Positions 1-64,000 of a stretch of DNA of 64,000 nucleotides are shown here, in pieces; the first letter of the stretch is position 1; the number at the start of each line of letters is the position of its first letter. A program made the position numbers and the translations under genes. The stretch is from NCBI GenBank assembly GCA_029560585.1, contig JAKQKQ010000049.1, positions 1 to 64,000 of the forward strand, read 5' to 3'. The notes under the pieces were generated by a model. It ran no database searches and had not been told where the DNA came from. It was given only the letters and a program-made list of their open reading frames with translations. This stretch comes from Verrucomicrobiota bacterium (GTDB lineage: Bacteria > Verrucomicrobiota > Verrucomicrobiia > JADLBR01).

Positions 1-151
1 CCTGTTAGAACGAACCAATACCAACGAACCACTCAACCCACGACCGTACCGAGAATGTGCGAAAGATTCTGGACACTACCCGCGCGCAAGCGCGCTCCTG
101 AGCCCCAACTTCTTTCCCGGTGGTGCCCCGCCGCGCGCCGACGGCGAGGCT

Positions 152-193
152 AGCCTGGAATTTCACAGTCGGCAGGCTGTGAAGTATCCGGGG
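152..193. repeat. Imperfect intergenic palindrome, family 1 (copy A)
   Basis: The sequence forms a stem with the arms TTCACAG / CTGTGAA and flanking imperfect pairing (GCCTGGA / TATCCGGGG) around an 8-base loop. The same layout (purine-rich outer arm, TTTCAC/GTGAAA inner arm, short loop) recurs at 28496-28535 and 61073-61117, so it is read as one member of a dispersed REP-like family. It lies downstream of the SWIB gene and could also act as a terminator or mRNA end stabiliser; no T-run follows, so a classical terminator is not supported. Confidence 0.55.
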
Positions 194-295
194 TCAGCGG
201 GCCGCCCATCGGCAAAAACAACACCGGCGCCCTCGGGCAGCTCTCGCTCCCGCCGGGCGCCGGCTTGAAACTACCCCATTGACGGGGAACAACTG

Positions 296-670
296 TTACT
301 GGATCAGGTGGCTGTTCACGAGCTTGGTCATATCGAACATGCTGACCGAGCCCTTGCCATTGAACACCGCCCGGAGTTTGTCGTCCGCATTGATCTGGGT
401 GCGGACGGTCTTATCCTGCAGGCCGTTCTTCTTGATGTAATCCCAGATGGCCTTCGTGACTTCGGTGCGCGGCTTCGGCGCCGGACCGATCACTGCCGCG
501 AGGACGTCATCCGGGCGCAGCGGCTTCATGAAGGCGGCATTGGGTTTCCTCTTCGCCTTGACCTTCGGCTTGGGGGCCGCCTTCTTGGCCTTCTTCGCCG
601 CGGGTTTCTTGGCTTTCGCCTTGGCTTTAGGTTTCGCCTTGCTCTTCTTTGCTTTCTTTTTCGCTGGCAT
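296..670 (-). CDS. SWIB/MDM2-domain protein with histone H1-like tail
   Basis: A 124-residue protein in two parts. Residues 2-43 are almost only Lys, Ala and Pro (AKKSKAKPKAKAKAKKPAAK and similar), like the C-terminal tail of histone H1. Residues about 48-122 form a SWIB domain, seen in PLRPDDVLAAVIG, PRTEVTKAIWDYIKKNGLQ and the closing FDMTKLVNSHL. SWIB domains are known from eukaryotic chromatin remodellers and from chlamydiae and other bacteria of the PVC group, where they are thought to bind DNA or nucleoid proteins. A GGGAGA ribosome site lies 5 bases before the ATG. The likely role is chromosome compaction or topology; this is inference. Another small basic protein gene lies just upstream in the same direction (start at 1156). 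Confidence 0.9.
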   Translation of the reverse strand: MPAKKKAKKSKAKPKAKAKAKKPAAKKAKKAAPKPKVKAKRKPNAAFMKPLRPDDVLAAVIGPAPKPRTEVTKAIWDYIKKNGLQDKTVRTQINADDKLRAVFNGKGSVSMFDMTKLVNSHLIQ

Positions 671-781
671 TTTGTTCTCCCGTCCTTTCAGGTTTGGGTT
701 GAATTACTATTTACGATTTCGGTCGCTTTGCAACACAAGAATGGACGTTATCCGGGCAAGATGAGTAATCCGTCGATCGGG

Positions 782-1156
782 TCAGGACCCTTTCTTTTTC
801 TGCCTCACGCGCGCCCAGCGTGCCTTTTGCGCGGCCGCTATCCTGGCCCGGCCCTCGGGACTCATTTTGCGTCGCTTGCGCTGCGCGCGACCGGGTTTTG
901 TTTTCTCGGCAGGCTTCTGGGACGCCTTGAACTTGGCCCAGCGCAGCCGCTGTGCGGCCGCGATCTTCGCCCGACCTGCGGCACTGATGCCCCCCTTCCT
1001 GCCGCTGCCCGGAGGCCTGCCGCGACGCCCAGGGGTTGCCAGGGTCCCGCCGCCGAGGATGGAGGTCAATTCGGCCTCGAGAACCTCCATCTGCTGCTTG
1101 ATTTGCGCAGCCCGTTGGAGCTGCGCGACCGTTAGATTGCTCAATGCGGTTGCCAT
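782..1156 (-). CDS. Small basic protein with two GRAKIAAAQ-RWAK repeats and an AT-hook-like motif
   Basis: A 124-residue, strongly basic protein. Residues about 5-35 look like a coiled coil (LTVAQLQRAAQIKQQMEVLE). Next comes GRRGRPPGSGRKGG, which contains the GRP core of an AT-hook. Two copies of a 20-residue unit follow: ISAAGRAKIAAAQRLRWAKF and MSPEGRARIAAAQKARWARV, resembling NUMOD3-type DNA-binding modules. It ends in RQKKKGS. The combination points to a nucleoid-associated DNA-binding protein, perhaps acting as an oligomer. The family assignment is by motif only. It sits 111 bases upstream of the SWIB gene, in the same direction, so the two may be co-expressed. No strong ribosome site is seen before the ATG. 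Confidence 0.75.
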   Translation of the reverse strand: MATALSNLTVAQLQRAAQIKQQMEVLEAELTSILGGGTLATPGRRGRPPGSGRKGGISAAGRAKIAAAQRLRWAKFKASQKPAEKTKPGRAQRKRRKMSPEGRARIAAAQKARWARVRQKKKGS

Positions 1157-1185
1157 TAATAGTACCTAATCGGTCTTAGTGGTTG

Positions 1186-1206
1186 TGTCAAATGACATTT
1201 TTGACA
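1186..1206 (-). promoter_or_regulatory. Inverted repeat TGTCAAA-N7-TTTGACA with -35-like TTGACA
   Basis: Two perfect 7-base arms separated by 7 bases lie between the end of aconitase (1237) and the start of the small basic gene (1156). On the minus strand the second arm holds TTGACA, and TAGGTA follows 17 bases later, so this may be a promoter and operator for the basic-protein gene. The predicted -10 is very close to the start codon, which would give a nearly leaderless transcript. It could instead be a hairpin at the end of the aconitase message. Confidence 0.3.
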
Positions 1207-1236
1207 GGCGGTATTAGTTGTGCCACGCGCGGCCAA

Positions 1237-3933
<2,697 letters not shown>

Positions 3934-3994
3934 CGCGAGAGACGATAACGGCCCGCCGCCCAATTACAACTGGGACGTGTGGCCGAACTTCGGT

Positions 3995-4900
3995 TCAGGG
4001 CGCGCCCGTGCCCACGGACCGGGCATCGCCGGCGGCATGGGAGTGCCGCAGCCAGTCGGCCACCCGCGATAGCCGGGACGCCTGCGCCAGATCTTCCCGG
4101 CGCTCGAACGCGTGGGCCACGTTGCCGACCATCCGCATCGCGATGGCATCGTAGGGAGCGGGGCCAAAAAGTCGCGCGCGCTGTGCCGACGAGAGTGTTC
4201 CGGCAAGTTCGCCGAGTGTCGGCGCCCCTACCGTCTTGCCCCCCTCAAACGGGTCAAAAAAGACATGGCCGATTCGCGCGAGAAAATGCGCGGGGGCGTC
4301 GATGCCTACGACGGGAAGGCCCGCCCGGGCCCCGACGAACATGTAGATGGCGGCCAATGTGAGTGGCAGGCCCCGCCGTGAAAACACGACCGAATCCAGG
4401 AGGCTGTTCGCCGGGTCGTAGTAATCCTGCTTGTTGCCCGCAAAGCCCTCCTGTCGCGCCAGCACGGACCTCAGCACGTCCAGCCGGGCCATCTCGGGCA
4501 TTTTCGGGGCGAGCCGCTCGCGCACCGTTTTGCCCCACTCGTCGACCAACGCCCGCGCCTCGGCCACCCTCGCCGCCGGGCGCACCCAATCGGCAAGCAA
4601 CCAGCAGAAATCCTCGAACTCCGCCAGCGTGGCTATGCACTCGCAGCGCTCCCGTAGCCGGGCGTCTTTCCTCCGATCCAGCGCCTCTCCGCGCGCCTCC
4701 TCCAAGTATCGCCGGGGACCGGGTCCAGCCATCGGAATAAGCGCATCAATTTCGGCCAACCCCTTCGAACCCATGCCGATCAGGCGAGACAGCACCAGTG
4801 CCCGGGTCGAGGGATCCTCATCGTCCAACAGCCTGAGGATCGCCGTTCTTTGGCCCGGCGTACCGAGGGGTTTCTGGTTGGGCTCATTCACCCGGGACAA
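3995..4900 (-). CDS. SirB1/transglutaminase-like protein (Transglut_core2)
   Basis: A protein of about 300 residues. The first 70 residues look like a short HEAT-like helical region (DPSTRALVLSRLIGMGSKG). Residues about 80-235 match the SirB1/Transglut_core2 family: LAEFEDFCWLLADWV, then DYYDPANSLLDSVVFSRRG, then LPLTLAAIYMFVGARAGLPV and DAPAHFLARI. Members have a transglutaminase fold and often TPR-like tails; their enzymatic role is not established. The C-terminal part (MRMVGNVAHAFERREDLAQA) fits the helical tail. The start is uncertain: the frame opens with TTG at 4900, and a GTG lies three codons later; neither has a clear ribosome site. It lies between acnA and speA with gaps of 61 and 47 bases, all in one direction. 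Confidence 0.85.
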   Translation of the reverse strand: MSRVNEPNQKPLGTPGQRTAILRLLDDEDPSTRALVLSRLIGMGSKGLAEIDALIPMAGPGPRRYLEEARGEALDRRKDARLRERCECIATLAEFEDFCWLLADWVRPAARVAEARALVDEWGKTVRERLAPKMPEMARLDVLRSVLARQEGFAGNKQDYYDPANSLLDSVVFSRRGLPLTLAAIYMFVGARAGLPVVGIDAPAHFLARIGHVFFDPFEGGKTVGAPTLGELAGTLSSAQRARLFGPAPYDAIAMRMVGNVAHAFERREDLAQASRLSRVADWLRHSHAAGDARSVGTGAP

Positions 4901-4947
4901 TATATATCACATTCGGGGGCCACGCGCCAGAAGAGCCGTCCGCCCGC

Positions 4948-6861
4948 TCAGAAGCGCAAATAGGTGTGCTTCTGCAAGCTGTGTTCGTATTCCTCGAGCA
5001 GTTCCATGCCCTCGCTGGGCCGCAGCAAGCCCTGTTTGATCGCCCGCTCGACATGCGCTTTCACCTGCGAGATCAATTCGTGGGCGTGGTACTGGACGTC
5101 GCCGAGCACCTCGGCGATCACCCGACCCGGGATCGTCTCCTCGATGTAGAAACTGCCCTGCTCTTCCGGATCCAGAAAGACGTGCGCCTCGTTGACGCGC
5201 CCGAACAGGTTGTGGATATCCCCCATGACGTCCTGATAGGCACCGACCAGAAAGAACCCCAGAAAGAAGGGACGCTGATCGAAATGTGGCAGTGGGAGGG
5301 TCGGCCGGACGCCCTCCGCATCGATGAAGGTGGAGACCTTTCCGTCGGAGTCGCACGTGATGTCCACGAGCGTGCCCTGGTTCGACGGGCGCTCGTCGAG
5401 CCTGTGGATCGGCATGACCGGAAACAGCTGTCCGAGCGCCCAGTGATCAACGAGCGATTGGAAGACCGAGAAATTGCAGACGTACTGGTCGCTCAGGGCC
5501 ACTCTGAGATCGCGGATCTCCTCGGGCACGGTGCGCATCCCGCCAAACAGCTCGACGACTTTCTCCGCGATGTGCCAGTAGATATCATCGGCCTGCGCCT
5601 TGGTGCGCAGGTCCAGCAGCCCAAGGGAAAACATCGCCTCGGCCTGCTCTCGTGCCTCCTGGGCGTCGTGCAGGGCCTCGCGGCGGTTACGCTTGCTCAA
5701 TCCATCGAGCATCTGAAGCATGTCGGCCACCAGCTCGTGGCTGCCCTCGGCGACCGGGAGCACTCGTCCGCGGCGGGTCTTCTCGGCCGAGGAGAACACT
5801 TCCACAAGCAACACCGAGTGATGCGAGACGATGGCCCGGCCGCTTTCGCTGACGATGCTGGGATGCGGGACGCCCTCCGCGTCGCACACCTCCATCAGGT
5901 TGTACACCACGTCCGAACAGTATTCCTCGAGGGTGTAGTTCGCGGAGGCGTCCGAGACGGTCCGGCTGCCATCGTAGTCGATCCCCATCCCGCCGCCGAC
6001 ATCGAAATACTCCGCATCGAAACCCATCTGTCGGATCTTGGCGTAATACCGCGCGGCCTCCCGCACGGCTCGCTTGACGATCTGGATGTCGGGCACCTGG
6101 GAGCCGATGTGGAAGTGAATCATCTTGAGCGCGCCACCGAGCCCCTCCGCCTTCAGGAAATCGCAGACCTCGACCACCTCCCCCGCGGAAAGTCCAAACT
6201 TCGCCGACTCGCCGGAGGACAGGGCCCATTTGCCGGCGCTCTTGACCTTGGGTTTGATCCGGATGCCAATGAGGGGCTCGACCCCCATCTGCTTGGCCAC
6301 GGAAACGATCAGGGGTGCCTCCTCCCGCTTCTCCACCACGATAATCACGCGCTTGCCAACCCGCCGACCAAGCAGCGCCAGGCGCACGAAGGCCTCGTCC
6401 TTGTACCCGTTGCACACGATCAGGCTCTCGGGATCAGAATGCACCGCCAGGGCCGCGGCAAGCTCCGGCTTGCTGCCCGCCTCAAGCCCAAAATGCCACG
6501 GGGTGCCGGCGTCCACGATCTCCTCGACCACTTCGCGCAGCTGGTTGACCTTGATCGGGAATACCCCCCGGTACTGGCCCTTGAAGCCCGACTCGGCGAT
6601 CGCGTTGCGAAAGGCCTCGTTGATGGTCTCGACACGGTTGCGAAGCAAGTCCTGGAAACGGACCAGCAGGGGGAACTCCAGGCCCCTGCCGCGCGCGCGC
6701 TCGACAACCTCCATGAGGTCGAGCCTCGGGCCGCGGTCCTGCAGCGGTGACACGGTGAGATGGCCGACCTCGTTCACCGAGAAATATGGCGAGCCCCAGC
6801 GATCGACGTTATAGGTCTGGACCGCCCTCTCGATATCCCACGGCGGCTTGGCCTCTGCCAT
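4948..6861 (-). CDS. speA: Biosynthetic arginine decarboxylase
   Basis: Decarboxylates arginine to agmatine, the first step of polyamine synthesis by the agmatine route; PLP-dependent, fold III (alanine racemase-like) barrel. The 637 residues match the SpeA length. The PLP lysine is K104 in GVFPIKVNQ. Also seen are the substrate and PLP motifs HFHIGSQVPDIQ and FDVGGGMGIDYDGS, SESGRAIVSHHSV, and near the end DITCDSDGKVSTFID with the Cys-Asp pair of the second active-site half. The helical insert DALHDAQEAREQAEAMF-like segment is typical of SpeA and absent from small ornithine decarboxylases. The start codon of speA lies only 6 bases after the stop of the UDP-glucose dehydrogenase gene, so the two are probably one transcript. 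No agmatine-processing gene is in the window. Confidence 0.95.
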   Translation of the reverse strand: MAEAKPPWDIERAVQTYNVDRWGSPYFSVNEVGHLTVSPLQDRGPRLDLMEVVERARGRGLEFPLLVRFQDLLRNRVETINEAFRNAIAESGFKGQYRGVFPIKVNQLREVVEEIVDAGTPWHFGLEAGSKPELAAALAVHSDPESLIVCNGYKDEAFVRLALLGRRVGKRVIIVVEKREEAPLIVSVAKQMGVEPLIGIRIKPKVKSAGKWALSSGESAKFGLSAGEVVEVCDFLKAEGLGGALKMIHFHIGSQVPDIQIVKRAVREAARYYAKIRQMGFDAEYFDVGGGMGIDYDGSRTVSDASANYTLEEYCSDVVYNLMEVCDAEGVPHPSIVSESGRAIVSHHSVLLVEVFSSAEKTRRGRVLPVAEGSHELVADMLQMLDGLSKRNRREALHDAQEAREQAEAMFSLGLLDLRTKAQADDIYWHIAEKVVELFGGMRTVPEEIRDLRVALSDQYVCNFSVFQSLVDHWALGQLFPVMPIHRLDERPSNQGTLVDITCDSDGKVSTFIDAEGVRPTLPLPHFDQRPFFLGFFLVGAYQDVMGDIHNLFGRVNEAHVFLDPEEQGSFYIEETIPGRVIAEVLGDVQYHAHELISQVKAHVERAIKQGLLRPSEGMELLEEYEHSLQKHTYLRF

Positions 6862-6867
6862 GCGACA

Positions 6868-8163
6868 TCACCCCAAGCGTCCGACGCCGTGATACCGATA
6901 GCCCAGCTGGCGCAGCGCCCCGGCGTCGAGAATGTTGCGCCCGTCGAAGATCAAGGGGGTCACCATCCGCTCCTTGAGGTTTGCCCATGGCAGCGACCGG
7001 AACTCCTTCCACTCGGTGGCGATGACGACGGCCTCGGCGCCCTCGAATACCTCCTCGGGTGTTGGGCACATCGTGACCCCCGCGAGTTCCGGGCGGGCCT
7101 TGGCCATGGCCTGCGGGTCGTGGGCCACCACGTGCGCGCCCTCGTCGGCAAGCCTCTTGCATAGCGCGATGGCGGTGCTGCTCCGGACGTCATCGGTGTT
7201 TGCCTTGAACGCGAGGCCCAGCACCCCGATCCGCTTCTCCTTCAGCACCCAGAGCGAGTCCCGGATCTTCTTCACGAAACGATCCAACTGGCCCGCGTTG
7301 ATTGTCTCGACCTCGCGCAGCAGGCTGAAGGGGACACCAAGTTCCTCCGCAATGGCTATGAATGCCTTGATGTCCTTGGGGAAGCAGCTCCCCCCGTAGC
7401 CGAGCCCCGCATTGAGGAAATCCCGCCCGATGCGCTTGTCGGCGCCCATCCCGTCGGCCACGTCATCGATATTCGCCCCCGAGGCCTCGCAGATGGCCGC
7501 GACCGCGTTTATGTATGAGATCTTGAGCGCGAGGAAAGAGTTCGCCGCATGCTTGATCAACTCCGCGCTGTTGATGTCGGTGATGTGGATCGGCGCCCGG
7601 AATGGCTCATAGATTCGCTTCATCAGGGCGGCGGCACGCTCGGAGTTGGCCCCGATGACGATGCGGTCCGGCCGCATCAGGTCGGCCACCGCACAACCCT
7701 CCCGGAGGAATTCGGGATTACTCACGACGTCGAATTCCGCCCCGGCCCTATTGTACCTCGAGATGGTCTCGGCGACCTTCTCGCCGGTCTTCACGGGCAC
7801 GGTGCTCTTGTCCACGATGACCCGGTAGCCTTTAAGCACGCCCGCTATCTCGCGGGCCACCTTCTCGATGTAGGTCATGTCGACCTTGCCATCGGGCAAC
7901 GGGGGCGTGGGAACCGCGATGAAGACCACCTCGGAGTCATCGACCCCCTCCTGGATCGAGTCCGTGAAGCGCAGCCTGCCGGTGGCGGTGTTCGTCCGGA
8001 TGATCTCCTCCAGACCCGGCTCGTAGATCGGCACCCGGCCGGACTGGAGCACCCGAACCTTCTCGGAATCGTTGTCGACGCAAACGACGTGGTGCCCCAC
8101 CTCGGCAAAACATGCCCCGGTCACAAGACCCACATAACCGGATCCGATGATGCTCAACCGCAT
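6868..8163 (-). CDS. ugd: UDP-glucose 6-dehydrogenase
   Basis: Oxidises UDP-glucose to UDP-glucuronate with two NAD+, feeding capsule, LPS or exopolysaccharide synthesis. The protein is 431 residues. It opens with the Rossmann motif MRLSIIGSGYVGLVTGACFA. The catalytic cysteine is C260 in GYGGSCFPKD, and GLAFKANTDDVRSSTA is the UDP-binding C-terminal signature. KSTVPVKTGEKV is a further family motif. The frame is open for 20 more codons upstream, but the start was placed at MRLSII because that begins the Rossmann strand as in relatives. It is the upstream partner of speA (6-base gap) and lies 72 bases downstream of lptD, so envelope biogenesis and polyamine genes share a direction here. Confidence 0.95.
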   Translation of the reverse strand: MRLSIIGSGYVGLVTGACFAEVGHHVVCVDNDSEKVRVLQSGRVPIYEPGLEEIIRTNTATGRLRFTDSIQEGVDDSEVVFIAVPTPPLPDGKVDMTYIEKVAREIAGVLKGYRVIVDKSTVPVKTGEKVAETISRYNRAGAEFDVVSNPEFLREGCAVADLMRPDRIVIGANSERAAALMKRIYEPFRAPIHITDINSAELIKHAANSFLALKISYINAVAAICEASGANIDDVADGMGADKRIGRDFLNAGLGYGGSCFPKDIKAFIAIAEELGVPFSLLREVETINAGQLDRFVKKIRDSLWVLKEKRIGVLGLAFKANTDDVRSSTAIALCKRLADEGAHVVAHDPQAMAKARPELAGVTMCPTPEEVFEGAEAVVIATEWKEFRSLPWANLKERMVTPLIFDGRNILDAGALRQLGYRYHGVGRLG

Positions 8164-8235
8164 GGAGTGTGGATTTGTAAGAGATTCCGCTCGAATGACA
8201 ACCCCCAATCGCCGACGTTCCACGGGGGCCGACGA

Positions 8236-10671
8236 TCAATCACCCAGGGTCAAGGGGTTAGTGCTCCCCGAACGATAGCCAACCGGGACGTCGGCCTCAG
8301 GCCAAGCCTTGAGGGTGAAAGTCAGATAGAAGAGGATCTCGTCCTTGGTGCCGCCGTTGTCGCGCACCTGGGTGGTGGCGGCCATCCGCCACGAGGTCAG
8401 GTCGCGGTAGAGAGAGTACTCTTGAAGTTCCAGGACAGAATCCTTGGCCTCGAAGATGTGGCGGGTCCCAACCGACCAATCCTCGTTCATGCGCCACAGC
8501 CAACCCATGGAGAATTTCGTGCTATCATCGAAAAACTCGTGGCCCGAGATGTGGCGTGCGTTAAGGGACAGTTCAAGGGGCCGGGCGACCTGCCACGTCA
8601 CCCTGCCGTTGTATTCGTGGAAACCATCATTATAGAGGTCGGTCGCGCCAAAGAGCTGGAGCTTCACCCAATTGACGGGCCTGAATGTCAGCTCGTTGTA
8701 CAGGTTCGAGGTGGGGTGATCCTCGTAGAGGTGGCCCTCGAGATCGAAGTCGATGTAGGTCGCCCACTCCAGGATGTCCCAATTGCGCCTGTCGCGGTGC
8801 GTCTGCCATTTCTGGCGGAAGCCGGTGCGGACCACGAGCTGGTTGTCGAGGGAATCGATCGAATTATACTGGGGGAAATCGAGCGGGGCGAGTCGCGTGG
8901 AGGGGAGGCGACCGTCGAACTGCATGATGCGATCGGCGGAGATGTTGGGGTCGGGGATGTAGGAGAAATTGAAAAAGGGCTCGATGACATGCCGGATGCC
9001 GTCGATGCCCCAGTTCGGGCGCTCGACGTCCCACGTGCGGGAGAGCTTGAATGAGCCCTCGAGGCCAAGGTTGAAAACGGCCCGCAGGACGCCGTCCCCA
9101 TCGTCAGCGCCCCGCACTCGCATGGTGTCGAAGCTGTCACGGTCGTGGCCATATTGGTCGTGGATATCCCCTTCATCGCCATACATCATCCCGTAGGCAC
9201 GGCTCATGCCATAGGACTCGGCGGGCAGAAAATACTCGTCGTTCTCACCCCAGGAATCGCTGTAATAGGTGAGGCGAAGGCCTGCCCGCGGCGCGAGATT
9301 CAGCCAGCCGAAGAGCTGACCGGGCACCGAAAGCTGGTGGAAGGTGTCCATCCGAAGCGCGTTGAAGTCGGTCGGCATGTCGGCGTCTTCGTTGGAAAAC
9401 TTGCGGTCGAACTGGGTCACCGAAGTCTGGCCGTTGTACTCGAGGTAGCCGCCCAGCCCGACGGGTTGGCGCTTGACATCCAGCGAGAGTTCGGGCTCCC
9501 GCTCGACAGTCTCGAAGAAATCGTTGAGCTGCTGGCGGCCCAGGAGCGTCAGGGTGTAATTGGGGTCGTATTTCACCAGCTCGACAAAATTATCGGGCAT
9601 GCGCTCCTTGCGGAAGTCGTGCTCGAAGAAGTCGCGCTCGAAACGCGGGTCGCTCAACTTATTGACGAAGACGTTGGCATAGATGTCCTTGTCCTCGGTC
9701 AGGTAGGCGCGCTGTTTGATGCGGAACCGGTACCGGCCGTAGTCGCCGGTCTTGTTCTCTTCGCCGCCGGAGGAAAACGGATCGTCGTCATGGGCGTAGT
9801 AAAAATCGGCTTCCCCCTGGCCGTACTCGCCCTCGCGGGAATACTGGCCCTTGCGGCGGCCATAGATCCACCGAAAATCGGTGCCGCCCGCGACGCCGCG
9901 CTCGCTCCGCAGGTCGAGATTGACCTTCATGTGCACGTTCTTGTCGAGCTCGAAGCCGTACCCCATCAAAAGGAACGCGCCCCACTCGGAGCTGTAGCCC
10001 GGGACGAACTGCACCGCGATGTCGGCGCCGCCGGGATCATAGACAATCGAGGGGACCCAAAACAGGGGCACAGAGCCGGCGGAGACCATGGCATCGCGCA
10101 TGATGTATCGGTTTTCGCCGGGCTCGTAGGAAAGGATGCGCGGTTTCACCTTGAAGCCAGGCTGCTGGATATTCTCGGTGGAGAACAGGGTGTCCTCGGC
10201 CTGATACATGACCGCATCGCCGGAACCGAGAGTCCGGATCTTTGCGACTTCGCCAACCACCGGCAGCGCCACGAACCGGAGGTTGTCTCCCTCCATGGCC
10301 TTGGTCTTCATGTTGTAGCGGACGCGATCTCCGCTCCAGACCATGCCGTCCTCGGTGTAGATCCTAACGTTGCCGGCGGCCTCGGCCCAGCCCACGTTGG
10401 TGTCGAAGGTCAACCTGTCGCAGTAGAGGGTCGTTTCCCCGTAGATCAGCTCGACGTTCTTCTCGGCATAGGCGATCCCGTTCTCGACGCGATTCTCGCC
10501 GTCGGCGGTCACCTGCACGCGGGCCGGAGTGCCCTCGGATTGGATCTGCCCCAGCGCGGGCATCTTCGGCATGTTTTGGGCAAGGCCCGTGCCCGGGGCG
10601 CACAACAACACCCCGACCACCGCCAAAGTGGCAAGCCTCTGACCCGAAACGTCTTTCAATCTCCTCAACAC
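8236..10671 (-). CDS. lptD: LPS-assembly outer-membrane protein LptD
   Basis: Outer-membrane barrel that inserts lipopolysaccharide at the cell surface, working with LptE and the LptB2FGC/A bridge. The protein has 811 residues. A signal peptide lies at residues 1-31 (LATLAVVGVLLCAPGTGLAQ). An OstA/LptA-like beta-jellyroll follows at about 50-190 (VQVTADGENRVENGIAYAEK, LIYGETTLYCDRLTFD, WAEAAGNVRIYTEDG). The rest is a long region of alternating short strands typical of the barrel (SERGVAGGTDFRWIYGRR, YLEYNGQTSVTQF). The first codon is GTG and a TTG follows directly; the ribosome site is weak, so the start may shift by a few codons. Upstream is the DUF3300 gene, 52 bases away. LptE was not seen. 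Confidence 0.88.
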   Translation of the reverse strand: MLRRLKDVSGQRLATLAVVGVLLCAPGTGLAQNMPKMPALGQIQSEGTPARVQVTADGENRVENGIAYAEKNVELIYGETTLYCDRLTFDTNVGWAEAAGNVRIYTEDGMVWSGDRVRYNMKTKAMEGDNLRFVALPVVGEVAKIRTLGSGDAVMYQAEDTLFSTENIQQPGFKVKPRILSYEPGENRYIMRDAMVSAGSVPLFWVPSIVYDPGGADIAVQFVPGYSSEWGAFLLMGYGFELDKNVHMKVNLDLRSERGVAGGTDFRWIYGRRKGQYSREGEYGQGEADFYYAHDDDPFSSGGEENKTGDYGRYRFRIKQRAYLTEDKDIYANVFVNKLSDPRFERDFFEHDFRKERMPDNFVELVKYDPNYTLTLLGRQQLNDFFETVEREPELSLDVKRQPVGLGGYLEYNGQTSVTQFDRKFSNEDADMPTDFNALRMDTFHQLSVPGQLFGWLNLAPRAGLRLTYYSDSWGENDEYFLPAESYGMSRAYGMMYGDEGDIHDQYGHDRDSFDTMRVRGADDGDGVLRAVFNLGLEGSFKLSRTWDVERPNWGIDGIRHVIEPFFNFSYIPDPNISADRIMQFDGRLPSTRLAPLDFPQYNSIDSLDNQLVVRTGFRQKWQTHRDRRNWDILEWATYIDFDLEGHLYEDHPTSNLYNELTFRPVNWVKLQLFGATDLYNDGFHEYNGRVTWQVARPLELSLNARHISGHEFFDDSTKFSMGWLWRMNEDWSVGTRHIFEAKDSVLELQEYSLYRDLTSWRMAATTQVRDNGGTKDEILFYLTFTLKAWPEADVPVGYRSGSTNPLTLGD

Positions 10672-10723
10672 CTAGGCCAGAAGTCGCCGATTTCCAAGCG
10701 GAATCTTGGGGGTTTGCCCGGAA

Positions 10724-13105
10724 TCAGTGGTGTTTGTTCTTCTTGTCCCCGCCCCCCCCGCCTTTGTTGCCGCCGCCCCCCTTATGGCCACCACCGCCGG
10801 AATAAGACTTGCCCCCATCAGACTTGAAACTGCCACCGTGACCGCCGCCGTGGCCGCCATTGCCGCCCTTGTTCCCGCCATCAAACTTGAAGCCACCGTC
10901 AGATTTCCGGTCGTAGGATCGCTTTTCGAAGCGCCCAGAACCAGAACTCCGGTTGAACGAGGATCCACCCGAACTGCCCAATCGGTCGCCGCCGTCATGG
11001 CGCTTGAACGTCTGGCCGGAGTTCCAATTTGAATCACGGTTCTTGCGCTCGTAGCTGCCGAAGTTCTGCCGCTCCGGCATCTGGAAGTCCTTCTGGGGCA
11101 CGGGGCGCTTGTGGGATTCGACGGTCCGGTTGGTGGAGCGAAGTGCGCCGTCGTTGCCGCGGTTTTCCCCACCATTTGAGACTTTCTCCCCGGCGCTGTT
11201 CCCCCGGAAACGGTTGTCGGATCCTCTTTGGCGGAATCCCTCCATGATCCGGTTGCTGGTCTCCTGATCTCGGCCGTGATTCTGGGTCCCGTTCACCGCC
11301 AAACCCTTCGGGAACTCGTTCACCCGCTCGGCCTTCGGGATGCCGCCCCCATTCTGAGAGGCCAGCCCATCCACGCCGTGATTCCCCCTGTGATCATTAT
11401 TCCCATCGCCGCCCCGCCTCCGCAGCCCATCCATGATCCGGTTGCTCCGGTTCTGGTCGTGCCCGAGGTTCTCGCCCCCGTTCGCGGTGAATCCCTTCGG
11501 CACTTCCTTGATCCCCTTGGCATTCAGGACACCGCTCCCACCCCGCGAAGACAACCCGGCGGTGCCGCGATCCCCGCCACGACCGCGACCAGAAAGACCC
11601 GTGGTCAAATCGGTCGATCTGACCCCGCCATTCGCCGGAGCATGCGATCGCTGGCGCTCGAGCGTCGCCGGAAACCCAGTGGCAGGCCCCGTGTACGCCA
11701 CACCGCGGCGGTGGTTGGGGTCGTGCTGCCAGCGGCTGAGTTCCGCGCCCCGGGCCGAGCCGCTCGCCCCCCCGGCACCTCCCGCCGAGAGGCGCGTGCG
11801 GTGCTCCGCCTGCGCGTTGGCCATGAGATCCTTGTATTTCTGGTTGCCATGGGCCCGCTCGAATCGCCCGCGCATCCACTCGCGATCTTCCGGCGAGAGA
11901 TTCCGCAGCTTTTCGACGAGGCCGGGATCCGTTATTCCCGCCCGGCCCCAGTCCATCGTCCGCCAATCGCCGTGTCTCAGGTCCACCCGGTCGAGATGCA
12001 CGCGGCGCCAGTCGACGCGGTTCCAGTCGAACCGCCGGAAATCCGAGTGCCTCCAGTCACAGTGGTTGATATCGATGTTGTCGATGTTGACGTGGCGCAG
12101 GTCGATATCCCTGCCGTGGTGGCGGAACCGATCGCAGTGCTTCCAGTCGAAGCGATCCCAATCGTGGTGGTCCCAGTCAATGCGGCAATGGCGATAGCGA
12201 TGATGGCCGTCGTACCACCAGTTGTCGTAGTCGTGGTAATAGACGAGATGCCGATCATACCAGTCGCAGTCATGCGACCAGAATAACGAGCCCACGGCCA
12301 CCCCCAGGCCGAACCCGATGTATCCGGGGCCCCAGGCGTCCACGTAGGCGTAGCGCGGCGGGTAGTACACGACCCCCGGATCGTACGTCGGCACGTAGAT
12401 CACTTCCGGGTCGGCGGGCTCCACGACGACCACGGTCCGGTCGCCCGTCCGCTCGACCTCGACGGTCTGTTTGTCATTCGATTTCAGGGTGCCAGCGGCC
12501 TGGGCCTTGAGGCGCATGCGCTGTACGGCGTCCAAGACGTCCTGCTCCTGGCCAAGGACCGCGTCACCAAGCTGGGTCGTCCAGTCGAGGTGCTCGTCCA
12601 TGTATTTCAGGACATCGGGGAATGCGCAGAGTGCCTTGACGCTCTGCGCCCAGTCTCGATCGGCGAGAGCCTTCTCCACGTCGGCGCCCTTGATGCCCCT
12701 GTTGGCCTGTGCCCAGCGCGACGCCTGCACCACCTCGAGCGGATAGGTCGAGGCGGGGAGCAACTGCGCGAGGAGCGGATCCGGGTAGAGGGCCACGGCG
12801 GCCACCAGTTCGTCCAATTGCTGGGCCGTGAGCACATTCGCCGTGGGGGCCGCCGGGACGGTGACCGCAGGGGAATCAGCCGTCACCACCTCTGCAGCCG
12901 GCGCGGGCGATTCTGTTCGGGGGGGAGGCGCCGGCATGCGATTCGGCGCCGTCTCGACAGCCGCCGCGGGCGGTTCGCTCAGCGGCGTGGTGGCCACAGC
13001 CGAAATCTTGGACTGTTGCCCGCACGCCGCAAACGTCGCGGCAAATCCCAACCCCAAGGTGCCCAATAGCACCCGATGTTCGTTAACCCTCAGGAATGCT
13101 TTCAT
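10724..13105 (-). CDS. DUF3300 lipoprotein with pentapeptide repeats and Gly-rich tail
   Basis: A 793-residue exported protein of unknown role. Residues 1-28 look like a lipoprotein signal (TLGLGFAATFAAC), then a Pro/Ala linker to about 90. DUF3300 spans about 91-300: LTAQQLDELVAAVALYPDPL, LLPASTYPLEVVQASRW and the YVPTYDPGVVYYPPRYAY motif. Residues 308-386 hold 16 in-phase pentads with Asp/Asn/His at every fifth position (see separate entry). The family motif RWQHDPNHRRGVAYTGPATG follows. Then come two copies of a unit of about 50 residues (GFTANGGENLGHDQNRSNRI and GLAVNGTQNHGRDQETSNRI), and a Gly/His/Lys-rich tail ending GGGGDKKNKHH. A GGAG ribosome site is seen. It is upstream of lptD, suggesting an envelope function, which is inference. 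Confidence 0.85.
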   Translation of the reverse strand: MKAFLRVNEHRVLLGTLGLGFAATFAACGQQSKISAVATTPLSEPPAAAVETAPNRMPAPPPRTESPAPAAEVVTADSPAVTVPAAPTANVLTAQQLDELVAAVALYPDPLLAQLLPASTYPLEVVQASRWAQANRGIKGADVEKALADRDWAQSVKALCAFPDVLKYMDEHLDWTTQLGDAVLGQEQDVLDAVQRMRLKAQAAGTLKSNDKQTVEVERTGDRTVVVVEPADPEVIYVPTYDPGVVYYPPRYAYVDAWGPGYIGFGLGVAVGSLFWSHDCDWYDRHLVYYHDYDNWWYDGHHRYRHCRIDWDHHDWDRFDWKHCDRFRHHGRDIDLRHVNIDNIDINHCDWRHSDFRRFDWNRVDWRRVHLDRVDLRHGDWRTMDWGRAGITDPGLVEKLRNLSPEDREWMRGRFERAHGNQKYKDLMANAQAEHRTRLSAGGAGGASGSARGAELSRWQHDPNHRRGVAYTGPATGFPATLERQRSHAPANGGVRSTDLTTGLSGRGRGGDRGTAGLSSRGGSGVLNAKGIKEVPKGFTANGGENLGHDQNRSNRIMDGLRRRGGDGNNDHRGNHGVDGLASQNGGGIPKAERVNEFPKGLAVNGTQNHGRDQETSNRIMEGFRQRGSDNRFRGNSAGEKVSNGGENRGNDGALRSTNRTVESHKRPVPQKDFQMPERQNFGSYERKNRDSNWNSGQTFKRHDGGDRLGSSGGSSFNRSSGSGRFEKRSYDRKSDGGFKFDGGNKGGNGGHGGGHGGSFKSDGGKSYSGGGGHKGGGGNKGGGGGDKKNKHH
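11948..12184 (-). repeat. Sixteen in-phase pentapeptide repeats inside the DUF3300 gene
   Basis: Residues 308-386 of the DUF3300 protein repeat with an exact period of five: Asp (or Asn/His) occurs at 310, 315, 320 and so on to 385. In 14 of the 16 pentads the next residue is Trp, Leu, Ile or Phe, and the preceding residue is mostly Ile, Val, Cys, Phe or Ser. Typical units are RFDWN, RVDWR, RVDLR, HGDWR. This is the order expected of pentapeptide-repeat beta-helices (small/hydrophobic, Asp/Asn, large hydrophobic), but with Trp often at the central position and many His and Arg outside. Confidence 0.75.
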
Positions 13106-13391
13106 ACTATGTTACTCCGTCCCATTAGACGATGCTCCCTCCCCCTCTATTCGGCAAACCATGCATCTCCACCGACCCCATCGCCCCTCCCCCGCGGGGC
13201 ACAAGATCCATTTAACCCGCAACCCTTTGTCCATCAACCACTAATCGCCAAGCAACCCGCCTTATCAAACAAGGCATCGCACAGTCCCCGGGGCCTGGAA
13301 GCGCGCCATCTCTGGGCGTGGTGCCGCCGCAGGCCAGCACCGCTTTCCCCATGCCGCCGACGAATCCCCGGGACCACGCATGGACGCGAAG

Positions 13392-14750
13392 CTAGGTTCC
13401 CCACGTCACCCGCAGCGGCCCCGCCTGGCCCCGCGAGTGACGGACCTCGAAACGCCGCGTCACGCCATCGGATGAAACCTCGAGCTCATACTTGCCGAAG
13501 AAGCCGCGGAATCGCGCGACGCCACGATCGTCGCAACGGCACTCGGCCCGCGTCCTCCACTGCCCGTTGATCAGGCGATCGAGCGCCCGGTATGCGGCCT
13601 TCGGGTTCAGCTGCGCGTCCAGCAGCCCGCCCATCGCCTCGTTCTCGCCTTTGACCGCGGTCCCATCGCCGAGGTTCCACCAGGTGACACCCGCCATCTT
13701 CGGCGCGCTGAACCACAGCCGGTAGTGGTCCCGCACCACCTCCTCCTGGAGCGCCTCGCCCCCCTCGCCCGCCGATGGGAATGTGATCTCCGTGACGTAC
13801 AGCGGCAGACCGAATTCGCCAAACTGCTCATACACGTCCAGCAGCCGGTTGGGATCGCACTTCGAATCGGCCAAGAATGCATCCAGCTTCTCCCGCCGAA
13901 AATAGTGGTACTGGAACCCGATGCCGCGGACCTTCGCGCCCTGCCCCAGCAGCGATTTGATCTGCGCGAAATAGCGGTTCTCCTCCGCCCGCTGGAAATT
14001 GAAAGGCGTCGTGACCTCATTGATCATCAGGGTCGTCTCCGCCGGGAAGAGCGGCGCCACCTCCGAGAACGCCCAGCGCACGTAGTCGCGATCCGGCGTG
14101 TAGAGCGGGTAATTGGTCCTGCACACCTGCGATTCGTTCACGACGTCCCAGATGCCTATCTTTCCGGCGAACCGGTCCGCGATCTCCTTGAAGCGCTTCT
14201 TGTACAGGCCGCGCAGTTCCTCGGCGTCCGAGGGCAACCATGGCGGGTTGTACGAGTGCCAGAGCAACGGGTGGCCCTTGAGGGTGATGCCGTGCTTCTG
14301 CGCCCACGGGATGAAACGTTCCGGCGGCGGCCGACGCCAGATGTCGCGCGACCCCTCCTCCTGATAGCGCAGCTCGCCCCGCGTCGGCTCGGTGCCCTCC
14401 CAATAGAACGGCACCGTCGCGAAATTGAATAGCCGGACGAATCCCTCCTCGTATTTCCGGTTCTGCTCCGGCGTCTCGAGCTGCCCCAGGACAAAGGCAT
14501 TGCAGCCGAAGAGAAAATCGTGCGTCTTCTGCTTTGCCACGACCGCGACCCCCGCCAGCGGCTTGCCCGACACATCCACCACCTCGATCACCGCATCCCC
14601 CTTGCGGTATTGCTCGATATTCCGATCGATCCGCGCGTTCACCGCCGGGCCGCGCCACAGCTTCAGATACGACTCGGGAGGGCCCGCCTGCGCCACCCCG
14701 CCAACAAAACCCGACACAACCAAGAACCATGAGACGATTCGCTTCTTCAT
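13392..14750 (-). CDS. Secreted GH10 endo-xylanase-like protein
   Basis: Likely hydrolyses beta-1,4-xylan or a related glycan outside the cytoplasm. The protein has 452 residues, with a signal peptide at 1-23 (IVSWFLVVSGFVGGVAQA). A small beta domain at about 40-85 (GDAVIEVVDVSGKPLAGVAV) precedes the GH10 barrel. GH10 signatures are KGHPLLWHSYNPPWL, the acid/base E206 in IWDVVNESQV, QYHYF, and the nucleophile E321 in LYVTEITFPS, then VTWWNLGDG. The barrel end is followed by a short C-terminal beta segment (GFFGKYELEVSSDGVTRRFE). The start was set at MKKRIVSW, preceded by AGGAGG nine bases upstream; the frame is open further up but lacks a signal peptide. The gene stands alone, transcribed away from the NHL gene gap of 270 bases. 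Confidence 0.9.
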   Translation of the reverse strand: MKKRIVSWFLVVSGFVGGVAQAGPPESYLKLWRGPAVNARIDRNIEQYRKGDAVIEVVDVSGKPLAGVAVVAKQKTHDFLFGCNAFVLGQLETPEQNRKYEEGFVRLFNFATVPFYWEGTEPTRGELRYQEEGSRDIWRRPPPERFIPWAQKHGITLKGHPLLWHSYNPPWLPSDAEELRGLYKKRFKEIADRFAGKIGIWDVVNESQVCRTNYPLYTPDRDYVRWAFSEVAPLFPAETTLMINEVTTPFNFQRAEENRYFAQIKSLLGQGAKVRGIGFQYHYFRREKLDAFLADSKCDPNRLLDVYEQFGEFGLPLYVTEITFPSAGEGGEALQEEVVRDHYRLWFSAPKMAGVTWWNLGDGTAVKGENEAMGGLLDAQLNPKAAYRALDRLINGQWRTRAECRCDDRGVARFRGFFGKYELEVSSDGVTRRFEVRHSRGQAGPLRVTWGT

Positions 14751-14976
14751 TGTCGATAACCTCCTACGCATCCCCAAACTAGGAGATCCCCCGCGCACCG
14801 CAAACGTGGAATTGAAAAAATGTGTTCCATATATGAATAGGTTGAACAACGGCCAACTGGGTCGCCTCTCCCCCGGGGAAACGCCAGCGCGGACACGCGA
14901 AACACTCGGGATCGGGGCATCCGCAACCCCGCCGCGCCCCCGCGGGAGATATCAGGCTCCAATGCGAGGATCTTGG

Positions 14977-15002
14977 TCTGCGCGCATCTGCGCGATCTGC
15001 GG
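14977..15002. repeat. Degenerate short-word repeat (ATCTGCG)
   Basis: Three imperfect copies of a 7-base word, CTGCGCG / ATCTGCG / ATCTGCG, in the gap between the GH10 and NHL genes. The same word occurs twice at 29992-30012. See the finding on dispersed short-word repeats. Confidence 0.45.
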
Positions 15003-15020
15003 CTCGGAGGAACGAAAACC

Positions 15021-16124
15021 TCACCGTTTCGCGCGGATGACCCGAACGCGATGGGCCTGGGTGTCGCCGATGAAAATCGAACCATCGGCGTCCACGAAGA
15101 TGCCGTGCGGGCGGTTCATCTGACACGCGAGGGGATCGCCATCGGGACCGTCGCCCGGCTGACCCGTCCCCGCAACGAGTTCCAGCGTCCCTTTCTTTAC
15201 GTCGATCATACGGACGCTGTGGCTCTCGGTATCGGCGAGATACACGTTGCCATCGGGTCCGACCGCGATGCCCTTCGGACCCGAGAGCGTCGCCTCCTTC
15301 GCGGGTCCCCCGTTTCCCGTGAAACCCGTCTTCCCCGTGCCGGCCACGTGCCGGATCCTGCCCGCCCTCATCTCGACCCTGAAGACCCTGTTGCCCTCCC
15401 GAAGCGCGAGCCACATGTCGCCGCGGGCATCGAAGTCGATGGCGCGCGGCCCATTCAATGGCGCCCCGGCGATCTTCGCACCGTCCGCCGTCGGCTGTCG
15501 TTCGCCCGTGCCCGCGAAAGTGGAAATGGCGCCAGTCCTCATGTCCACTTTGCGGATGCGGTGATTGCCGATGTCGCAGATGTAAAGTGCCCCATCGGGG
15601 CCGAACTGGATGCTGTGCGGGGCCTTCATCTCGGCCTTCGTCGCCGGTCCACCATCGCCCCCGAAACCCGCCTTCCCCGTCCCCGCCACCGTCGAGATGA
15701 CCTTCGTTCTCGCATCGACGCGCCGGACGACATGATTCTGCATCTCCACGAAGAACATATTGCCCGCGCGGTCGAAGCGGATCTCGTAAGGCTCGTTCAA
15801 TTCTGCCTGCGTCGCAGGACCTCCGTCGCCCGAGTAGCCCTTCCGTCCGCAGCCCGCGACCGTCGTGATCGTGCCGTCCGGCGCCACGCGGCGAATGGCA
15901 TGATTCCCCGTGTCGCAAATGTAGAGACCCTTGTCCGGTCCCCCCACCACCCCAAAAGGTCCATTCAATTGCGCGCTGCTCGCCGGCCCCCCATCGCCGC
16001 CATGGCCTTTCTCGCCAATACCGGCGAATGTCGCGATCTCTGTCTTCGGCGCCGCGCCACGGGCCAGCGTCGCACAGACAAACAGCGCGATGCCAATAAA
16101 TGTCAACGCAATGGGTGATTTCAT
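15021..16124 (-). CDS. Secreted NHL-repeat six-bladed propeller
   Basis: A 367-residue exported protein with a signal peptide at 1-24 (LTFIGIALFVCATLARGA). It holds six NHL blades, each with a loop of the form AGTGKxGFxGDGGPAxxAxL followed by PxGIxxxxDGxxYxxDxxxHxxR. Examples are GIGEKGHGGDGGPASSAQLN and AGTGKTGFTGNGGPAKEATL. The fourth copy (GTGERQPTADGAKIAGAPLN) is the most degenerate. NHL propellers bind proteins, carbohydrates or RNA; some are lyases. No catalytic residues could be assigned, so the function is open. The start was set at MKSPIALT because the signal peptide begins there. It diverges from the PL8-type lyase gene, with a hairpin between them. Confidence 0.88.
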   Translation of the reverse strand: MKSPIALTFIGIALFVCATLARGAAPKTEIATFAGIGEKGHGGDGGPASSAQLNGPFGVVGGPDKGLYICDTGNHAIRRVAPDGTITTVAGCGRKGYSGDGGPATQAELNEPYEIRFDRAGNMFFVEMQNHVVRRVDARTKVISTVAGTGKAGFGGDGGPATKAEMKAPHSIQFGPDGALYICDIGNHRIRKVDMRTGAISTFAGTGERQPTADGAKIAGAPLNGPRAIDFDARGDMWLALREGNRVFRVEMRAGRIRHVAGTGKTGFTGNGGPAKEATLSGPKGIAVGPDGNVYLADTESHSVRMIDVKKGTLELVAGTGQPGDGPDGDPLACQMNRPHGIFVDADGSIFIGDTQAHRVRVIRAKR

Positions 16125-16203
16125 AACGGTCAAACCATCGTACGAACGCCATCGCCAAGTGCCAATGCGGATTCTGACATGAAACTTCACGCCCCGCCCA
16201 AAA

Positions 16204-16238
16204 CCGTGAGGCGGACAATCCTGTCCGCCAACTCACGG
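16204..16238. repeat. Near-perfect hairpin CCGTGAG-GCGGACA
   Basis: Arms CCGTGAG+GCGGACA and TGTCCGC+CAA+CTCACGG pair over 14 bases, with a 4-base loop and a small internal bulge. It lies between the divergent NHL and PL8 genes. No T-run follows on either side. It may be a REP-like element of a different family from the TTTCAC palindromes, or an operator. Confidence 0.5.
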
Positions 16239-16380
16239 TGTGGCAGCATCTTGCCCAAATCACCTCGCTCAACCGACGATTCATACGCATCGGACATGAG
16301 GATGGCCATACAAACGACGAATGATGCTGCACGCCATCGCCTCCTGCTATATAGTGCGTGTCGCGTACCCACCATATCTC

Positions 16381-19300
16381 ATGCGTCCCGTAGTTCTCTG
16401 CGCCCTAATCGTCATCAGTTCGGCTGCGGCCAGAGCTGACGAGTTCGACGTTCTCCGTCAGAGCTGGAAGGACATGACCACCGGCTCCGGCTACGACACC
16501 GCGGACCCGGACGTGGCCTCGCGCCTCGCCAGCACGGCGAATACGGCAAGCAACTACTGGTCCAGCATGGACAAGTCCCCCGCGCGCACATTCCTGTGGA
16601 GCGATGCGGCGAGCACCACCGTCTCCGCCGACATCACCACCGCCTACTCCCGCTTGCGGTCGATGGCGCTGGCTTACGCAACCGCAGGCTGCTCGCTGCA
16701 AACCAATGCCGGCCTGCTGGCGGACATCGCCGGTGGCCTCGATTGGATGAACACTAACCGCTACAACGCATCGAAGGCCCAATACGACAACTGGTGGGAC
16801 TGGGAGATTGGCTCGCCGATGCACCTCGCCGACATCACGGTGCTGCTCTACGACCAGCTCACGGCCACGCAGCGCTCAAACTACATGGCCGCCGTCGAAC
16901 ACAACACCCCAACGCCCGACATGACCGGGGCAAACAAGGTGTGGAAAGCCCGCGTCGTGGGCGTCCGGGGTTGCATCGTGAAGAACGCCGCAAAGATGGT
17001 GCTCGCGCGCGACGCCTTCAGCGCCGTCTTTCCCTACGTCACGAGCGGGGACGGCTTCTACACCGACGGATCGTTCATCCAGCACAGCTACCACCCTTAC
17101 ACGGCCGGCTACGGCGCGAGCCTGCTGGGCAACATGGTGCCCGTGCTGCGATGGCTCGCCGGTTCCACGTGGGAGGTCACCGACCCCGCGCAAAGCAACC
17201 TCTACCGGTGGATCTTCGATTCGTACGAGCCCATCATCTATCGCGGCGCGGCCTGGGACTTTGTGCGCGGACGCGAAATCTCGCGCTCGGGCGCATCACC
17301 CCAGGGCACCGGCCACGGCGTCATGGACCCCATCCTGCAGGTCGCGCAGTTCGCCCCGGCCGCGGAGGCGGCCCGCATCAAGAGCATGGTCAAATACTGG
17401 GCGCAGAGCGACACGGTGCGCAGCTTCGTCGGCGGGCGGCCCCTATCCACGCTCATGCTGGCGAAACAGCTCATGGCGGATCCGGCGGTGGAGCCGCGTG
17501 GCGAGCTCATCGGCCACTACACTTTCGCTGAGATGGATCGCGTCGTGCATCTCGGGACGGGCTACGGTTTCGGCCTCAGCATGTGCTCCAGCCGCATCGC
17601 GAATTTCGAGTCGATCAATGGCGAAAACCTGCGCGGCTGGTTCACCGGCGACGGCATGACCATCCTCTACAACGCCGACCTGAACCAATACGGCGACGCC
17701 TACTGGGCCACGGTGGACCATTACCGCCTGCCGGGAGTCACCGCCGACACCACCGCAACCAAGCTGCCCGCCGACACCGGCTACCCCATAGGCCCCCGCG
17801 CCAAGGGCCAGGGCACGCGCACGGCCTACAATTGGGTCGGCGGCGCCACGCTCGACAGCTTCGGCGCCGCCGGCATGCAGCTCGATGGCTGGAACGTGAC
17901 GCTCACGGCAAAGAAGTCGTGGTTCATGTTCGACGATGAGATCGTCTGCCTCGGGGCGGGCATCTCCAGCTCGGATGGCCGCCCCATCGAGACCATCGTG
18001 GAAAACCGAAAACTGTTGACGGCGGGCGGGGGCAACCCGTTCGTCGTCAATGGCACCCCCAAGCCCACGGTGCTCGGCTGGAGTGAGGCGATGACGGACG
18101 TCAGCTGGGCGCACCTCACCGGCAACATTGTCGGCTCGGATATCGGCTATTACTTCCCGCAACCCGCCGCGATCAGGGCAGTCCGCGAGGCGCGCACCGG
18201 CTCTTGGGCAGACGTCGATGACGGCGGCTCCACCGCTCCCATCACGCGCAACTACCTGCGCATGGGCTTCGAGCACGGCAGCAACCCGACGGGCGCCACC
18301 TACCAGTACGTGCTGCTTCCCGGCCGAAGCGCCCGCCGCGTGGGCCAATACGCGGAAGAACCGCAGATCTCCGTCCTGGTCAACGACGGCAACGTCCAGG
18401 CCGTCACCGAAAACACGCTGGGCATCACCGCCGCCAATTTCTGGACCGACGCCAGCAATACCGCCGGCATCATCACCTCGAACAAGAAAGCCTGCGTGCT
18501 CGTGCGGAACGACGGCGCGTTCATCGACGTCGCGGTGAGCGATCCCACGCAGGCCAATACCGGCACCATTACCCTCCAGATCGCCGCGGCCGCAAACTCG
18601 CTCGTCAGCGCGGACGACGGGGTCAGCGTCACCTCGATCTCGCCCGGGATCGCCATGACGGTCTCCGTGAACGGCTCCGCCGGAAAGACCTACCACGCCC
18701 GCTTCTATCTCGGCACGCCGCAATTGGTGAACGTGGCGCCCGAGGCGGACGCCTATGTCTACGACGCAAACACCAACTCGAACTATGGCACCAGCGGATC
18801 GCTCGTCGTCAAGAAGAGCGCCGCGGGCTTCAACCGCGAATCTTACCTCCGCTTCAACGTGCCCCCGTTGAGCGGCGCGCTCGTGGGCGCGGACCTCAGG
18901 CTCACGACGGTCTCCTCGAGTGCGCCCGGGGTGCATGGCGTCGCGCTGGTGAGCGACAATTCCTGGATTGAATCGGGCGCAGGCAGCATCACGTGGGCCA
19001 ACAAACCCCCATCGACGGGCCCGGTGCTCTCGACGTGGACGCCGGCGGTCGGCACACCGGTGAGCGCTGGCGTCCTGGGCGCCATCGCGGGCAGCGGCCC
19101 CGTGTCCTTCCGAGTCTATGCCACCACGCAGACCACTAACGGCTACGTTGAGTACGCATCGCGCGAGAATGGCACCGCAACGAACCGGCCGCAGCTCGCT
19201 CTGCACATCGGCCACACGCCCCCCGAAGTCGCAATCACCGGCCCCGCCGATGGCACCCTCATTGGCCGCGCCACGAACATCACCATCGTCGCCGAGGCCA

Positions 19301-20913
19301 CGGCGACAGACGGCGCGGTGACGAACGTTGCCTTCTTCGATGGTGCGACCCCGATCGGCACCGCACAGGACGCGCCCCACATGATCACCGTCCCGATCAC
19401 GGCCGGCGCACACCGTCTCACCGCGGTCGCCACAGACATCAACGGCCTCAGCACGACCAGTCTCGTGACGCGCATCGACGTGGCGTATGCGCCCACCGCC
19501 GAGCCCGGCAGCGCCACCACGCCCAAGGACACCGCCGTGGACATCGACCTGCGCTCGCTGGTCAGTGACGCCGACACCCCGGCGGCAAACATCCGTTTCA
19601 GCGTAAACGACGCCTCGAATGGCAGTGTTTTGTTGCTCGCCGACGGCCACACGGCGCGCTTCACGCCGGCCAACGGATACTGGGGCCCCGCGAGCTTCGA
19701 TTTCTCCGCGAGCGACGCCACAGAGGACCCGGCCATCCTCGCCCACTATCCTTTCCAGCCACCGGACGATCCCGCCGATATGCTGGCCGCGGACGTCTCG
19801 GGTCGCGAACGTCATGCCTCGCTCCAGGTGGCGGGCTCGGGATCGGCCAGCTACGGCGCCGATGTGCCCCCGGTCCTGAGCGGCTTTCAGACTCAATCGT
19901 TGCGCCTTACCGAAAATGGCGCCTCGGGCGGTGCAAAGTTGGACCGCGTCATCGGCACTAACGAATTCAACTTTCTGGGGGGCGACTGGACCGCAGCGGG
20001 CTGGTGTAAGCGCGCGGCCACATCCAATCTGGACGTCATCGTGCACTTCGGCACCGGCTCCGGTCAGACCGGCACGAACGAACTCCAGGTCCGCTTCGAC
20101 TCGGGCGGCAACAACCTCCGCCTGCTCAATGGCAACGCCACCGGCAATGATACCAGCATCACCACCACCGCTGGCACGAACACATGGCACCACTTCGCCG
20201 TGACGCGCAGCGGCGGCACGCTCTCGTTCTACCTCAATGGCGCGCCCGTCGGCAGCGATACCAGTTTCGCGCTCACGTTCGACCAGGCCGCGCCGGTGAG
20301 CTTCGGCGGCAACGGCTCCACCTCCGGATACGCGCCCGACCGGTGGTTCAACGGCGGGCTCGCAGACCTCGCCCTCTTCGGCCGCGCTCTTGGCGGCGCC
20401 GAAATCGCCCAGCTCGCCACCGCCAGCGACGTCCTTCACTTCAATGGCCAGACCGCCAACAACACCGTCTCCATCACCGTCCTGAGCCCCCTGGAGAGCT
20501 GGCGCCTCTCGCACTTCGGAACGACGGGCAATTCCGGCAACGCCTCCGACAACGCCGATCCCGACCGCGACGGAATCCCGAACGCCCTGGAATGGATACT
20601 CGGAGGCGACCCCCTCGCCTGCAGCATCGCCCCACTCCCGCGCTCGAGCGCGACCGCCGACCAGTTCGCGCTCACCTTCGCACGCGATGACGAATCCGAG
20701 TCCACCACGACACTGAAGGCCCAATGGGGCACCAATCTCAGGGATTGGTTCGATGTGCCGATCGGCTCCGCCAGTTCTGGGCCCGACGGAAACGGAGTGA
20801 CGGTCAGCATCACCGAAAACGGCACCGCGCCCGATGCCATCGTCGTCGCTGTGCCACGCCCCCAAGGCTCGGCAGACAGGCTCTTCTTGCGCCTCAGCGC
20901 CACGGTGCCGTAA
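16381..20913 (+). CDS. Secreted multidomain polysaccharide lyase, family 8 type
   Basis: Likely cleaves a uronate-containing polysaccharide (hyaluronan, chondroitin or xanthan-like) by beta-elimination. The protein has 1510 residues with a signal peptide at 1-20 (VVLCALIVISSAAARA). The PL8 alpha/alpha toroid covers about 20-330: DNWWDWEIGSPMHLADI, and GFYTDGSFIQHSYHPYTAGY with H235 and Y244 at the 9-residue spacing of the catalytic His/Tyr pair. The beta-sandwich domains follow to about 775. Then come a DNRLRE/CBM96-like domain (about 780-945, ADAYVYDANTNSNYGTSGSL), an Ig-like domain (about 945-1035), a cadherin-like domain, a LamG-like domain (about 1125-1360, HYPFQPPDDPADMLAAD) and a tail with DPDRDGIPNALEWILGGDPL as in many verrucomicrobial secreted proteins. 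The start at ATG 16381 puts the signal peptide first. Exact substrate is not predictable here. Confidence 0.87.
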   Translation: MRPVVLCALIVISSAAARADEFDVLRQSWKDMTTGSGYDTADPDVASRLASTANTASNYWSSMDKSPARTFLWSDAASTTVSADITTAYSRLRSMALAYATAGCSLQTNAGLLADIAGGLDWMNTNRYNASKAQYDNWWDWEIGSPMHLADITVLLYDQLTATQRSNYMAAVEHNTPTPDMTGANKVWKARVVGVRGCIVKNAAKMVLARDAFSAVFPYVTSGDGFYTDGSFIQHSYHPYTAGYGASLLGNMVPVLRWLAGSTWEVTDPAQSNLYRWIFDSYEPIIYRGAAWDFVRGREISRSGASPQGTGHGVMDPILQVAQFAPAAEAARIKSMVKYWAQSDTVRSFVGGRPLSTLMLAKQLMADPAVEPRGELIGHYTFAEMDRVVHLGTGYGFGLSMCSSRIANFESINGENLRGWFTGDGMTILYNADLNQYGDAYWATVDHYRLPGVTADTTATKLPADTGYPIGPRAKGQGTRTAYNWVGGATLDSFGAAGMQLDGWNVTLTAKKSWFMFDDEIVCLGAGISSSDGRPIETIVENRKLLTAGGGNPFVVNGTPKPTVLGWSEAMTDVSWAHLTGNIVGSDIGYYFPQPAAIRAVREARTGSWADVDDGGSTAPITRNYLRMGFEHGSNPTGATYQYVLLPGRSARRVGQYAEEPQISVLVNDGNVQAVTENTLGITAANFWTDASNTAGIITSNKKACVLVRNDGAFIDVAVSDPTQANTGTITLQIAAAANSLVSADDGVSVTSISPGIAMTVSVNGSAGKTYHARFYLGTPQLVNVAPEADAYVYDANTNSNYGTSGSLVVKKSAAGFNRESYLRFNVPPLSGALVGADLRLTTVSSSAPGVHGVALVSDNSWIESGAGSITWANKPPSTGPVLSTWTPAVGTPVSAGVLGAIAGSGPVSFRVYATTQTTNGYVEYASRENGTATNRPQLALHIGHTPPEVAITGPADGTLIGRATNITIVAEATATDGAVTNVAFFDGATPIGTAQDAPHMITVPITAGAHRLTAVATDINGLSTTSLVTRIDVAYAPTAEPGSATTPKDTAVDIDLRSLVSDADTPAANIRFSVNDASNGSVLLLADGHTARFTPANGYWGPASFDFSASDATEDPAILAHYPFQPPDDPADMLAADVSGRERHASLQVAGSGSASYGADVPPVLSGFQTQSLRLTENGASGGAKLDRVIGTNEFNFLGGDWTAAGWCKRAATSNLDVIVHFGTGSGQTGTNELQVRFDSGGNNLRLLNGNATGNDTSITTTAGTNTWHHFAVTRSGGTLSFYLNGAPVGSDTSFALTFDQAAPVSFGGNGSTSGYAPDRWFNGGLADLALFGRALGGAEIAQLATASDVLHFNGQTANNTVSITVLSPLESWRLSHFGTTGNSGNASDNADPDRDGIPNALEWILGGDPLACSIAPLPRSSATADQFALTFARDDESESTTTLKAQWGTNLRDWFDVPIGSASSGPDGNGVTVSITENGTAPDAIVVAVPRPQGSADRLFLRLSATVP

Positions 20914-20926
20914 AACCCTTTCCCAA

Positions 20927-21169
20927 ATGAAGCTCCAGCAGAACCAGGTCTGGAAACACGGCGATTCCTACCTCCGCATCGTCCATCTCGAGCGACTCGA
21001 GGTCCAATACAAGCAGATGGCGGACCTCGCCAGCGGCGACGGCACCCACCACACCGTCACCAAGAAGACATTCTGCCGCATGCTCAAAACAGCCACCCTC
21101 CTCACTCCTCCCAACGCAACGCGCCACCCGGGGCCCACGAAAGCGCCAGCGGATTCGCCCACCCCATGA
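20927..21169 (+). CDS. Small conserved-looking protein (80 residues), function unknown
   Basis: A short frame begins 13 bases after the lyase stop: MKLQQNQVWKHGDSYLRIVH, then LERLEVQYKQMADLASGDGT, then HHTVTKKTFCRMLKTATLLT. The composition (charged, balanced, no low complexity) and the close spacing point to a real gene co-transcribed with the lyase. It has no signal peptide and no membrane segment, so it should be cytoplasmic. I believe similar short proteins (QVWKxGDxYxRIV..LERLxVxYK) occur in other Verrucomicrobiota, but this is from memory. The pattern, with paired Trp/His and a THH...KKxFCR motif, might bind nucleic acid; that is speculation. The last 20 residues are Pro/Thr-rich. Confidence 0.6.
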   Translation: MKLQQNQVWKHGDSYLRIVHLERLEVQYKQMADLASGDGTHHTVTKKTFCRMLKTATLLTPPNATRHPGPTKAPADSPTP

Positions 21170-21475
21170 CGCTTCGCGTGCCATACGGCCAATGTCACCC
21201 CACACCAGCGTCTTGGAGTGCGGTGCGTCCCGCACCGCTTTCAATCCGGCCTGCACCAGGACAGCCATTTGAGCGCCCATCGCCGCCTCCGGGATTGACC
21301 GTTTGGATCGACCCATGCGGGTGGAAATCGGTGCGGGAACGCATTAAAGGCCTTCGGCCAAGACCGGGTCGGCAGGGCGGTTCATTTGAGCAACACGCCG
21401 TCCAGAGTGACCCCTCGCTTCCCCCAGACGAACAGGATCTCAGTGCCGCCGTAATGGACCGCCCGACCGCGCAAG
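21170..21475. other. Gap between convergent genes with a GC hairpin at 21220-21238
   Basis: No convincing gene. The gap lies between the ends of the small plus-strand gene and the minus-strand cytochrome gene. It holds a perfect hairpin, GCGGTGCG-TCC-CGCACCGC, in the context CGTCTTGGAGTGCGGTGCG...CGCTTT. It may serve as a bidirectional terminator or be a dispersed palindromic repeat. The rest is GC-rich without clear signals. Confidence 0.5.
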
Positions 21476-23968
21476 CTACCTTTGCGGGCTCCCACTGGAC
21501 GGCCTGTACCACAGCGAACACCAGTAGGCTTGGTCGGTGGCATAGACGTCAATGGGGTCCTTGGCCGGATCGAGACTCTCGGGCAGGATTCCGAAGCGCT
21601 TCATCCAACGGACATAGTAGTCCCCAGGCCGGAAACCCGGCAAGCCTGGGCGACTGAATTCTGTTTGACGGGTTTGGGCCGCGACGATCGCCGCAAGAAT
21701 GGCTCTATAGTCGGGGTCGCTCGTGTCGTTGAACACCGACACCGTATTCCCGTCTTTGTCCTTGCACCAGCCATAGCCCCCCCGTTCCTTGGCCAGCGGC
21801 GCCAGAAGGATCATCGACTTTTCTGGGCAGCTGAGATTGTAGAGATTGAGGCAATACAGCGGATTGTTCAGCCATTCCTGCGGCTTTCCGTCCCCCCCTC
21901 GGTCGCACTGTTCCCACCTCCGTCGTCCAAGATTGTCGACGGATTGATGACAGCAGAGACACCGCTTTTCGACAATCGGTTGGACCGGGTTTCCCAACAT
22001 CGCCTTCTTAAGGGTCAACGGAGTCGCCACGGCGTTTTCGAAGTGATTGAAGATCGCGTAGGTGCCGGTGAAAATGGCACTGGTCTCGATCCATAGGCGC
22101 ACCCGGTCATATTCCACCTTCGTCACGTGGACACCGTGGTGGCTGCCGTCAATCTTCTTCATCAGGGGGCTCGCCCCGCTTCCGAACTCGTAGGGCCTGT
22201 GGTTCCCTTCCTCCTTCCAACCCGAAGGCCGACTGATCTGGTTATAGGCGTGGAGCGCATAGTAGCTCTGGGTGCGCCACTCGTTGTTGTCGCCGGTGAG
22301 GACCACATGCCCGGAGGCCTTTTCGACGCCGTGGCAGCCGATGCAGTGCCGGTCCCAGATCGGCTGGATGTCCCGTGGGTAATCGAACACGTCCGGCGCG
22401 CCCAGAATGGGCTCGATTCGACTCGTCGGTCGCGCCAAAGCCATGAGCATGTTCGGTGTGATGCTTCTGGTTCGTGGCTCGTGGCAGCCAACGCATCCCT
22501 GCGTTTCACCGGGCATCACCATGGTGAAGTTCTGCATCCGCTTGACAGCCAGACCCCTTTCGTCGAGCGCGACGAAATAAACGGCCCGGAGTGCCGGAAC
22601 CTCAAACGAGGCCGAACCGTCCGGTTCGACGGGAACCTCCCCCAACACGCGCCGGAGCGTGATGTGGCCACCGTGCTCCCCGCGCCATCCGTGCTTGCTG
22701 CCCGGCTTCGGCAGATCTTCAAGAATCAGCAATCGTTTGATCGTGCCGCGCTTAACTCCGGACATGTTGCGTCCATAATAGACATCGGCCAGAACGAATT
22801 GGCCCGTCGTCCTCGTTGGATCGACCCGGGAAGGAATCTGCGGTTCGCGCGGTCGCGGGCGGATGACGCGGGGATCGTGGACCATTTTTTCCGCCCGATA
22901 CACCTCCTGTGTCGCTCCGCTGCCCCCGAGAATCAGCAGGCTGCGATCCTTTGCGACCAGAAAACAGTCTTCAGACAGGGGATAGGGATCGCGGAATCCC
23001 TCGCGCCCATATCCGGATCCGGTGGTCCACACCAAATTGGTCAGCCGGGGACTGATCTGTCTGGCGGCGGCCCATTCGTCGGGACCGGCCTTGAGATCGA
23101 CGACCATGACGTTGCCTTCGTTTTCGCGGTGACCGAACGCCGGCGAAAAGACCGCGACGATCTTGCCGTCCGCGCCGGGAATCGGCAGGGCGTCGCACTC
23201 TGCGAAAAATTCTGGATAGGGCCGTGCCATGCCGCCGAAGAGGACCATCTGTCCGGTGCCGTCGGGGTTCATCACCCACAAATCCCGGAACGTTTCGGCC
23301 GCGCGGTCCAGATAATCCCATCGCGTATACATCACCCGTCCGTCGGGAAGAACGGCGGGGCGGTCCTCGAGGAGAACGTTCGCGGAAAGGCACTGGATGT
23401 TGCGCCCGTCGCCGTCCATCCGGTGCAGGATCGCTGTTGGAACGCGGTTGCAGGGAATGAAGCGCTTGCACCGGGCCGACGAGAAGAGTATGCCGCCGTC
23501 CGGCAGATAGATCGGATCGATATCGTCCCAAATCCCGGAGGTGAGCTGTTTCAGTCCCGATCCGTCCGCGTTGATCTCGTACAGGTGGTAGGGGTCCTTT
23601 CCACCTTTGCGATAGGCGAACAGAATCTTGGTGCCGTCGTAATCGACCCGAGGATCACGAATGTTGCCCTTGGGGTCGTCAAGCAATACCGTCATCCGCC
23701 GTGTGCGCAGATTGAGTTTGCACAGCCGCGAGCCGTCTGGCGGATAGATGAGTTTCTCTTCGTCCGCGTACTCGCCGAATGTCGCGTAAACCTGATAGGC
23801 GGCGGACAGTTCGCGCTCGACGAAGAGGACCTCCTCGGCTCCGCCCATCAGCCCCAGCGCTTTCGCCGCGAGGCTGGCTTCCCCGGCCTTAGATCTGCCG
23901 CAATCGGCAAAGACCAGCGAGCCCGTCAGCACTGCGGCTGCCGCATGAAGGACGGCGCGGATGTCCAC
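21476..23968 (-). CDS. Hydrazine-synthase-alpha-like propeller cytochrome c
   Basis: An exported 830-residue protein with a signal peptide (residues 1-22, AVLHAAAAVLTGSLVFA). Residues about 70-370 form a TolB/WD40-like propeller (DPRVDYDGTKILFAYRKGGK, YEINADGSGLKQLTSG, DIDPIYLPDGGILFSSARC). After about 380 it matches the middle and C-terminal layout of hydrazine synthase alpha-like proteins common in PVC genomes. Three haem c motifs are present: C492-VGC-H496, C542-IGC-H546 and C670-LCC-H674. No other anammox genes are near, so hydrazine formation is not implied; an extracytoplasmic oxidoreductase or electron-transfer role is more likely. The start is GTG with GAGGAG upstream. It diverges from a PAS-AraC regulator gene 104 bases away, which probably controls it. 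Confidence 0.82.
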   Translation of the reverse strand: MDIRAVLHAAAAVLTGSLVFADCGRSKAGEASLAAKALGLMGGAEEVLFVERELSAAYQVYATFGEYADEEKLIYPPDGSRLCKLNLRTRRMTVLLDDPKGNIRDPRVDYDGTKILFAYRKGGKDPYHLYEINADGSGLKQLTSGIWDDIDPIYLPDGGILFSSARCKRFIPCNRVPTAILHRMDGDGRNIQCLSANVLLEDRPAVLPDGRVMYTRWDYLDRAAETFRDLWVMNPDGTGQMVLFGGMARPYPEFFAECDALPIPGADGKIVAVFSPAFGHRENEGNVMVVDLKAGPDEWAAARQISPRLTNLVWTTGSGYGREGFRDPYPLSEDCFLVAKDRSLLILGGSGATQEVYRAEKMVHDPRVIRPRPREPQIPSRVDPTRTTGQFVLADVYYGRNMSGVKRGTIKRLLILEDLPKPGSKHGWRGEHGGHITLRRVLGEVPVEPDGSASFEVPALRAVYFVALDERGLAVKRMQNFTMVMPGETQGCVGCHEPRTRSITPNMLMALARPTSRIEPILGAPDVFDYPRDIQPIWDRHCIGCHGVEKASGHVVLTGDNNEWRTQSYYALHAYNQISRPSGWKEEGNHRPYEFGSGASPLMKKIDGSHHGVHVTKVEYDRVRLWIETSAIFTGTYAIFNHFENAVATPLTLKKAMLGNPVQPIVEKRCLCCHQSVDNLGRRRWEQCDRGGDGKPQEWLNNPLYCLNLYNLSCPEKSMILLAPLAKERGGYGWCKDKDGNTVSVFNDTSDPDYRAILAAIVAAQTRQTEFSRPGLPGFRPGDYYVRWMKRFGILPESLDPAKDPIDVYATDQAYWCSLWYRPSSGSPQR

Positions 23969-24072
23969 GGCGGTCTTCTCCTCTCTGCTCTTGTCTGTCG
24001 CATCGAAAACGTCCTGGCGGCGTAACGCTCCATCGGAGGTCTCATAATCGTAGCAGAGGATGGGGGCCCATC
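23969..24072. promoter_or_regulatory. Divergent promoter region between cytochrome and AraC-type genes
   Basis: A 104-base gap between two divergent starts. It must hold both promoters unless longer leaders exist. GAGGAG for the minus-strand gene and GAGGATGGGGG for the plus-strand gene are visible. No clear inverted repeat was found, but AraC proteins often bind direct repeats. Confidence 0.45.
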
Positions 24073-24903
24073 TTGTACAATCCGCTCAAGAAGGTGTACG
24101 TTTCGCTCATGCGGCAATTTCAAATACAAAGGAAGTTTCTGGACCGGATCGGCAGTTTTGAGCCTTTCAGGATCTTGTTCGAACTGATGCCGCACATCGG
24201 CTTCTACATCAAAGACCTTTCCGGCCGAATCATGGTCATCAACCGTCAGAACTGCATGAACTGCAACATCCCGAACGAAATGGCGGCGATCGGGAAAACC
24301 AGCTACGACCTGTTTTCCACGCCTATTGCCGACGAGTATTTCAAGACGGATATGAAGGTGATCAAGACCGGCAAGCCGCTGCTGAACATCATCTGCCACG
24401 CGCCCGATTATTCGACCCGGTTTGTCCTCGGCAACAAGGTTCCCGTCTACGACAAACGCAACCGAATCATGGGCGTCGCGGCGGCCTACTGTCTTGTCGA
24501 TAGTGCGCCGAACCCTTCCGACTGGGACAGGCGCCTGGCGGATGTGGTCAACCACATCCATGCGAACTATCGGCAACAAATCAAAAGCGAAACCCTCGTG
24601 CGAATCGCCCATGTTTCCGAAAGTCATCTCAAGCGCATTTTCCGCCGTCTGTTCAGCCTGTCGCCGATCGGGTATGTGATTCTGACCCGCGTCAATGCCG
24701 CGCGCGACCTTCTGGAGAACACGTCGCGCACCGTCAGCGACATCGCGCAAGAGGTGGGTTTCTACGATCAGAGCCATTTCATCCGTCACTTCAAGGGCCT
24801 CCGCGGCTGCACGCCAAACCAATACCGTAAGCTGAAGGCGCGGGAGGCAACTTCCGGATGCTCTTTTTCCAGGCCGGCGCCGAAGCGCGCGCGAAAACGG
24901 TAG
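24073..24903 (+). CDS. PAS-AraC family transcriptional regulator
   Basis: A 276-residue cytoplasmic regulator. Residues about 30-145 look like a PAS sensor (FELMPHIGFYIKDLSGRIMV, GKTSYDLFSTPIADEYFKTD, GNKVPVYDKRNRIMGVAAAY). Residues about 150-255 are a double helix-turn-helix of the AraC/XylS type: first LVRIAHVSESHLKRIFRRLF, second VSDIAQEVGFYDQSHFIRHF, ending GCTPNQYRKL. The tail is basic (RPAPKRARKR). The frame opens with TTG at 24073; an ATG at 24109 (MRQFQIQ) is an alternative start. It is transcribed away from the hydrazine-synthase-alpha-like gene, so it is likely its regulator; the signal it senses is unknown. AraC proteins with a PAS domain of this type are frequent next to catabolic genes in PVC bacteria. 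Confidence 0.88.
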   Translation: MYNPLKKVYVSLMRQFQIQRKFLDRIGSFEPFRILFELMPHIGFYIKDLSGRIMVINRQNCMNCNIPNEMAAIGKTSYDLFSTPIADEYFKTDMKVIKTGKPLLNIICHAPDYSTRFVLGNKVPVYDKRNRIMGVAAAYCLVDSAPNPSDWDRRLADVVNHIHANYRQQIKSETLVRIAHVSESHLKRIFRRLFSLSPIGYVILTRVNAARDLLENTSRTVSDIAQEVGFYDQSHFIRHFKGLRGCTPNQYRKLKAREATSGCSFSRPAPKRARKR

Positions 24904-24981
24904 CGCTCGGCACACCTCTTCCAATTGCCCGCGGAGGGCATCCGGCATCAAACGTGGGGCGGCTTCCCCTTCACGGCTTCA

Positions 24982-27066
24982 TCATCCGGCAAAATGCACC
25001 GCCGCATAGCGCCCGAAGGTCGTCGGCAGCGCGATCCATCCGTCGTCGCCCCGCGACAGGGCCATCGGACCGGCGAGGTGCGGCGAATGGAGCGTGGCGG
25101 TTCCGGTGGCCGCCCACGGCGCGACCCGGAGCCGGAGATCCTTGGGCTCGCCGTCGCCATACCATATCACGTGTGCGGTGCTACCCTGCCCCTGACGATA
25201 CACGTCCACAAATGTGAGCGGCTGGAGAGCATCTCCCCCCTCCAACTCGGCCGCGAGCCCCTCCCCGGCAAGCCCCCGCACGATCTTGAGGATCCCGGCT
25301 GAGGCGGCGGGCATGGTCGCGCGCATCCATTTACCGGCCGAGTAATCGGGCTGCGGCGTGCGCCCCGGGCACTTCTGCAAATAGCGGACGCGCGGATGCG
25401 TCTTCACCGCCGCGAGGGGATCGGCATCGCGCTCGCGAAAATCCTGGTCATACGCGGCGGTCGGGCCCGTGACTAATACACCGCATCCGCGGGCGGCGGC
25501 CGCGCCGATCGCCGCACAGATCTCGTCACTCAGGCATGTCTGGCTTGCGACGATCAGCACATCGCGAGACCCGAGATCCGACAGGTGCGCCGGCTTGGCG
25601 ACACGGTACGCGATTCGCCCGAGCAGCGCCTGCTCCATGCCCAGCACGCTATTGTAGGCCGTGTCGTGGTCGAAGGCCAACGACCAAGGATCGTGATACA
25701 CCCAGATATTCGCGCAGGGCCGCGACCCCACATAGAGGGCCTCGTGGTCCCGCGAAAAACCCATGTAGCGCTTCAGCGCCGCATGGAACTCGGGCTGCTC
25801 GAAGAATGCCGAGCCATCGCGCCTGTCGCCGGATCGCAGGGCCCACGTGGCCGTGCAAACGTGCCCCCCGCAGGCGAGGCATTCCGCCATGTCGAGTTCA
25901 ACCGGTTTCGCGTTGTTGGGCAGCTCGATCTTGCCCGAGACCGTAGTGATCCAATCCGTGGACAGCGCAATTTGGCCGATCGCCGTGCCCTCCTTCAGGT
26001 GCCGGATCTTGGTCACCAGTTGGCCATTCAGAACCTGTGGCATCTCGTGGCTCTCGGCCACGGCCATGTCGAGATAATCCCCTGCATCGGGCAGTAGGCG
26101 CGTGCGATCCTTGCGCCATAGCCTGGCACAATCCTCATAGGTGACCATGGCGGCACCAGGTTTCTTGCGGTGCACGTATTCCCGCATCTCGCGCAAACGG
26201 CGGCCCATGACATCGATGCGGAAACGGCTCCATTCCTGCCATAGCGGATCCCGGGCGTCGCGCACCGGCGGAATCCGGACGTGGCGAAAGTGCGGCAGGC
26301 CAAATCGGTCCAGCGGATCTGAATTGTTTTTGGCAAGATACTCGCAAAAAAGTTCGGTGCACCTCGGACACCAGCATTCGTAACTCGTTCCGTCGAACTC
26401 CACGCCATCCATGTCCGCCTCGAGCAGGCAGCGATCGACGACGCGCTTCAGGTACGCGATGAAATCGTCATGGGTCGGGCACGCGCTCCAGCGCCAGGAT
26501 GCGCTCCCGTAGGTCTTGAGGCTTCCGTCAGGTCCGCGCTGAATCCACTCCTCCAGGTTTGGCACCTCGTCGAGCATGGTCTCGTAGACCACGGTGCTGA
26601 ACTGATGGTAACCCAGGACGCGTATCCCGCGGGCGTGGGCCCTGCGGGTGAAATCGGCCGCGCGGGCCATCTCCTCCGCCTCGGCCTTGAGCCCGAAGCC
26701 CTTGTAGAAATGGGTCGTGACGAGGTTCACCCCCGCCGCCGCCAGCTTATCGAGGATCTCACCGCCGTGCATGCGGTCGTACCACCGCCGCACCCAGTGC
26801 CCCGTGGCGTGACCATCACCGATGCCCGCCCCATAGCCGCCGCGCCGATAAAGTGCAAATGGCTCCCACAGGGCCCACACCCAGCGAAGCTTGCCGGGCG
26901 CAATCCACTCGGGGACCTGCGCGGACGCCGCCTCGACCGCCGTTCCGGAGGCGGCCACCGCGCGCGACCCCAGCCACCCTGGTCCGGCCACCGCGGCAAA
27001 TGCCGCGCCGCGCAAGAACGCTCGCCGGGGGAACGGGAATCCGACCTCTGTCTTTTCTTCGGTCAT
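24982..27066 (-). CDS. Tat-exported GHL6-like glycosidase
   Basis: A 694-residue protein with a Tat signal (RRAFLRGAAFAAVAGPGWLG, twin Arg at about 14-15). The following barrel resembles hypothetical glycosyl hydrolase family GHL6 and alpha-amylase-like barrels: LAAAGVNLVTTHFYKGFGLK, ARGIRVLGYHQFSTVVY and DGVEFDGTSYECWCPRCTEL, with acidic residues at the strand ends and the CxxC loop. Residues about 490-560 (LSDLGSRDVLIVASQTCLSD) look like the GATase-like trimerisation domain of GH42-type proteins, and a C-terminal beta domain follows. The substrate is unknown. The start was set at MTEEKTEV so the Tat motif is N-terminal. It converges on the AraC gene end and is the third gene of a likely sugar cluster on the minus strand. 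Confidence 0.75.
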   Translation of the reverse strand: MTEEKTEVGFPFPRRAFLRGAAFAAVAGPGWLGSRAVAASGTAVEAASAQVPEWIAPGKLRWVWALWEPFALYRRGGYGAGIGDGHATGHWVRRWYDRMHGGEILDKLAAAGVNLVTTHFYKGFGLKAEAEEMARAADFTRRAHARGIRVLGYHQFSTVVYETMLDEVPNLEEWIQRGPDGSLKTYGSASWRWSACPTHDDFIAYLKRVVDRCLLEADMDGVEFDGTSYECWCPRCTELFCEYLAKNNSDPLDRFGLPHFRHVRIPPVRDARDPLWQEWSRFRIDVMGRRLREMREYVHRKKPGAAMVTYEDCARLWRKDRTRLLPDAGDYLDMAVAESHEMPQVLNGQLVTKIRHLKEGTAIGQIALSTDWITTVSGKIELPNNAKPVELDMAECLACGGHVCTATWALRSGDRRDGSAFFEQPEFHAALKRYMGFSRDHEALYVGSRPCANIWVYHDPWSLAFDHDTAYNSVLGMEQALLGRIAYRVAKPAHLSDLGSRDVLIVASQTCLSDEICAAIGAAAARGCGVLVTGPTAAYDQDFRERDADPLAAVKTHPRVRYLQKCPGRTPQPDYSAGKWMRATMPAASAGILKIVRGLAGEGLAAELEGGDALQPLTFVDVYRQGQGSTAHVIWYGDGEPKDLRLRVAPWAATGTATLHSPHLAGPMALSRGDDGWIALPTTFGRYAAVHFAG

Positions 27067-27135
27067 ATAAGCAACTGGCTCGAAAACTGCGGCGCGCAGC
27101 ACGCGAGGACCGCCAGCCCGGCCGCAAGATACCCC

Positions 27136-27152
27136 GCGGCGCGTAGCGCCGC
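27136..27152. repeat. Perfect GC hairpin GCGGCGC-GTA-GCGCCGC
   Basis: A 7-base perfect inverted repeat with a 3-base loop, in the 273-base gap before the GHL6-like gene. It is outside any supported gene and has no T-run, so it may be a REP-like element or an attenuating structure in the leader. Confidence 0.35.
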
Positions 27153-27245
27153 CGCGCCCCATCCACGATCACCTCGGGAGTCCGGGATCGCCACGCGACA
27201 CTTCTTATCACCCCGCGGCCGCCCTGACCAGCACGGCAACGGCAG

Positions 27246-27266
27246 AATTCACGAAGAACACGAAGG
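27246..27266. repeat. Short-word repeat CACGAAGAACACGAAGG
   Basis: Two imperfect copies of CACGAAG(AA). It is of the same kind as the other degenerate word repeats in this window (14977, 28622, 29992, 42162, 42438, 45872, 46052, 53161). No function is evident. Confidence 0.4.
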
Positions 27267-27339
27267 CGGCCGATACAGCCCGAACCCCTCCTCCCCTACG
27301 CCGCCGCGGAAGATCCACCGCGACCAACATGCAGTGGCG

Positions 27340-28335
27340 CTATGGCCGGGCGCGCGTCGGGGGCGCGTCGTCGCACTCGAGATCGCCCAGTGCGTACTGG
27401 ATGCCATCGAGGTAGAAGCGAAGCATCGCCTTGCTCTGGTAGCTTTCGGGGAAGTGCCCCGGCGAGACGAAGAACACGCGGCCCTTGCCGAACTTCTTGA
27501 TCCACGAAACGTAGAGGAGGTCATCGACGGGCTTGCCCTCGCGTTTTCCCTGTACGTCGGCCGACTTGATCATCAGCAACGGGCGAAAATCCTTCTTCGC
27601 ATACGCATTGTTGAACATGTACGGCTCATCGGTATGGGTGAAGGTGTCGCCCGCGAACGCCTTCAGCAGCGGATGACCCGGATCCACCGGATATAGCGTG
27701 AACTCCTGCGCCTTGGGGTGATAGTCGAAGCTGCCGCCCAGCATATCGCCAAAGCGGGCCGAATTGTTCTGCATGACGATGCCCCCGTGCACCGCGACCA
27801 GCCCCGCTCCCCCCTCGATGTGATCGATAAGGCCCCTCTCCAGCGCCGCCGCCCTCGCCTTGCGCTCATCGTCGCCGAGCCCCTTGTACCTGTCCCCGAG
27901 ATGGGCGTTCGTCGGGTCCTTGATGTTGCCACTGAGCACGTCGAGGAAAATGTTGCGGCCGGGCCCGACGCTGCAGCAGTTATTCAAGATCACCGCGTCG
28001 AATCGCCTGATGTTCTCTGGCTGGAACACCTCAATATCGGTGCTTGCCGTCACGCCAAATGCGCCAGATTTCGCCGCGATGGCCTTCACCGCCTCGTTGG
28101 CGTGGGGGATCACCTTGTGATCGAAGCCGGTGAACAGATAGAAGAGCAGGACCTCCCGCTTGCGCTTCGGCGCCACGGTCGGCGCCGCCGGCGCGAGTTC
28201 CCTGACCTTCGCAATCCATTCCTCGGAGGGAGGAACGATCGCCTTGCCGGGTTTCGGACTAACCTCGGAATGACCGACATCGAGGAAGAGGGTCCAGGCA
28301 CAAAGGAAAGCCGCCAACAGCGTGATCCGCCACAT
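27340..28335 (-). CDS. Exported ThuA-domain protein
   Basis: A 331-residue protein with a signal peptide at 1-23 (ITLLAAFLCAWTLFLDVGHS). Residues about 60-320 are a ThuA (trehalose utilisation) domain with a class I glutamine-amidotransferase-like fold: REVLLFYLFTGFDHKVIPHA, FDAVILNNCCSVG, AGLVAVHGGIVMQNN, LGGSFDYHPKAQEFTLYPVD, FTHTDEPYMF and GRVFFVSPGHFPESYQS. ThuA proteins are widespread in sugar-catabolic clusters of PVC bacteria, and their exact reaction is not settled; the fold lacks the usual Cys-His-Glu triad in many members. It lies between the GHL6-like gene and the M14 peptidase gene, both in the same direction, but with gaps of 273 and 421 bases, so it may have its own promoter. 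Confidence 0.92.
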   Translation of the reverse strand: MWRITLLAAFLCAWTLFLDVGHSEVSPKPGKAIVPPSEEWIAKVRELAPAAPTVAPKRKREVLLFYLFTGFDHKVIPHANEAVKAIAAKSGAFGVTASTDIEVFQPENIRRFDAVILNNCCSVGPGRNIFLDVLSGNIKDPTNAHLGDRYKGLGDDERKARAAALERGLIDHIEGGAGLVAVHGGIVMQNNSARFGDMLGGSFDYHPKAQEFTLYPVDPGHPLLKAFAGDTFTHTDEPYMFNNAYAKKDFRPLLMIKSADVQGKREGKPVDDLLYVSWIKKFGKGRVFFVSPGHFPESYQSKAMLRFYLDGIQYALGDLECDDAPPTRARP

Positions 28336-28756
28336 GTGAGAATCCTTTCGTTACGCTCCGCCGATCCTATGGAGGATCCAGGGCCGGGACTCCAGCGGAA
28401 TCGGTTACGAACTGAGACCTTGCCTAGTGCGCTGATGCATTTGGTTCTGACACATTCGCCGGGAGGGCCCGCGGCCTCGCGGGCCGGGTCGGCCTAGCCT
28501 GCATATTTCACGCTTCCGCGTGAAACATGCGGGCTCAAACGAAAACCGCGCATCCAGCGGGACACGGATACCCGCGTCGCCTTTCGGATGGACGAATCTC
28601 TAACTCCGATCCCACACGCCACACACGGGAACCACGGGAAACCAAAATCGCTTCTGCAGGGCGGCTGGCCCGGGCCGCCATCCGCGCCCGCGAGTCCGAT
28701 CTTCCGCGGCGTTTGGGCCTTGGACGCCCGTGCGTTCGGTCGCGGGAGTCGTCAGG
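28336..28756. other. 421-base gap with a palindrome and a short-word repeat
   Basis: No gene is supported. It holds the family-1 palindrome at 28496-28535 and a direct word repeat, CACGGGAACCACGGGAA, at 28622-28643. The gap includes the leader of the ThuA gene and the 3' side of the M14 gene. Nothing else is clear. Confidence 0.5.
28496..28535. repeat. Intergenic palindrome, family 1 (copy B)
   Basis: A 40-base element AGCCTGCAT-ATTTCACGC-TTCC-GCGTGAAAC-ATGCGGGCT: arms pair over 18 bases with three imperfect positions, around a 4-base loop. It is the clearest member of the family seen at 152-193 and 61073-61117. A REP-like role (mRNA end, nucleoid or transposase substrate) is inferred. Confidence 0.65.
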
Positions 28757-29977
28757 CTATCCGCCAAAATACGCGTCGAAGACCCGGGCGAGGGCGGCGC
28801 CAAACTCCTCCCAATCCGCGCCCAGCGGCATCTTCTCCTTCCCTGCGATCCAGTTTGCATTCAGTTCCAAAACGGCAGCCACAATGCCGAAGCGCTCGAA
28901 CCACTGGTCACCGAGAGATCCGGGATTTCGAAATGAACTGCCCGTGCTGCCCTCGGTGAACCACGTGTGCTGGCGAAGCAGTTTTTCGAAGCGCGCCATC
29001 TTCGCGAGATAGCCCTCCAGATCCGGGACGTCGGGTCGGCTGACGTGAAGCTTCCCGAAACCATCGTTGTGCAGTTCGAGCGCCAGATCGGGACGCTGGC
29101 CACGGCCGGTCGCCGCCTCAAGCCATTGCTCCAGGGCGCAGTTCTCCGGCGCGAACTCTTTCGGCGCGGGCTTGTCCCATTCGCGATTCAAGTCCCATCC
29201 CGCGAGGTTGAATCGGGTGCGGCCACGGGCGACGCCATCCTTGTTGGCCATAGGTAATATATATAGACAGTAACGCCCCAGATATTTCTTGGCATCGGCG
29301 TCGCCCTTCAGAAGCCGCCGAATCAGTCCCTGCACGACCCAGTTGCCCCCCGATTCCCACGGATGGGCACGGGCGCGGACGAACACGCGATGCGGCGCCG
29401 CAGCGTCCCCAACGCGGACGATCTCCAATGCCCGGCCCTCCACCGTGCGCCCAATCTCCTCGATATTCACGAGCGGATTCGGGCGGATCTCGGCAAGCAA
29501 GCGATCGAGATCGCTGATCCGGTACGGCTCCAGCCGCGCGACGAACAACCTCGGGCCAGTCATTTCCAGATCAAGCTGGATGCGATTCTCGGGCAGCGAG
29601 CGCGTCGCCAGCGATTGCCACGTGCGCCCATCCGAGGAAATCGCGACCGCCTTGAGCTCTCTTGCCACCGAGCCCGGCCTTCCATTCCAGACGTTATCGA
29701 GGTTGTGGAACTCCAGCGTGAGTTTTGACCCGGGCTTCGCCTGCACCTGAAAATGAATGTGCCCCGCCGCGCGATTCATCGAAGAGCGCTGGTGATCATA
29801 CATGAGGGAAACGTGGATGACCCCATTCGTGCCGACCTCCCAGAACACCGGCGAGGCATTCTCAAAACTCGTGTCAATGAACTCCAGCCCCGTCTCCGGA
29901 GCGGTGGGCTGTTTGCTCTCTGCGCTCGCAGAAATCAATGGCACCATACAGGCGGCCAGGGCAACAAAGGCTTTCAT
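28757..29977 (-). CDS. Exported M14-family zinc carboxypeptidase
   Basis: A 406-residue protein with a signal peptide at 1-20 (FVALAACMVPLISASA). Residues about 30-155 are a beta-sandwich like the N-terminal domain of cytosolic-type carboxypeptidases. The peptidase domain covers about 165-405. Zinc ligands are H205 and E208 in RAHPWESGGNW and H303 in LALELHNDGFG; the catalytic Glu is E371 in AVLELNANW. ANKDGVARGRTRFNLAGWDLNRE is the typical loop before the third ligand. It should remove C-terminal residues from peptides or peptidoglycan stems in the periplasm; the substrate is unknown. The start was set at MKAFVALA so that the signal peptide comes first. The sugar isomerase gene ends 63 bases upstream. 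Confidence 0.9.
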   Translation of the reverse strand: MKAFVALAACMVPLISASAESKQPTAPETGLEFIDTSFENASPVFWEVGTNGVIHVSLMYDHQRSSMNRAAGHIHFQVQAKPGSKLTLEFHNLDNVWNGRPGSVARELKAVAISSDGRTWQSLATRSLPENRIQLDLEMTGPRLFVARLEPYRISDLDRLLAEIRPNPLVNIEEIGRTVEGRALEIVRVGDAAAPHRVFVRARAHPWESGGNWVVQGLIRRLLKGDADAKKYLGRYCLYILPMANKDGVARGRTRFNLAGWDLNREWDKPAPKEFAPENCALEQWLEAATGRGQRPDLALELHNDGFGKLHVSRPDVPDLEGYLAKMARFEKLLRQHTWFTEGSTGSSFRNPGSLGDQWFERFGIVAAVLELNANWIAGKEKMPLGADWEEFGAALARVFDAYFGG

Positions 29978-29991
29978 CTTCGGAGGACTCC

Positions 29992-30012
29992 CATCTGCGC
30001 TCATCTGCGGTT
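29992..30012. repeat. Short-word repeat CATCTGCGCTCATCTGCGG
   Basis: Two copies of CATCTGCG separated by two bases, just upstream of the M14 start. It matches the word seen at 14977-15002. It sits where the ribosome site and promoter of the M14 gene would be expected. Confidence 0.45.
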
Positions 30013-30040
30013 AAGACCCTACTCGGTCGGTCTGCGATCA

Positions 30041-30913
30041 TCAGCGCAGGACGGCATCCATCTGGGCCGAGATGTCCGCGAGCCTCTGCCGATCGCCCCC
30101 CTTGACCTCGGCGGTGGCCCAACTCAGGAACCCGATCTTGTTCAACTCCTCGCGCACCCGCTTCCAATCGATGTCGCCCTGCCCGATCGGGAAGTCGAAA
30201 CCCTTGCCCATGCCCTCCTTCATCGCGGTCTTCAGGCTGTACTCCTTGATGTGGATCTTCTCGATGCGCTTGCCGAGCACCTCGATCCAATGCTGCGGCC
30301 AGCCCCAGCGCATCACGTTCCCCACGTCGAAGTACGACTTGACCCACGGGCTCGCCAATTCGTCGATGTAGCGGGCCATCGTTAGCGGCTCGATGAGGAA
30401 AGTCGCCCAGACGTTCTCGACGAGAATCTTGATCCGCTTCTTCTCGGCGGCGGGGATCGCCGCGCGGATCAGTTCCTGCGTCTTACGGTAATTCTCCATA
30501 TACGGGGCATTGGGGTCGGTGGCCACGACATGCAGCACCGTCGTGGCGCCATAGATCGCAGCGTCTTCAATAGCCGCCTCGAGATCCGGATTGCTCCCGT
30601 TCGAAACCCCGTGGATGGGAACGCCGACCTTCTCGCTCGCCCGCGCCAGATCCCGCGGCTCCACCTCGTCCTTCTTCGACCCGTGCCGGGATATCTCCAC
30701 ACCCTCGAACCCGACGTCCTTGACCAGCCGGAACTTGTCTTCCGGAGAAAGCTTCTCCGTGATCATGCCCCACCCCACCGCCTTCTGGATTCGCCCCCCC
30801 GTATCAGCCGCACGCGCCGCAGGCGCCCGCCCGACCAGAGAAGATGCGACCGCGCCCCCGAGAACCAACCCGCCCGCCTGAAGAAAACCCCGACGATCCA
30901 TCTGCGATTTCAT
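30041..30913 (-). CDS. Tat-exported sugar phosphate isomerase/epimerase-like protein
   Basis: A protein of 290 residues with a Tat signal (MDRRGFLQAGGLVLGGAVAS, followed by a hydrophobic stretch and APAARAAD). The rest is a xylose-isomerase-like TIM barrel: WGMITEKLSPEDKFRLVKDV, GFEGVEISRHG, ILVENVWATFLIEPLTMARY, SYFDVGNVMRWGWPQHWIEV, IEKIHIKEYSLKT and the closing GQGDIDWKRV. The Glu in LVEN, Asp in FDVGN and His in IHIKE are in the places of the metal ligands. Family members act on keto-sugars or inositols; many exported PVC members have no known substrate. The start was put at MKSQMDRRG; MDRRG four codons later is also possible. It is probably co-transcribed with the M14 gene (gap 63). Confidence 0.9.
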   Translation of the reverse strand: MKSQMDRRGFLQAGGLVLGGAVASSLVGRAPAARAADTGGRIQKAVGWGMITEKLSPEDKFRLVKDVGFEGVEISRHGSKKDEVEPRDLARASEKVGVPIHGVSNGSNPDLEAAIEDAAIYGATTVLHVVATDPNAPYMENYRKTQELIRAAIPAAEKKRIKILVENVWATFLIEPLTMARYIDELASPWVKSYFDVGNVMRWGWPQHWIEVLGKRIEKIHIKEYSLKTAMKEGMGKGFDFPIGQGDIDWKRVREELNKIGFLSWATAEVKGGDRQRLADISAQMDAVLR

Positions 30914-31097
30914 GCAAAGGTGTTTACAACTTTCCCCGCCCCAACACGACATTTTTCGCCGCCGCCCTATTGCCGACGATCCGACGGTCCCCCGGCTCCG
31001 AACAGCCCCCCGCCACTGAACCCGGTGTGTCAGGCCAGTCTGGCGGACGCCCTCCATCTTGGCGCGTGCTCGCAGCCACCCCCTTTGGGCGGCGCTT

Positions 31098-33692
31098 TCA
31101 CGGCAGAACGGCCCGGTAGAATCGGCGGGGGAAAAGCGGCTCCTCGGGATCGATCAGTTCGACCCTGCCGTCAGTTGCCATGACCGTTCTCCATGGCGAC
31201 CAGTCCAGGAGGTTCGTGGACGCCTCGATGCCATAGCGATAACCGGGAACGCCGCACAGGTGGAGTGCCAGTCCACCGGGGCCTGAGGCCACCGCGGCGA
31301 GTTCCACACCCGCGAGGGGCACGTCGGTCTGCATCGCATCTTCGCCGATGGCGCCCCGCTTGTACATGGAGATACCCTGGGGATATGGGATGGCGTTGGT
31401 GGGCTGGCCCACGATCGTTTCGAGGAGCGTCGAACTCGGGGCGTTGGTGCCCTCGTCCGCCTGCACGAGCAGGTTCGCGAGGAGGATGCCGTCGCTATTG
31501 CCCATGATCTCGAACCGGCCCTCGCCTTGTGGGATCATCTCGCGCATGGCCCCGGCGCTGTAGAGCGCGAAGTTCTGGCTGTTACTCAATTGCAACATCG
31601 AGCAGTTGCCCTCGCGCTTCCAGCCGAGCCAGCGGATGTTGGCGGCGCTGACGATTTCGGCGTCATATCGGCGCAGGTCGTGTTTGCCACCTTCGAGATT
31701 GAAACCGTAGAGCCAGAGCGGCTGAGTGGTGCCGGTGATGCGAAGCGAGCGATAGAGGTCGCCGTTGTTCGACGGATACGGTCCCGCAGAATTCCCGACC
31801 TTGTCCAGCTCCGCCTCGGGGAAGAAGAAATGCCGGCCTCCGGCATTCCCGCTGAAGCGCACGCCGGTGTAGTGATTGGGGTTAGCCGGCGGTCGATACT
31901 CGTAAACCGTCTCGAGACGAAGGTCGAACGTCTCCGAGGAGGGGCCAGCCCTCCAGTGATAGAAAGTGAACGGGTTTCGATACAGGCTGACATCGGTGGA
32001 CAGCGCAAGGTTGCCGAGGTAGGTCGTGGCATCGGCGCTGTCCTCGGTCCGCACGATATCGGTCGCTGTGGTGGGACGCCAAGAGGGATGGGTGCACAGC
32101 TCGCTCACGTAGCCCTTGGCCGCGCCGAAGAGGATGGTGTTATGCCGCAGAGTGAGGGTGTTCGTTAGGAGAAACGCACCCGAGAACATGCCTCCCGTGT
32201 TGAACTTGGGAATGAAGACTCGCCCGTGGCCGGCCGCGCTCGCGTCATCGATCGCCTGCTGGATGGCCGCGGTATCGTCGCTCGTGTCTCCGGGGATGGC
32301 GTTATAGGGCGGATCGGTGACCACGACGGTCGGCGGGCTGCCGGCGCCTTCGTAGGCCGGCATCCCGTGCCATGGCAGGTGGCGCGCGAGCAGTCCGTGG
32401 GGCGGCGGCCCGCTATTTGGGGTTACCAGCTTGACGCGTTCGGCGTCCCGGTTAGTGACACCGTTGATCATGCTCCACGTTGCGAGGGTGCTGCTCGGTC
32501 CCCCGGTCGTGGTCCGCTGGTCGGTATGGGAATACTCGTCGATGCGGCTCCAGGAGCCAGCGCCGGTGGCGGCGACCAGCGTCGCGCTCTTGACCAGACT
32601 CGTCGCGCCGCCCACGTACACGTTGCGCAAGTAGAGGTTCTTGCCGCCGACATTGGCGATCGCGGTGTTCGTACTAAGGCCGCCTGTGATCTCGATGCTG
32701 CCGTCCAGGAGGGACATGGTGTTCCAAGAGGTGAGGGTGGAATAATAGGCGCTTGTCTTCACGGCGAACGCCGGCGCGGCCGCCTTCACGATCCTGAAGC
32801 CCGCCATGACCAGCGGCACAAAATCCTCATGCTCGATCGCCGCGACCGTCTGGTTCACCAAACGCGCACCAAAGATGGACGAACCGGCGCAAGTGCTGCC
32901 GGCGGGCCCGCCGGTCCGGATGCCGTAGCGTCCACCATCGACTTCAACATTCACCGCCCCCCAATTTCGGCCGGGGAGGCCGTAGAACCCGGCGAACGCG
33001 TTGGTCGCGTTCACCCGGACGTTGGCGATCATCGATCCCTGCGCCCCAGGAAAGACAACGCCCACCGCACCCGCGTGGCCGTTGCAGTCAAGATCCATGT
33101 TGCGGAGTTCCCAGTCGAAAAGATAAGACGAGTCCACCTCGTATCCGACGGGAGCACCAAGTGGATTTGTGCCCGGAGGATCGACCTGCGGCGAGTTCGG
33201 GTAATTCGTTGACTCGTAAAGCCGATACATCAGCAGCGGGCGCACGCTGTTGGTGTTGTCGAAATCACTCGCCGGCGCGTCGGCCAGCTTGATGACGGGG
33301 CGCGGTCCGAGGCTGGATCCTTGGAGGATGTAGGCTTTCGTCTGACAGGGATTCGCGCCGAGGACGATGCCGCCGGAGGCGTTCGTCCCGCTGGCGAGAT
33401 GAAAATCCCTGCAGCGCAGCGTGTCCGAGATAACGTAGGTACCCGAGGGGAACAGGGCCACGAGGTTGTTGGTGTAGGCGTCGCTCACGGCGGCCTGTAG
33501 ACCGGCCAGCGAATCGCCGGTGCCGTTCGTAGCCACCCCCGGATAATGGGTGACCACCAGATATCCGAGCTTGTACCGGGGATCGTCCTTGGCGGCCTGC
33601 GGGATCGCCGCCACCCCCGACACGGCCAGGACCGCCAGCGCGATCTGGAGGCCAAGCCACAAACGGGACGGAATGGACGATTGTCTTCTCAT
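31098..33692 (-). CDS. Secreted double beta-helix GH55/pectate-lyase-like protein
   Basis: An 864-residue exported protein with a signal peptide at 1-29 (LQIALAVLAVSGVAA). Residues about 40-415 and about 465-760 each look like a right-handed beta-helix of the Pectate_lyase_3 superfamily; each begins with a segment like GTGDSLAGLQAAVSDAYTNN or DTSDDTAAIQQAIDDASAAG plus VALFPSGTYVISDTL or GRVFIPKF. Two helices in one chain is the layout of GH55 beta-1,3-glucanases. Residues about 815-864 (YGIEASTNLLDWSPWRTVM ... FPRRFYRAVLP) are a C-terminal module common in verrucomicrobial secreted proteins, possibly a sorting or anchoring signal. No catalytic Glu could be fixed by eye, so hydrolase and lyase remain open. 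Confidence 0.75.
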   Translation of the reverse strand: MRRQSSIPSRLWLGLQIALAVLAVSGVAAIPQAAKDDPRYKLGYLVVTHYPGVATNGTGDSLAGLQAAVSDAYTNNLVALFPSGTYVISDTLRCRDFHLASGTNASGGIVLGANPCQTKAYILQGSSLGPRPVIKLADAPASDFDNTNSVRPLLMYRLYESTNYPNSPQVDPPGTNPLGAPVGYEVDSSYLFDWELRNMDLDCNGHAGAVGVVFPGAQGSMIANVRVNATNAFAGFYGLPGRNWGAVNVEVDGGRYGIRTGGPAGSTCAGSSIFGARLVNQTVAAIEHEDFVPLVMAGFRIVKAAAPAFAVKTSAYYSTLTSWNTMSLLDGSIEITGGLSTNTAIANVGGKNLYLRNVYVGGATSLVKSATLVAATGAGSWSRIDEYSHTDQRTTTGGPSSTLATWSMINGVTNRDAERVKLVTPNSGPPPHGLLARHLPWHGMPAYEGAGSPPTVVVTDPPYNAIPGDTSDDTAAIQQAIDDASAAGHGRVFIPKFNTGGMFSGAFLLTNTLTLRHNTILFGAAKGYVSELCTHPSWRPTTATDIVRTEDSADATTYLGNLALSTDVSLYRNPFTFYHWRAGPSSETFDLRLETVYEYRPPANPNHYTGVRFSGNAGGRHFFFPEAELDKVGNSAGPYPSNNGDLYRSLRITGTTQPLWLYGFNLEGGKHDLRRYDAEIVSAANIRWLGWKREGNCSMLQLSNSQNFALYSAGAMREMIPQGEGRFEIMGNSDGILLANLLVQADEGTNAPSSTLLETIVGQPTNAIPYPQGISMYKRGAIGEDAMQTDVPLAGVELAAVASGPGGLALHLCGVPGYRYGIEASTNLLDWSPWRTVMATDGRVELIDPEEPLFPRRFYRAVLP

Positions 33693-34019
33693 CGGCGGGA
33701 CCGCTTCCCGGCGCGAATCCTCGACAGCTGCACCGGATTACGCCATGAGGATTTGCGCCTTTCACTTGAGCATTTTCACGGCGGGACGACCGGCCGGCCG
33801 AGTGAGACGCGCTGGCGCGCTCTCTTGTCGCCAAACGGATCCTTGCCGATGTCCCCCCAGCCTCCGCGGCAGGTTTCGAGCGCGGATTGCTGTCGTCATC
33901 GCCATCTCGTGGGCAGGGCCGTCCTCATAGCGCGGATAATCGCCCCGGCTGTCACCACGAAGCTCGTCCGTCGGACGGCCCGCACGCACCACGCGCAGCC
34001 CCGATTTCCAATCGAAACA
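33693..34019. other. Gap between the beta-helix and amylase genes
   Basis: No gene supported. One inverted repeat is visible at 33804-33824 (GAGACGCGC-TG-GCGCGCTCTC), probably past the end of the amylase message. The remainder is GC-rich without recognisable signals. Confidence 0.4.
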
Positions 34020-35453
34020 CTATTGCGGACCCGCGGAGGCCTTGCCCACGAAGTACCCGAATGCCCCAAATTCAACGGCGAACTTCCCCCCGGCCAGGTT
34101 CACCTTGGCCCCATTGGACAGCAGCGGCCCGTATGGGGTCGCGCCTCCTCCGGGCAGGTCCACCCGCGCCACCATCTTGCGATTGGAGAGACTGGCGACG
34201 GTCAGGATTTCCGCATCGCCGGAACGCCTCATGAACGAGACGACCGCCTCGGGCCGATCGTTATCCAGCCACACCACGTCGCCGCCGCCCAGCGCGGGCT
34301 CCCCGCGGCGGATCCGACAGAGCTTCTGATAGAAAGCGAACTTCTCCGAGGGCTTCGGCAAACAGGCCGCCGCCCAACCGACCGGCCATCTCGCGTAGAT
34401 GCTCTGCGGCGAGGTGTCGCCGATCTCCTGGCCATTGTACAGCATCGGCACGCCATCGAGCGTGAAATTGATGACGGACATGGCCGCGGCCCCGCGCTCG
34501 CCGCACACCACCTCGGCCCGCAGCATATCGTTGACGATGTCGTGGTTCTCCGTGTAGCGGATGAACCGCGCGCCGCGCGGCCGCTCGGCGCACATCTTCT
34601 CCCATAGCCCCCGCAATGACGAGGCGGGCTCGCCCTTCGCGAATACCGCTTGCACGGCATGGAGCCACGAGAAACTGTAATTGATATCGAACGCCCTGAG
34701 CTGGTCATCCTTCCGCTGCCCCTCCGCCAGGATGACGAGATCCGGCCGGAGCGGCTCAAGGCGGGAACGCGCCTCCTCCCAGAAATCCAGCGGCACGGCG
34801 TCGGACACATCACACCGGAAACCATCCGCGCCGAAGTCCTTCACCCAGTGCGCCATGTTCGCCCAAAGGTACTCTCGCAGTTCCCGGCACTCGAAGTTCA
34901 GCCGCGGAAAGTTCCACGAGCCGGTCGCGGCCTTTCCCGACGCATCGCGCTGGATGAAATCACGTTTCTCCATCAGGGCCGAAGTCGGCCCACAGTGGAA
35001 ATAGACGAGGTCCATCAGCACGCGCATGCCGAGCTTGTGCGCGGCATCGATAAAGGCGCGCAGGTCCTCTTCCGTGCCATATTCCGGATCGATGCGATTG
35101 TAGTCGGAGATCCGGTACGGGTTCCTCGGGTTGTTGGTGCCGGACGCCTTCTGCCGCTTGCTCCAGAACTCCTGACGCATGTCGGGATCCTGGAGATATA
35201 CGGGACACAGATAGATGACCGTCGCGCCAAGATCGGCCACCTGCGGGAGGCGCCCGGTGGCCGCGCGCAGCGTCCCCTCCGGCGTGAAGCCGCGCAGCCA
35301 CACCTGGTACATGACGCCGCGGGACAACCACGCCGGTGCCGAACGCGCCTCACGCGAGGCGAGATCCAGCGGCGCGTCCGCCCCCCTGCCCGCCATGCAG
35401 CCCAGCCCCGCCACCCAAAGAGCGCCAACCCATCTCAATCCATTCGCTCTCAT
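34020..35453 (-). CDS. Exported GH13 alpha-amylase-family protein
   Basis: A 477-residue protein with a signal peptide at 1-24 (WVGALWVAGLGCMAGRGADA). The GH13 barrel shows region I in VLMDLVYFHCGPTS, the nucleophile D215 in FGADGFRCDVSDA, the acid/base E244 in VILAEGQ and the transition-state Asp D305 in YTENHDIVND. The N-terminal start PAWLSRGVMYQVWLRGFTPEG and LGATVIYLCPVY fit GH13. Region III carries AEG in place of the common GE motif. The C-terminal beta domain is short. It should act on alpha-glucans in the periplasm; sub-specificity is unknown. The frame can also start at a GTG two codons upstream (35459); the ATG at 35453 is preferred. It stands alone, with gaps of over 300 bases on both sides. 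Confidence 0.9.
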   Translation of the reverse strand: MRANGLRWVGALWVAGLGCMAGRGADAPLDLASREARSAPAWLSRGVMYQVWLRGFTPEGTLRAATGRLPQVADLGATVIYLCPVYLQDPDMRQEFWSKRQKASGTNNPRNPYRISDYNRIDPEYGTEEDLRAFIDAAHKLGMRVLMDLVYFHCGPTSALMEKRDFIQRDASGKAATGSWNFPRLNFECRELREYLWANMAHWVKDFGADGFRCDVSDAVPLDFWEEARSRLEPLRPDLVILAEGQRKDDQLRAFDINYSFSWLHAVQAVFAKGEPASSLRGLWEKMCAERPRGARFIRYTENHDIVNDMLRAEVVCGERGAAAMSVINFTLDGVPMLYNGQEIGDTSPQSIYARWPVGWAAACLPKPSEKFAFYQKLCRIRRGEPALGGGDVVWLDNDRPEAVVSFMRRSGDAEILTVASLSNRKMVARVDLPGGGATPYGPLLSNGAKVNLAGGKFAVEFGAFGYFVGKASAGPQ

Positions 35454-35888
35454 ATGCACGGGCCCATCATAGAAGCCACACCCACCAACGCAAATACATA
35501 AGTGAAATGCGCGATTTCACATGTGAACCAGGCAGACCCAGGAAGCAGCCGGGCACCCGGTGCTTGGACGGCGCGGAAAACACCGGCATCTTGAGATCGA
35601 CAGAGCCGGAACCAGTCGCGCTTCTCACTTGTTTTGCACCCCGAATCCGTCCGGGGGAGGTTGGCAAGGACAACACTGGATCTGGGTGGCCCGTGTGCTG
35701 GAGCGTTCGGATGTTAACGGAAAGCCAAGCCCGCGCGTTCGGGATCGTGAGTATCGAGAAGCTGCATCTGGAGCCATTGACGGGAAAGCCGGCATGCCGC
35801 CTGCTTTGGTTGCTATTGACGAGGCCCTCAAATGCTAACCGGTTTGAATAGTAGAATTTTCAGCCTGTCTGCCCCGCTTTCACCGCGG
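35454..35888. other. 435-base gap with a small GTGAAAT hairpin
   Basis: No gene is supported on either strand. A hairpin GTGAAAT-GCGCG-ATTTCAC lies at 35502-35520, upstream of the amylase start; it has the inner arm of the family-1 palindrome but lacks the outer arm, so it may be a degenerate copy or an operator. A plus-strand frame ending near 35838 was judged non-coding. Confidence 0.4.
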
Positions 35889-38888
35889 CTATTCCAGCTT
35901 GATTGAACGGATCTCGACTGTGACACCAGCTTCGGAGACGGGGTCAAAGCGGAACGAGGTGACGCATCCGCCCCAGTCCGGATTCCGCGCGAGGTCGAAC
36001 GTGTAGGTGTGCCATTGCCCGTCCCCGACGGCCGGGACTACGACGCTGGCGGTTTCGCTCAAGCCGGACGCCGACGTGGTCCAGAAGAGCTGGGCGTGGC
36101 CGGCCGGGCGGTCGAGACGCATCTCGACGAGGGCCCGCACGAAACGGCGCGCCCGCAGTTCGATATCGGGCGACGTCACCGCCGGGTCGCGGCTGGTCGT
36201 TGTGCCGCGCAGCACGTTCTCCCGCATCTCCAGATCCGCAAACCCCGACCACTGGCTCAGCAGCGGCCCCGACCACGCGGTGGTGTCCTTCCCAGGCTTG
36301 ACCTCGCCGCGCGCCTTGAGATACCACGACTCGGGCGAGGCGAGGCCGACGTCTTGCGGAACGACATCCGTGTGCTCTTTCGGCCCATCGCAGAACACGT
36401 CGCGGATCGCGTCGAGATAGGCGAAGCCGGAGCCGCGGTTCGGCTCGATGTAGTGCCCCTCGCCGAACTCGTTCCAGCAGCAGAAAAGGACCGCGTTCGT
36501 GCCGGGGCCCGCGCGGCCGGGAAGGCCGTCGAGAGAGGTCTTGGCGCGCTGGCAGAGGTCGCGGAATTTCTCAGGCGTGTTTTCAGACCAGAAGAACCCT
36601 TTAACGTGCCACGGACGGGGATCCCAGCCCATCATGGCCACGCGGACGTCAGGCAGCAGGTTCAGATCACGTTTAAACTTCCAGAGCGCCTCCTGCTGGC
36701 CGATGAAGCCTTCGACCGGGGCGCAGGTGTGGTTGCCTTCGACGGTCACCCGCGCGGGCTCCTGCCAACAGTTACCGTAGGCGGACGTGGAGTCCCACCC
36801 CTCCTTCGCCAAGGTTTCAAGATTCGGCTTGTCCTGCGTTTGCGCGCAGGCCACGAGGTACAGGCCGCCGAGCCCGCGGCGCCCGCACTCGGCCCGCATC
36901 AGGTTGAGCGCGTTCCTGACGTTTTCGCTTCCGCCGAGCTGGGAACGCAGCTGCGAAGGAACCCAGACGTAGAGGACGGGACGGCCGTTGAAGCGGAGGT
37001 AAGACGGATGGGAGAAATAACGGTCGATCCAGAAGGGCAGCACGTTTTGCATGAGATCGTCCGTCGAGCCGACGCCTTGGGCACAGCCGTTTTCCCACAT
37101 GATGCCGAACTTCATCATCGCCTGGTAGCGGGCCTTCAGAAAACCGTCATCCAGCGCGTGGCCGAGGTTCTGTTTGACCGGCTCGTTAACGCTTGACCGG
37201 TACCAGCAGTAGATCACGCCCGAGATGCCGTGCTCGACCATGAACTTGATGTGCCAGTCGGCGACCTCGGGAGTGCCTTCATTGTACCAGCCCAGCAGCG
37301 GCTGGCGCTCGGGCCACGGTTCGATGCGCTTCCAGCCCCAGTGGGTGCCGTGCTTCCACAGGGCGCAGTAGTGCGTCCAGAGCGCGTACCGGGTTTTCGC
37401 GGGCACGGGAACCGGCACGTATGAGGCGGCGGGCGCGTGCGGATCGGCCAGGAAGGCAAGCGTCTGTTCGGCGGCAACCGGCGCCTCCAAGCCGGGTCCG
37501 GAGACACTCACCCGGAACGCGCCTTTGACCGCCTGTGCGGCTTCCACGTCCCACGTCAGTTCGGTCTCGCCGCGGTAGCCGAGCACGGCAAGGGGCTGCG
37601 ACGCGGGGCTTTTCAGCGTCACGCCTTCCGGCGGTGCGAGCGCAGCGGTGAGAGGCTGTGAAGCGCCGGCCGCATTGCGCAGGCGCACGCAGATGCGGTC
37701 CGCCCGCCCGGCTCGCGGCAAAGTGGAGCCGGTGAAAATCCGGTCGATCTGGATGTCCGGTGCGGCGCGGGGCGCTTCGCCCACCTCCAGATACTCGATG
37801 CGGGCGGTGTTCCCCGCCGTGTCGGAGGGAACCACACCCAGCGCCAGAAGGTCGCCGCCCCAGCCGGCCACGGTCCAGGGATCGAAGACGTAGGTGTGCG
37901 GTTTTCCGTCGCCGGCGGCTTTGAAGGGGAGCTGGCCCGCACGCGTGGTGGTGACATAGATGAGCGACGCGGGGCCGCCCTTGTCGGCCGTCATGCGCAG
38001 GCTGATGAAGTCCTTCTTGTCGAGGTTCGCTCGGATCCGGTTGTGGATCGCAAGGGACTGGGGCGTCTTCGAGTTCACCACCAGCCGCCCGTCGGCGAGC
38101 GAAAGGGCCGCGCCATCCTGCGCGGTCCAGCCGTCCAAACCTGCGCCGGCAGTGAAGTCGAACGACGCGGAGGCGGTGCGCGCGGCGGCGTCATCGACGC
38201 CGTAGGCTTCACCGATAATCTCGCGCGGAGACAGCGCGCGGCGGTAGATCTTCACATACTCGACTGCGCCCCGCATCCCGCCCTGCGGCAGTGAGGAGAG
38301 GATCGTGAGCGGCGCGTCGTTGGCTGCGGGCGCGTCACCGCGGCGGGGCTGCGAATGGGGGCGGCCGTTGACCCAGAGCATGGCTTGCTGGCCGTCCCAC
38401 GTGGCCGCCAGATGATACCACGCGCCCAGCTGCGGCGGGATCACACTGACGCGCGGCTCCCACTGGCCGCCCACCCAGGGGAAGAACGAGAGGCTTCCGC
38501 CCTCCTCCGCCTGGTCTACGCGGAGCTGATACTGCTTGTCCTTGTGGACGATGAACAGGCGTTCAAGTGCCCCCGTGAGCTTCACCTTGGCCACCACGCT
38601 GAAGCCGCTCTGCATATTCAGGTCGGAAGCGGAGGGCACGAGAATCTTCTGGCTGCCGTCCAGCTCAAGCACGGTCTTTCCGTTCTCGACGACGGCTTTC
38701 ACGTTGGCGAGCTGCGCGGTGTGGCCGTGGCCCGAGAGGTCGGGCAGCGCGTTGGTCGCGGCGTCGAACCGCCAGTGGGCGACAAGGCTCGGGTCGGCTG
38801 TCTGTGGGGCCGCGCAGGAAACGTGAAGGGGAACGAACAGGACGGCGGCGAACAGCCAACAGGGCAACAGAGAGCCGACTGTGTTCAT
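35889..38888 (-). CDS. Exported LamG-WbsX/GH99-like protein (larger paralog)
   Basis: A 999-residue exported protein with a signal peptide (about 1-27, PCWLFAAVLFVPLHVSCAA). Domains in order: LamG-like jellyroll at about 35-225 (SLVAHWRFDAATNALPDLSG, WYHLAATWDGQQAMLWVNGR); a beta-sandwich at about 235-375 (FDFTAGAGLDGWTAQDGAAL, DGKPHTYVFDPW); an Ig-like segment; a WbsX/GH99-like barrel at about 480-830 (GWYNEGTPEVADWHIKFMVE, HGISGVIYCWYRSSVN, NGRPVLYVWVPSQL, AVLFCCWNEFGEGHYIEPN); and a second copy of the beta-sandwich at the end (FWTTSASGLSETAS, GDGQWHTYTFDLARNPDWGG). GH99-like proteins are thought to act on mannose-type or other polymers; a catalytic role is inferred from WNEFGEG. Its ATG overlaps the upstream gene's stop (ATGA), showing translational coupling. 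Confidence 0.82.
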   Translation of the reverse strand: MNTVGSLLPCWLFAAVLFVPLHVSCAAPQTADPSLVAHWRFDAATNALPDLSGHGHTAQLANVKAVVENGKTVLELDGSQKILVPSASDLNMQSGFSVVAKVKLTGALERLFIVHKDKQYQLRVDQAEEGGSLSFFPWVGGQWEPRVSVIPPQLGAWYHLAATWDGQQAMLWVNGRPHSQPRRGDAPAANDAPLTILSSLPQGGMRGAVEYVKIYRRALSPREIIGEAYGVDDAAARTASASFDFTAGAGLDGWTAQDGAALSLADGRLVVNSKTPQSLAIHNRIRANLDKKDFISLRMTADKGGPASLIYVTTTRAGQLPFKAAGDGKPHTYVFDPWTVAGWGGDLLALGVVPSDTAGNTARIEYLEVGEAPRAAPDIQIDRIFTGSTLPRAGRADRICVRLRNAAGASQPLTAALAPPEGVTLKSPASQPLAVLGYRGETELTWDVEAAQAVKGAFRVSVSGPGLEAPVAAEQTLAFLADPHAPAASYVPVPVPAKTRYALWTHYCALWKHGTHWGWKRIEPWPERQPLLGWYNEGTPEVADWHIKFMVEHGISGVIYCWYRSSVNEPVKQNLGHALDDGFLKARYQAMMKFGIMWENGCAQGVGSTDDLMQNVLPFWIDRYFSHPSYLRFNGRPVLYVWVPSQLRSQLGGSENVRNALNLMRAECGRRGLGGLYLVACAQTQDKPNLETLAKEGWDSTSAYGNCWQEPARVTVEGNHTCAPVEGFIGQQEALWKFKRDLNLLPDVRVAMMGWDPRPWHVKGFFWSENTPEKFRDLCQRAKTSLDGLPGRAGPGTNAVLFCCWNEFGEGHYIEPNRGSGFAYLDAIRDVFCDGPKEHTDVVPQDVGLASPESWYLKARGEVKPGKDTTAWSGPLLSQWSGFADLEMRENVLRGTTTSRDPAVTSPDIELRARRFVRALVEMRLDRPAGHAQLFWTTSASGLSETASVVVPAVGDGQWHTYTFDLARNPDWGGCVTSFRFDPVSEAGVTVEIRSIKLE

Positions 38889-40648
38889 TGAGGGTTTCCT
38901 TTTCCGTAAAGTCTGATCCAATCGATCTCGAACGTCTCGTCCACGGAGCCGATGTCAAGGCGCAGCGCCTCGAGCGTGCCGCCCCATTCCCCTTCGGGTT
39001 TCTTTGAGATCAGATACGTGTGCCACTCGCCGTCGCCCTTGAGCCCGAAGCTAAACGATTTGCGCTCGGACAGCGAAGGTGCCTTCTTCGTGGTCCAGAA
39101 GACTTCACAGACGCGGCAGTCTCTTGCCGCTTTGATCCGCAGGGCGATGTGGCCGATCGCTTCGACCTCAACGCCCAAGTGCTGCACAATCAGTTGCGGG
39201 TCGCCGCTGGTGACGCGGGCCACAAACCTACCGTTTTCAAAATTGACCGGCTCGATCTGATGGAACCGCCATCCCTCGGCAGTACCGGAATCAAATTCCC
39301 ACTTCTTCAGGACATCGGTCTGCGGCAAGGGCACGTCTGTCATGATCTTCGTCGTGCGCACGGACAGGGGCGGAGGCGGATAAGGCTGGCTTTCGAGCGC
39401 TTTTGCCTGCGCGACCTCCTCGGCGTTCAGCACACTGAAGCCGGCGACCTTTGCGTCGGAAGGCAGCAGGTCTGTATGGGCGTCCGGCGCGTCGGTGTAG
39501 ACCTTGCGCACGCGGTCGAGGAATTCGAAGCCGAATTCCTTGTCGGGCTCGATATAACTGCCTTCGCCCCATTCGTTCCACGCTTCGATGATCGCGAGGT
39601 TGTTGCGTTTGTCGATATAGCGCAGGCTGGCGCGGCACATCTTTTCGAAGAGGTCCGGCGTCTTGCCGGTGATCACGACGGCTTTCCCCCGCGCACGCGG
39701 ACGGTTGTCCCAGTTGGAGTCGACCGGCACGATATATGGCAGATCCTTTTTCCTGGTGGCCGACTGCCACATGGTCTCGCAATGCGTGACCATGTCGGCA
39801 TACGGAATCGAGAAACCACTCTTCCATTCGTATGGCGAATCCATGTCGGTGCCGTAGTACGCATAGGCCGTGAAGGCACTGAAGCCTGCCGCACCGCTGT
39901 GAGGGCCGCCGTTGAGGGCCACGAAGTAGAGGTCCTTCAGGCCTTTGGCCCGAAGCACCTTGTTCATTTCCCCGATCGCGCCGCGGAATCCGGCGGGGCC
40001 GCCGTTGGCGGCCACCAGCGGGTCGGAAAGAAAGGATATGAACACGGGCCGCCCCTCCACGGTCAGATAATTCGGCCGCTTGAAATAGTTGCCCGCGAGA
40101 TATTCGGCCATCTCCGTGAGGGCCCTGACGCCAAAGTCCAGGGGGGCGGGCTTGCCGTCCCGCTTCCAGTCGAGGCTGTGGTTGCACCAGTGGATGCAGA
40201 ACTTCATGCGGTCCGCATATTTCGCCTTCAGGAAACCCTGTTCGAGCGAGCGGGAGAGGCGCTTCTCGCCTGCGTTCCAGTACCAGTCGAAGGCAAAGAA
40301 GGAAACGCCGTGTTCGAGCGCCCATTTGATGTGCCAGTCATTGACCTCGGGCAGCGAGTCGTCGTAGAAACCGAGAAGCGGTCGCGGCGCCGGCTGCTTG
40401 GCTATGCAGTTTTTCCACTCGCTGTCCTCGTCATGCGTACGGTAGGGATAGTCGCCACGTCCGGTGTCGCGGTACCAGCCAGGAAAGATATAGGCACCCA
40501 GCGTGATCCGGCCCGCGACGGGCTCAGGAGCCGGCACGTATTCGCCTCCCCAGGTCTTCGTATCCGCATGGCCCGCAACAGCCATTCCGAGAAAGGCGGC
40601 CATCGCGAGGCTTGTTATCTCGGTCCGGCAAGATGCGGAAACTGTCAT
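38885..40648 (-). CDS. Exported WbsX/GH99-like protein (smaller paralog)
   Basis: A 587-residue protein with a signal peptide at about 1-29 (SLAMAAFLGMAVAGHA). The WbsX/GH99-like barrel covers about 45-420: LGAYIFPGWYRDTGRG, GFYDDSLPEVNDWHIKWALE, HGVSFFAFDWYWNAGEK, EGRPVFISFLSDP, NLAIIEAWNEWGEGSYIEPD. A C-terminal beta-sandwich at about 455-585 (EGWRFHQIEPVNFENGRFVA, FWTTKKAPSLSERK, GDGEWHTYLI) is similar to the terminal domain of the next gene. The two are clearly paralogs, coupled by a 4-base overlap. The start was placed at MTVSASCRT. WbsX was first named as a glycosyltransferase for O-antigen, but a signal peptide and the GH99-like motif favour an exported glycosidase. The upstream 359-base gap should hold the promoter of this two-gene operon. 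Confidence 0.85.
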   Translation of the reverse strand: MTVSASCRTEITSLAMAAFLGMAVAGHADTKTWGGEYVPAPEPVAGRITLGAYIFPGWYRDTGRGDYPYRTHDEDSEWKNCIAKQPAPRPLLGFYDDSLPEVNDWHIKWALEHGVSFFAFDWYWNAGEKRLSRSLEQGFLKAKYADRMKFCIHWCNHSLDWKRDGKPAPLDFGVRALTEMAEYLAGNYFKRPNYLTVEGRPVFISFLSDPLVAANGGPAGFRGAIGEMNKVLRAKGLKDLYFVALNGGPHSGAAGFSAFTAYAYYGTDMDSPYEWKSGFSIPYADMVTHCETMWQSATRKKDLPYIVPVDSNWDNRPRARGKAVVITGKTPDLFEKMCRASLRYIDKRNNLAIIEAWNEWGEGSYIEPDKEFGFEFLDRVRKVYTDAPDAHTDLLPSDAKVAGFSVLNAEEVAQAKALESQPYPPPPLSVRTTKIMTDVPLPQTDVLKKWEFDSGTAEGWRFHQIEPVNFENGRFVARVTSGDPQLIVQHLGVEVEAIGHIALRIKAARDCRVCEVFWTTKKAPSLSERKSFSFGLKGDGEWHTYLISKKPEGEWGGTLEALRLDIGSVDETFEIDWIRLYGKGNPQ

Positions 40649-41007
40649 GAGCGTCGGCCCATAATAAGCTTCGCCATTTCTCAAGGTTAAGCCACTGTTT
40701 AGCAGATCGGATTCACTTGTTTTTATGGTTCAATACGGAAACTGACTTCTATTGCTTTTGACGGGACTCCTCGAGCAGCGCAAGACCATCTTCGATATCC
40801 ACCCCATAGCGCCCCTCGGCAATCCGCTGCGCGGGAGGCGAAAATGGGAAATGATGGAGAACCGCGCCCGTTTTCCTATGTTACATGGTTTGCCGGATCC
40901 ATTCGAGGTCTAACATCTTAGTCATCCATATTCCTCTACATTTTCTGGCTGCGCGCCTCGCAAATCCTGTGTTCCTTCGCGCTTTCACTTCTACTGCTTA
41001 ACCCCTT
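40649..41007. other. AT-richer gap upstream of the WbsX pair
   Basis: The gap is visibly less GC-rich than its neighbours and should contain the promoter of the WbsX operon. No -35/-10 pair could be fixed. It also holds a short remnant reading frame (40749-40880). The end near 41007 borders the truncated beta-helix gene. Confidence 0.4.
40749..40880 (-). pseudogene. Possible gene remnant with a GRYGVDIEDGLALLEE tail
   Basis: A start-less reading frame of 43 codons on the minus strand ends with IAEGRYGVDIEDGLALLEES and RQKQ before a stop. The amphipathic, protein-like composition contrasts with the surrounding frames, and it looks like the C-terminus of a cytoplasmic protein. There is a stop just upstream and no start codon. 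It is kept as a possible remnant only; chance is not excluded. Confidence 0.25.
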
Positions 41008-41424
41008 TCAAACCAAATCACTACACTCTTTCGAAGGATAAATGATCATCCGGCACGTTCCTATTGCATTATATGCGCAAATAAGTTCGGGTTTTCGCCA
41101 GTTGCGCACACCCTTTTCAAGCGGAAGGCTGGCGGACAGGGCGCACTTGCGCGGCGCGAGCCGAACCAGGCAGTCGTCGAGCACCAGGCGCAGACTGGAC
41201 GGCACCAGCATCGCCCGCGTGACGGGCCAGATCCCGCCCCCCGTGCGTGCGTTGGCCCGCAGGATCAGGACCTCGTTCTCGCCCGAGGCCATTGTCTGCG
41301 CGATCGCCGCCTCGATCCGGTCGCTGTCGGAGTTGCCTGCGACCTCATTGGGCGTGAGCGCTACAGCCGCATAAACCGCGCACAAAACTGCGGCACCTCC
41401 CAACATGATGTTTCTTTCCAGCAT
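41008..41424 (-). pseudogene. Truncated exported beta-helix (GH28-like) gene
   Basis: The N-terminus reads MLERNIMLGGAAVLCAVYAA, a signal peptide, then SDSDRIEAAIAQTMASGENE, VLILRANARTGGGIWPVTRA and MLVPSSLRLVLDDCLVRLAP. This is how exported right-handed beta-helix proteins of the GH28/pectate-lyase group start (sequence of residue selection 'DxxRIxxAI', a strand, then 'LPSxxxLxLxDCxIRLA'). After about residue 90 the expected helix coils are missing; the frame runs on for about 45 unrelated residues and stops. The gene is therefore cut off, at a point that probably marks a recombination junction beside the RHS locus. It lies 53 bases downstream of the last RHS gene, where an immunity gene might have been expected. 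Confidence 0.55.
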
Positions 41425-41477
41425 AGTTCCTTCGTGCCCGAACGTCCTTCGGGCAGGCGTCCGCCGCTTGCCGCATG

Positions 41478-44400
41478 TCACTGTTGCGGCAAGCCCTTGG
41501 CCGCCGGCGCCGCCTTCTTGTTCGCCGCGTTCCACGATGCCATCCAGGGGGGCGGCATGGCGATCGGGTTCAAGACGTGGCGCACAGGCCCCAGCCGGTA
41601 CACCTCGCGGTACAGGTGCTCCTGCGCGGCAAAATAGTTCTCTGCCAGCGAGCATAGCGCGCTTTTGAGTCTGATCGCGACTCTTGAAATCAGGCTGTTG
41701 TTTTCTTCCGCGGCGGCCAAGCCGAATGGATCAATTAGGACGTCTGGACCGTTTATCGCGTATCCGTAAAGGAGAAGCTCCCCGTACAGGAATCGTGTCG
41801 GATCTTCGGTAGCAAAGCGGCCAAGCGATGGGACGTAGTATCGGTTTCTAAAGAAGCTGAAGGAAGTTTCGCGATCTAGTTCTCGCGCAACAAAGCCAAG
41901 GCGTTCGTCGAGAGCGCCATTGCCATGATCGCGGTCTTCACCGAATGCAGTATAATCCGCAGCTTGAACAATTTCGCCCAGCGGATTGGCTTCTTGAGAC
42001 ACGCTTCCAAGTCGATTTGGCAGATACCACTGGACGCCATTCTCGGAATCATGTCGCGCGATGGCTTGGTCAACGCGTTCGGTGTATAGGTAGCGAACCG
42101 TCTCACGTGTCCCGCTTTCCGTGAGTAGACCCGTCCAGAGGTTGTCGCGGTCGTGGCAATAGTTTTCCGTTTTCGTTGTTCCGTTTTCCGTGACGGTCTT
42201 GGCGATGCGGCGGCCGGTGGGATCGTAGGCGAAGGTGACGCCGAGGCTCTCGTGGCCGGAGGCGTCGGACTGGATGGCGGCGGTGAGGCGGTTGCGGTGG
42301 TCGAAGGTGTACACCCAGCGTTCGCCGGTGGTGAGGTGGGTTTTGCCGACAAGGTTGCCTTCGTCGTCGTGGGTGTAGGTGTGCTCGCCGTCGGAGAGGA
42401 TGCGGTTGGCGGGGCCGGTGCTGTACGTATTAGTGAACAAGGAGGAAACGGAGGTAACGGAGAGGGTCCTATTCCCCGCGGGGTCGTACGAATAGGTTTC
42501 GTCGGGGAGGACGGAGCGGTCGGCTCCTGTCAATTGGCCAATGGGGTCGTGGGTGTACGCGACCGTTTCGACGTGGTTGGATTCGGCCAGGAGTTGGCCG
42601 GCGGGATCGAACTGGTAGCGGTAGAAGCCGAGCACGTCGCCGGAGGGGGCGGTGTGGGTTAACGCCGTCATGCGGCGGAGGGTTTCGACAGATGGGCCGA
42701 GGAGTTCGGCGTGGTCGGGCTCGACGGCGAGGGGGCCTCGGGCTTTCAACGGCCGGATCTGGTCCAGCCAAGCCAACGATTCGCCCTCGAAGAGGGCGGT
42801 CTGTGCGCCGAGGTCGGCCTTGCCTCGGGCGAACTCGTAGGCGGTTTGGACGGAGGGCATGCCGTTAGCGAAGCGCACGATGTTCGTGAGGTCTCCGAGG
42901 GCGTTATAGGCGAGGGCGACGTCGGCGGGGGTGACCCCTCCCCCGCTCCAGGCGCGGGTGGCGAGGCGCCCGGCCGGGTCATAGGTGGAGGCGACGGTCA
43001 CGCCTTCGCCGTCCCAGGTACGGGTGACGCGGGAATTGCCGTCGTAGGCGTAATTCAAGACAAACGGCGCCGTGTCCCCCGGCAGCCAGCGGGAGATGGT
43101 TTCGAGGCGTCCGACGGCGTCATAGGTCATCTCGTGCCGGCTGTCGGGGTCCTCCATCATCACGGGTCGGCCAGCGGGGTCGAACTGGGTCTCGATGACC
43201 CGGACCACCGCGTTGGTCTCGATCCAGGTTTCGCGGACGGGGCGGTTGAGGGCGTCGAAGTCGAAGCGGCGGGTGCGGTTGAGGCGGTCGGTGATGGCGG
43301 TCTGGTTCCCGGCCGCGTCGTAGGAGAAGAAGCGCGCCTTGCCGAGGGGGTCCACCTCGGTGATGAGCCGGTTGAGGCCGTCGTAGCGGAACTCGGTCCG
43401 GTTGTTGTTCGGGTCGGACAGGGCGGTGCGGTTCTTCGCGTTGTCGTATTCGAAATGAACGGTATGGCCGGCATTGTCGGTGATGGACATCAGCGCGCCG
43501 TCGGCGCGGTAGGCGCGGAAGGAGTTGCGCCCGATCTGGTCGACGAGGTTCGTGAGCCGTCCGAGGGCGTCATAGTGGTACTGGTTCGTGCCGCCGTTGG
43601 GATCGCGGACCGCGACGATGCGGAAGGCGGCGTCGTAGTCGATGCCCGTCACGTGGCCGAGGGGATCGGTGACCTGGTCCAAGGCGCCGTTGGTGTTGTA
43701 GCGATAGCGGAACGTATTCCCCAAACCGTCGCTACGTGCCGTGAGGCGACCAGCGTCGTCGGTTTCGAAGCGATTCGTGTGGCCTTCGGCGTCGATGTAG
43801 AGGTTTGGGCGACCGAAGGCGTTGTACGTCATGCGGTGCGTGATGCCGCCGGGCAGGACGAACGCGTTGGGTTGCGCCGAGAGCATGACGCCGGGGCCGG
43901 GCGGTTCATAGCCGAAGCCAAAAGTGCGCCCATCGGGCTGCCTCACCGAGGTGACGCGGCCGTAGTCATCGCTTTGGAATTGCGTCTTATGTCCGGCGGC
44001 GTCGGTGCGGGCCGTCAGGTTCCCGTAGGCATCATATTCGTAGCGCTCGGTGCTTCCGAGGGGATCTGTGACCGAGAGCGGGTTGTTGTTCGCATCGTAG
44101 GTGTAGCGGGTGGTGTGGCCCAAGTCATCGGTGCGCTCCACTAGGTTACCGCGCGCGTCGAAGCGGTTGGAGGTGGTGCAGGCACACTCTGGCGTGACGA
44201 CGATTGGCCGATCTTTCTCATCATACACCGTGGTGGAGACCGCGCCGATCTCGTTGACGGTGCGGGTGACATTGCCGCGGGGGTCATAGGTGGTGGTGAA
44301 GGTGCCGCCGTAGGTATTGATTCGGGTTTCGGTGAGGCCGTCGTCGGAGTATAGGTAAGCGGTGGGGTTTCCGAGGGCGTCGGTGAATCGCTCCAGGCGG

Positions 44401-44504
44401 CCGCGGTCGTCGAAGGTGGGCAGCGAGAGCGCCTCACCGCAATCTCTCTGACTGGCGCTCGATGCCAAAGCGCCGAGAGTCAAAACAAAAACTCGATAAA
44501 ACAT
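41478..44504 (-). CDS. RHS/YD-repeat protein with C-terminal tip (third RHS unit)
   Basis: A 1008-residue exported RHS protein. A signal peptide (YRVFVLTLGALASSASQ) leads directly into YD repeats of the form GxxxxYxYDxxGRLTxxxDxxG, with no further N-terminal domain. Examples are RYTYDANNNPLSVTDPLG and RLNRTRRFDFDALNRPVR. The core closes with FFRNRYYVPSLGRFATEDPT, then PDVLIDPFGLAAAE, the DPxGL place where RHS proteins cleave themselves. The tip is about 80 residues long (SLISRVAIRLKSALCSLAEN, ending KKAAPAAKGLPQQ) and its activity is unknown. The frame also opens at a TTG two codons earlier. The core is clearly diverged from that of the giant RHS gene, so it is a separate lineage. No immunity gene could be identified after it. 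Confidence 0.87.
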   Translation of the reverse strand: MFYRVFVLTLGALASSASQRDCGEALSLPTFDDRGRLERFTDALGNPTAYLYSDDGLTETRINTYGGTFTTTYDPRGNVTRTVNEIGAVSTTVYDEKDRPIVVTPECACTTSNRFDARGNLVERTDDLGHTTRYTYDANNNPLSVTDPLGSTERYEYDAYGNLTARTDAAGHKTQFQSDDYGRVTSVRQPDGRTFGFGYEPPGPGVMLSAQPNAFVLPGGITHRMTYNAFGRPNLYIDAEGHTNRFETDDAGRLTARSDGLGNTFRYRYNTNGALDQVTDPLGHVTGIDYDAAFRIVAVRDPNGGTNQYHYDALGRLTNLVDQIGRNSFRAYRADGALMSITDNAGHTVHFEYDNAKNRTALSDPNNNRTEFRYDGLNRLITEVDPLGKARFFSYDAAGNQTAITDRLNRTRRFDFDALNRPVRETWIETNAVVRVIETQFDPAGRPVMMEDPDSRHEMTYDAVGRLETISRWLPGDTAPFVLNYAYDGNSRVTRTWDGEGVTVASTYDPAGRLATRAWSGGGVTPADVALAYNALGDLTNIVRFANGMPSVQTAYEFARGKADLGAQTALFEGESLAWLDQIRPLKARGPLAVEPDHAELLGPSVETLRRMTALTHTAPSGDVLGFYRYQFDPAGQLLAESNHVETVAYTHDPIGQLTGADRSVLPDETYSYDPAGNRTLSVTSVSSLFTNTYSTGPANRILSDGEHTYTHDDEGNLVGKTHLTTGERWVYTFDHRNRLTAAIQSDASGHESLGVTFAYDPTGRRIAKTVTENGTTKTENYCHDRDNLWTGLLTESGTRETVRYLYTERVDQAIARHDSENGVQWYLPNRLGSVSQEANPLGEIVQAADYTAFGEDRDHGNGALDERLGFVARELDRETSFSFFRNRYYVPSLGRFATEDPTRFLYGELLLYGYAINGPDVLIDPFGLAAAEENNSLISRVAIRLKSALCSLAENYFAAQEHLYREVYRLGPVRHVLNPIAMPPPWMASWNAANKKAAPAAKGLPQQ
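42162..42192. repeat. Short-word repeat GTTTTCCGTTTTC inside the RHS gene
   Basis: The words GTTTTCCGTTTTC and GTTCCGTTTTCCG follow each other, coding the segment TVTENGTTKTEN. A similar word array is found at 46052-46080 in the orphan RHS gene (coding KTENGT) and in the first codons of the 170-residue gene near 45060-45088 (MENGKLEKGK). This is a simple-sequence insertion inside coding DNA. Confidence 0.4.
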
Positions 44505-44574
44505 CGCCAAAGCAACCGGGCAGTCAATGTCTCAGCTCGCCAAGTTGGACCGCGTACCCCGCGACGAGACAAGG

Positions 44575-45087
44575 CTAAGAAGCCCCCGGGATCAGATGAT
44601 CGCACTCTAGCCACTCCCACGCACCGACGAGGTCCGCAAACGAGGTTGCGGATCGTATCTTGCCCCTCAGAACTTCTGGATCATAGTCCAGCAGGGGGCT
44701 GAAGAACGGTTCCGTGCCGTGCGCCAACGCGTCCTCAAATGCGTTTGCAAGTTCGCTCAAACAATAGGTTCCCGTGTGCGTCCACAAAACGCGGTGTATG
44801 TCGCGACAGGCGAGAGCCTCCGAGGGCGAGTCCACAACATGAACACCATTCGATAATTTCTTTCGCTCGGGCCCGCGCTTTGGGGGATTCTCGACGGAGC
44901 ATCGCCACAGATTCAAGTCTCCGTCATAGTTCAGGCGATACTGCCACTCGACGGAGCATTGGAATGCGAACATGCCGCTCACTTCCGTCTGGACACGGCC
45001 AAAGAGGGCTATAACGTGGTCTGCCTTCCAGACGGCGAAGAACGGAATCGATGGTGCCTTACCTTTTTCCAGTTTACCGTTTTCCAT
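44575..45087 (-). CDS. Unknown 170-residue protein, possible immunity protein
   Basis: No family is recognised. The protein is cytoplasmic-looking (no signal peptide or membrane segment), mildly acidic, with FFAVWKADHVIALFGRVQTE, WQYRLNYDGDLNLWRCSVEN and CLSELANAFEDALAHGTEPF. Its place, 19 bases after the end of a displaced RHS tip, is where immunity genes lie in polymorphic-toxin loci, so immunity to that tip is the best guess. It could instead protect against the tip of the RHS gene that follows. The first ten codons (MENGKLEKGK) are a simple-word repeat, so the true start may lie further inside the frame, and no ribosome site is clear. Confidence 0.6.
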   Translation of the reverse strand: MENGKLEKGKAPSIPFFAVWKADHVIALFGRVQTEVSGMFAFQCSVEWQYRLNYDGDLNLWRCSVENPPKRGPERKKLSNGVHVVDSPSEALACRDIHRVLWTHTGTYCLSELANAFEDALAHGTEPFFSPLLDYDPEVLRGKIRSATSFADLVGAWEWLECDHLIPGAS

Positions 45088-45106
45088 GGGCGATCACAAG
45101 GGCTGC

Positions 45107-45466
45107 TTACAAGAGCATGAGGTATAAGGGGAATAGCACGACACCAAACGGGTCGACGACGGAGACGGTATATCCTGCCTCGGAAATTGCCTCCGCGATC
45201 GAGTAGGCCGCCAATCGTGCGTCATTGACGTTATAGAAGATAATTTTGCTGTATCGATCAGCATATCCCCAACTGGCCCCAAATTTGTCAGAAATCAAAA
45301 GTCTCCATTCATGGCGTGACACTTGGGAGATCGTAATGCCGTATTCGTTTCGCGATACACCACGCCCAGAAGGATCGACATTTCTGAGCGGGCTTCCTTC
45401 CGCATATGAATAGACCCAACGGCTGGACGGCCGACGGGCGGTGCCCTCAAACGGATCCCGGCTCAA
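45107..45466 (-). pseudogene. RHS tip module separated from its core by a frameshift
   Basis: The frame opens at a TTG with SRDPFEGTARRPSSRWVYSY and AEGSPLRNVDPSGRGVS, which is the end of an RHS core (SRDP, DPSG). The tip after it is about 80 residues: ISQVSRHEWRLLISDKFGAS, then IIFYNVNDARLAAYSIAEAI and a hydrophobic end VVLFPLYLMLL. It continues the preceding orphan core in a different frame, overlapping it by four bases. One missing G near 45474 would restore the fusion (TCGGGCGCTTC in place of TCGGGGCGCTTC). Without ribosomal slippage or a sequencing error the toxin tip is cut off from its core. Confidence 0.65.
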
Positions 45467-46455
45467 GAAGCGCCCGAGTCCGGGGCGAGGTACCTTGCCC
45501 GGAGGTAGTAGAACCCGGTTTCCGGGTCAAGGCGCTGGCCGGTGTAGAGGTGGGGGTTGGGCGTGGTGCAGGTCTGGGTCAGGAGGTTGCCGTAGGCATC
45601 GAAGGCGTAGGTGTCGGTGACGGAACCCGCGACACCGCTCAGGGCGCGGGTGGTGCCGAGGTGGTCGGCGTGGTACCAGTGGAGGGTTCCGCCGCGGGAT
45701 TGCGCGATGAGGCCCAGGCCATGGACGTAGGAGGCGGCGATGGAACCGCCGGGGGCGTATTCCTCGACGACCTCGGCGTAGGGTTGGACTTGATCGATCA
45801 GAAATCGGGTCTCGGTGCCATCGACGGCCTTGGAGACACGGATGCCGTCGGCATCGTACTGGAATTGGACCACGGATGACGCGGATGACGCGGAGCGGAG
45901 GTGGTCCAGGGCGTTCCAGCCGTAGGTGGCCGCGGTTTCGCCGTTTATCGTCTTGGAGTTTAGCCGACCCGCATCGTCCCAGGCGTAGACGGCGCTTGTC
46001 GAGCCACTCGTTTCCGTTAACAACCGGTCGTTCGAATCGTAGGCGCAGTCGGTTTGCCGTGTTCCGTTTTCGGTTTTCCACAGGCGGTTGCCGACCGGAT
46101 CGAAGGCATAGTCGATGGCGAGGTCTCCATTGACGGGATCGGCGATGCTCTCTTCGGTCAATCGGTCCAGGGCGTCGTAGGTGTACTGGGCCTTACGGCC
46201 CCCGAATTCCTCGATGGCGGTCGGGTTCCCGACGGCGTCCATGGTGTAGCGGAGTGAGGCAAACACGCCCGAATTGTTCCTGTGTGCAATGTAAGCGATC
46301 CGATTCAGCGGATCAAATTCTCGAAAGGTGTTTGCGCCGTTGGGGAGCGCGGTGTTCGTGGGGTTCCCAGCCGGATCATATGCGCATCGGGTTACCCCAC
46401 CCTGCGGGTCGATCACGGTTTCGAGCCGATTGAGGGGGTCGTTGATGATTCGCAA
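45463..46455 (-). pseudogene. Orphan RHS core fragment, frameshifted at its end
   Basis: A 330-residue piece that matches the last part of the giant RHS protein over about 280 residues, for instance TYDALDRLTEESIADPVNGD, YAWDDAGRLNSKTINGET, SKAVDGTETRFLIDQVQPYA and GYFYLRAR-type FYYLRARYLAPDSG. It starts without a methionine: its frame runs upstream into the end of the DUF4288 gene, and the first possible start is TTG at 46455. At the conserved core end SGRFLSRDP it stops as SGAS because of a one-base loss. It is thus a displaced core cassette, as found downstream of full RHS genes, and probably not translated on its own. Confidence 0.75.
45872..45895. repeat. Short-word repeat ACGGATGACGCGGATGACGCGGAG
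   Basis: Two and a half copies of GGATGACGC inside the orphan RHS core, coding SASSASS. The matching place in the giant RHS gene codes SPSSAV and lacks the repeat, so it is an in-frame insertion. Confidence 0.4.
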
Positions 46456-46468
46456 CCGGTTCGGGAAT

Positions 46469-46786
46469 TCATGAATGATCCGGAAAAGGAATTCTCATAC
46501 TTAGCACGTCGGCCTCCTTAAGACCACGATTGAAAATCCGCACTCCTGATTTTAGTTCATGGCTCTCGATTGGATATATCTTCTCGATGCTGTCAAATGT
46601 CCATGCTACGCGCTTGCCCGTCCCTCCGATATACTCGTGTTCCGAATCCTTTCCGATTTCCAGCGCGATCCTGTAAGCGTCCTGCTCGGATGTTGCGTCA
46701 ACCATATAAATGCTCTCGTCCCAGATCGGGCACTGTGATGCGCCTTCAACTACGGCTTTCACCAAAATGGCCACGGAGAACCACAT
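46469..46786 (-). CDS. DUF4288 protein, probable RHS immunity protein
   Basis: A 105-residue protein matching the DUF4288 pattern: WFSVAILVKAVVEG, WDESIYMVDATSEQDAYRIA, LEIGKDSEHEYIGGTG, RVAWTFDSIEKIYPIESHEL and GVRIFNRGLKEADV. DUF4288 proteins are small cytoplasmic proteins often found in toxin-immunity loci. The gene begins 6 bases after the stop of the giant RHS gene, the classic place of an immunity gene for its tip. The end of the gene runs into the start-less orphan RHS core, and the last codons share the sequence of the orphan's upstream frame, which marks a recombination joint. Direct evidence for immunity is lacking. Confidence 0.78.
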   Translation of the reverse strand: MWFSVAILVKAVVEGASQCPIWDESIYMVDATSEQDAYRIALEIGKDSEHEYIGGTGKRVAWTFDSIEKIYPIESHELKSGVRIFNRGLKEADVLSMRIPFPDHS

Positions 46787-46792
46787 GTCTTC

Positions 46793-49700
46793 TTACTTTC
46801 TATATTCAAGGTTCGTCAACAGCTTCCTGCATGTATCGCCAATTTTCCCGCTCATCGCCAGCAGGGCTCTGACCTCGATGCCGAGCGCCTCTCCTGGAAA
46901 CACGGTCCGTACGGACGCTTTCAAGAAAAGGGAAATGAATTTATCAGCAGTAAGGGTGAGGTACTCGTTTCCCCACGTATTTGGGCGCCCTGTGGGAGGG
47001 GGGATCTTCACGAAGCCGCTTGGGTCCACCCACATTATTGGATTGGCGTCCACATACAGGAAATCATGCAGCGATAGAGGGATTATGGGATTCCCGTCAT
47101 AGGGATCCCGGCTCAAGAATCGACCAATTGCGGAATCCATGTGACGCGCACGGAGGTACGTGAACCCGGTCTCAAGATCACGTTGCTCGCCGATGTATAG
47201 AAACGAGTTGATTTCGGTTCCCGACCGTGCGATAAGGGTGCCGAAGGCCTCGTAAGCGTACGTATCAGTGACATTCTTCAAGGCATTGCTGAGTGCCCGC
47301 GTATTTCCGAGGCCATCGACGTGGTAATAGTTGCGGCTGCCACCGCGGGTCTGAGAGATGAGGTCGAGGCCGTGGGTGTAGCGAGCGGTCAGGGTTCCGC
47401 CGGGGAGGTATTCCTCCAGCACCTCCTGAAACGGCCGGTTTTGGTCGATGAGGAACCGGGTTTCCGAGCCGTCGACCGTCTTGGAGACGCGGATGTTGTC
47501 GGCGTCGTAGTGGAATTGGACCGCGGAGGATGGCGACGTCACGGACTTGAGGTGGTCCAGGGCGTTCCACTGGTTGGTTGTGGGGTTTTGGCCGTCGCTG
47601 GTCTTGGACAGGAGGCGGCCGGCGTCGTCCCAGCCGTAGACGATGTTCGTTCCGGCGAGGCTCTCAGTGAGAAGGCGATCGTTGTCGTCATAGTCGTAGG
47701 TTGTGAGGCCGCTGCCGGGCTGGCCGACCACGGTTCGGGACAGGCGGTTTCCGACCGGATCGTAGAGGTAATCTGCGGTGCGGTTCCCGGTGACGGGATC
47801 GGTGATTTTCTCCTGGGTCAACCGGTCGAGGGCGTCGTACTGATATTCAAGGAAGCGGCCGGCGTGCTCCTCGACGGCCATGCGGTTGCCGTTGGCATCG
47901 AGGGTGTACCGGTGGCTGGTGATCACGCTTCCGTCTCCCTTTCGATTCTCAAGATAGAGTAGTCGGTTCAGGGGGTCAAACGTGCGGGTTTCGGCGACGC
48001 CGTTCGGGAACAGGGTCTCGATCAGGCTGCCGACAGGGTTGTATCGATATGCGGTCGTGGCGCCATCCGTGTCGACAACCGCTTCTAGCCGGTTGAGCGC
48101 ATCGAAGCTGTACGTCACGGTCCCGGAGGGTGTCGTGACGGTGAGGGCGTTCCCCGCCGCGTCATACGTGTACCCGATCTGGCGGCCATCGGGCTCGGTG
48201 CGCGACTTCAGGCGGTCTCTCTCGTCATAGGTCCACGTGATGGTGCCGCGGGGAGCCGTGAAGGTTTCGCGCTTTCCGGTGGGTGTGTAGGTGAAGCCGT
48301 GGGTGGCGCCGTCGGGGATGCGGCGCTCGGTGAGGCGGTTTCGGGGGTCGTAGGCCATGGCGATGGCTTCGCCGTTGAAGGTGATGTTGGTGATGGGGTT
48401 GCCCGCGGGGTCGTGGATTGTTTCGGAGCGCTGGCCGCGGGGCAGGACCATGGCGGTGCGGCGGCGGTTGCCATCGTATTCGTATTTCCGCTCGTGGCCA
48501 TTGGCATCGATTTCGCGAACGAGGTTGCCGACCGCATCGCGCTCGTAGGCGGTGCGCTGGCCGAGGGCGTCGATCACGGCGGTCAATTCGTTCAGGAAAC
48601 TGTATTCGAATCGGGTGTCGCGTCCCGCCGGGTCGGTGCGTTTGACGACGTTGCCCCGGCCATCGAAGGCGCGGCTCTCCCGCGTGCCGTCGGCGAAGAT
48701 CGTGGCCGTCTCGCGGCCCGCGCCGTCGAAGAGCGTCTGCGCCACGCGGCCCAGCGGATCGGTCACGGCAATCTGTCGGCCCGCCGCGTCGTGGCGGTAG
48801 GTGGTCTCATGGCCGAGGGCGTCGCGGCGCAGGATCATGCGGTTGGCCGCGTCGTACTCGAACTCGGTGCGGTTGCCGCGTGCGTCAATTTCCGCGCTCA
48901 GCCGTCCCGCCGCATCCCACTCCTTGCGTTCTGTGGGATTGTCGGCGAGCCCCGCGGGATCGGGCTCCTCGGCGAAGTCTTCGTCGGTGCCATCGGGATG
49001 GATCGTGGCGATGAGGCGGCCGAGGGCATCGCGCACGTGGCGCGTGAACCGGCCGTTTTCGTCGGCCACAGCGATGGTGTTGCCCAGATCATCGTGCCGC
49101 CGTTTGATGCGCGGATTGTCCGCGAGGTTGCCGGGAGTGTCGTCCGGGAAGATCGCCTCGATGAGGTTGCCTCGCTCATCATACCGATGCTCGGTGCGGT
49201 GCCCGCGCGGATCGATCTCGGCGGTCTTCTGTCCCGCCGCGTCATATTCGGTGCGTGTGATGCCGCCCTCGGGATCGGTTCGGGCGATCACGCGCCCCTC
49301 GGCATCGTATCCCAGGCGCGAGACGCGCCCGAGGGGATCGGTCAGGGTGACGGGGTTGCCCATGGCATCATAGGTAAACTCGTATGCGCCATTGGCGGGG
49401 TCCCGGAGCGTGACGAGATTCCCGGCGTCGTCATTTTCCAGACTAAACGCGTTGCCTTCGGGATCGGTGAGGCGCATCGGCAAACGCCTTGAGTCATACT
49501 GCGCCGAGACGGTGTTGCCTGCGCCGTCCTTGCGGAACAGCCGGTTGCCAGCAGCATCATAGGTGTTCACGGTCGTATTGCCCATGGGATCGACCTGGGT
49601 CAGCGGGAGGTTCTGCGCATTGAAGGTGCGGCGCGTAGTGTTTCCCAGGCCATCACTTTCGGTGAGTGGGTTCCCGCGGGCGTCATAGGTCCAGGTGCGG

Positions 49701-52700
49701 GTGTGGCCGAGGGGGTCGGTCGCGCTCAGGAGGTTGTTGTTGTCGTCGAAGGTGCGCCGGGTGAGGCCGTTGAGGGCGTCGAGTTCGCGAACGACGTTCC
49801 CGCGCTCGTCATAGAAATACGTCCTGGGATGGCCGAGCGGATCGGTGATGGTTTCTTGGAGAGCGGCCATATCGATGTCGATCTCGGTGGCGTTGCCCTC
49901 GGCGTCGATGACTCGCGTGATGCGGCCTTCCTCGTCATATTCGGTTCGGGTGGTCGGGCGGTTGAGCGGGTCGATGATTCGGTCGAGGTAATGGGGGTGG
50001 GTCTGTTTGTAGATGTACGTCGTCGTGTTGTCGGCGCGGTCCGTGACGCCGACGAGATCTCCGTTCGGGTCATACGCATATTGGATCGCCTTCCCGTCGG
50101 GGGTCTGGATGGCGGTGATGCGGCCGAGGGCGTCGCGGGAGAAGGTGATGGAGTCGCCGGAGGAGTGGGTGATGGCGTCGTCGGAGAAGGTGAGTGCATT
50201 GCCGTTGCGGTCGGTGACGTCGAGGAGGCCGTCGGATTCGGAGTAGCGGTACGTGCGGCCGTCGCGGGTGGTGAGGCGGTATACGGAGGGGTTGTAGGGG
50301 AGGTGGAAGAGGTAGTGGTAGACGGAGCCGTCGGGGTCGATGCTGAGTGTGGCGTCGTCGACCTCGAGGGTATCGAGGACCCCGCGGTCTGGGACGAAGC
50401 GGGGTTGCCAGGTGGTGCCGAAGAGGCCGGCGCCGGCACCCTCCGAGGTCTCCTGGAGGGTGGGGAGGAAGGTGAAGCCGACGCGGCGTCCGTCGGGATG
50501 CGTGAGGGTGACGCGGGCGCCGGTTTTGAAGGGGTTGGCGGCGAAGATGGCGGGGACGCCCTGGGCTTCGAGTGAGGATTTGGGGACCGATTCGCGGACG
50601 CGGCCCTGTCGGAACTGGAGGCGCCAGCCGTGGCCGAAGTCCTCGGAGCGGCTCGCGTCGAGGGTGTCATAGACGCGGGTGATTTGGATCGGGATGCCGG
50701 CCAGGGGGAGGTTGAGGTCGGTGATGGCGAAGGTGAAGCGTCCGGGTTTGAGTTCGCCGACGACCGAGAGGATGACCGCGGCGGCCTCGGTGCGGCCGTT
50801 GACGTCGCGGGCGATGAGGCGCAGGACGTAGGAATCGTTGGCGAGGACCGTGGGGTCGAGGGTGCCGAGGGGGCCGTTGTCGAGGTTGGCGGTGCCGCTG
50901 GCGAGGAGGCGGTAGTCGGGGTCGTGTGCGGCGACGTTGTCGAGGGAAACCAAATCCATGGGGGCGACTTCGAGGCGCCAGTATTCCAGGGCTTCGTCGC
51001 GGACGGTGCCGCGGACGGCGGTGGCGACGTCGATGACGCCGTTGGTGGGGAACTGCGCCGTCGGGAGATCGACGAAGGGGCCTTCGGAGTCCTCGGGGTC
51101 GATGACACGGATCTGGACCGAGGCGGAGCCGGTGAGCCCGGCGGCGTCGATGGCGGTGGCGACGACATCGAAGAGCCCGGGGTTGGGGAAGGTGATCTTG
51201 GCGCCGTTGAACTGGATGGGGACGGGGGTGCCGTCGAGCGCGAGGCCGAGGGATTGGATGCCGGCGTTGTCGGAGGCGTGGATGAAGAAGGAGACCGTCT
51301 CGCCCTTCTTGATGAGGTCGCTGGAGGCGGAGAGCAGAACGCGGGGGACGTCGGCATCGGCGACGACGGCCAACGTGAAGGATTGGGTGGCGGTGCCGCC
51401 GCGGCCGTCGGAGACTTCGATGGTGATGGGATGGGAGGTGCCGATTTGCGAGGGGGAGGAAGACCAGGAAAGGAGCGCCGAGCTTGGATCGCCGAGCGAC
51501 GAATCGATCTCCATGCCCTGCGGACCACTGAGGATGGTGAATGTGAGGAAGTCGCCGTCGGGGTCGTGGGCGCGGAGGGTGTAACGGTAGGCGGTGCCAC
51601 CGATGGCGGTGGCGAGGGGTTCGGAGACGAAGAAGGGAGCGTCGTTGGGGGCGACGCGGATGGTGAAGGAGAGGATAGCGGCGCCGCCGTCGGGGTCCTC
51701 GGCGACGATCGTGACGCGGTGGTCGCCTTCGGTGGTGAGAGCGGTCTGCCAGCGGAGTTCGCCGGTGACGGGGTCGATGGTCATGCCCTCGGGGGCGTCC
51801 TGGAGGCGGAAGGTGACCTCGCCCTCCTCGGGGTCGGAGGCGGTGATCGTCCAGGAGTAGAGGTCGCCTGGGTTGACCCCGAGGGGCGGGTCGCCGCCGA
51901 TGGTGGGCATCTCGTTGGGGGCAGTGGGTGAGACGAAAATTTCAAATCGCTGGGCGGTGATGCCGCCGTGGGGGTCTTGGGCGAGGAGTTCGATGGCTTG
52001 AACTCCAAGCTGGGAGCTATCCGGGGTCCAGGAAACGAGCGCCGAGCGCGGATCGCCGAGCGACGAACTCAAGGCCATGCCGGAGGGGGCGGTTAGCAAC
52101 TGGAAGGTGATGGGGTCGCCTTCGGGGTCTTGGGCTTGGATCTTGTATTGATAGAGGTGGTCGAGGGCGGCGGTGGTTGGGGGGGTGGAGGTGATGGCGG
52201 GGGGGAGGTTGGCGCCGCGGACTGTGAGGGTGAAGGATTGGGTGGCGAGGCCGCCGAGGTTGTCGAGGACGTGGAGGATTATTTCGTGGGAACCCAGGTC
52301 GTCATCGGTGGGAGTCCACGAAATGAGCGCCGAACTCACGATCATTCCCGCGGGGGCGGATTCGAGGATGTAAGAGAGCGGGTCACCGTCGGGGTCGGAG
52401 GCGAGGATGGGGCAGGAGTAGGGCTGGCGGACGATTGCGGCGGTGATGGGGACCGAGGTGATCTCGGGGTCGGCGTTGGGGTCGCCGGAGAAGACCTGGA
52501 TGGTGAAGGTTTGCTCGGCGGGGGCGCCGCGACCGTCAGAGAATCGGAGGGTGACGGGGTGAGAGCCGAGCTGGGAGCTGGTTGGGGTCCAGATGAAGGT
52601 GGGAGAGGACGACGAATAGGAAGAACTCAAGGTCATGCCGGCGGGGGACTGGAGGATCTGGAAGGACAATGGGTCGCCGTTGGGGTCGTGGACGGTGGGT

Positions 52701-55700
52701 TGGTAGGACCAGGTGTCGCCGAAGCGGACACGGGTGGATGGGGTGGATGTGATGACGGGGGGATCATTGGAGGCGTCGGCGACGACCGCCAACGTGTAGG
52801 ATTGGATGGACTCGCCGTTGTGGCCGTCGAGGGCGGTGATCTCGATGGGATGAGTGCCGATCTCGCCGGTGGTGGGCCGGAAGCGGAGGATGCCGGTGGT
52901 GGCGTCGAAGTCGAAGTCGCCGGGCGGCGGGCTGTCGAGGCGGAAGGAGATCGCGTCGCCATCGGGGTCCCGGGCGCGGAGGCGGTATTCGTAGGGGAGG
53001 TCGGCGACGGCTTGTGAGGGAGCAACGGAGAGGATCACGGGGGCATGGTTGGCGGAGCCGACGGTGAGTTGGAAGGGCTGGAGGGTGACGGCGCCGCGAG
53101 CGTCGGTGGCGCGGAGGATGATCGTGTGGGTGCCGATCTGGTCGCCCGTTGGCGACCAGATGATGGAAGATGGAAGAAGGAAGGCAGAAGATGCAGAGGA
53201 AGAACTTAGGATCATGCCTTCGGGGGCGAGGGCGAGAGTGACGGTGATGGCATCGTGGTCGGGGTCGGAGACGGCGATGTCGTAGCGGTACTGCGTGTTG
53301 GGGAGCGCGGTGGTTTGGGGGAAGGAATCGAAGACGGGGTTGCGGTTGAGGGCCTCGACGGCGGCCTCGAGAGTGAAGGATTGGGTGGCCTCGCCGCCGC
53401 GGCCGTCGATGACGCGGATGGTGACGGGGTAGGCGCCGGTCTGGTCTGGGCTTGGAGACCAGGAAATGAACGCAGAACGCGGATCGCCGAACGACGAATG
53501 CAAGGCCATGCCATCGGGGCCTTCGACGAGGAACCAGGTCAGGGGGTGGCCGTCGGGGTCTTCGGCGCGGAGTTGGTAACCGTAGTTGCGGCCAACATCG
53601 GCGAGCGTCGGGGGCTGGGAGGTGATGGCGGGGTTTTGGTTGGCGGTGCCGGCGGTGACCTCGAGCTGGAAGCGCTGGGTGGCGGAGGCGCCCTGGCCGT
53701 CGTCGGTGCGGATGGCGAAGGCGTAGGTGCCGGGGGCGGTGGGCACCCAAGCGATGTCGCCGGTGGCGGGGTCGATGGTGGCGCCGTCGGGGCCCTCGAG
53801 GAGGGCGTAGGCGAGCGGGTCGCCATCGGGATCCACCGCGCGGGCGCCGTAGCGGTAGCGCTGGCTCATGCTCACGGGGATCGAGCCGAGGAGGCGACCG
53901 GTGCCGGGATGGACGAAGAGCAACTCGAAAGAGCGTGCGTCCTCGGGCGCGGTGAGCCGGACGTCGAAGGCCGCGGTTCTGCCGGGGGTCATGCCGTAGA
54001 GTGGGCCGGTGAGGTTCTCGAAGCCGACGGTGGCGTCCGAGCAGCGCAAGTCGACCACGGCGAGCTGGCGGAGGATTTCCTCGGCCTTGATATCGACAAA
54101 GGCGCGGGTGAGGGATTGGGCCATGAGCGGGCCGCCTTGGCTCACTTGGGTGAGGTCCCAGGAGCCGCCACCGGAGGCCCATGAGAGGTCCACGTAGGTG
54201 CGCTTGACGTCATCGGAGGTGTGGCCCTCGAAGATCGGCCCGATGAAGACCCCGTTGGTCGAAGTGGTGTAGCCCCCCGCCCCGTCGGGCAGGTACGCGT
54301 TGCCGTCCGCATCCACGCCGAGGGCGCGGTTGCCGAGGGCGTCGGCAAACTCGGCGTTGACGACGCTATTGAGCGGGGCGTTGAGCGCGCGGAGCCCCTC
54401 GAGCATCACGTTGGTGGTCAGGTAGGGGCGGTAGCCGAAGAAATGGTCGTTGTCGCTGAGGAGGATGAAGTTCTTCGCGGCCTCGGGACGGAAGGCGAGG
54501 CTATTCATGGCGAGATCCAGGGCGCAGTAACCGTCCTCCTGGCCGAAGGCGGAGTAGAGATCCAGGGCGTGCTCAGAGGTCCACGCGGCAGTCTGCGCGG
54601 TGCCGAAGAAGGGCTCGAGGCGCAGGGCCTGCCCTGCCTTGGCCTCAAAGCGGTAGACGAGGGCGTCGGGCGGGGCGAAAAGGTCCCCGGCGAGCGCCTC
54701 GCCGACCGGACGCGCCGCGGCGCGGGTGTGGAGGCGGAAGGCGTAGTCCCCGGTGGCGTCTCCGCCGTAGACCAGCAGCGCGTAGGTGCCCGATTCGGGG
54801 AGCGTCATGGGACCCACGTCCGCCGAAGGGGAGGGTGAGAGCACCCCGAGCAGCGAGACTCCCTTCGGACTATACAGGTAGCACTTGATGGCCGCCGATG
54901 CCGCGACACGTCCATCGAAGTAAATCCTCTCACCCGCCCCGGCGGTGAAGTGGTAGACGTGGCGGTCGCCCGGGTTGGCTAGGGAACCGGCGATGGTCCG
55001 GTCGGTCTGGGCGGGGATGAAGGCGTCCTCGGGGAACGTCGCGCGGAAATCGTAGGAGATGGCTGCGGCGGTATTGCCGGCGATGACTAGGACGCAGGGT
55101 TCGGCACAGGGCAGGGTCGTGTCGAGGCTGACGGTGCCATACTCCGAGTCGATCTGCTTGTTGTCGGGCCCATAGAGGTTCCAATGGCCGACCGTCGAGG
55201 TGCCGGGGAGCTTGTCGATGAAGAGCCGATGACCGGCGGCGCCCTGGACGCGATAGGCGACGGCGCCGAGCCCGGGATCCAGCGTGCCGGTGGTCTCAAC
55301 ACCAGGGGTCAGGAGTGGGGCGTCGGAGAGGTCGAGGATGCGGACGGCGTAGTTGCCGGGCTGCGCGCCGGTGACCACGAGCGTATAGGCACCGGATTGC
55401 GGCAGCACGACAGGCCCGCGATCGGCGTTTGCGGCGGTCGCCCCGATGGCGGCGGATCCGTTCGGGGCGAGCAGGTAGGCTTGCAATTGGGACGAATCAG
55501 CGGTGATTCCGTCGAAGTAGACCCGGAGACCGGCCGGCGCGTGGAGGGTGTAACGATGCTCCTCGTTGGCCGCGGCAATCGCACCCGAATAAACGGTACC
55601 GAAGCCCGAGGCCGTGACGGGGACAGGGTCGGTGACCGTGGCGCGGAACCGGTAAGTGATGGGATTCGCGGAGCCATTATCGATCGCGAGCGTGTAGGTG

Positions 55701-58700
55701 CCATCGGAGGGGAGCACGGCCGTGAAATCCCAGCCCAGGGGCTGCACGCCAAGCCGGGAGCCGCCGGGACCCCACAGGCTCCACTCGCCGTAGGCAGAGG
55801 AGAGACCATCGAGGTCCATCCGCTGCCCGGCCCGGCCCTCAACGAGGAAGATTCGCCTCTGGTACGGGCCGCCGACAGCGACCTCGATGTCGGTGCCCGT
55901 GGCGACCGGTTCCGCGGCGGCCTCGTCGAGCAGGCAGAACGCGTAATCGCCCGTTTCCATGCGGTCGTCGAAGTGGATCGCGTAGGTGCCGGTCTCGGGC
56001 AGGACGATGGGGCCGCCGTTGGCCCAGAGGGAGTATCCGCTGAGGCCGGGCACCACGGTGCCCGAGGGTGTGATCAGGGACACGATCTGCCGCGAGCCGT
56101 AGTTGACCGGAGAGCGACCGTCATACCAGAGACGCTGCCCGGCGTTGCCATGAAACTGGTACAGGACGGACTGGCCCGGCTCGGCCACGGTGTCATGGAC
56201 AAGCGTGCCGACCGTGAGAGGCAAGGTGCGCGTGGTGGCCACGAGGGCCCGGAAGGTGTGGTCGTAGGCCGTCGATCCGGACGTGTTGCGCAGGAGGAGG
56301 TAGTAGGTGCCATCGGCAGGTAATGAGGCCATGAAGGAACTGGCCAGGCCGGTGCCAGCGGAGAACTCGTCGGCACCGAAAAGCTGCCACGCCTCCCCGT
56401 AGGTGTGGGGCGCGATCGATTCGACGTGGAAGAGCAGGCGCTGTCCGGCCGTGCCCTCGACGCGGTAGGCGACGGCCTCTCCGGCGCGGAGGTGGGTCGC
56501 GGCGCTCTCCCCTGTCCCGATGGGCGGGGCGGCGGACAGGTCGTGGAGGCGGAAGCTGTACGGCCCGCCGGAACCGACGTCGGCCAGGATCAGGTGATAG
56601 GTGCCGGAGACCGGGAGGCTGGTCATCTTGTAGTAATCGCCGCTGGCGGCGTGGCCGCCGATCACGACCAGATTGCCGGGCCCGACGAGGCTGGCGCGAG
56701 CCGAGGTCGGGGAGGCGCGCCCGTCGTAAAAGACCGGGAGTCCCGCGGGGGCGCGGAAGGTGTTGGTGATGGTCTGGCCGGGGGCGAGCGTGCCGCTGTA
56801 GGTCTGGTCGAAGCCCTCGGGGGCGACCGCCTCGGGTTCGGGGCCAAGCGAGGCGGGCAGGCGGAAGGACTGGGGCAGGTCGGCATCGCTCCTCGGGGTG
56901 ACCACCACTGTGTAGGCGCCGTCGGCGGGCAGCGCGTCCATGCCGTGGCCGGAGACCCCGTCCCACGAGCAATTAACCGAGCCGATCTTGCGGTTACTCG
57001 GGGAGAAGACGCTGACATAGCCCATGAGCCCGCTGGTGTTGACATGGCGCGGGTTGACGGTGAAGGCGGTCATGGCGAAACGATTCGAGGTGATCCCGAT
57101 ATCCTCGAGCCTAGCGTCGAGGGCCGGTATCATGTCGGCGAGCCAGGCGTGCTCGGTGAACATCGAGCCGGTCTCATCGACGACAAAGACCACGTCGGCC
57201 GAACCCCCGAGGGTGCCGTCCCCCGAGAGCGCCAGCGAAACGGTCGCTACGGTGCCGGTGCCGGGCGGCAGGTCGTAGGCGAGGAAGGCCGGGTCCACGT
57301 CACCGCAGGCCGTGCGGGCCGCAGCGATGGCGAATTGGGTGGCGGGTTCCGATACGAAGGCGGGGGCATGGTTGCCGGGGCTCTGGCCGACGGCGACGCA
57401 GAAGGTCTGGGTCGCCGTCCCGCCGCGGCCATCCTCGGCGCGGAGGGTGATCGTATGGACGCCGGTCTGGTGGCCAGTTGGCGACCAGATCAGGCGCGAG
57501 GCGGCAGGCTCGAGGCTCGAGGTCAGGGTCATCCCCGCAGGGCCGGAGACGAGGCTGAGAGTGACGGGGTCGCCGTCGGGATCATCGGCCTTCGGTGAGT
57601 AGGCGTACTCGGCGCCGATGTTGGCATCGACCACGGGGGTCGAGGTGAAGACGGGCGGGCGGTTGGGGGTGTCGCTGTGGACCGAGAGGGTGAAAGACTG
57701 GGTGGCGGAGGCACCGCGTCCATCCTCGACGCGGAGGGTGATGCGGTGGTTGCCGAGGTCGTCTGGACCGGGGGTCCAGACGAGGCGCGAGGTGCTAGGT
57801 TCTGGGCCCAAGGTGAGGGTCATGCCGGAGGGGGCGGCTAGCAATTGGAACGCGAGGGCGTCGCCGTCGGGATCCTGGGCGATCGCGTCGTAGCGGTACT
57901 CCGCGCCGGGGGCGGTGGTGGAACGCGGTGTGGAGGTGAAGGCGGGCGGGTGGTTTGCCGCCCCAAGGAGGGTGAGGCGATAGGAGAAGCGGACGCGGTT
58001 CGGGTTGTGGAACGCGATGGGGCGCGCGGCGGTGGAAGCGCCGGGCCCGAGGCCATCCTCGGGCAGGAGGTTCGAGAAGTCGAAGGCGGGTTTGCCGTCG
58101 GGCGTGAGGCCATCGGCGCCGAGCACGCGGACCGAGGGGTCGCTGATGCCGTCGATGACGAGGACGATCTTCCCGGCGATGGGCGCATCGCCGGAGTTCT
58201 GGAGGGCCAGATCGGCGAACAACGTCCCGGAAGTCTCGTCGAAGGAGGTGCGGTGGTAGACTGACTCAAGGTCGGCGGTGATGTCCGCAAGGCCGTCGAG
58301 GGCTTCCGGGTGGAGTACGCCGGGGGAGATCGACGGGGGCGCGGCGTTGGTGGGGAAGGCGAGGTTCGTCTGCACGAGGCTGACCGGACCGATGCGCACC
58401 GCGGTGGTGGCGTCGGCGTCCTCGTTGACGAGGCGGGCGACCAGACGCGCCCCGGTGCCTTGCGGCAGGCCCGAGATATCGATATGGACGGTGCCCGCGC
58501 CGTTGGTCATGTCCAGCAAGACTCCCGCCGCGATGGCGGGCGCCTCGCCCTCGGTGAGGTTGAGGGCTGCGTCGCGCCCGGGCGCGAAGGCGGGTACCAG
58601 TGGAACGCCGTTGGTGTCGACCAGCGCGATCTCGAGGGCGTCGTTGATCGCCTGGGGGTCGGCGGTATCGAAAGCAAGGTTGGTGAAGCTCACCGCCAGC

Positions 58701-60805
58701 ACCGAGGGGTTGGTGGGGATCAGGACCGGGGCATCGGCGACCACCAGGAAGTTGGTCTCCTCGACCAAGGCCTCCCAGGGATCGGCCACCGTGATCGCGA
58801 TCGGTTCGGCGAGGTTGGTGCCGCCGCGGTCGTCGGTGGCCATGGCCATCAGCGCGTAGTAGCCCGGCGCGGCGTTGGTCCAGATGACGGCGAACGGCGG
58901 GGCGGCGGCCGCGCCCAAGGACAGGAGGTTGGAGGCGTCGGCGGCGAAGAATGCGACGCCCGCGACGGTGCCGTCGGAATCGGCGGCCTCGACGATCAGC
59001 GGGATCCCGGCGCCCGCCTCGATGACCGCGCCATTGGTCGGCGAGACGAAGGCTGCCCGGGGCGGGTCGTTCACGACGATCAGCACGGCCTCCGATTCGG
59101 TGATGGTGCCATCGGCGTGGACGGCGACGACGGTGAGCCGATAGACGCCGGGGGCCACCTCGGTCCACCGGAATTGGTACGGCGCCTCCCCGGCCTCGCC
59201 GATCTTCTGCCCGTTGGCATGGAATTCGACCCGAGCGATCCCGTCACCCTGGACGTCCGCCGCGATGTCGATCTGCGCCGGGGCGTGGAACACCGCGCCC
59301 GGCGCGGGCGACAGGATGCTGGCGCGGGTGACGCGGCGCACCGACACCGCCACCGGCGCGGAGAGGGCCGAGCGCCCGCCATCGTCGAAGGCGAGCGCGG
59401 TGAGCGAGTAATCGCCCGCGCCCACGCCTGGCCATTCGAAGGCGAAATCCTCCGGCCCCGCGACGCCGAGGATCCAGTTGCTCTCGCCGGAGGCGGCGCG
59501 GTACTCGACGCGCAAGACCCACCCGTCCGCGTCGGCTGCCCAGGCGCGCAGGCGGATGTCGGCGGGAGCGTCGAACCGCGCGCCGCCGGCCGGCTCGACG
59601 ATGCGCACCTCGGGGGGCCGATTCAACTCGCCGCAGGAGGCGAAGCCCAGGAATTCGACGGTGATCCGGTTCTCCTTCGAGATCTGGTAGGAGATCACGC
59701 GGACGCGCGCGACGCCGACGGCGCGATAGGCGGCGTTGTTGCCGCCGCCGCGCACCTGGTCCCAGACGGGCACGAGGATCTCCCGGCCGATGAGCCCATC
59801 AAGGGCATCGCGCACCTGGCCGCTGTTCTTGACGCCGGGACAGCCCTGGATCCAGTCACCAAAACCGATGGCGGTGTCGGCCGGGTCGTCAGGGTTGGTG
59901 TAATGCTCGCTGTCGCCGGGCGGGGTGAGGCTCGCCACAAGGGTCGGCACGCTCGGGCTGCCGGACCAGGTGAGCCAGCCGAAATTGCCCGGCCGCGTGC
60001 CGTTGAGGATGTCGCGCAGCACGTCGCCAGGCCGCGCCGAGATCACGCCCTCAAGGGAAAGCGCGATAGGATAGAGGTGGCCGTCATCGCCGAAGCGCAG
60101 CGGAACGCGGTGCAGCCGGACCTCGTCGAGGGCAAGGGCGGCGCCCCCGGCGCCAGCCAGCGGCCCCATGCGCAGCGCGCCCGCGCCGCCAGTCCAGTTC
60201 GACAAAGCTCCACTGGCCTCGGGCCACGTGTCGACGTAGAGTGATGCGCACCCCGCTGCCGCGTCCGCGGCGGCCACCACCGAATGCCAGCGCCCGTCGT
60301 CGAGACGCAGCGCGCGCACCCCGCCGCCCAGGGCAACCTCCTCGGCCCCGTCGCGCCAGCGCAGCCGCGCCCGCGCTTCCCCATCGATGCCGATGTCCCA
60401 CCCCCGCCCGTCGGCCCCCTCCCAGCCAAACAGCGTGCCCCCCGCGCCAAAGTTTGTACCGGCGACCCACAGCGATGCGCCGAATCCGTTCGATCCCAGC
60501 GTGACCGGCAATTCGGCAAACGACACCCGCGCCCCGGGCGTGAGCCGCAGCGCCTGACCCTCCCACCCAGGCACGATGGCATCGGCCGAAAAATTCGTCA
60601 GCGCGCCGTCGCAGCCGTTGCCGCTGGCGTCCGGCAGGCGGTTCGTGGCCACACCCTCCATCGGCCACCAGCCCGCAAGATCCCCCGCGGGAGCGCTATC
60701 GGGATCCGTGCCCCACGAATCAAGTCCTGCCGCGAAAACCATCAGCACGCCAAACGCCAGAACCGGGCTAAGCGCCCGCCAGTTGGAGGTAATCCTCAAC
60801 GCCAT
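46793..60805 (-). CDS. Giant secreted RHS protein with LamG, Ig-like, He_PIG, split VWA and PPC-like repeats
   Basis: A 4670-residue exported protein, signal peptide at about 10-30 (LSPVLAFGVLMVFAAGLDSW). Approximate domains: LamG 45-240; an unnamed domain 245-395 (GDVLRDILNGTRPGNFGWL, LVPVWDQVRGGGNNAAYR); three Ig-like domains 398-680; two He_PIG repeats 950-1140; first half of a VWA domain 1165-1255 (VVFVVDETGSMFTEHAW); PPC-like repeats 1255-2070; second half of VWA 2072-2250 (QEDGYCALDLAMNSL, NFILLSDNDHFFG, ALGVDADGNAYLPDG); nine He_PIG repeats 2300-3180; a linker; RHS/YD repeats 3350-4585; tip of about 80 residues after WVDPSGF. GGAGG lies 10 bases before the ATG. It looks like a surface-displayed effector carrier; secretion route and tip activity are unknown. 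DUF4288 follows 6 bases downstream. Confidence 0.9.
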   Translation of the reverse strand: MALRITSNWRALSPVLAFGVLMVFAAGLDSWGTDPDSAPAGDLAGWWPMEGVATNRLPDASGNGCDGALTNFSADAIVPGWEGQALRLTPGARVSFAELPVTLGSNGFGASLWVAGTNFGAGGTLFGWEGADGRGWDIGIDGEARARLRWRDGAEEVALGGGVRALRLDDGRWHSVVAAADAAAGCASLYVDTWPEASGALSNWTGGAGALRMGPLAGAGGAALALDEVRLHRVPLRFGDDGHLYPIALSLEGVISARPGDVLRDILNGTRPGNFGWLTWSGSPSVPTLVASLTPPGDSEHYTNPDDPADTAIGFGDWIQGCPGVKNSGQVRDALDGLIGREILVPVWDQVRGGGNNAAYRAVGVARVRVISYQISKENRITVEFLGFASCGELNRPPEVRIVEPAGGARFDAPADIRLRAWAADADGWVLRVEYRAASGESNWILGVAGPEDFAFEWPGVGAGDYSLTALAFDDGGRSALSAPVAVSVRRVTRASILSPAPGAVFHAPAQIDIAADVQGDGIARVEFHANGQKIGEAGEAPYQFRWTEVAPGVYRLTVVAVHADGTITESEAVLIVVNDPPRAAFVSPTNGAVIEAGAGIPLIVEAADSDGTVAGVAFFAADASNLLSLGAAAAPPFAVIWTNAAPGYYALMAMATDDRGGTNLAEPIAITVADPWEALVEETNFLVVADAPVLIPTNPSVLAVSFTNLAFDTADPQAINDALEIALVDTNGVPLVPAFAPGRDAALNLTEGEAPAIAAGVLLDMTNGAGTVHIDISGLPQGTGARLVARLVNEDADATTAVRIGPVSLVQTNLAFPTNAAPPSISPGVLHPEALDGLADITADLESVYHRTSFDETSGTLFADLALQNSGDAPIAGKIVLVIDGISDPSVRVLGADGLTPDGKPAFDFSNLLPEDGLGPGASTAARPIAFHNPNRVRFSYRLTLLGAANHPPAFTSTPRSTTAPGAEYRYDAIAQDPDGDALAFQLLAAPSGMTLTLGPEPSTSRLVWTPGPDDLGNHRITLRVEDGRGASATQSFTLSVHSDTPNRPPVFTSTPVVDANIGAEYAYSPKADDPDGDPVTLSLVSGPAGMTLTSSLEPAASRLIWSPTGHQTGVHTITLRAEDGRGGTATQTFCVAVGQSPGNHAPAFVSEPATQFAIAAARTACGDVDPAFLAYDLPPGTGTVATVSLALSGDGTLGGSADVVFVVDETGSMFTEHAWLADMIPALDARLEDIGITSNRFAMTAFTVNPRHVNTSGLMGYVSVFSPSNRKIGSVNCSWDGVSGHGMDALPADGAYTVVVTPRSDADLPQSFRLPASLGPEPEAVAPEGFDQTYSGTLAPGQTITNTFRAPAGLPVFYDGRASPTSARASLVGPGNLVVIGGHAASGDYYKMTSLPVSGTYHLILADVGSGGPYSFRLHDLSAAPPIGTGESAATHLRAGEAVAYRVEGTAGQRLLFHVESIAPHTYGEAWQLFGADEFSAGTGLASSFMASLPADGTYYLLLRNTSGSTAYDHTFRALVATTRTLPLTVGTLVHDTVAEPGQSVLYQFHGNAGQRLWYDGRSPVNYGSRQIVSLITPSGTVVPGLSGYSLWANGGPIVLPETGTYAIHFDDRMETGDYAFCLLDEAAAEPVATGTDIEVAVGGPYQRRIFLVEGRAGQRMDLDGLSSAYGEWSLWGPGGSRLGVQPLGWDFTAVLPSDGTYTLAIDNGSANPITYRFRATVTDPVPVTASGFGTVYSGAIAAANEEHRYTLHAPAGLRVYFDGITADSSQLQAYLLAPNGSAAIGATAANADRGPVVLPQSGAYTLVVTGAQPGNYAVRILDLSDAPLLTPGVETTGTLDPGLGAVAYRVQGAAGHRLFIDKLPGTSTVGHWNLYGPDNKQIDSEYGTVSLDTTLPCAEPCVLVIAGNTAAAISYDFRATFPEDAFIPAQTDRTIAGSLANPGDRHVYHFTAGAGERIYFDGRVAASAAIKCYLYSPKGVSLLGVLSPSPSADVGPMTLPESGTYALLVYGGDATGDYAFRLHTRAAARPVGEALAGDLFAPPDALVYRFEAKAGQALRLEPFFGTAQTAAWTSEHALDLYSAFGQEDGYCALDLAMNSLAFRPEAAKNFILLSDNDHFFGYRPYLTTNVMLEGLRALNAPLNSVVNAEFADALGNRALGVDADGNAYLPDGAGGYTTSTNGVFIGPIFEGHTSDDVKRTYVDLSWASGGGSWDLTQVSQGGPLMAQSLTRAFVDIKAEEILRQLAVVDLRCSDATVGFENLTGPLYGMTPGRTAAFDVRLTAPEDARSFELLFVHPGTGRLLGSIPVSMSQRYRYGARAVDPDGDPLAYALLEGPDGATIDPATGDIAWVPTAPGTYAFAIRTDDGQGASATQRFQLEVTAGTANQNPAITSQPPTLADVGRNYGYQLRAEDPDGHPLTWFLVEGPDGMALHSSFGDPRSAFISWSPSPDQTGAYPVTIRVIDGRGGEATQSFTLEAAVEALNRNPVFDSFPQTTALPNTQYRYDIAVSDPDHDAITVTLALAPEGMILSSSSASSAFLLPSSIIWSPTGDQIGTHTIILRATDARGAVTLQPFQLTVGSANHAPVILSVAPSQAVADLPYEYRLRARDPDGDAISFRLDSPPPGDFDFDATTGILRFRPTTGEIGTHPIEITALDGHNGESIQSYTLAVVADASNDPPVITSTPSTRVRFGDTWSYQPTVHDPNGDPLSFQILQSPAGMTLSSSYSSSSPTFIWTPTSSQLGSHPVTLRFSDGRGAPAEQTFTIQVFSGDPNADPEITSVPITAAIVRQPYSCPILASDPDGDPLSYILESAPAGMIVSSALISWTPTDDDLGSHEIILHVLDNLGGLATQSFTLTVRGANLPPAITSTPPTTAALDHLYQYKIQAQDPEGDPITFQLLTAPSGMALSSSLGDPRSALVSWTPDSSQLGVQAIELLAQDPHGGITAQRFEIFVSPTAPNEMPTIGGDPPLGVNPGDLYSWTITASDPEEGEVTFRLQDAPEGMTIDPVTGELRWQTALTTEGDHRVTIVAEDPDGGAAILSFTIRVAPNDAPFFVSEPLATAIGGTAYRYTLRAHDPDGDFLTFTILSGPQGMEIDSSLGDPSSALLSWSSSPSQIGTSHPITIEVSDGRGGTATQSFTLAVVADADVPRVLLSASSDLIKKGETVSFFIHASDNAGIQSLGLALDGTPVPIQFNGAKITFPNPGLFDVVATAIDAAGLTGSASVQIRVIDPEDSEGPFVDLPTAQFPTNGVIDVATAVRGTVRDEALEYWRLEVAPMDLVSLDNVAAHDPDYRLLASGTANLDNGPLGTLDPTVLANDSYVLRLIARDVNGRTEAAAVILSVVGELKPGRFTFAITDLNLPLAGIPIQITRVYDTLDASRSEDFGHGWRLQFRQGRVRESVPKSSLEAQGVPAIFAANPFKTGARVTLTHPDGRRVGFTFLPTLQETSEGAGAGLFGTTWQPRFVPDRGVLDTLEVDDATLSIDPDGSVYHYLFHLPYNPSVYRLTTRDGRTYRYSESDGLLDVTDRNGNALTFSDDAITHSSGDSITFSRDALGRITAIQTPDGKAIQYAYDPNGDLVGVTDRADNTTTYIYKQTHPHYLDRIIDPLNRPTTRTEYDEEGRITRVIDAEGNATEIDIDMAALQETITDPLGHPRTYFYDERGNVVRELDALNGLTRRTFDDNNNLLSATDPLGHTRTWTYDARGNPLTESDGLGNTTRRTFNAQNLPLTQVDPMGNTTVNTYDAAGNRLFRKDGAGNTVSAQYDSRRLPMRLTDPEGNAFSLENDDAGNLVTLRDPANGAYEFTYDAMGNPVTLTDPLGRVSRLGYDAEGRVIARTDPEGGITRTEYDAAGQKTAEIDPRGHRTEHRYDERGNLIEAIFPDDTPGNLADNPRIKRRHDDLGNTIAVADENGRFTRHVRDALGRLIATIHPDGTDEDFAEEPDPAGLADNPTERKEWDAAGRLSAEIDARGNRTEFEYDAANRMILRRDALGHETTYRHDAAGRQIAVTDPLGRVAQTLFDGAGRETATIFADGTRESRAFDGRGNVVKRTDPAGRDTRFEYSFLNELTAVIDALGQRTAYERDAVGNLVREIDANGHERKYEYDGNRRRTAMVLPRGQRSETIHDPAGNPITNITFNGEAIAMAYDPRNRLTERRIPDGATHGFTYTPTGKRETFTAPRGTITWTYDERDRLKSRTEPDGRQIGYTYDAAGNALTVTTPSGTVTYSFDALNRLEAVVDTDGATTAYRYNPVGSLIETLFPNGVAETRTFDPLNRLLYLENRKGDGSVITSHRYTLDANGNRMAVEEHAGRFLEYQYDALDRLTQEKITDPVTGNRTADYLYDPVGNRLSRTVVGQPGSGLTTYDYDDNDRLLTESLAGTNIVYGWDDAGRLLSKTSDGQNPTTNQWNALDHLKSVTSPSSAVQFHYDADNIRVSKTVDGSETRFLIDQNRPFQEVLEEYLPGGTLTARYTHGLDLISQTRGGSRNYYHVDGLGNTRALSNALKNVTDTYAYEAFGTLIARSGTEINSFLYIGEQRDLETGFTYLRARHMDSAIGRFLSRDPYDGNPIIPLSLHDFLYVDANPIMWVDPSGFVKIPPPTGRPNTWGNEYLTLTADKFISLFLKASVRTVFPGEALGIEVRALLAMSGKIGDTCRKLLTNLEYRK
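51340..53900 (-). repeat. Nine tandem He_PIG (Ig-like) repeats in the giant RHS gene
   Basis: Each unit of about 95 residues follows the plan NxxPxITSxP ... YxYxxxAxDPDGDPLxFxLxxxPxGM ... ISWTPxxxQxGxHxIxIxxxDGRGGxATQSFTLxV. Three units carry the same short insert SSLGDPRSALVSW / SSFGDPRSAFISW / SSLGDPSSALLSW between two strands, and others carry Ser-rich inserts. Two more He_PIG units lie upstream of the VWA domain (about 57380-57960). Confidence 0.8.
53161..53205. repeat. Simple-sequence insert TGGAAGATGGAAGAAGGAAGG inside an He_PIG unit
   Basis: A purine-rich, GGAAG-type word run on the plus strand that codes the Ser/Leu-rich insert SSSASSAFLLPSSIIW on the minus strand. Neighbouring He_PIG units have a shorter loop here. 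Confidence 0.4.
54590..57050 (-). repeat. PPC-like repeat array inserted in the VWA domain
   Basis: Seven full units of about 95-105 residues plus a partial unit at each end. Units carry a YRVxGxAGQRLxFDG strand pair, an LxxPxG strand and an LPxSGTYxLxxxxxxxGxYxFRLxD end, as in bacterial pre-peptidase C-terminal (PPC) beta-sandwiches. The first unit lacks its N-terminal half, and the last lacks its C-terminal half. The array separates the N-terminal and C-terminal halves of a VWA domain. Confidence 0.7.
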
Positions 60806-61306
60806 AACTCACCGCCTCCCCTCCATCCGGTCATCCCCCGCGCGGCCCTCCGCACACGAAACACGCCCCACATCGTCGCGAGGACAACTCCCGGACCTGT
60901 TCTTTCCCGCCATGATCGGAGCCAGAAACCTCCAGCCCAAACCCCCAGTTACACGGGCATTTGTAACCCGCGCAAGGAAAATGTGCGCCGCACGCGGCCA
61001 CGCCCAAAAATCTCACATCGAACCAATGCCATACAACGTTCCATGTCGACGAGTGCCCGGCAGCGACAACAAGCCCGGACACTTTACAGCTCGCAAGGCT
61101 GTGAAATGTCCGGGCTAGATGGCACGAGTTATCGCTCTGACTTATACTGGAATTCAGGTTTCTTTCGTGTCTGGGCGTCGATTCGGGCCCCACACGGCGA
61201 CCGGGTGGCCTCGCCAGTGCTCGGCTCCATCGCCGCGAGCCATCACACGATACACCGAACCATCAAGCGCCGCGCGCATTGCTCAGCCCATCAGCCGGCT
61301 GAGGAG
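60806..61306. other. Gap upstream of the giant RHS gene
   Basis: No gene is supported. It should contain the promoter of the giant RHS gene; no -35/-10 pair could be fixed. The family-1 palindrome (copy C) is at 61073-61117. Confidence 0.45.
61073..61117. repeat. Intergenic palindrome, family 1 (copy C)
   Basis: AGCCCGGACA-CTTTACAGC-TCGCAAG-GCTGTGAAA-TGTCCGGGCT. The two outer 10-base arms pair perfectly and the inner 9-base arms pair except for one position, with a 7-base loop. It has the same plan as 152-193 and 28496-28535. Confidence 0.65.
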
Positions 61307-61456
61307 TCAGATTCTGCCGAGCGTCAAGAGTATGGCGTTGCCCATGACATCGACTGCGGTCCCAATCGTATTGGCGCGGACCGCGACCATACCCGTGTTC
61401 GCAAACATAGCGGAAAAGGGCAGGACAAGAAGATCGTCGCCGAATCGTCGTTCCAT
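61307..61456 (-). CDS. Doubtful 49-residue hydrophobic ORF after uxaC
   Basis: The frame reads MERRFGDDLLVLPFSAMFAN, then TGMVAVRANTIGTAVDVMGN and AILLTLGRI. It has a protein-like mix with two hydrophobic stretches and begins 13 bases after the uxaC stop. It may be a small membrane protein or a remnant of a larger gene; no family was recognised. The start is not supported by a strong ribosome site. Confidence 0.3.
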   Translation of the reverse strand: MERRFGDDLLVLPFSAMFANTGMVAVRANTIGTAVDVMGNAILLTLGRI

Positions 61457-61469
61457 CTGCCGCCGTCCC

Positions 61470-62714
61470 TCATCCCCCCGCCCCCGCTCCCAAGACCCAC
61501 TCGCGGGCATTGCCAAGAGCGATGCCCCGCACTAGATCATCGACCATCCTTTCATCCTCCGGCATCTCGCCGCGCTCCACCCTCTCGCCCAGCCAGTCGC
61601 ACAGCACCCGCCGGAAATATTCGTGTCGCACCATCGATAGGGGACTGCGCGAATCTGTTGTCATGCCGATGAACGTCGAGAGCAATCCATGGTTGGCCAG
61701 CGCATCGAGGTGATGCCGGATCCCGAGCGCGTGATCATTGTACCACCATGCGGGCCCGAGCTGGATCTTGCCGCGAACGCCATCTTCGGCGAACGAGCCG
61801 GTGAGGGTCGCGAGGGCCTCATAGTCGGCCGGATTCACGGGGTAGAGCACCGTCCGAGGCAGACAGCCCTCCCTTTCCAGCTCATCGAGAAACCCGCACA
61901 GGCGCGGGATATCGCAGCTGTTGCCGATGGTGGCATAGCCGCCCGCCGGACCGGCCAGTCCCCTCAGGCGCGTGCTCGTCTGGCGCCGCGCGCCAATATG
62001 GAGCTGCATGATCCAATTTCGCCGAGCGTATTCCCGGCCGAAAAATTGCAGCGTCTCCGACTCAAATCCAAGGATGGCATGATCGGCGAGCCTGCAGCCC
62101 ATTTTGTCGAAGGCGTCCATCGTGGCGACCATCGTCACCCGATCGGGCGCCGTCAGATCGTCCACGCGCAATGACGGGAGCACGCGGGATCCGAAATCCG
62201 ATCTCGCCAGCCGGGCGTGGGCACCAAGGTCGTCCGCCGGCCGATCGGATGTGCACAGGCACTCGACATTGGCGCGCGCGATCAGCCCCCGCGCCGAGTA
62301 ACCGTCGGCATGAAGCATGGCGTTGCATTTCTCCCAGATATGATCGGCTGACTCGGGCGACAGTAACTCCGAGATGCCAAAGTAACGCTTCAACTCCAGC
62401 GCCGTCCAATGAAACAGGGGGTTACCGAGGGTCTGTGGCACTGTCGCCGCCCACGCGTCGAATCTCTCGCGGTCCGTCGCATCGCCCGTAATAAGCCGTT
62501 CGGGCACACCCGCGATGCGCATGGCGCGATGCTTGTACGGATCGTTGGCGATCCAAACCCCCGTGATGTTATCAAACGTCCGGTCATCGGCCAAGTCGCG
62601 CGCATCGATGTGATTATGAAAATCGATGATCGGCAATCCCTCGGCAATGCCGTGGTATAGCCGCCGCGCAACCGATCCCTTCAACAGGAAATCCTCGTGG
62701 ATGAACTCTTTCAT
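61470..62714 (-). CDS. uxaC: Glucuronate isomerase, compact form
   Basis: Isomerises D-glucuronate to fructuronate and D-galacturonate to tagaturonate, the first step of uronate use. The 414 residues align with UxaC along the full length: MKEFIHEDFLLKGSVARRLY, the metal motif IIDFHNHIDARDLADD, KHRAMRIAGVPERLITGDA, GNPLFHWTALELKRYFGI, RRNWIMQLHIGARR, GKIQLGPAWWYNDHALGI, IGMTTDSRSPLSMVRHEYFR. It is about 55 residues shorter than the E. coli enzyme, because two helical inserts are reduced (before MGCRLADH and between ADHAILGF and FFGREYA). Its ATG overlaps the stop of the GH28 gene (ATGA), so pectin cleavage and galacturonate entry are coupled. Confidence 0.92.
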   Translation of the reverse strand: MKEFIHEDFLLKGSVARRLYHGIAEGLPIIDFHNHIDARDLADDRTFDNITGVWIANDPYKHRAMRIAGVPERLITGDATDRERFDAWAATVPQTLGNPLFHWTALELKRYFGISELLSPESADHIWEKCNAMLHADGYSARGLIARANVECLCTSDRPADDLGAHARLARSDFGSRVLPSLRVDDLTAPDRVTMVATMDAFDKMGCRLADHAILGFESETLQFFGREYARRNWIMQLHIGARRQTSTRLRGLAGPAGGYATIGNSCDIPRLCGFLDELEREGCLPRTVLYPVNPADYEALATLTGSFAEDGVRGKIQLGPAWWYNDHALGIRHHLDALANHGLLSTFIGMTTDSRSPLSMVRHEYFRRVLCDWLGERVERGEMPEDERMVDDLVRGIALGNAREWVLGAGAGG

Positions 62715-64000
62715 CGCCGCTCCAGGGTCTTGGCCTTGGGCCCCCCTTCGGCCCGCAGGCCCGACTCGTCGAAATCGGCCACGTCTTCGACAATGATGGC
62801 CGGTCGGGCATCTGCCCCGTCCAATGATAAATCCACGTTATGGAGCCGCAGCCCCTTGACGTGCCGACAAAAGAACCCGTATGCGGGCAGTGTCCCGAAC
62901 ATGTCGCCCTTCGGATAGGATGTCTCTTTCTCTGGCACCGTCCGCGTCGCGTCCCCGGCCGTGCCGCCACCGACAAATCGGATGCGGATGTTGTCCAGCG
63001 TCACATTCCCCACCGGGTGGTCTGGCAGCCCAGTGACCGAGCAACCCGTGACCGCCGCGCCGTCGGCCTGGATGTTGGAAATCATGATGTCCCGCATCTT
63101 GCCCATCGCCGGCTTCTCCCGTCCTGGCAGCGGGTTCGCGCGGTTGCCCAGTCGGACAAAGATCGGCACGGCCACGTTCCGCATGACAATGTTCGACACG
63201 TTGATCCGCTCGCACGCGCCGCCATCCACCTCTTCGATGGAGACCCCGTCGCGCGTGTCGTACACCACGCAGTTGCCGAACGTAATGTCCTCGAAGCCCC
63301 CCTGCGATTCCGTCCCCAGCTTGAGGGCCGACGCGGAGCTGGACAGCGTGCAATTCGATACCGCCACCCGCCGGCAGGGTCTCGCGGCGGTGGACTTCAG
63401 CACGATCGCGTCATCGCCGCTGTAGATGTCACAGTTCGATATTCGCACCCGGTCGCAGCTGTCGATATCCATCCCATCGCGATTCTCGCGAATGCGGCTG
63501 TGAATCGTGACACCGTCGATGGTCACATTCTCGCATGCCAGATAATGGGACAGCCAGCGCGCCGAGTCGCGCAGCGTGAGATCGCGGACCCGGACGTCGC
63601 GGCACTCGCTGAACCGGATCAGGTACGGGCGCCCACCGTCATCGCCCTTCTTGGCGGGGAAGAGTTTGCCCTGACCGTCGATGACGCCACCGCCAATCAG
63701 CCCGATGTGCTCCTGCCCTTCGGCAAAGATCAGGCTCTTCGTGAAGCGCCCTCGATACAGGTATTCGATCCTCGGTGTGATGCTGGGATAATCCCGGATA
63801 TCCGCGCTGCCTCGCAACGTCGCGCCGCCCTCGATGTGAAGCGTGACGTGACTACGCAGGCAAATCGTTCCCGACAGAAAGACCCCGCCGCGCAGCATCA
63901 CCGTCCCACCGCCGGCCTCCGCGCACGCATCGACCGCCGCCTGGATCGCCGCCGTGTCGGGAGTCCGGCCGTCCACCTTCGCACCGAACTCCCTGGGGTC
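62711..64000 (-). CDS. GH28 polygalacturonase-like protein (5' end outside window)
   Basis: Hydrolyses galacturonan-type pectin or a related polymer. The visible part is about 429 residues; the frame is open to the window end (FGAKVDGRTPDTAAIQAAVD), so the start and any signal peptide are missing. GH28 motifs are present: ENRDGMDIDSCDRVRISNCD (first catalytic Asp), SGDDAIVLKS (the Asp-Asp pair), LKLGTESQGGFEDITFGNC and DGVSIEEVDGG. The usual QGH/GH motif is replaced by KLGTES, as in many bacterial GH28 proteins, and the usual RIK is not obvious. Its stop codon overlaps the uxaC start by four bases. Confidence 0.9.
   Translation of the reverse strand, partial: DPREFGAKVDGRTPDTAAIQAAVDACAEAGGGTVMLRGGVFLSGTICLRSHVTLHIEGGATLRGSADIRDYPSITPRIEYLYRGRFTKSLIFAEGQEHIGLIGGGVIDGQGKLFPAKKGDDGGRPYLIRFSECRDVRVRDLTLRDSARWLSHYLACENVTIDGVTIHSRIRENRDGMDIDSCDRVRISNCDIYSGDDAIVLKSTAARPCRRVAVSNCTLSSSASALKLGTESQGGFEDITFGNCVVYDTRDGVSIEEVDGGACERINVSNIVMRNVAVPIFVRLGNRANPLPGREKPAMGKMRDIMISNIQADGAAVTGCSVTGLPDHPVGNVTLDNIRIRFVGGGTAGDATRTVPEKETSYPKGDMFGTLPAYGFFCRHVKGLRLHNVDLSLDGADARPAIIVEDVADFDESGLRAEGGPKAKTLERR

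Follow-up and report, generated by a model that had tools for sequence, protein, structure and literature searches.

A period-five repeat in a DUF3300 protein of a Verrucomicrobiota bacterium and its counterpart in rhizobial relatives

DUF3300 proteins are represented by E. coli YacH, for which the available text of PMC9600279 reports that a deletion outperforms the wild type under protamine; its authors call yacH a resistance gene. In rhizobia, a DUF2950 gene follows DUF3300 according to the accessible part of PMC4653623. Our literature search retrieved no structure or activity for DUF3300, and the accessible portions of the DUF3300 papers found describe neither the repeat presented here nor the pentad segment of the rhizobial family members. 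Pentapeptide-repeat proteins, which share a period of five residues with this repeat, fold as a right-handed quadrilateral beta-helix (PMC7476756, accessible part) and are recognised by Leu or Phe at every fifth residue (PMC8007378, likewise in its accessible part). The literature search on Trp in pentapeptide cores gave nothing on point.

The DUF3300 protein and its pentad array

The window, a stretch of 64,000 nucleotides from a Verrucomicrobiota bacterium (contig JAKQKQ010000049.1), encodes on the minus strand an open reading frame of 793 amino acids (P0001, 10724..13105), identified as a DUF3300 protein by PF11737 (E=5.4e-64). All features of this protein given below are located on the same strand. 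The DUF3300 domain covers residues 94-313 (12167..12826) with 216.2 bits, above the curated cut-off of 25 bits, and the repeat is thus placed inside a DUF3300 protein, as had been proposed from the sequence. A signal peptide with the lipobox FAAC was read off the sequence at residues 1-28 (13022..13105). By direct reading, the orthologue of a congener carries LAAC, and a paralogue of the same genome has no Cys at this site. Judged by the signal sequence only, the protein is exported, and it is probably a lipoprotein in two of the three cases; the earlier designation as a lipoprotein fits the window gene and the congener, but the array itself is not specific to lipoproteins.

Like other DUF3300 proteins, among them E. 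coli YacH and rhizobial members, the window protein possesses the DUF3300 domain, a Gly-rich hydrophobic segment, a CDW-type motif, a D/N-alternating stretch, a W-x-H-[ND] motif, and a basic tail. The Gly-rich segment, including GYIGFGLGVAVGSLFW, corresponds to residues 258-276 (12278..12334); in this area, 57 out of 61 DUF3300 sequences harbour GxxxG. The glycine zipper was dropped as a mark of the family, given that GxxxGxxxG is present in just 19 of the 61. After the repeat follow a segment that is helical in both AlphaFold2 models (residues 390-436, 11798..11938) and the motif WQHDPNHRRGVAY (residues 459-471, 11693..11731), largely invariant across the three sequences of the genus and of the same type as motifs in the DUF3300 proteins L092, L099, and L108. 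The basic Gly-rich tail (residues 481-793, 10727..11665) has a net charge of +22 and 24% Gly, and is fast-evolving. By eye, a duplicated unit (KGIKEVPKGF...NRIMDGLRRRG and RVNEFPKGL...NRIMEGFRQRG) was also seen in the tail region (10724-11700).

The original prediction located the repeat at 11948-12184, which correctly corresponds to residues 308-386. Starting at D310, residues 310-389 form 16 in-phase pentads, DWDHH DWDRF DWKHC DRFRH HGRDI DLRHV NIDNI DINHC (units 1-8) and DWRHS DFRRF DWNRV DWRRV HLDRV DLRHG DWRTM DWGRA (units 9-16). Asp, Asn, or His occurs at every fifth residue in 16 out of 16 units, with Trp, Leu, Ile, or Phe next to it in 14, which agrees with the prediction. The second position is occupied by Trp in eight units, Leu or Phe in four, and Ile in two; units 4 and 5 deviate, with R and G, respectively. 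When residues 290-411 were shuffled 20,000 times, no shuffle attained the run of 16 Asp/Asn/His (best, 12), and the joint count with the hydrophobic position, 30 of 32, compares with 23 in the best of these shuffles. Among the other periods from 2 to 11 no run exceeded 8, found at period 10, and the autocorrelation of hydrophobic residues has its maxima at lags of 5, 10, and 15 (0.65, 0.61, and 0.62). Since codon usage varies from unit to unit, the repeat exists at the protein level and a recent DNA duplication was rejected as its source; the sole tandem array detected in it is a weak 15-bp match of 2.1 copies.

The phase was described as unbroken, and it is kept in all 16 units. However, this depends on H330, where the congener has Gly and the paralogue Arg. 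Because units 4-5 (DRFRH HGRDI) are off the pattern, the array is better read as three plus eleven units: pentads 1-3 (DWDHH DWDRF DWKHC; residues 310-324, 12134..12178), a phase-keeping break of ten residues, not kept as pentads in congener and paralogue (residues 325-334, 12104..12133), and pentads 6-16 (residues 335-389, 11939..12103).

The repeat is real and conserved. Over 81 columns no indels were found between the window protein, the paralogue (L002, 53% identity), and the orthologue in the congener (G001, a Verrucomicrobiia MAG; contig also JADLBR010000343.1), for which L003 and L004 are the same protein and were counted once. Between window and congener, dN/dS was 0.08 for the repeat, 0.11 for the DUF3300 domain, and 0.10 for the helix after the repeat, against 0.40 for the tail and 0.41 for the N-terminal linker, all rough values as dS is above 1 and near saturation. 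Purifying selection on the repeat, including pentads 6-16, is as strong as on the DUF3300 domain. With i denoting the position of the Trp, the invariant positions of the three sequences over 17 units are 13 at i-1, 12 at i, 8 at i+1, and 6 at i+2, and each Trp at i is retained in all three.

Distribution and relatives of the array

DUF3300 relatives were encoded in 20 genomes among 141 relatives, and the long array in two of these 20; it was absent from 20 other DUF3300 loci (L005-L024). A profile of the repeat region matched three out of 384 class genomes (G000, G001, G194), and a shorter repeat profile two out of 387 phylum genomes (G000, G194). The G194 match was discarded as an unrelated array, as its open frame consists of near-identical DLVRT/DLVRA pentads and is not DUF3300. 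In the sampled genomes the true long array is restricted to this genus, where the window gene, the paralogue, and the congener provide three sequences from two species. Among 45 distinct DUF3300 sequences compared at the array site, the same three have eight of eight in-phase paired units, and the next best has four of eight. Runs of five in L013 and L036, reached in 4 and 14 of 400 shuffles, were taken as chance because 41 proteins were tested, a set drawn without some loci such as L002, L100, and L112. Spread by phage or plasmid was also considered and rejected, since tblastn with the repeat region gave no match at E<=0.01 in either and no viral contig.

Several proteobacterial DUF3300 proteins (e.g. 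L090, L092, L094, L099) are rich in Asn at this place, ahead of a motif of the W-x-H-[ND] type, in agreement with the original prediction, which put Asn-rich stretches of other DUF3300 proteins before WxHDPxHRRG. At the array site, D/N-alternating stretches were found as DVNINVNRYNNINVN in Cupriavidus metallidurans (L090) and as NINIDVNNFNRIT in the DUF3300 protein that E. coli encodes between acnB and aceF (L094). The window stretch DIDLRHVNIDNIDIN (residues 333-347, 12065..12109) resembles those of L090, L094, and L040 in a by-eye alignment without a score. The proposal that the Asn-rich stretch had become the repeat is not supported in this simple form: the D/N-alternating hallmark can still be seen at residues 333-347, flanked by pentads, and the relatives in rhizobia possess about seven similar pentads.

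The rhizobial DUF3300 segment, of the type GKVKWNDVDWKNVDRSKIKFDRDQLNKFDRTNIKNN, comprises about seven in-phase pentads in ten out of ten aligned sequences, these being ten rows from eleven loci (L112 has no row, and one locus is the non-rhizobial Paroceanicella). Position i-2 is mostly hydrophobic in these pentads, and the supposed core position i holds Arg or Lys in two of the seven units in all ten rows. The segment is present in 140 plasmid records; in these and in L104 (2074-2400), a conserved CxxC was observed just upstream of the conserved WNDVDWKNVDRSK pentad segment. Profile alignment with hhalign placed the rhizobial segment on units 7-15 of the window (residues 343-385, 11951..12079; score 28.6, E 2.4e-5, 43 columns). 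Column shuffles (100) scored at most 16.1 and none of 100 unit-order shuffles reached the natural score; the best of the latter gave 28.07, so the match of the pentad grammar is strong and that of the specific order marginal. A tblastn search with the repeat and the following helix found no rhizobial DUF3300 at E<=10; its six plasmid matches, four of them annotated as pentapeptide-repeat proteins, were all non-significant. In DUF3300 proteins of Burkholderiaceae (L099, L102, L108), one or two hDRxK-like units precede the motif, a number within chance in the run test (25, 180, and 57 of 400 shuffles, respectively).

The occurrence of about seven pentads of the same grammar at the same place of rhizobial DUF3300 argues for the expansion of an old DUF3300 motif and against a captured module. 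The array, in which the window protein differs from other DUF3300 proteins by 14 regular pentads with Trp, looks like a lengthened form of an element of this family.

Resemblance to pentapeptide-repeat proteins and predicted fold

Similar to the pentapeptide-repeat proteins (PF00805, PF13599; QnrB1, HetL), the array has Asp or Asn before a hydrophobic centre, and a small or aliphatic residue two positions before it. The phmmer search of the window repeat against PDB sequences yielded 15 matches up to E=10, all 15 by name pentapeptide-repeat or designed pentapeptide proteins (including beta1, which we take to be a designed one), with QnrB1 as the best match (E=0.0016). A free shuffle of the repeat gave no match in this search. 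With PF00805 (cut-off 20.2 bits) the window repeat scored 18.8 bits and the congener 22.5 bits, and the paralogue did not match; with PF13599 the window repeat reached E=1.3e-4. Against the pentapeptide proteins of the class itself (six rows from three proteins), hhalign scored the array 22-25, compared with at most 11.2 for 60 column shuffles. In the same set the natural order within the pentad ranked second of 24 cyclic orders, and the only order ranked above it merely swaps two outward positions. By this ranking, the residue order of the pentad matches pentapeptide-repeat proteins specifically; the resemblance is genuine at the sequence level and conjectural at that of the fold.

The original prediction read the array as a four-sided beta-helix with Trp in the core, and a canonical right-handed helix of this kind, arisen or captured in the genus, is a somewhat doubtful explanation, with the rest of the probability left to another ordered period-five arrangement or to disorder. 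The matches described above and the invariant Trp at i speak for the canonical helix. Against it, AlphaFold2 did not return such a fold. The run with 25 aligned rows, of which 22 have no repeat, reached pLDDT 30-44 over most of the array, and the run with a clean alignment of the three repeat-bearing rows (mean pLDDT 74, pTM 0.65) gave about 59-91 by decade, lowest (about 59-60) over the first part. Judged from the secondary-structure string, this second, moderate model has few strands and a three-residue helical turn at i, i+1, and i+2 in eight of 16 pentads; the turns at W361, W366, L371, and W381 are common to both runs. Foldseek of both models against the PDB recovered no pentapeptide-repeat structure, nor did VIA-align, whose comparison covered the 4 and 270 candidate chains supplied by Foldseek. 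For the model mda4741040368, in which the N-terminal part of the DUF3300 domain (12334-12826; model residues 10-165) has pLDDT mostly 89-97, Foldseek with the whole model as query had no PDB match below E=1. The composition also departs from pentapeptide-repeat proteins, as Trp is central in eight of 16 units and Leu or Phe in only four. In the class pentapeptide proteins Trp is found at i in 0 of 671 pentads, and the core volume per four pentads is 1096 +/- 69 A3, with a maximum of 1307, in a redundant set of about four proteins whose filter favours L/F/M/I/V/W/Y. The array has 1135-1475 A3, and a four-sided core would be overfilled by that standard. Moreover, it is embedded in an exported DUF3300 protein, the paralogue repeat has no pentapeptide match among PDB sequences and only E=0.17 with PF13599, and the rhizobial counterpart, with Arg or Lys at i in two units, scores only 13 in hhalign against the pentapeptide set.

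The low pLDDT of the 25-row run, together with the biased composition and low-complexity flanks, would also suit a disordered Asp/His/Arg/Trp linker with the period as tolerated drift. We regard this as improbable, given selection of the same strength as on the domain, the absence of indels in the three sequences, and the rise in pLDDT with the clean alignment. Another proposal placed His and Arg on the outside of the helix, and the ten His within residues 309-389 of the window protein could suggest a face that binds metal or nucleic acid. However, at five of the six i+2 positions with His in the window protein, one or more relatives have R, K, or D instead, which gives no support to a conserved metal-binding His face, and cytoplasmic DNA would not be a partner of an exported protein; a binding function of this kind appears very improbable.

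We give about even chances to the explanation that a period-five element, already carried by DUF3300 proteins between the domain and the W-x-H-[ND] motif, has expanded in this lineage to form the array, stacked as an ordered arm. The unit is hydrophobic-Asp-Trp-x-x, in which a single tight turn is probably capped by Asp, and Trp, Leu, or Ile may pack inward. Fourteen such units could form a short solenoid arm, ordered and basic on its outer face. The hydrophobic staple with an N-capping residue is a motif of helix N-termini, and the array is similar to it in the spacing hydrophobic-Asp-x-x-x-hydrophobic and in the one turn per pentad of the models, but differs in that the motif is repeated head to tail; we know of no solenoid built of head-to-tail hydrophobic staples. 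A bolder reading, which we consider unlikely, is that a solenoid of Asp-capped one-turn pentads, each stapled to the next by a hydrophobic residue, is common to DUF3300 proteins from two phyla. Such a fold would be absent so far from the PDB, would have converged on the pentapeptide grammar, and would have been lengthened here with a Trp ladder.

Gene neighbourhood and possible role

The gene next to the DUF3300 gene encodes an LptD-like protein (8236-10671, minus strand), so called from sub-threshold Pfam scores (OstA_2 15.7 and LptD_2 13 bits, both below the cut-offs) and the by-eye similarity of the window and congener proteins. The congener has a similar protein at the corresponding place, and the window protein is perhaps a divergent LptD. 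The order GH10, DUF3300, LptD-like, UDP-glucose dehydrogenase, and arginine decarboxylase is shared with the congener. In this the locus differs from the DUF3300-DUF2950 pairs, where DUF2950 follows DUF3300 in nine out of nine records with a listed DUF3300 gene (L091, L092, L100, L101, L105, L107, L111, L114, L117). DUF2950 (PF11453) was not found in the genome of the window, and control genomes were equally without a match. Elsewhere in the window, an open reading frame of 4670 amino acids (46793-60805, minus strand) harbours RHS repeats in 26 stretches and several Ig-like and PKD domains, and a polysaccharide lyase family 8 protein of 1530 amino acids (16321-20913, plus strand) carries CBM96 and laminin-G-like domains.

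The signal sequence, the lipobox in two of the three sequences, the basic Gly-rich tail, and the LptD-like neighbour point to a location in the cell envelope. There the array would most likely act as a stiff, Trp-cored arm or docking surface, and such a rigid spacer could keep the fast-evolving basic Gly-rich tail off the DUF3300 core.

The new element here is the presence of about seven similar pentads in rhizobial DUF3300 at the place of the array. If the solenoid of one-turn pentads were true, the sequence profiles of pentapeptide repeats would flag two different folds. DUF3300 is a widespread exported family, and a conserved repeat that differs in length across phyla gives it a part to express, to solve, and to shorten.

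What the first reader, a model, noticed from the sequence alone, without database searches (positions are those of the whole stretch)
54060..57200. VWA domain split in two by an array of PPC-like repeats
In the giant protein the MIDAS half (VVFVVDETGSMFTEHAW, residue about 1206) and the rest of the same domain (EHALDLYSAFGQEDGYCALD, then NFILLSDNDHFFG and the ALGVDADGNAY tail, from residue about 2076) are about 820 residues apart. Between them are seven full PPC-like units, and the partial units at the two ends lack complementary halves, as if the array entered by in-frame recombination inside a unit. If the two halves fold together, the repeats would form a large lobe projecting from a VWA core. 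I know proteins in which this VWA type is continuous; a nested form of this size is not familiar to me.
Basis: partly seen in the sequence, partly recalled or inferred. Interest (0 to 1): 0.72.

Follow-up and report, generated by a model that had tools for sequence, protein, structure and literature searches.

The report
Repeat array nested inside VWA domain
In a giant secreted bacterial RHS protein, one small VWA adhesion-type domain is interrupted by 800 residues of repeated beta-sandwich modules; a second bacterial genome shows the same cut with 1,680 residues, so the interruption is a real, inherited design and not an assembly error.

Summary
The 4,670-aa ORF (46793-60805, minus) carries VWA_N at aa 1202-1262 and VWA_C at aa 2066-2247, separated by 803 aa: seven full PPC units plus two half units. 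Unspliced relatives (L010, L014, others) show that the halves form one VWA domain. The decisive find is G687, a genome of another order: in its 5,609-aa orthologue the same VWA is cut at the same place (beta3-alpha2 loop, nothing lost) by 1,678 aa, fifteen full units plus two halves. In both proteins the array starts with the C-half and ends with the N-half of one B-type unit, cut at the same loop, so each array totals a whole number of A-B pairs (4 and 8) only if the end halves count as one unit. I infer that the end halves fold together into a composite unit that seats a closed chain of repeats on the VWA. The VWA itself sits in an Ig (He_PIG) domain. Both nested VWAs have lost the MIDAS threonine kept in six unspliced relatives. 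Cyanobacterial orthologues nest the array in a neighbouring Ig domain instead. Structure prediction was too weak to show the fold. Insertions in VWA domains are known (RrgA, GBS104, ComC), but one several times its host, with a split closing unit, is a new variant. Function is inferred.

The parts
46793..60805 (-). giant ORF, 4670 aa (P0001): hydrophobic N-terminus, Big_7, Ig1, Ig2, Ig3 split by VWA split by PPC array, further He_PIG/Big_9 Ig domains, RHS/YD repeats, RHS-associated core, short C-terminal tip
57374..57664 (-). Ig2 (He_PIG, aa 1048-1144), uninterrupted here and in G687; in cyanobacterial orthologues this Ig is the one that holds the PPC array
57326..57373 (-). N-terminal strand region of Ig3 (aa 1145-1160)
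   Evidence: Pfam He_PIG match at aa 2319-2384 starts only at profile position 21; uninterrupted counterpart in cyanobacterial proteins; G687 alignment
57020..57202 (-). VWA N-half (aa 1202-1262): beta1 with D1210-x-T1212-x-S1214, alpha1, beta2, beta3
56846..57019 (-). C-terminal half of a B-type PPC unit (aa 1263-1320), first element of the array
   Evidence: B-model positions 43-92; shuffle test; conserved in G687
54716..56833 (-). seven full PPC-like units A1 B1 A2 B2 A3 B3 A4 (aa 1325-2030)
   Evidence: Pfam PPC 3e-10; unit profile matches solved PPC-fold chains incl. collagenase collagen-binding domains
54611..54715 (-). N-terminal half of a B-type PPC unit (aa 2031-2065), last element of the array
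   Evidence: B-model positions 7-39; shuffle test
54065..54610 (-). VWA C-half (aa 2066-2247): alpha2, alpha3 with Q2089 at the MIDAS Thr position, beta4 with D2118, beta5, family-specific GVDADGNAYLPDG segment, C-terminal helix
53651..53872 (-). rest of Ig3 (aa 2312-2385)
   Evidence: He_PIG match from profile position 21; alignment with G687

Best explanation
The region is a doubly nested module on the stalk of a giant secreted RHS (YD-repeat) protein: an Ig (He_PIG) domain holds a VWA domain, and the VWA holds a PPC array in the loop between beta3 and alpha2, with no VWA residues lost. The array begins with the C-half and ends with the N-half of one B-type PPC unit. Inferred: these halves meet at the insertion point and complete one composite PPC unit, so that the two chain crossings needed to insert 800-1,700 residues into a 240-residue domain are held by a folded unit, and the array (8 units here, 16 in G687) forms a closed chain fixed at its base to the VWA. 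Repeat number can then change by whole A-B pairs without disturbing the VWA. Inferred function: the VWA, with a degenerate MIDAS, is mainly the hub that displays a repeat lobe of collagen-binding-domain-like units for adhesion or target recognition, on a protein whose RHS shell and tip resemble interbacterial polymorphic toxins. Shown: sequence anatomy, homology of the halves, conservation of both junctions, unit break points, loss of the Thr. Not shown: joint fold, closed chain, ligand, function.
For: Both halves match one continuous VWA protein (50%, 4e-11; 41%, 1e-25). Continuous relatives with other architectures: L010, L014 with autotransporter barrel (VWA_2 28.3 bits over cut-off 27), Haloarcula and Moorella phage, G674 and G659. 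Foldseek with a low-confidence model of the continuous relative puts integrin I/A domains first. Second nested case: G687 VWA halves 1,678 aa apart in one 5,609-aa frame; its halves match L010 at 58% (7e-17) and 42% (7e-37); both junction regions align with the window's at 37% and 44%. End halves in G687: model 39-89 at start (24.6 bits), 9-37 at end (10.8 bits; B-model 7-37, 12.1 bits); in the window 43-92 and 7-39. The window's start half is closest to G687's start half. The same loop of a PPC unit accepts a C-type-lectin-like domain in Gloeothece (model 36|39), so two-strand attachment at this loop occurs elsewhere.
Against: AlphaFold models were poor (mean pLDDT 47.7, pTM 0.31 for the nested region; 45.9, 0.55 for the continuous relative), so joint fold and composite unit are not shown. 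The G687 end half is weak: 1 of 1,000 shuffles matched its score. The two end halves are not each other's best match across the two proteins. Only two nested cases were found. VWA halves alone do not reach Pfam cut-offs. Array-integer length follows automatically if any whole-unit segment was inserted, so it does not by itself prove a functional closing unit.
Confidence: 0.72

Rival explanations
1. The VWA halves fold together, but the end halves of the array are only remnants of where the array was cut, unfolded or packed on neighbours; the array is an open arm, not a closed chain.
For: A segment of whole-unit length inserted out of phase would show complementary halves without any function; the end halves score weakly; no structure available.
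Against: Both half units are kept at the same break point in two proteins with different unit numbers and only 37-44% identity around the junctions. Free half sandwiches would expose hydrophobic strands.
Confidence: 0.22
2. The two VWA-like parts are separate, degenerate domains that do not fold together.
For: Neither half passes Pfam alone; MIDAS Thr replaced; structure model inconclusive.
Confidence: 0.05
3. Assembly chimera or misjoined repeat region in the window's genome.
For: Draft genome of 336 contigs with 4.2% contamination estimate; repetitive region.
Against: Units are about 38% identical and no near-identical DNA repeats exist; GC smooth; one open frame; the same junctions in an independent genome of another order.
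Confidence: 0.01
4. The nested VWA is a metal-dependent adhesion domain in the manner of integrin I domains, and the repeat lobe shapes or gates its ligand site (as the inserted arms of RrgA/GBS104 are proposed to do).
For: D1210, T1212, S1214 and D2118 are kept (DxTxS in place of DxSxS; DQSGS in G687); arms in RrgA/GBS104 lie around the MIDAS (PMC7893114).
Against: The MIDAS Thr is Q here and V in G687, against T in all six continuous relatives. Which face of the VWA the beta3-alpha2 loop places the array on was not determined.
Confidence: 0.3

Closest known systems
Cyanobacterial giant 'putative Ig domain-containing'/YD repeat proteins (e.g. WP_017291740.1, WP_015211663.1, BAZ65188.1)
   Same: Colinear orthologues over pre-Ig, middle and RHS regions (28-42% identity); same PPC array type with alternating units; array nested in another domain
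   Different: 21-26 units, starting and ending with whole units, nested in the Ig before (Ig2) instead of in a VWA; no VWA found in these records
G687 5609-aa giant protein (Verrucomicrobiota, other order)
   Same: Same Ig3 > VWA > PPC nesting, same junctions, same split unit
   Different: 16 units in place of 8; GIY-YIG-like C-terminal tip; MIDAS Thr replaced by V instead of Q
RrgA / GBS104 pilus tip adhesins (VWA D3 with two inserted arms; PMC7893114)
   Same: Insertions inside a bacterial VWA-fold adhesin
   Different: Arms of beta-hairpins and loops, not an array of complete domains; MIDAS present and metal-bound in RrgA
ComC/PilY1 VWA with finger-like protrusion (PMC10374093)
   Same: Lineage-specific insertion within a VWA, with functional effect when deleted
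   Different: About 90 aa (deleted residues 166-256), not a domain array
Cyanobacterial RNA polymerase Si3 (PMC10802570; PMC13114784)
   Same: Very large insertion (residues 345-983) of eight tandem SBHM beta domains into a loop of another domain
   Different: Different fold and host; a closing unit made of both ends was not found in the passages I read
Bacterial collagenase collagen-binding domains and PliG (PPC fold: 5sv5, 4hpk, 1nqd, 4dy5)
   Same: Unit fold by profile
   Different: One or two terminal copies, not a nested array

Membership tests
VWA domain | homology to VWA over the whole domain | tested here: met
   via the continuous relative L014: VWA_2 28.3 (cut-off 27) and VWA 25.3 (cut-off 23.8); L010 matches both window halves
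VWA domain | the window's own halves reach a family cut-off | tested here: not met
   N-half VWA 12.2 bits, C-half no match
VWA domain | MIDAS DxSxS | tested here: met
   D1210-E-T1212-G-S1214: Thr for the first Ser; G687 DQSGS
VWA domain | MIDAS Thr | tested here: not met
   Q2089 here, V in G687, T in six continuous relatives
VWA domain | MIDAS Asp after beta4 | tested here: met
   D2118 in LLSDND
VWA domain | alpha/beta Rossmann-type fold of the two halves together | tested here: inconclusive
   nested-region model too poor; continuous relative gives I-domain hits with a weak model
PPC (PF04151) | Pfam gathering score | tested here: met
   41.3 vs 25.9 bits over the array; G687 units did not match PPC in Pfam but match the unit profile
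PPC (PF04151) | homology to solved PPC-fold domains | tested here: met
   4dy5 1.5e-5, 5sv5 3e-5
VWA adhesin with inserted arms (RrgA type) | arms surrounding the MIDAS and metal bound | not testable with these tools
   no reliable model
RHS polymorphic toxin | RHS/YD repeats plus RHS-associated core followed by a variable tip | tested here: met
   RHS_repeat 4.6e-112, Rhs_assc_core 63.7 bits over 32.5; tips differ between window and G687
RHS polymorphic toxin | recognisable toxin domain at the tip | tested here: not met
   no Pfam match for the window's tip

The most novel reading that the evidence does not exclude
The PPC array is a closed ring or loop of 8 (here) or 16 (G687) beta-sandwich units, sealed by one unit made from both ends of the array, and plugged into a VWA loop through that composite unit; ring size changes by whole A-B pairs during evolution while the seal is kept.
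Probability: 0.35. Interest if true: 0.8.

Novelty: new variant of a known kind. Interest (0 to 1): 0.62.

Why it matters
[quoted passage not shown] smaller in 77% of 48,263 pairs, PMC13114784). Here the insert is 3.3 times (803 vs 243 aa) and 7.1 times (1,678 vs 236 aa) its host, and the array seems to carry its own two-ended seal. If the halves do join, this gives a general rule for how a repeat array of variable length can be inserted into a folded domain and still grow or shrink, and it makes a simple prediction (repeat number changes in whole pairs, break point fixed) that database searches can test. It also shows that domain counts from Pfam miss such domains, since neither half scores alone.

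Tried and rejected
AlphaFold on aa 1190-2262 with only L010 fragments as alignment: mean pLDDT 47.7, not usable; Foldseek with it gives mixed beta-sandwich hits, among them the ColG tandem collagen-binding domains, used only as a hint. A hit to Bt and clostridial proteins in that list reflects generic beta-sandwich geometry in a poor model and was not followed. hhalign of A10 with A4 is circular because both hold the window sequence; not used. Viral contigs: no relatives with four queries. Plasmids: no VWA relative of this family nearer than Haloarcula. First phylum- and class-wide scans missed G687 because it was not in those samples. The idea that the window's first half unit is the first unit of the cyanobacterial arrays was tested and not supported. 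Assembly error was considered and rejected.
Full report
What was checked. The window holds a 4,670-aa ORF on the minus strand (46793-60805). Pfam and NCBIfam give Big_7, He_PIG/Big_9 Ig domains, RHS/YD repeats and an RHS-associated core.

The halves are one domain. A scan of bacterial genomes gave one close relative of the C-half, a 306-aa Verrucomicrobiales protein (L010, P0002). It is a continuous VWA. BLASTP aligns its residues 42-91 with the window's N-half (50%, 4e-11) and residues 125-276 with the window's C-half (41%, 1e-25). A second continuous relative, L014, is a VWA fused to an autotransporter-like C-terminal region and passes the Pfam VWA and VWA_2 cut-offs. More distant continuous relatives occur in a Haloarcula plasmid, a Moorella phage, G674 and G659. 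Foldseek with a weak model of P0002 ranks integrin I/A domains first.

A second nested protein. A scan of 293 genomes of another order gave G687. One 5,609-aa frame there holds the two VWA halves 1,678 aa apart. They match P0002 at 58% (7e-17) and 42% (7e-37). The whole N-terminal junction region (Ig3 start, VWA_N, first half unit) aligns with the window's at 37% identity, and the C-terminal junction region (VWA_C, the segment after it, Ig3) at 44%. In G687 the VWA residues on the two sides of the insert abut the continuous relatives without loss (SHIFPVAGG / YFGSAAFF against HGFVVGSG QFGTVSDF in L014; window RHVNTSGLMG / FFGTAQTAA). The cut therefore lies between beta3 and alpha2, by sequence alignment and general knowledge of the fold. 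This removes assembly error and makes the nesting an inherited feature. In all, 1,990 genome searches (with repeats) of this class and phylum gave only these two nested cases.

The array. The insert is made of about 100-aa units in alternating A and B types. Pfam PPC scores 41.3 bits over the window's array, and a profile of 30 units finds solved PPC-fold chains: collagenase collagen-binding domains and lysozyme inhibitor PliG. The window has seven full units, A first and A last, flanked by a B C-half (model 43-92) and a B N-half (model 7-39). Both halves exceed all 1,000 shuffles. G687 has fifteen full units flanked by a C-half (model 39-89) and an N-half (model 9-37; B-model 7-37). Counting the two halves as one unit, the arrays hold 8 and 16 units, four and eight A-B pairs. 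The G687 end half is weak by itself (one shuffle of 1,000 reached its score).

Where else the array goes. The window's protein is colinear with cyanobacterial plasmid-borne giants. There the same kind of array (21-26 units) starts and ends with whole units and is nested in the preceding Ig domain, between '...WTPPP' and 'GLFKVRLEASDGQGG...'. In the window and G687 that Ig is intact and the array is in the VWA of the next Ig. So arrays of this type have been placed inside two different host domains of the same gene family. In Gloeothece a C-type-lectin-like domain (assigned by eye) is inserted in one PPC unit at model 36|39, the same loop that is cut in the nested arrays. Rhizobial proteins carry sixteen units without nesting.

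The VWA in the Ig. Pfam finds He_PIG at aa 2319-2384 only from profile position 21 on. The missing first strand is at aa 1145-1160, before the VWA; the cyanobacterial counterpart is uninterrupted. The nesting is therefore Ig3 > VWA > PPC array.

The metal site. Four of five MIDAS positions are kept (D1210, T1212, S1214, D2118). The Thr of TEDGY-type segments in L010, L014, Moorella, Haloarcula, G674 and G659 is Q2089 here and V in G687. With two nested cases this is suggestive only.

How it most likely works. Shown: anatomy, homology, conserved junctions, complementary halves, loss of Thr. Inferred: the two halves of the VWA fold together, the two half units complete one PPC unit at the insertion point, and the array is a closed chain on the VWA. 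Such a seal would hold the two chain ends at the distance the VWA loop needs, whatever the number of repeats. Inferred function: display of a binding lobe on the stalk of an RHS protein of the polymorphic-toxin type, with the VWA mainly as hub.

Known cases. RrgA and GBS104 have two arms inserted in their VWA domain (PMC7893114). ComC variants have a finger inserted in the VWA that matters for function (PMC10374093). Inserted domains are as a rule smaller than hosts (PMC13114784). The Si3 insertion of cyanobacterial RNA polymerase is a tandem array of eight beta domains (PMC10802570). I found no description of a PPC array in a VWA or of a split closing unit, in an open-licence library only.

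Limits. No usable structure of the nested region.

Noticed in passing
window 46472-46786 (-): 105-aa DUF4288 protein (Pfam 1.2e-13) directly downstream of the giant RHS gene; candidate immunity partner of its C-terminal tip, untested.
   Followed up: partly
window 45466-46455 and 41481-44510 (-): A truncated RHS fragment without tip and a second RHS protein (1010-aa frame, RHS core over cut-off) downstream of the giant gene, an arrangement like orphan RHS modules.
   Followed up: partly
L049 (Gloeothece plasmid), protein residues 3865-4090: A C-type-lectin-like domain of about 137 aa is inserted inside one PPC unit at model position 36|39; another lectin-like domain sits between units at residues 2462-2616.
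   Followed up: partly
L073 (G687), end of the 5609-aa frame: GIY-YIG-like C-terminal tip (21.7 bits, just under the cut-off of 22.6), so tips vary between the two nested proteins.
   Followed up: partly
L047, L048, L051, L053 (Rhizobium and Mesorhizobium plasmids): Giant proteins with exactly sixteen PPC units near the N-terminus, some repeated in near-identical blocks.
   Followed up: no
L067 (Moorella phage MTATph1), CDS0050: A 1364-aa phage protein next to a virion structural gene carries a VWA domain related to this family.
   Followed up: no
window 61473-63976 (-) and 35892-38921 (-): Glucuronate isomerase (UxaC), GH28 and a LamG plus WbsX/GH99 protein near the giant gene: polysaccharide-degrading neighbourhood.
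   Followed up: no
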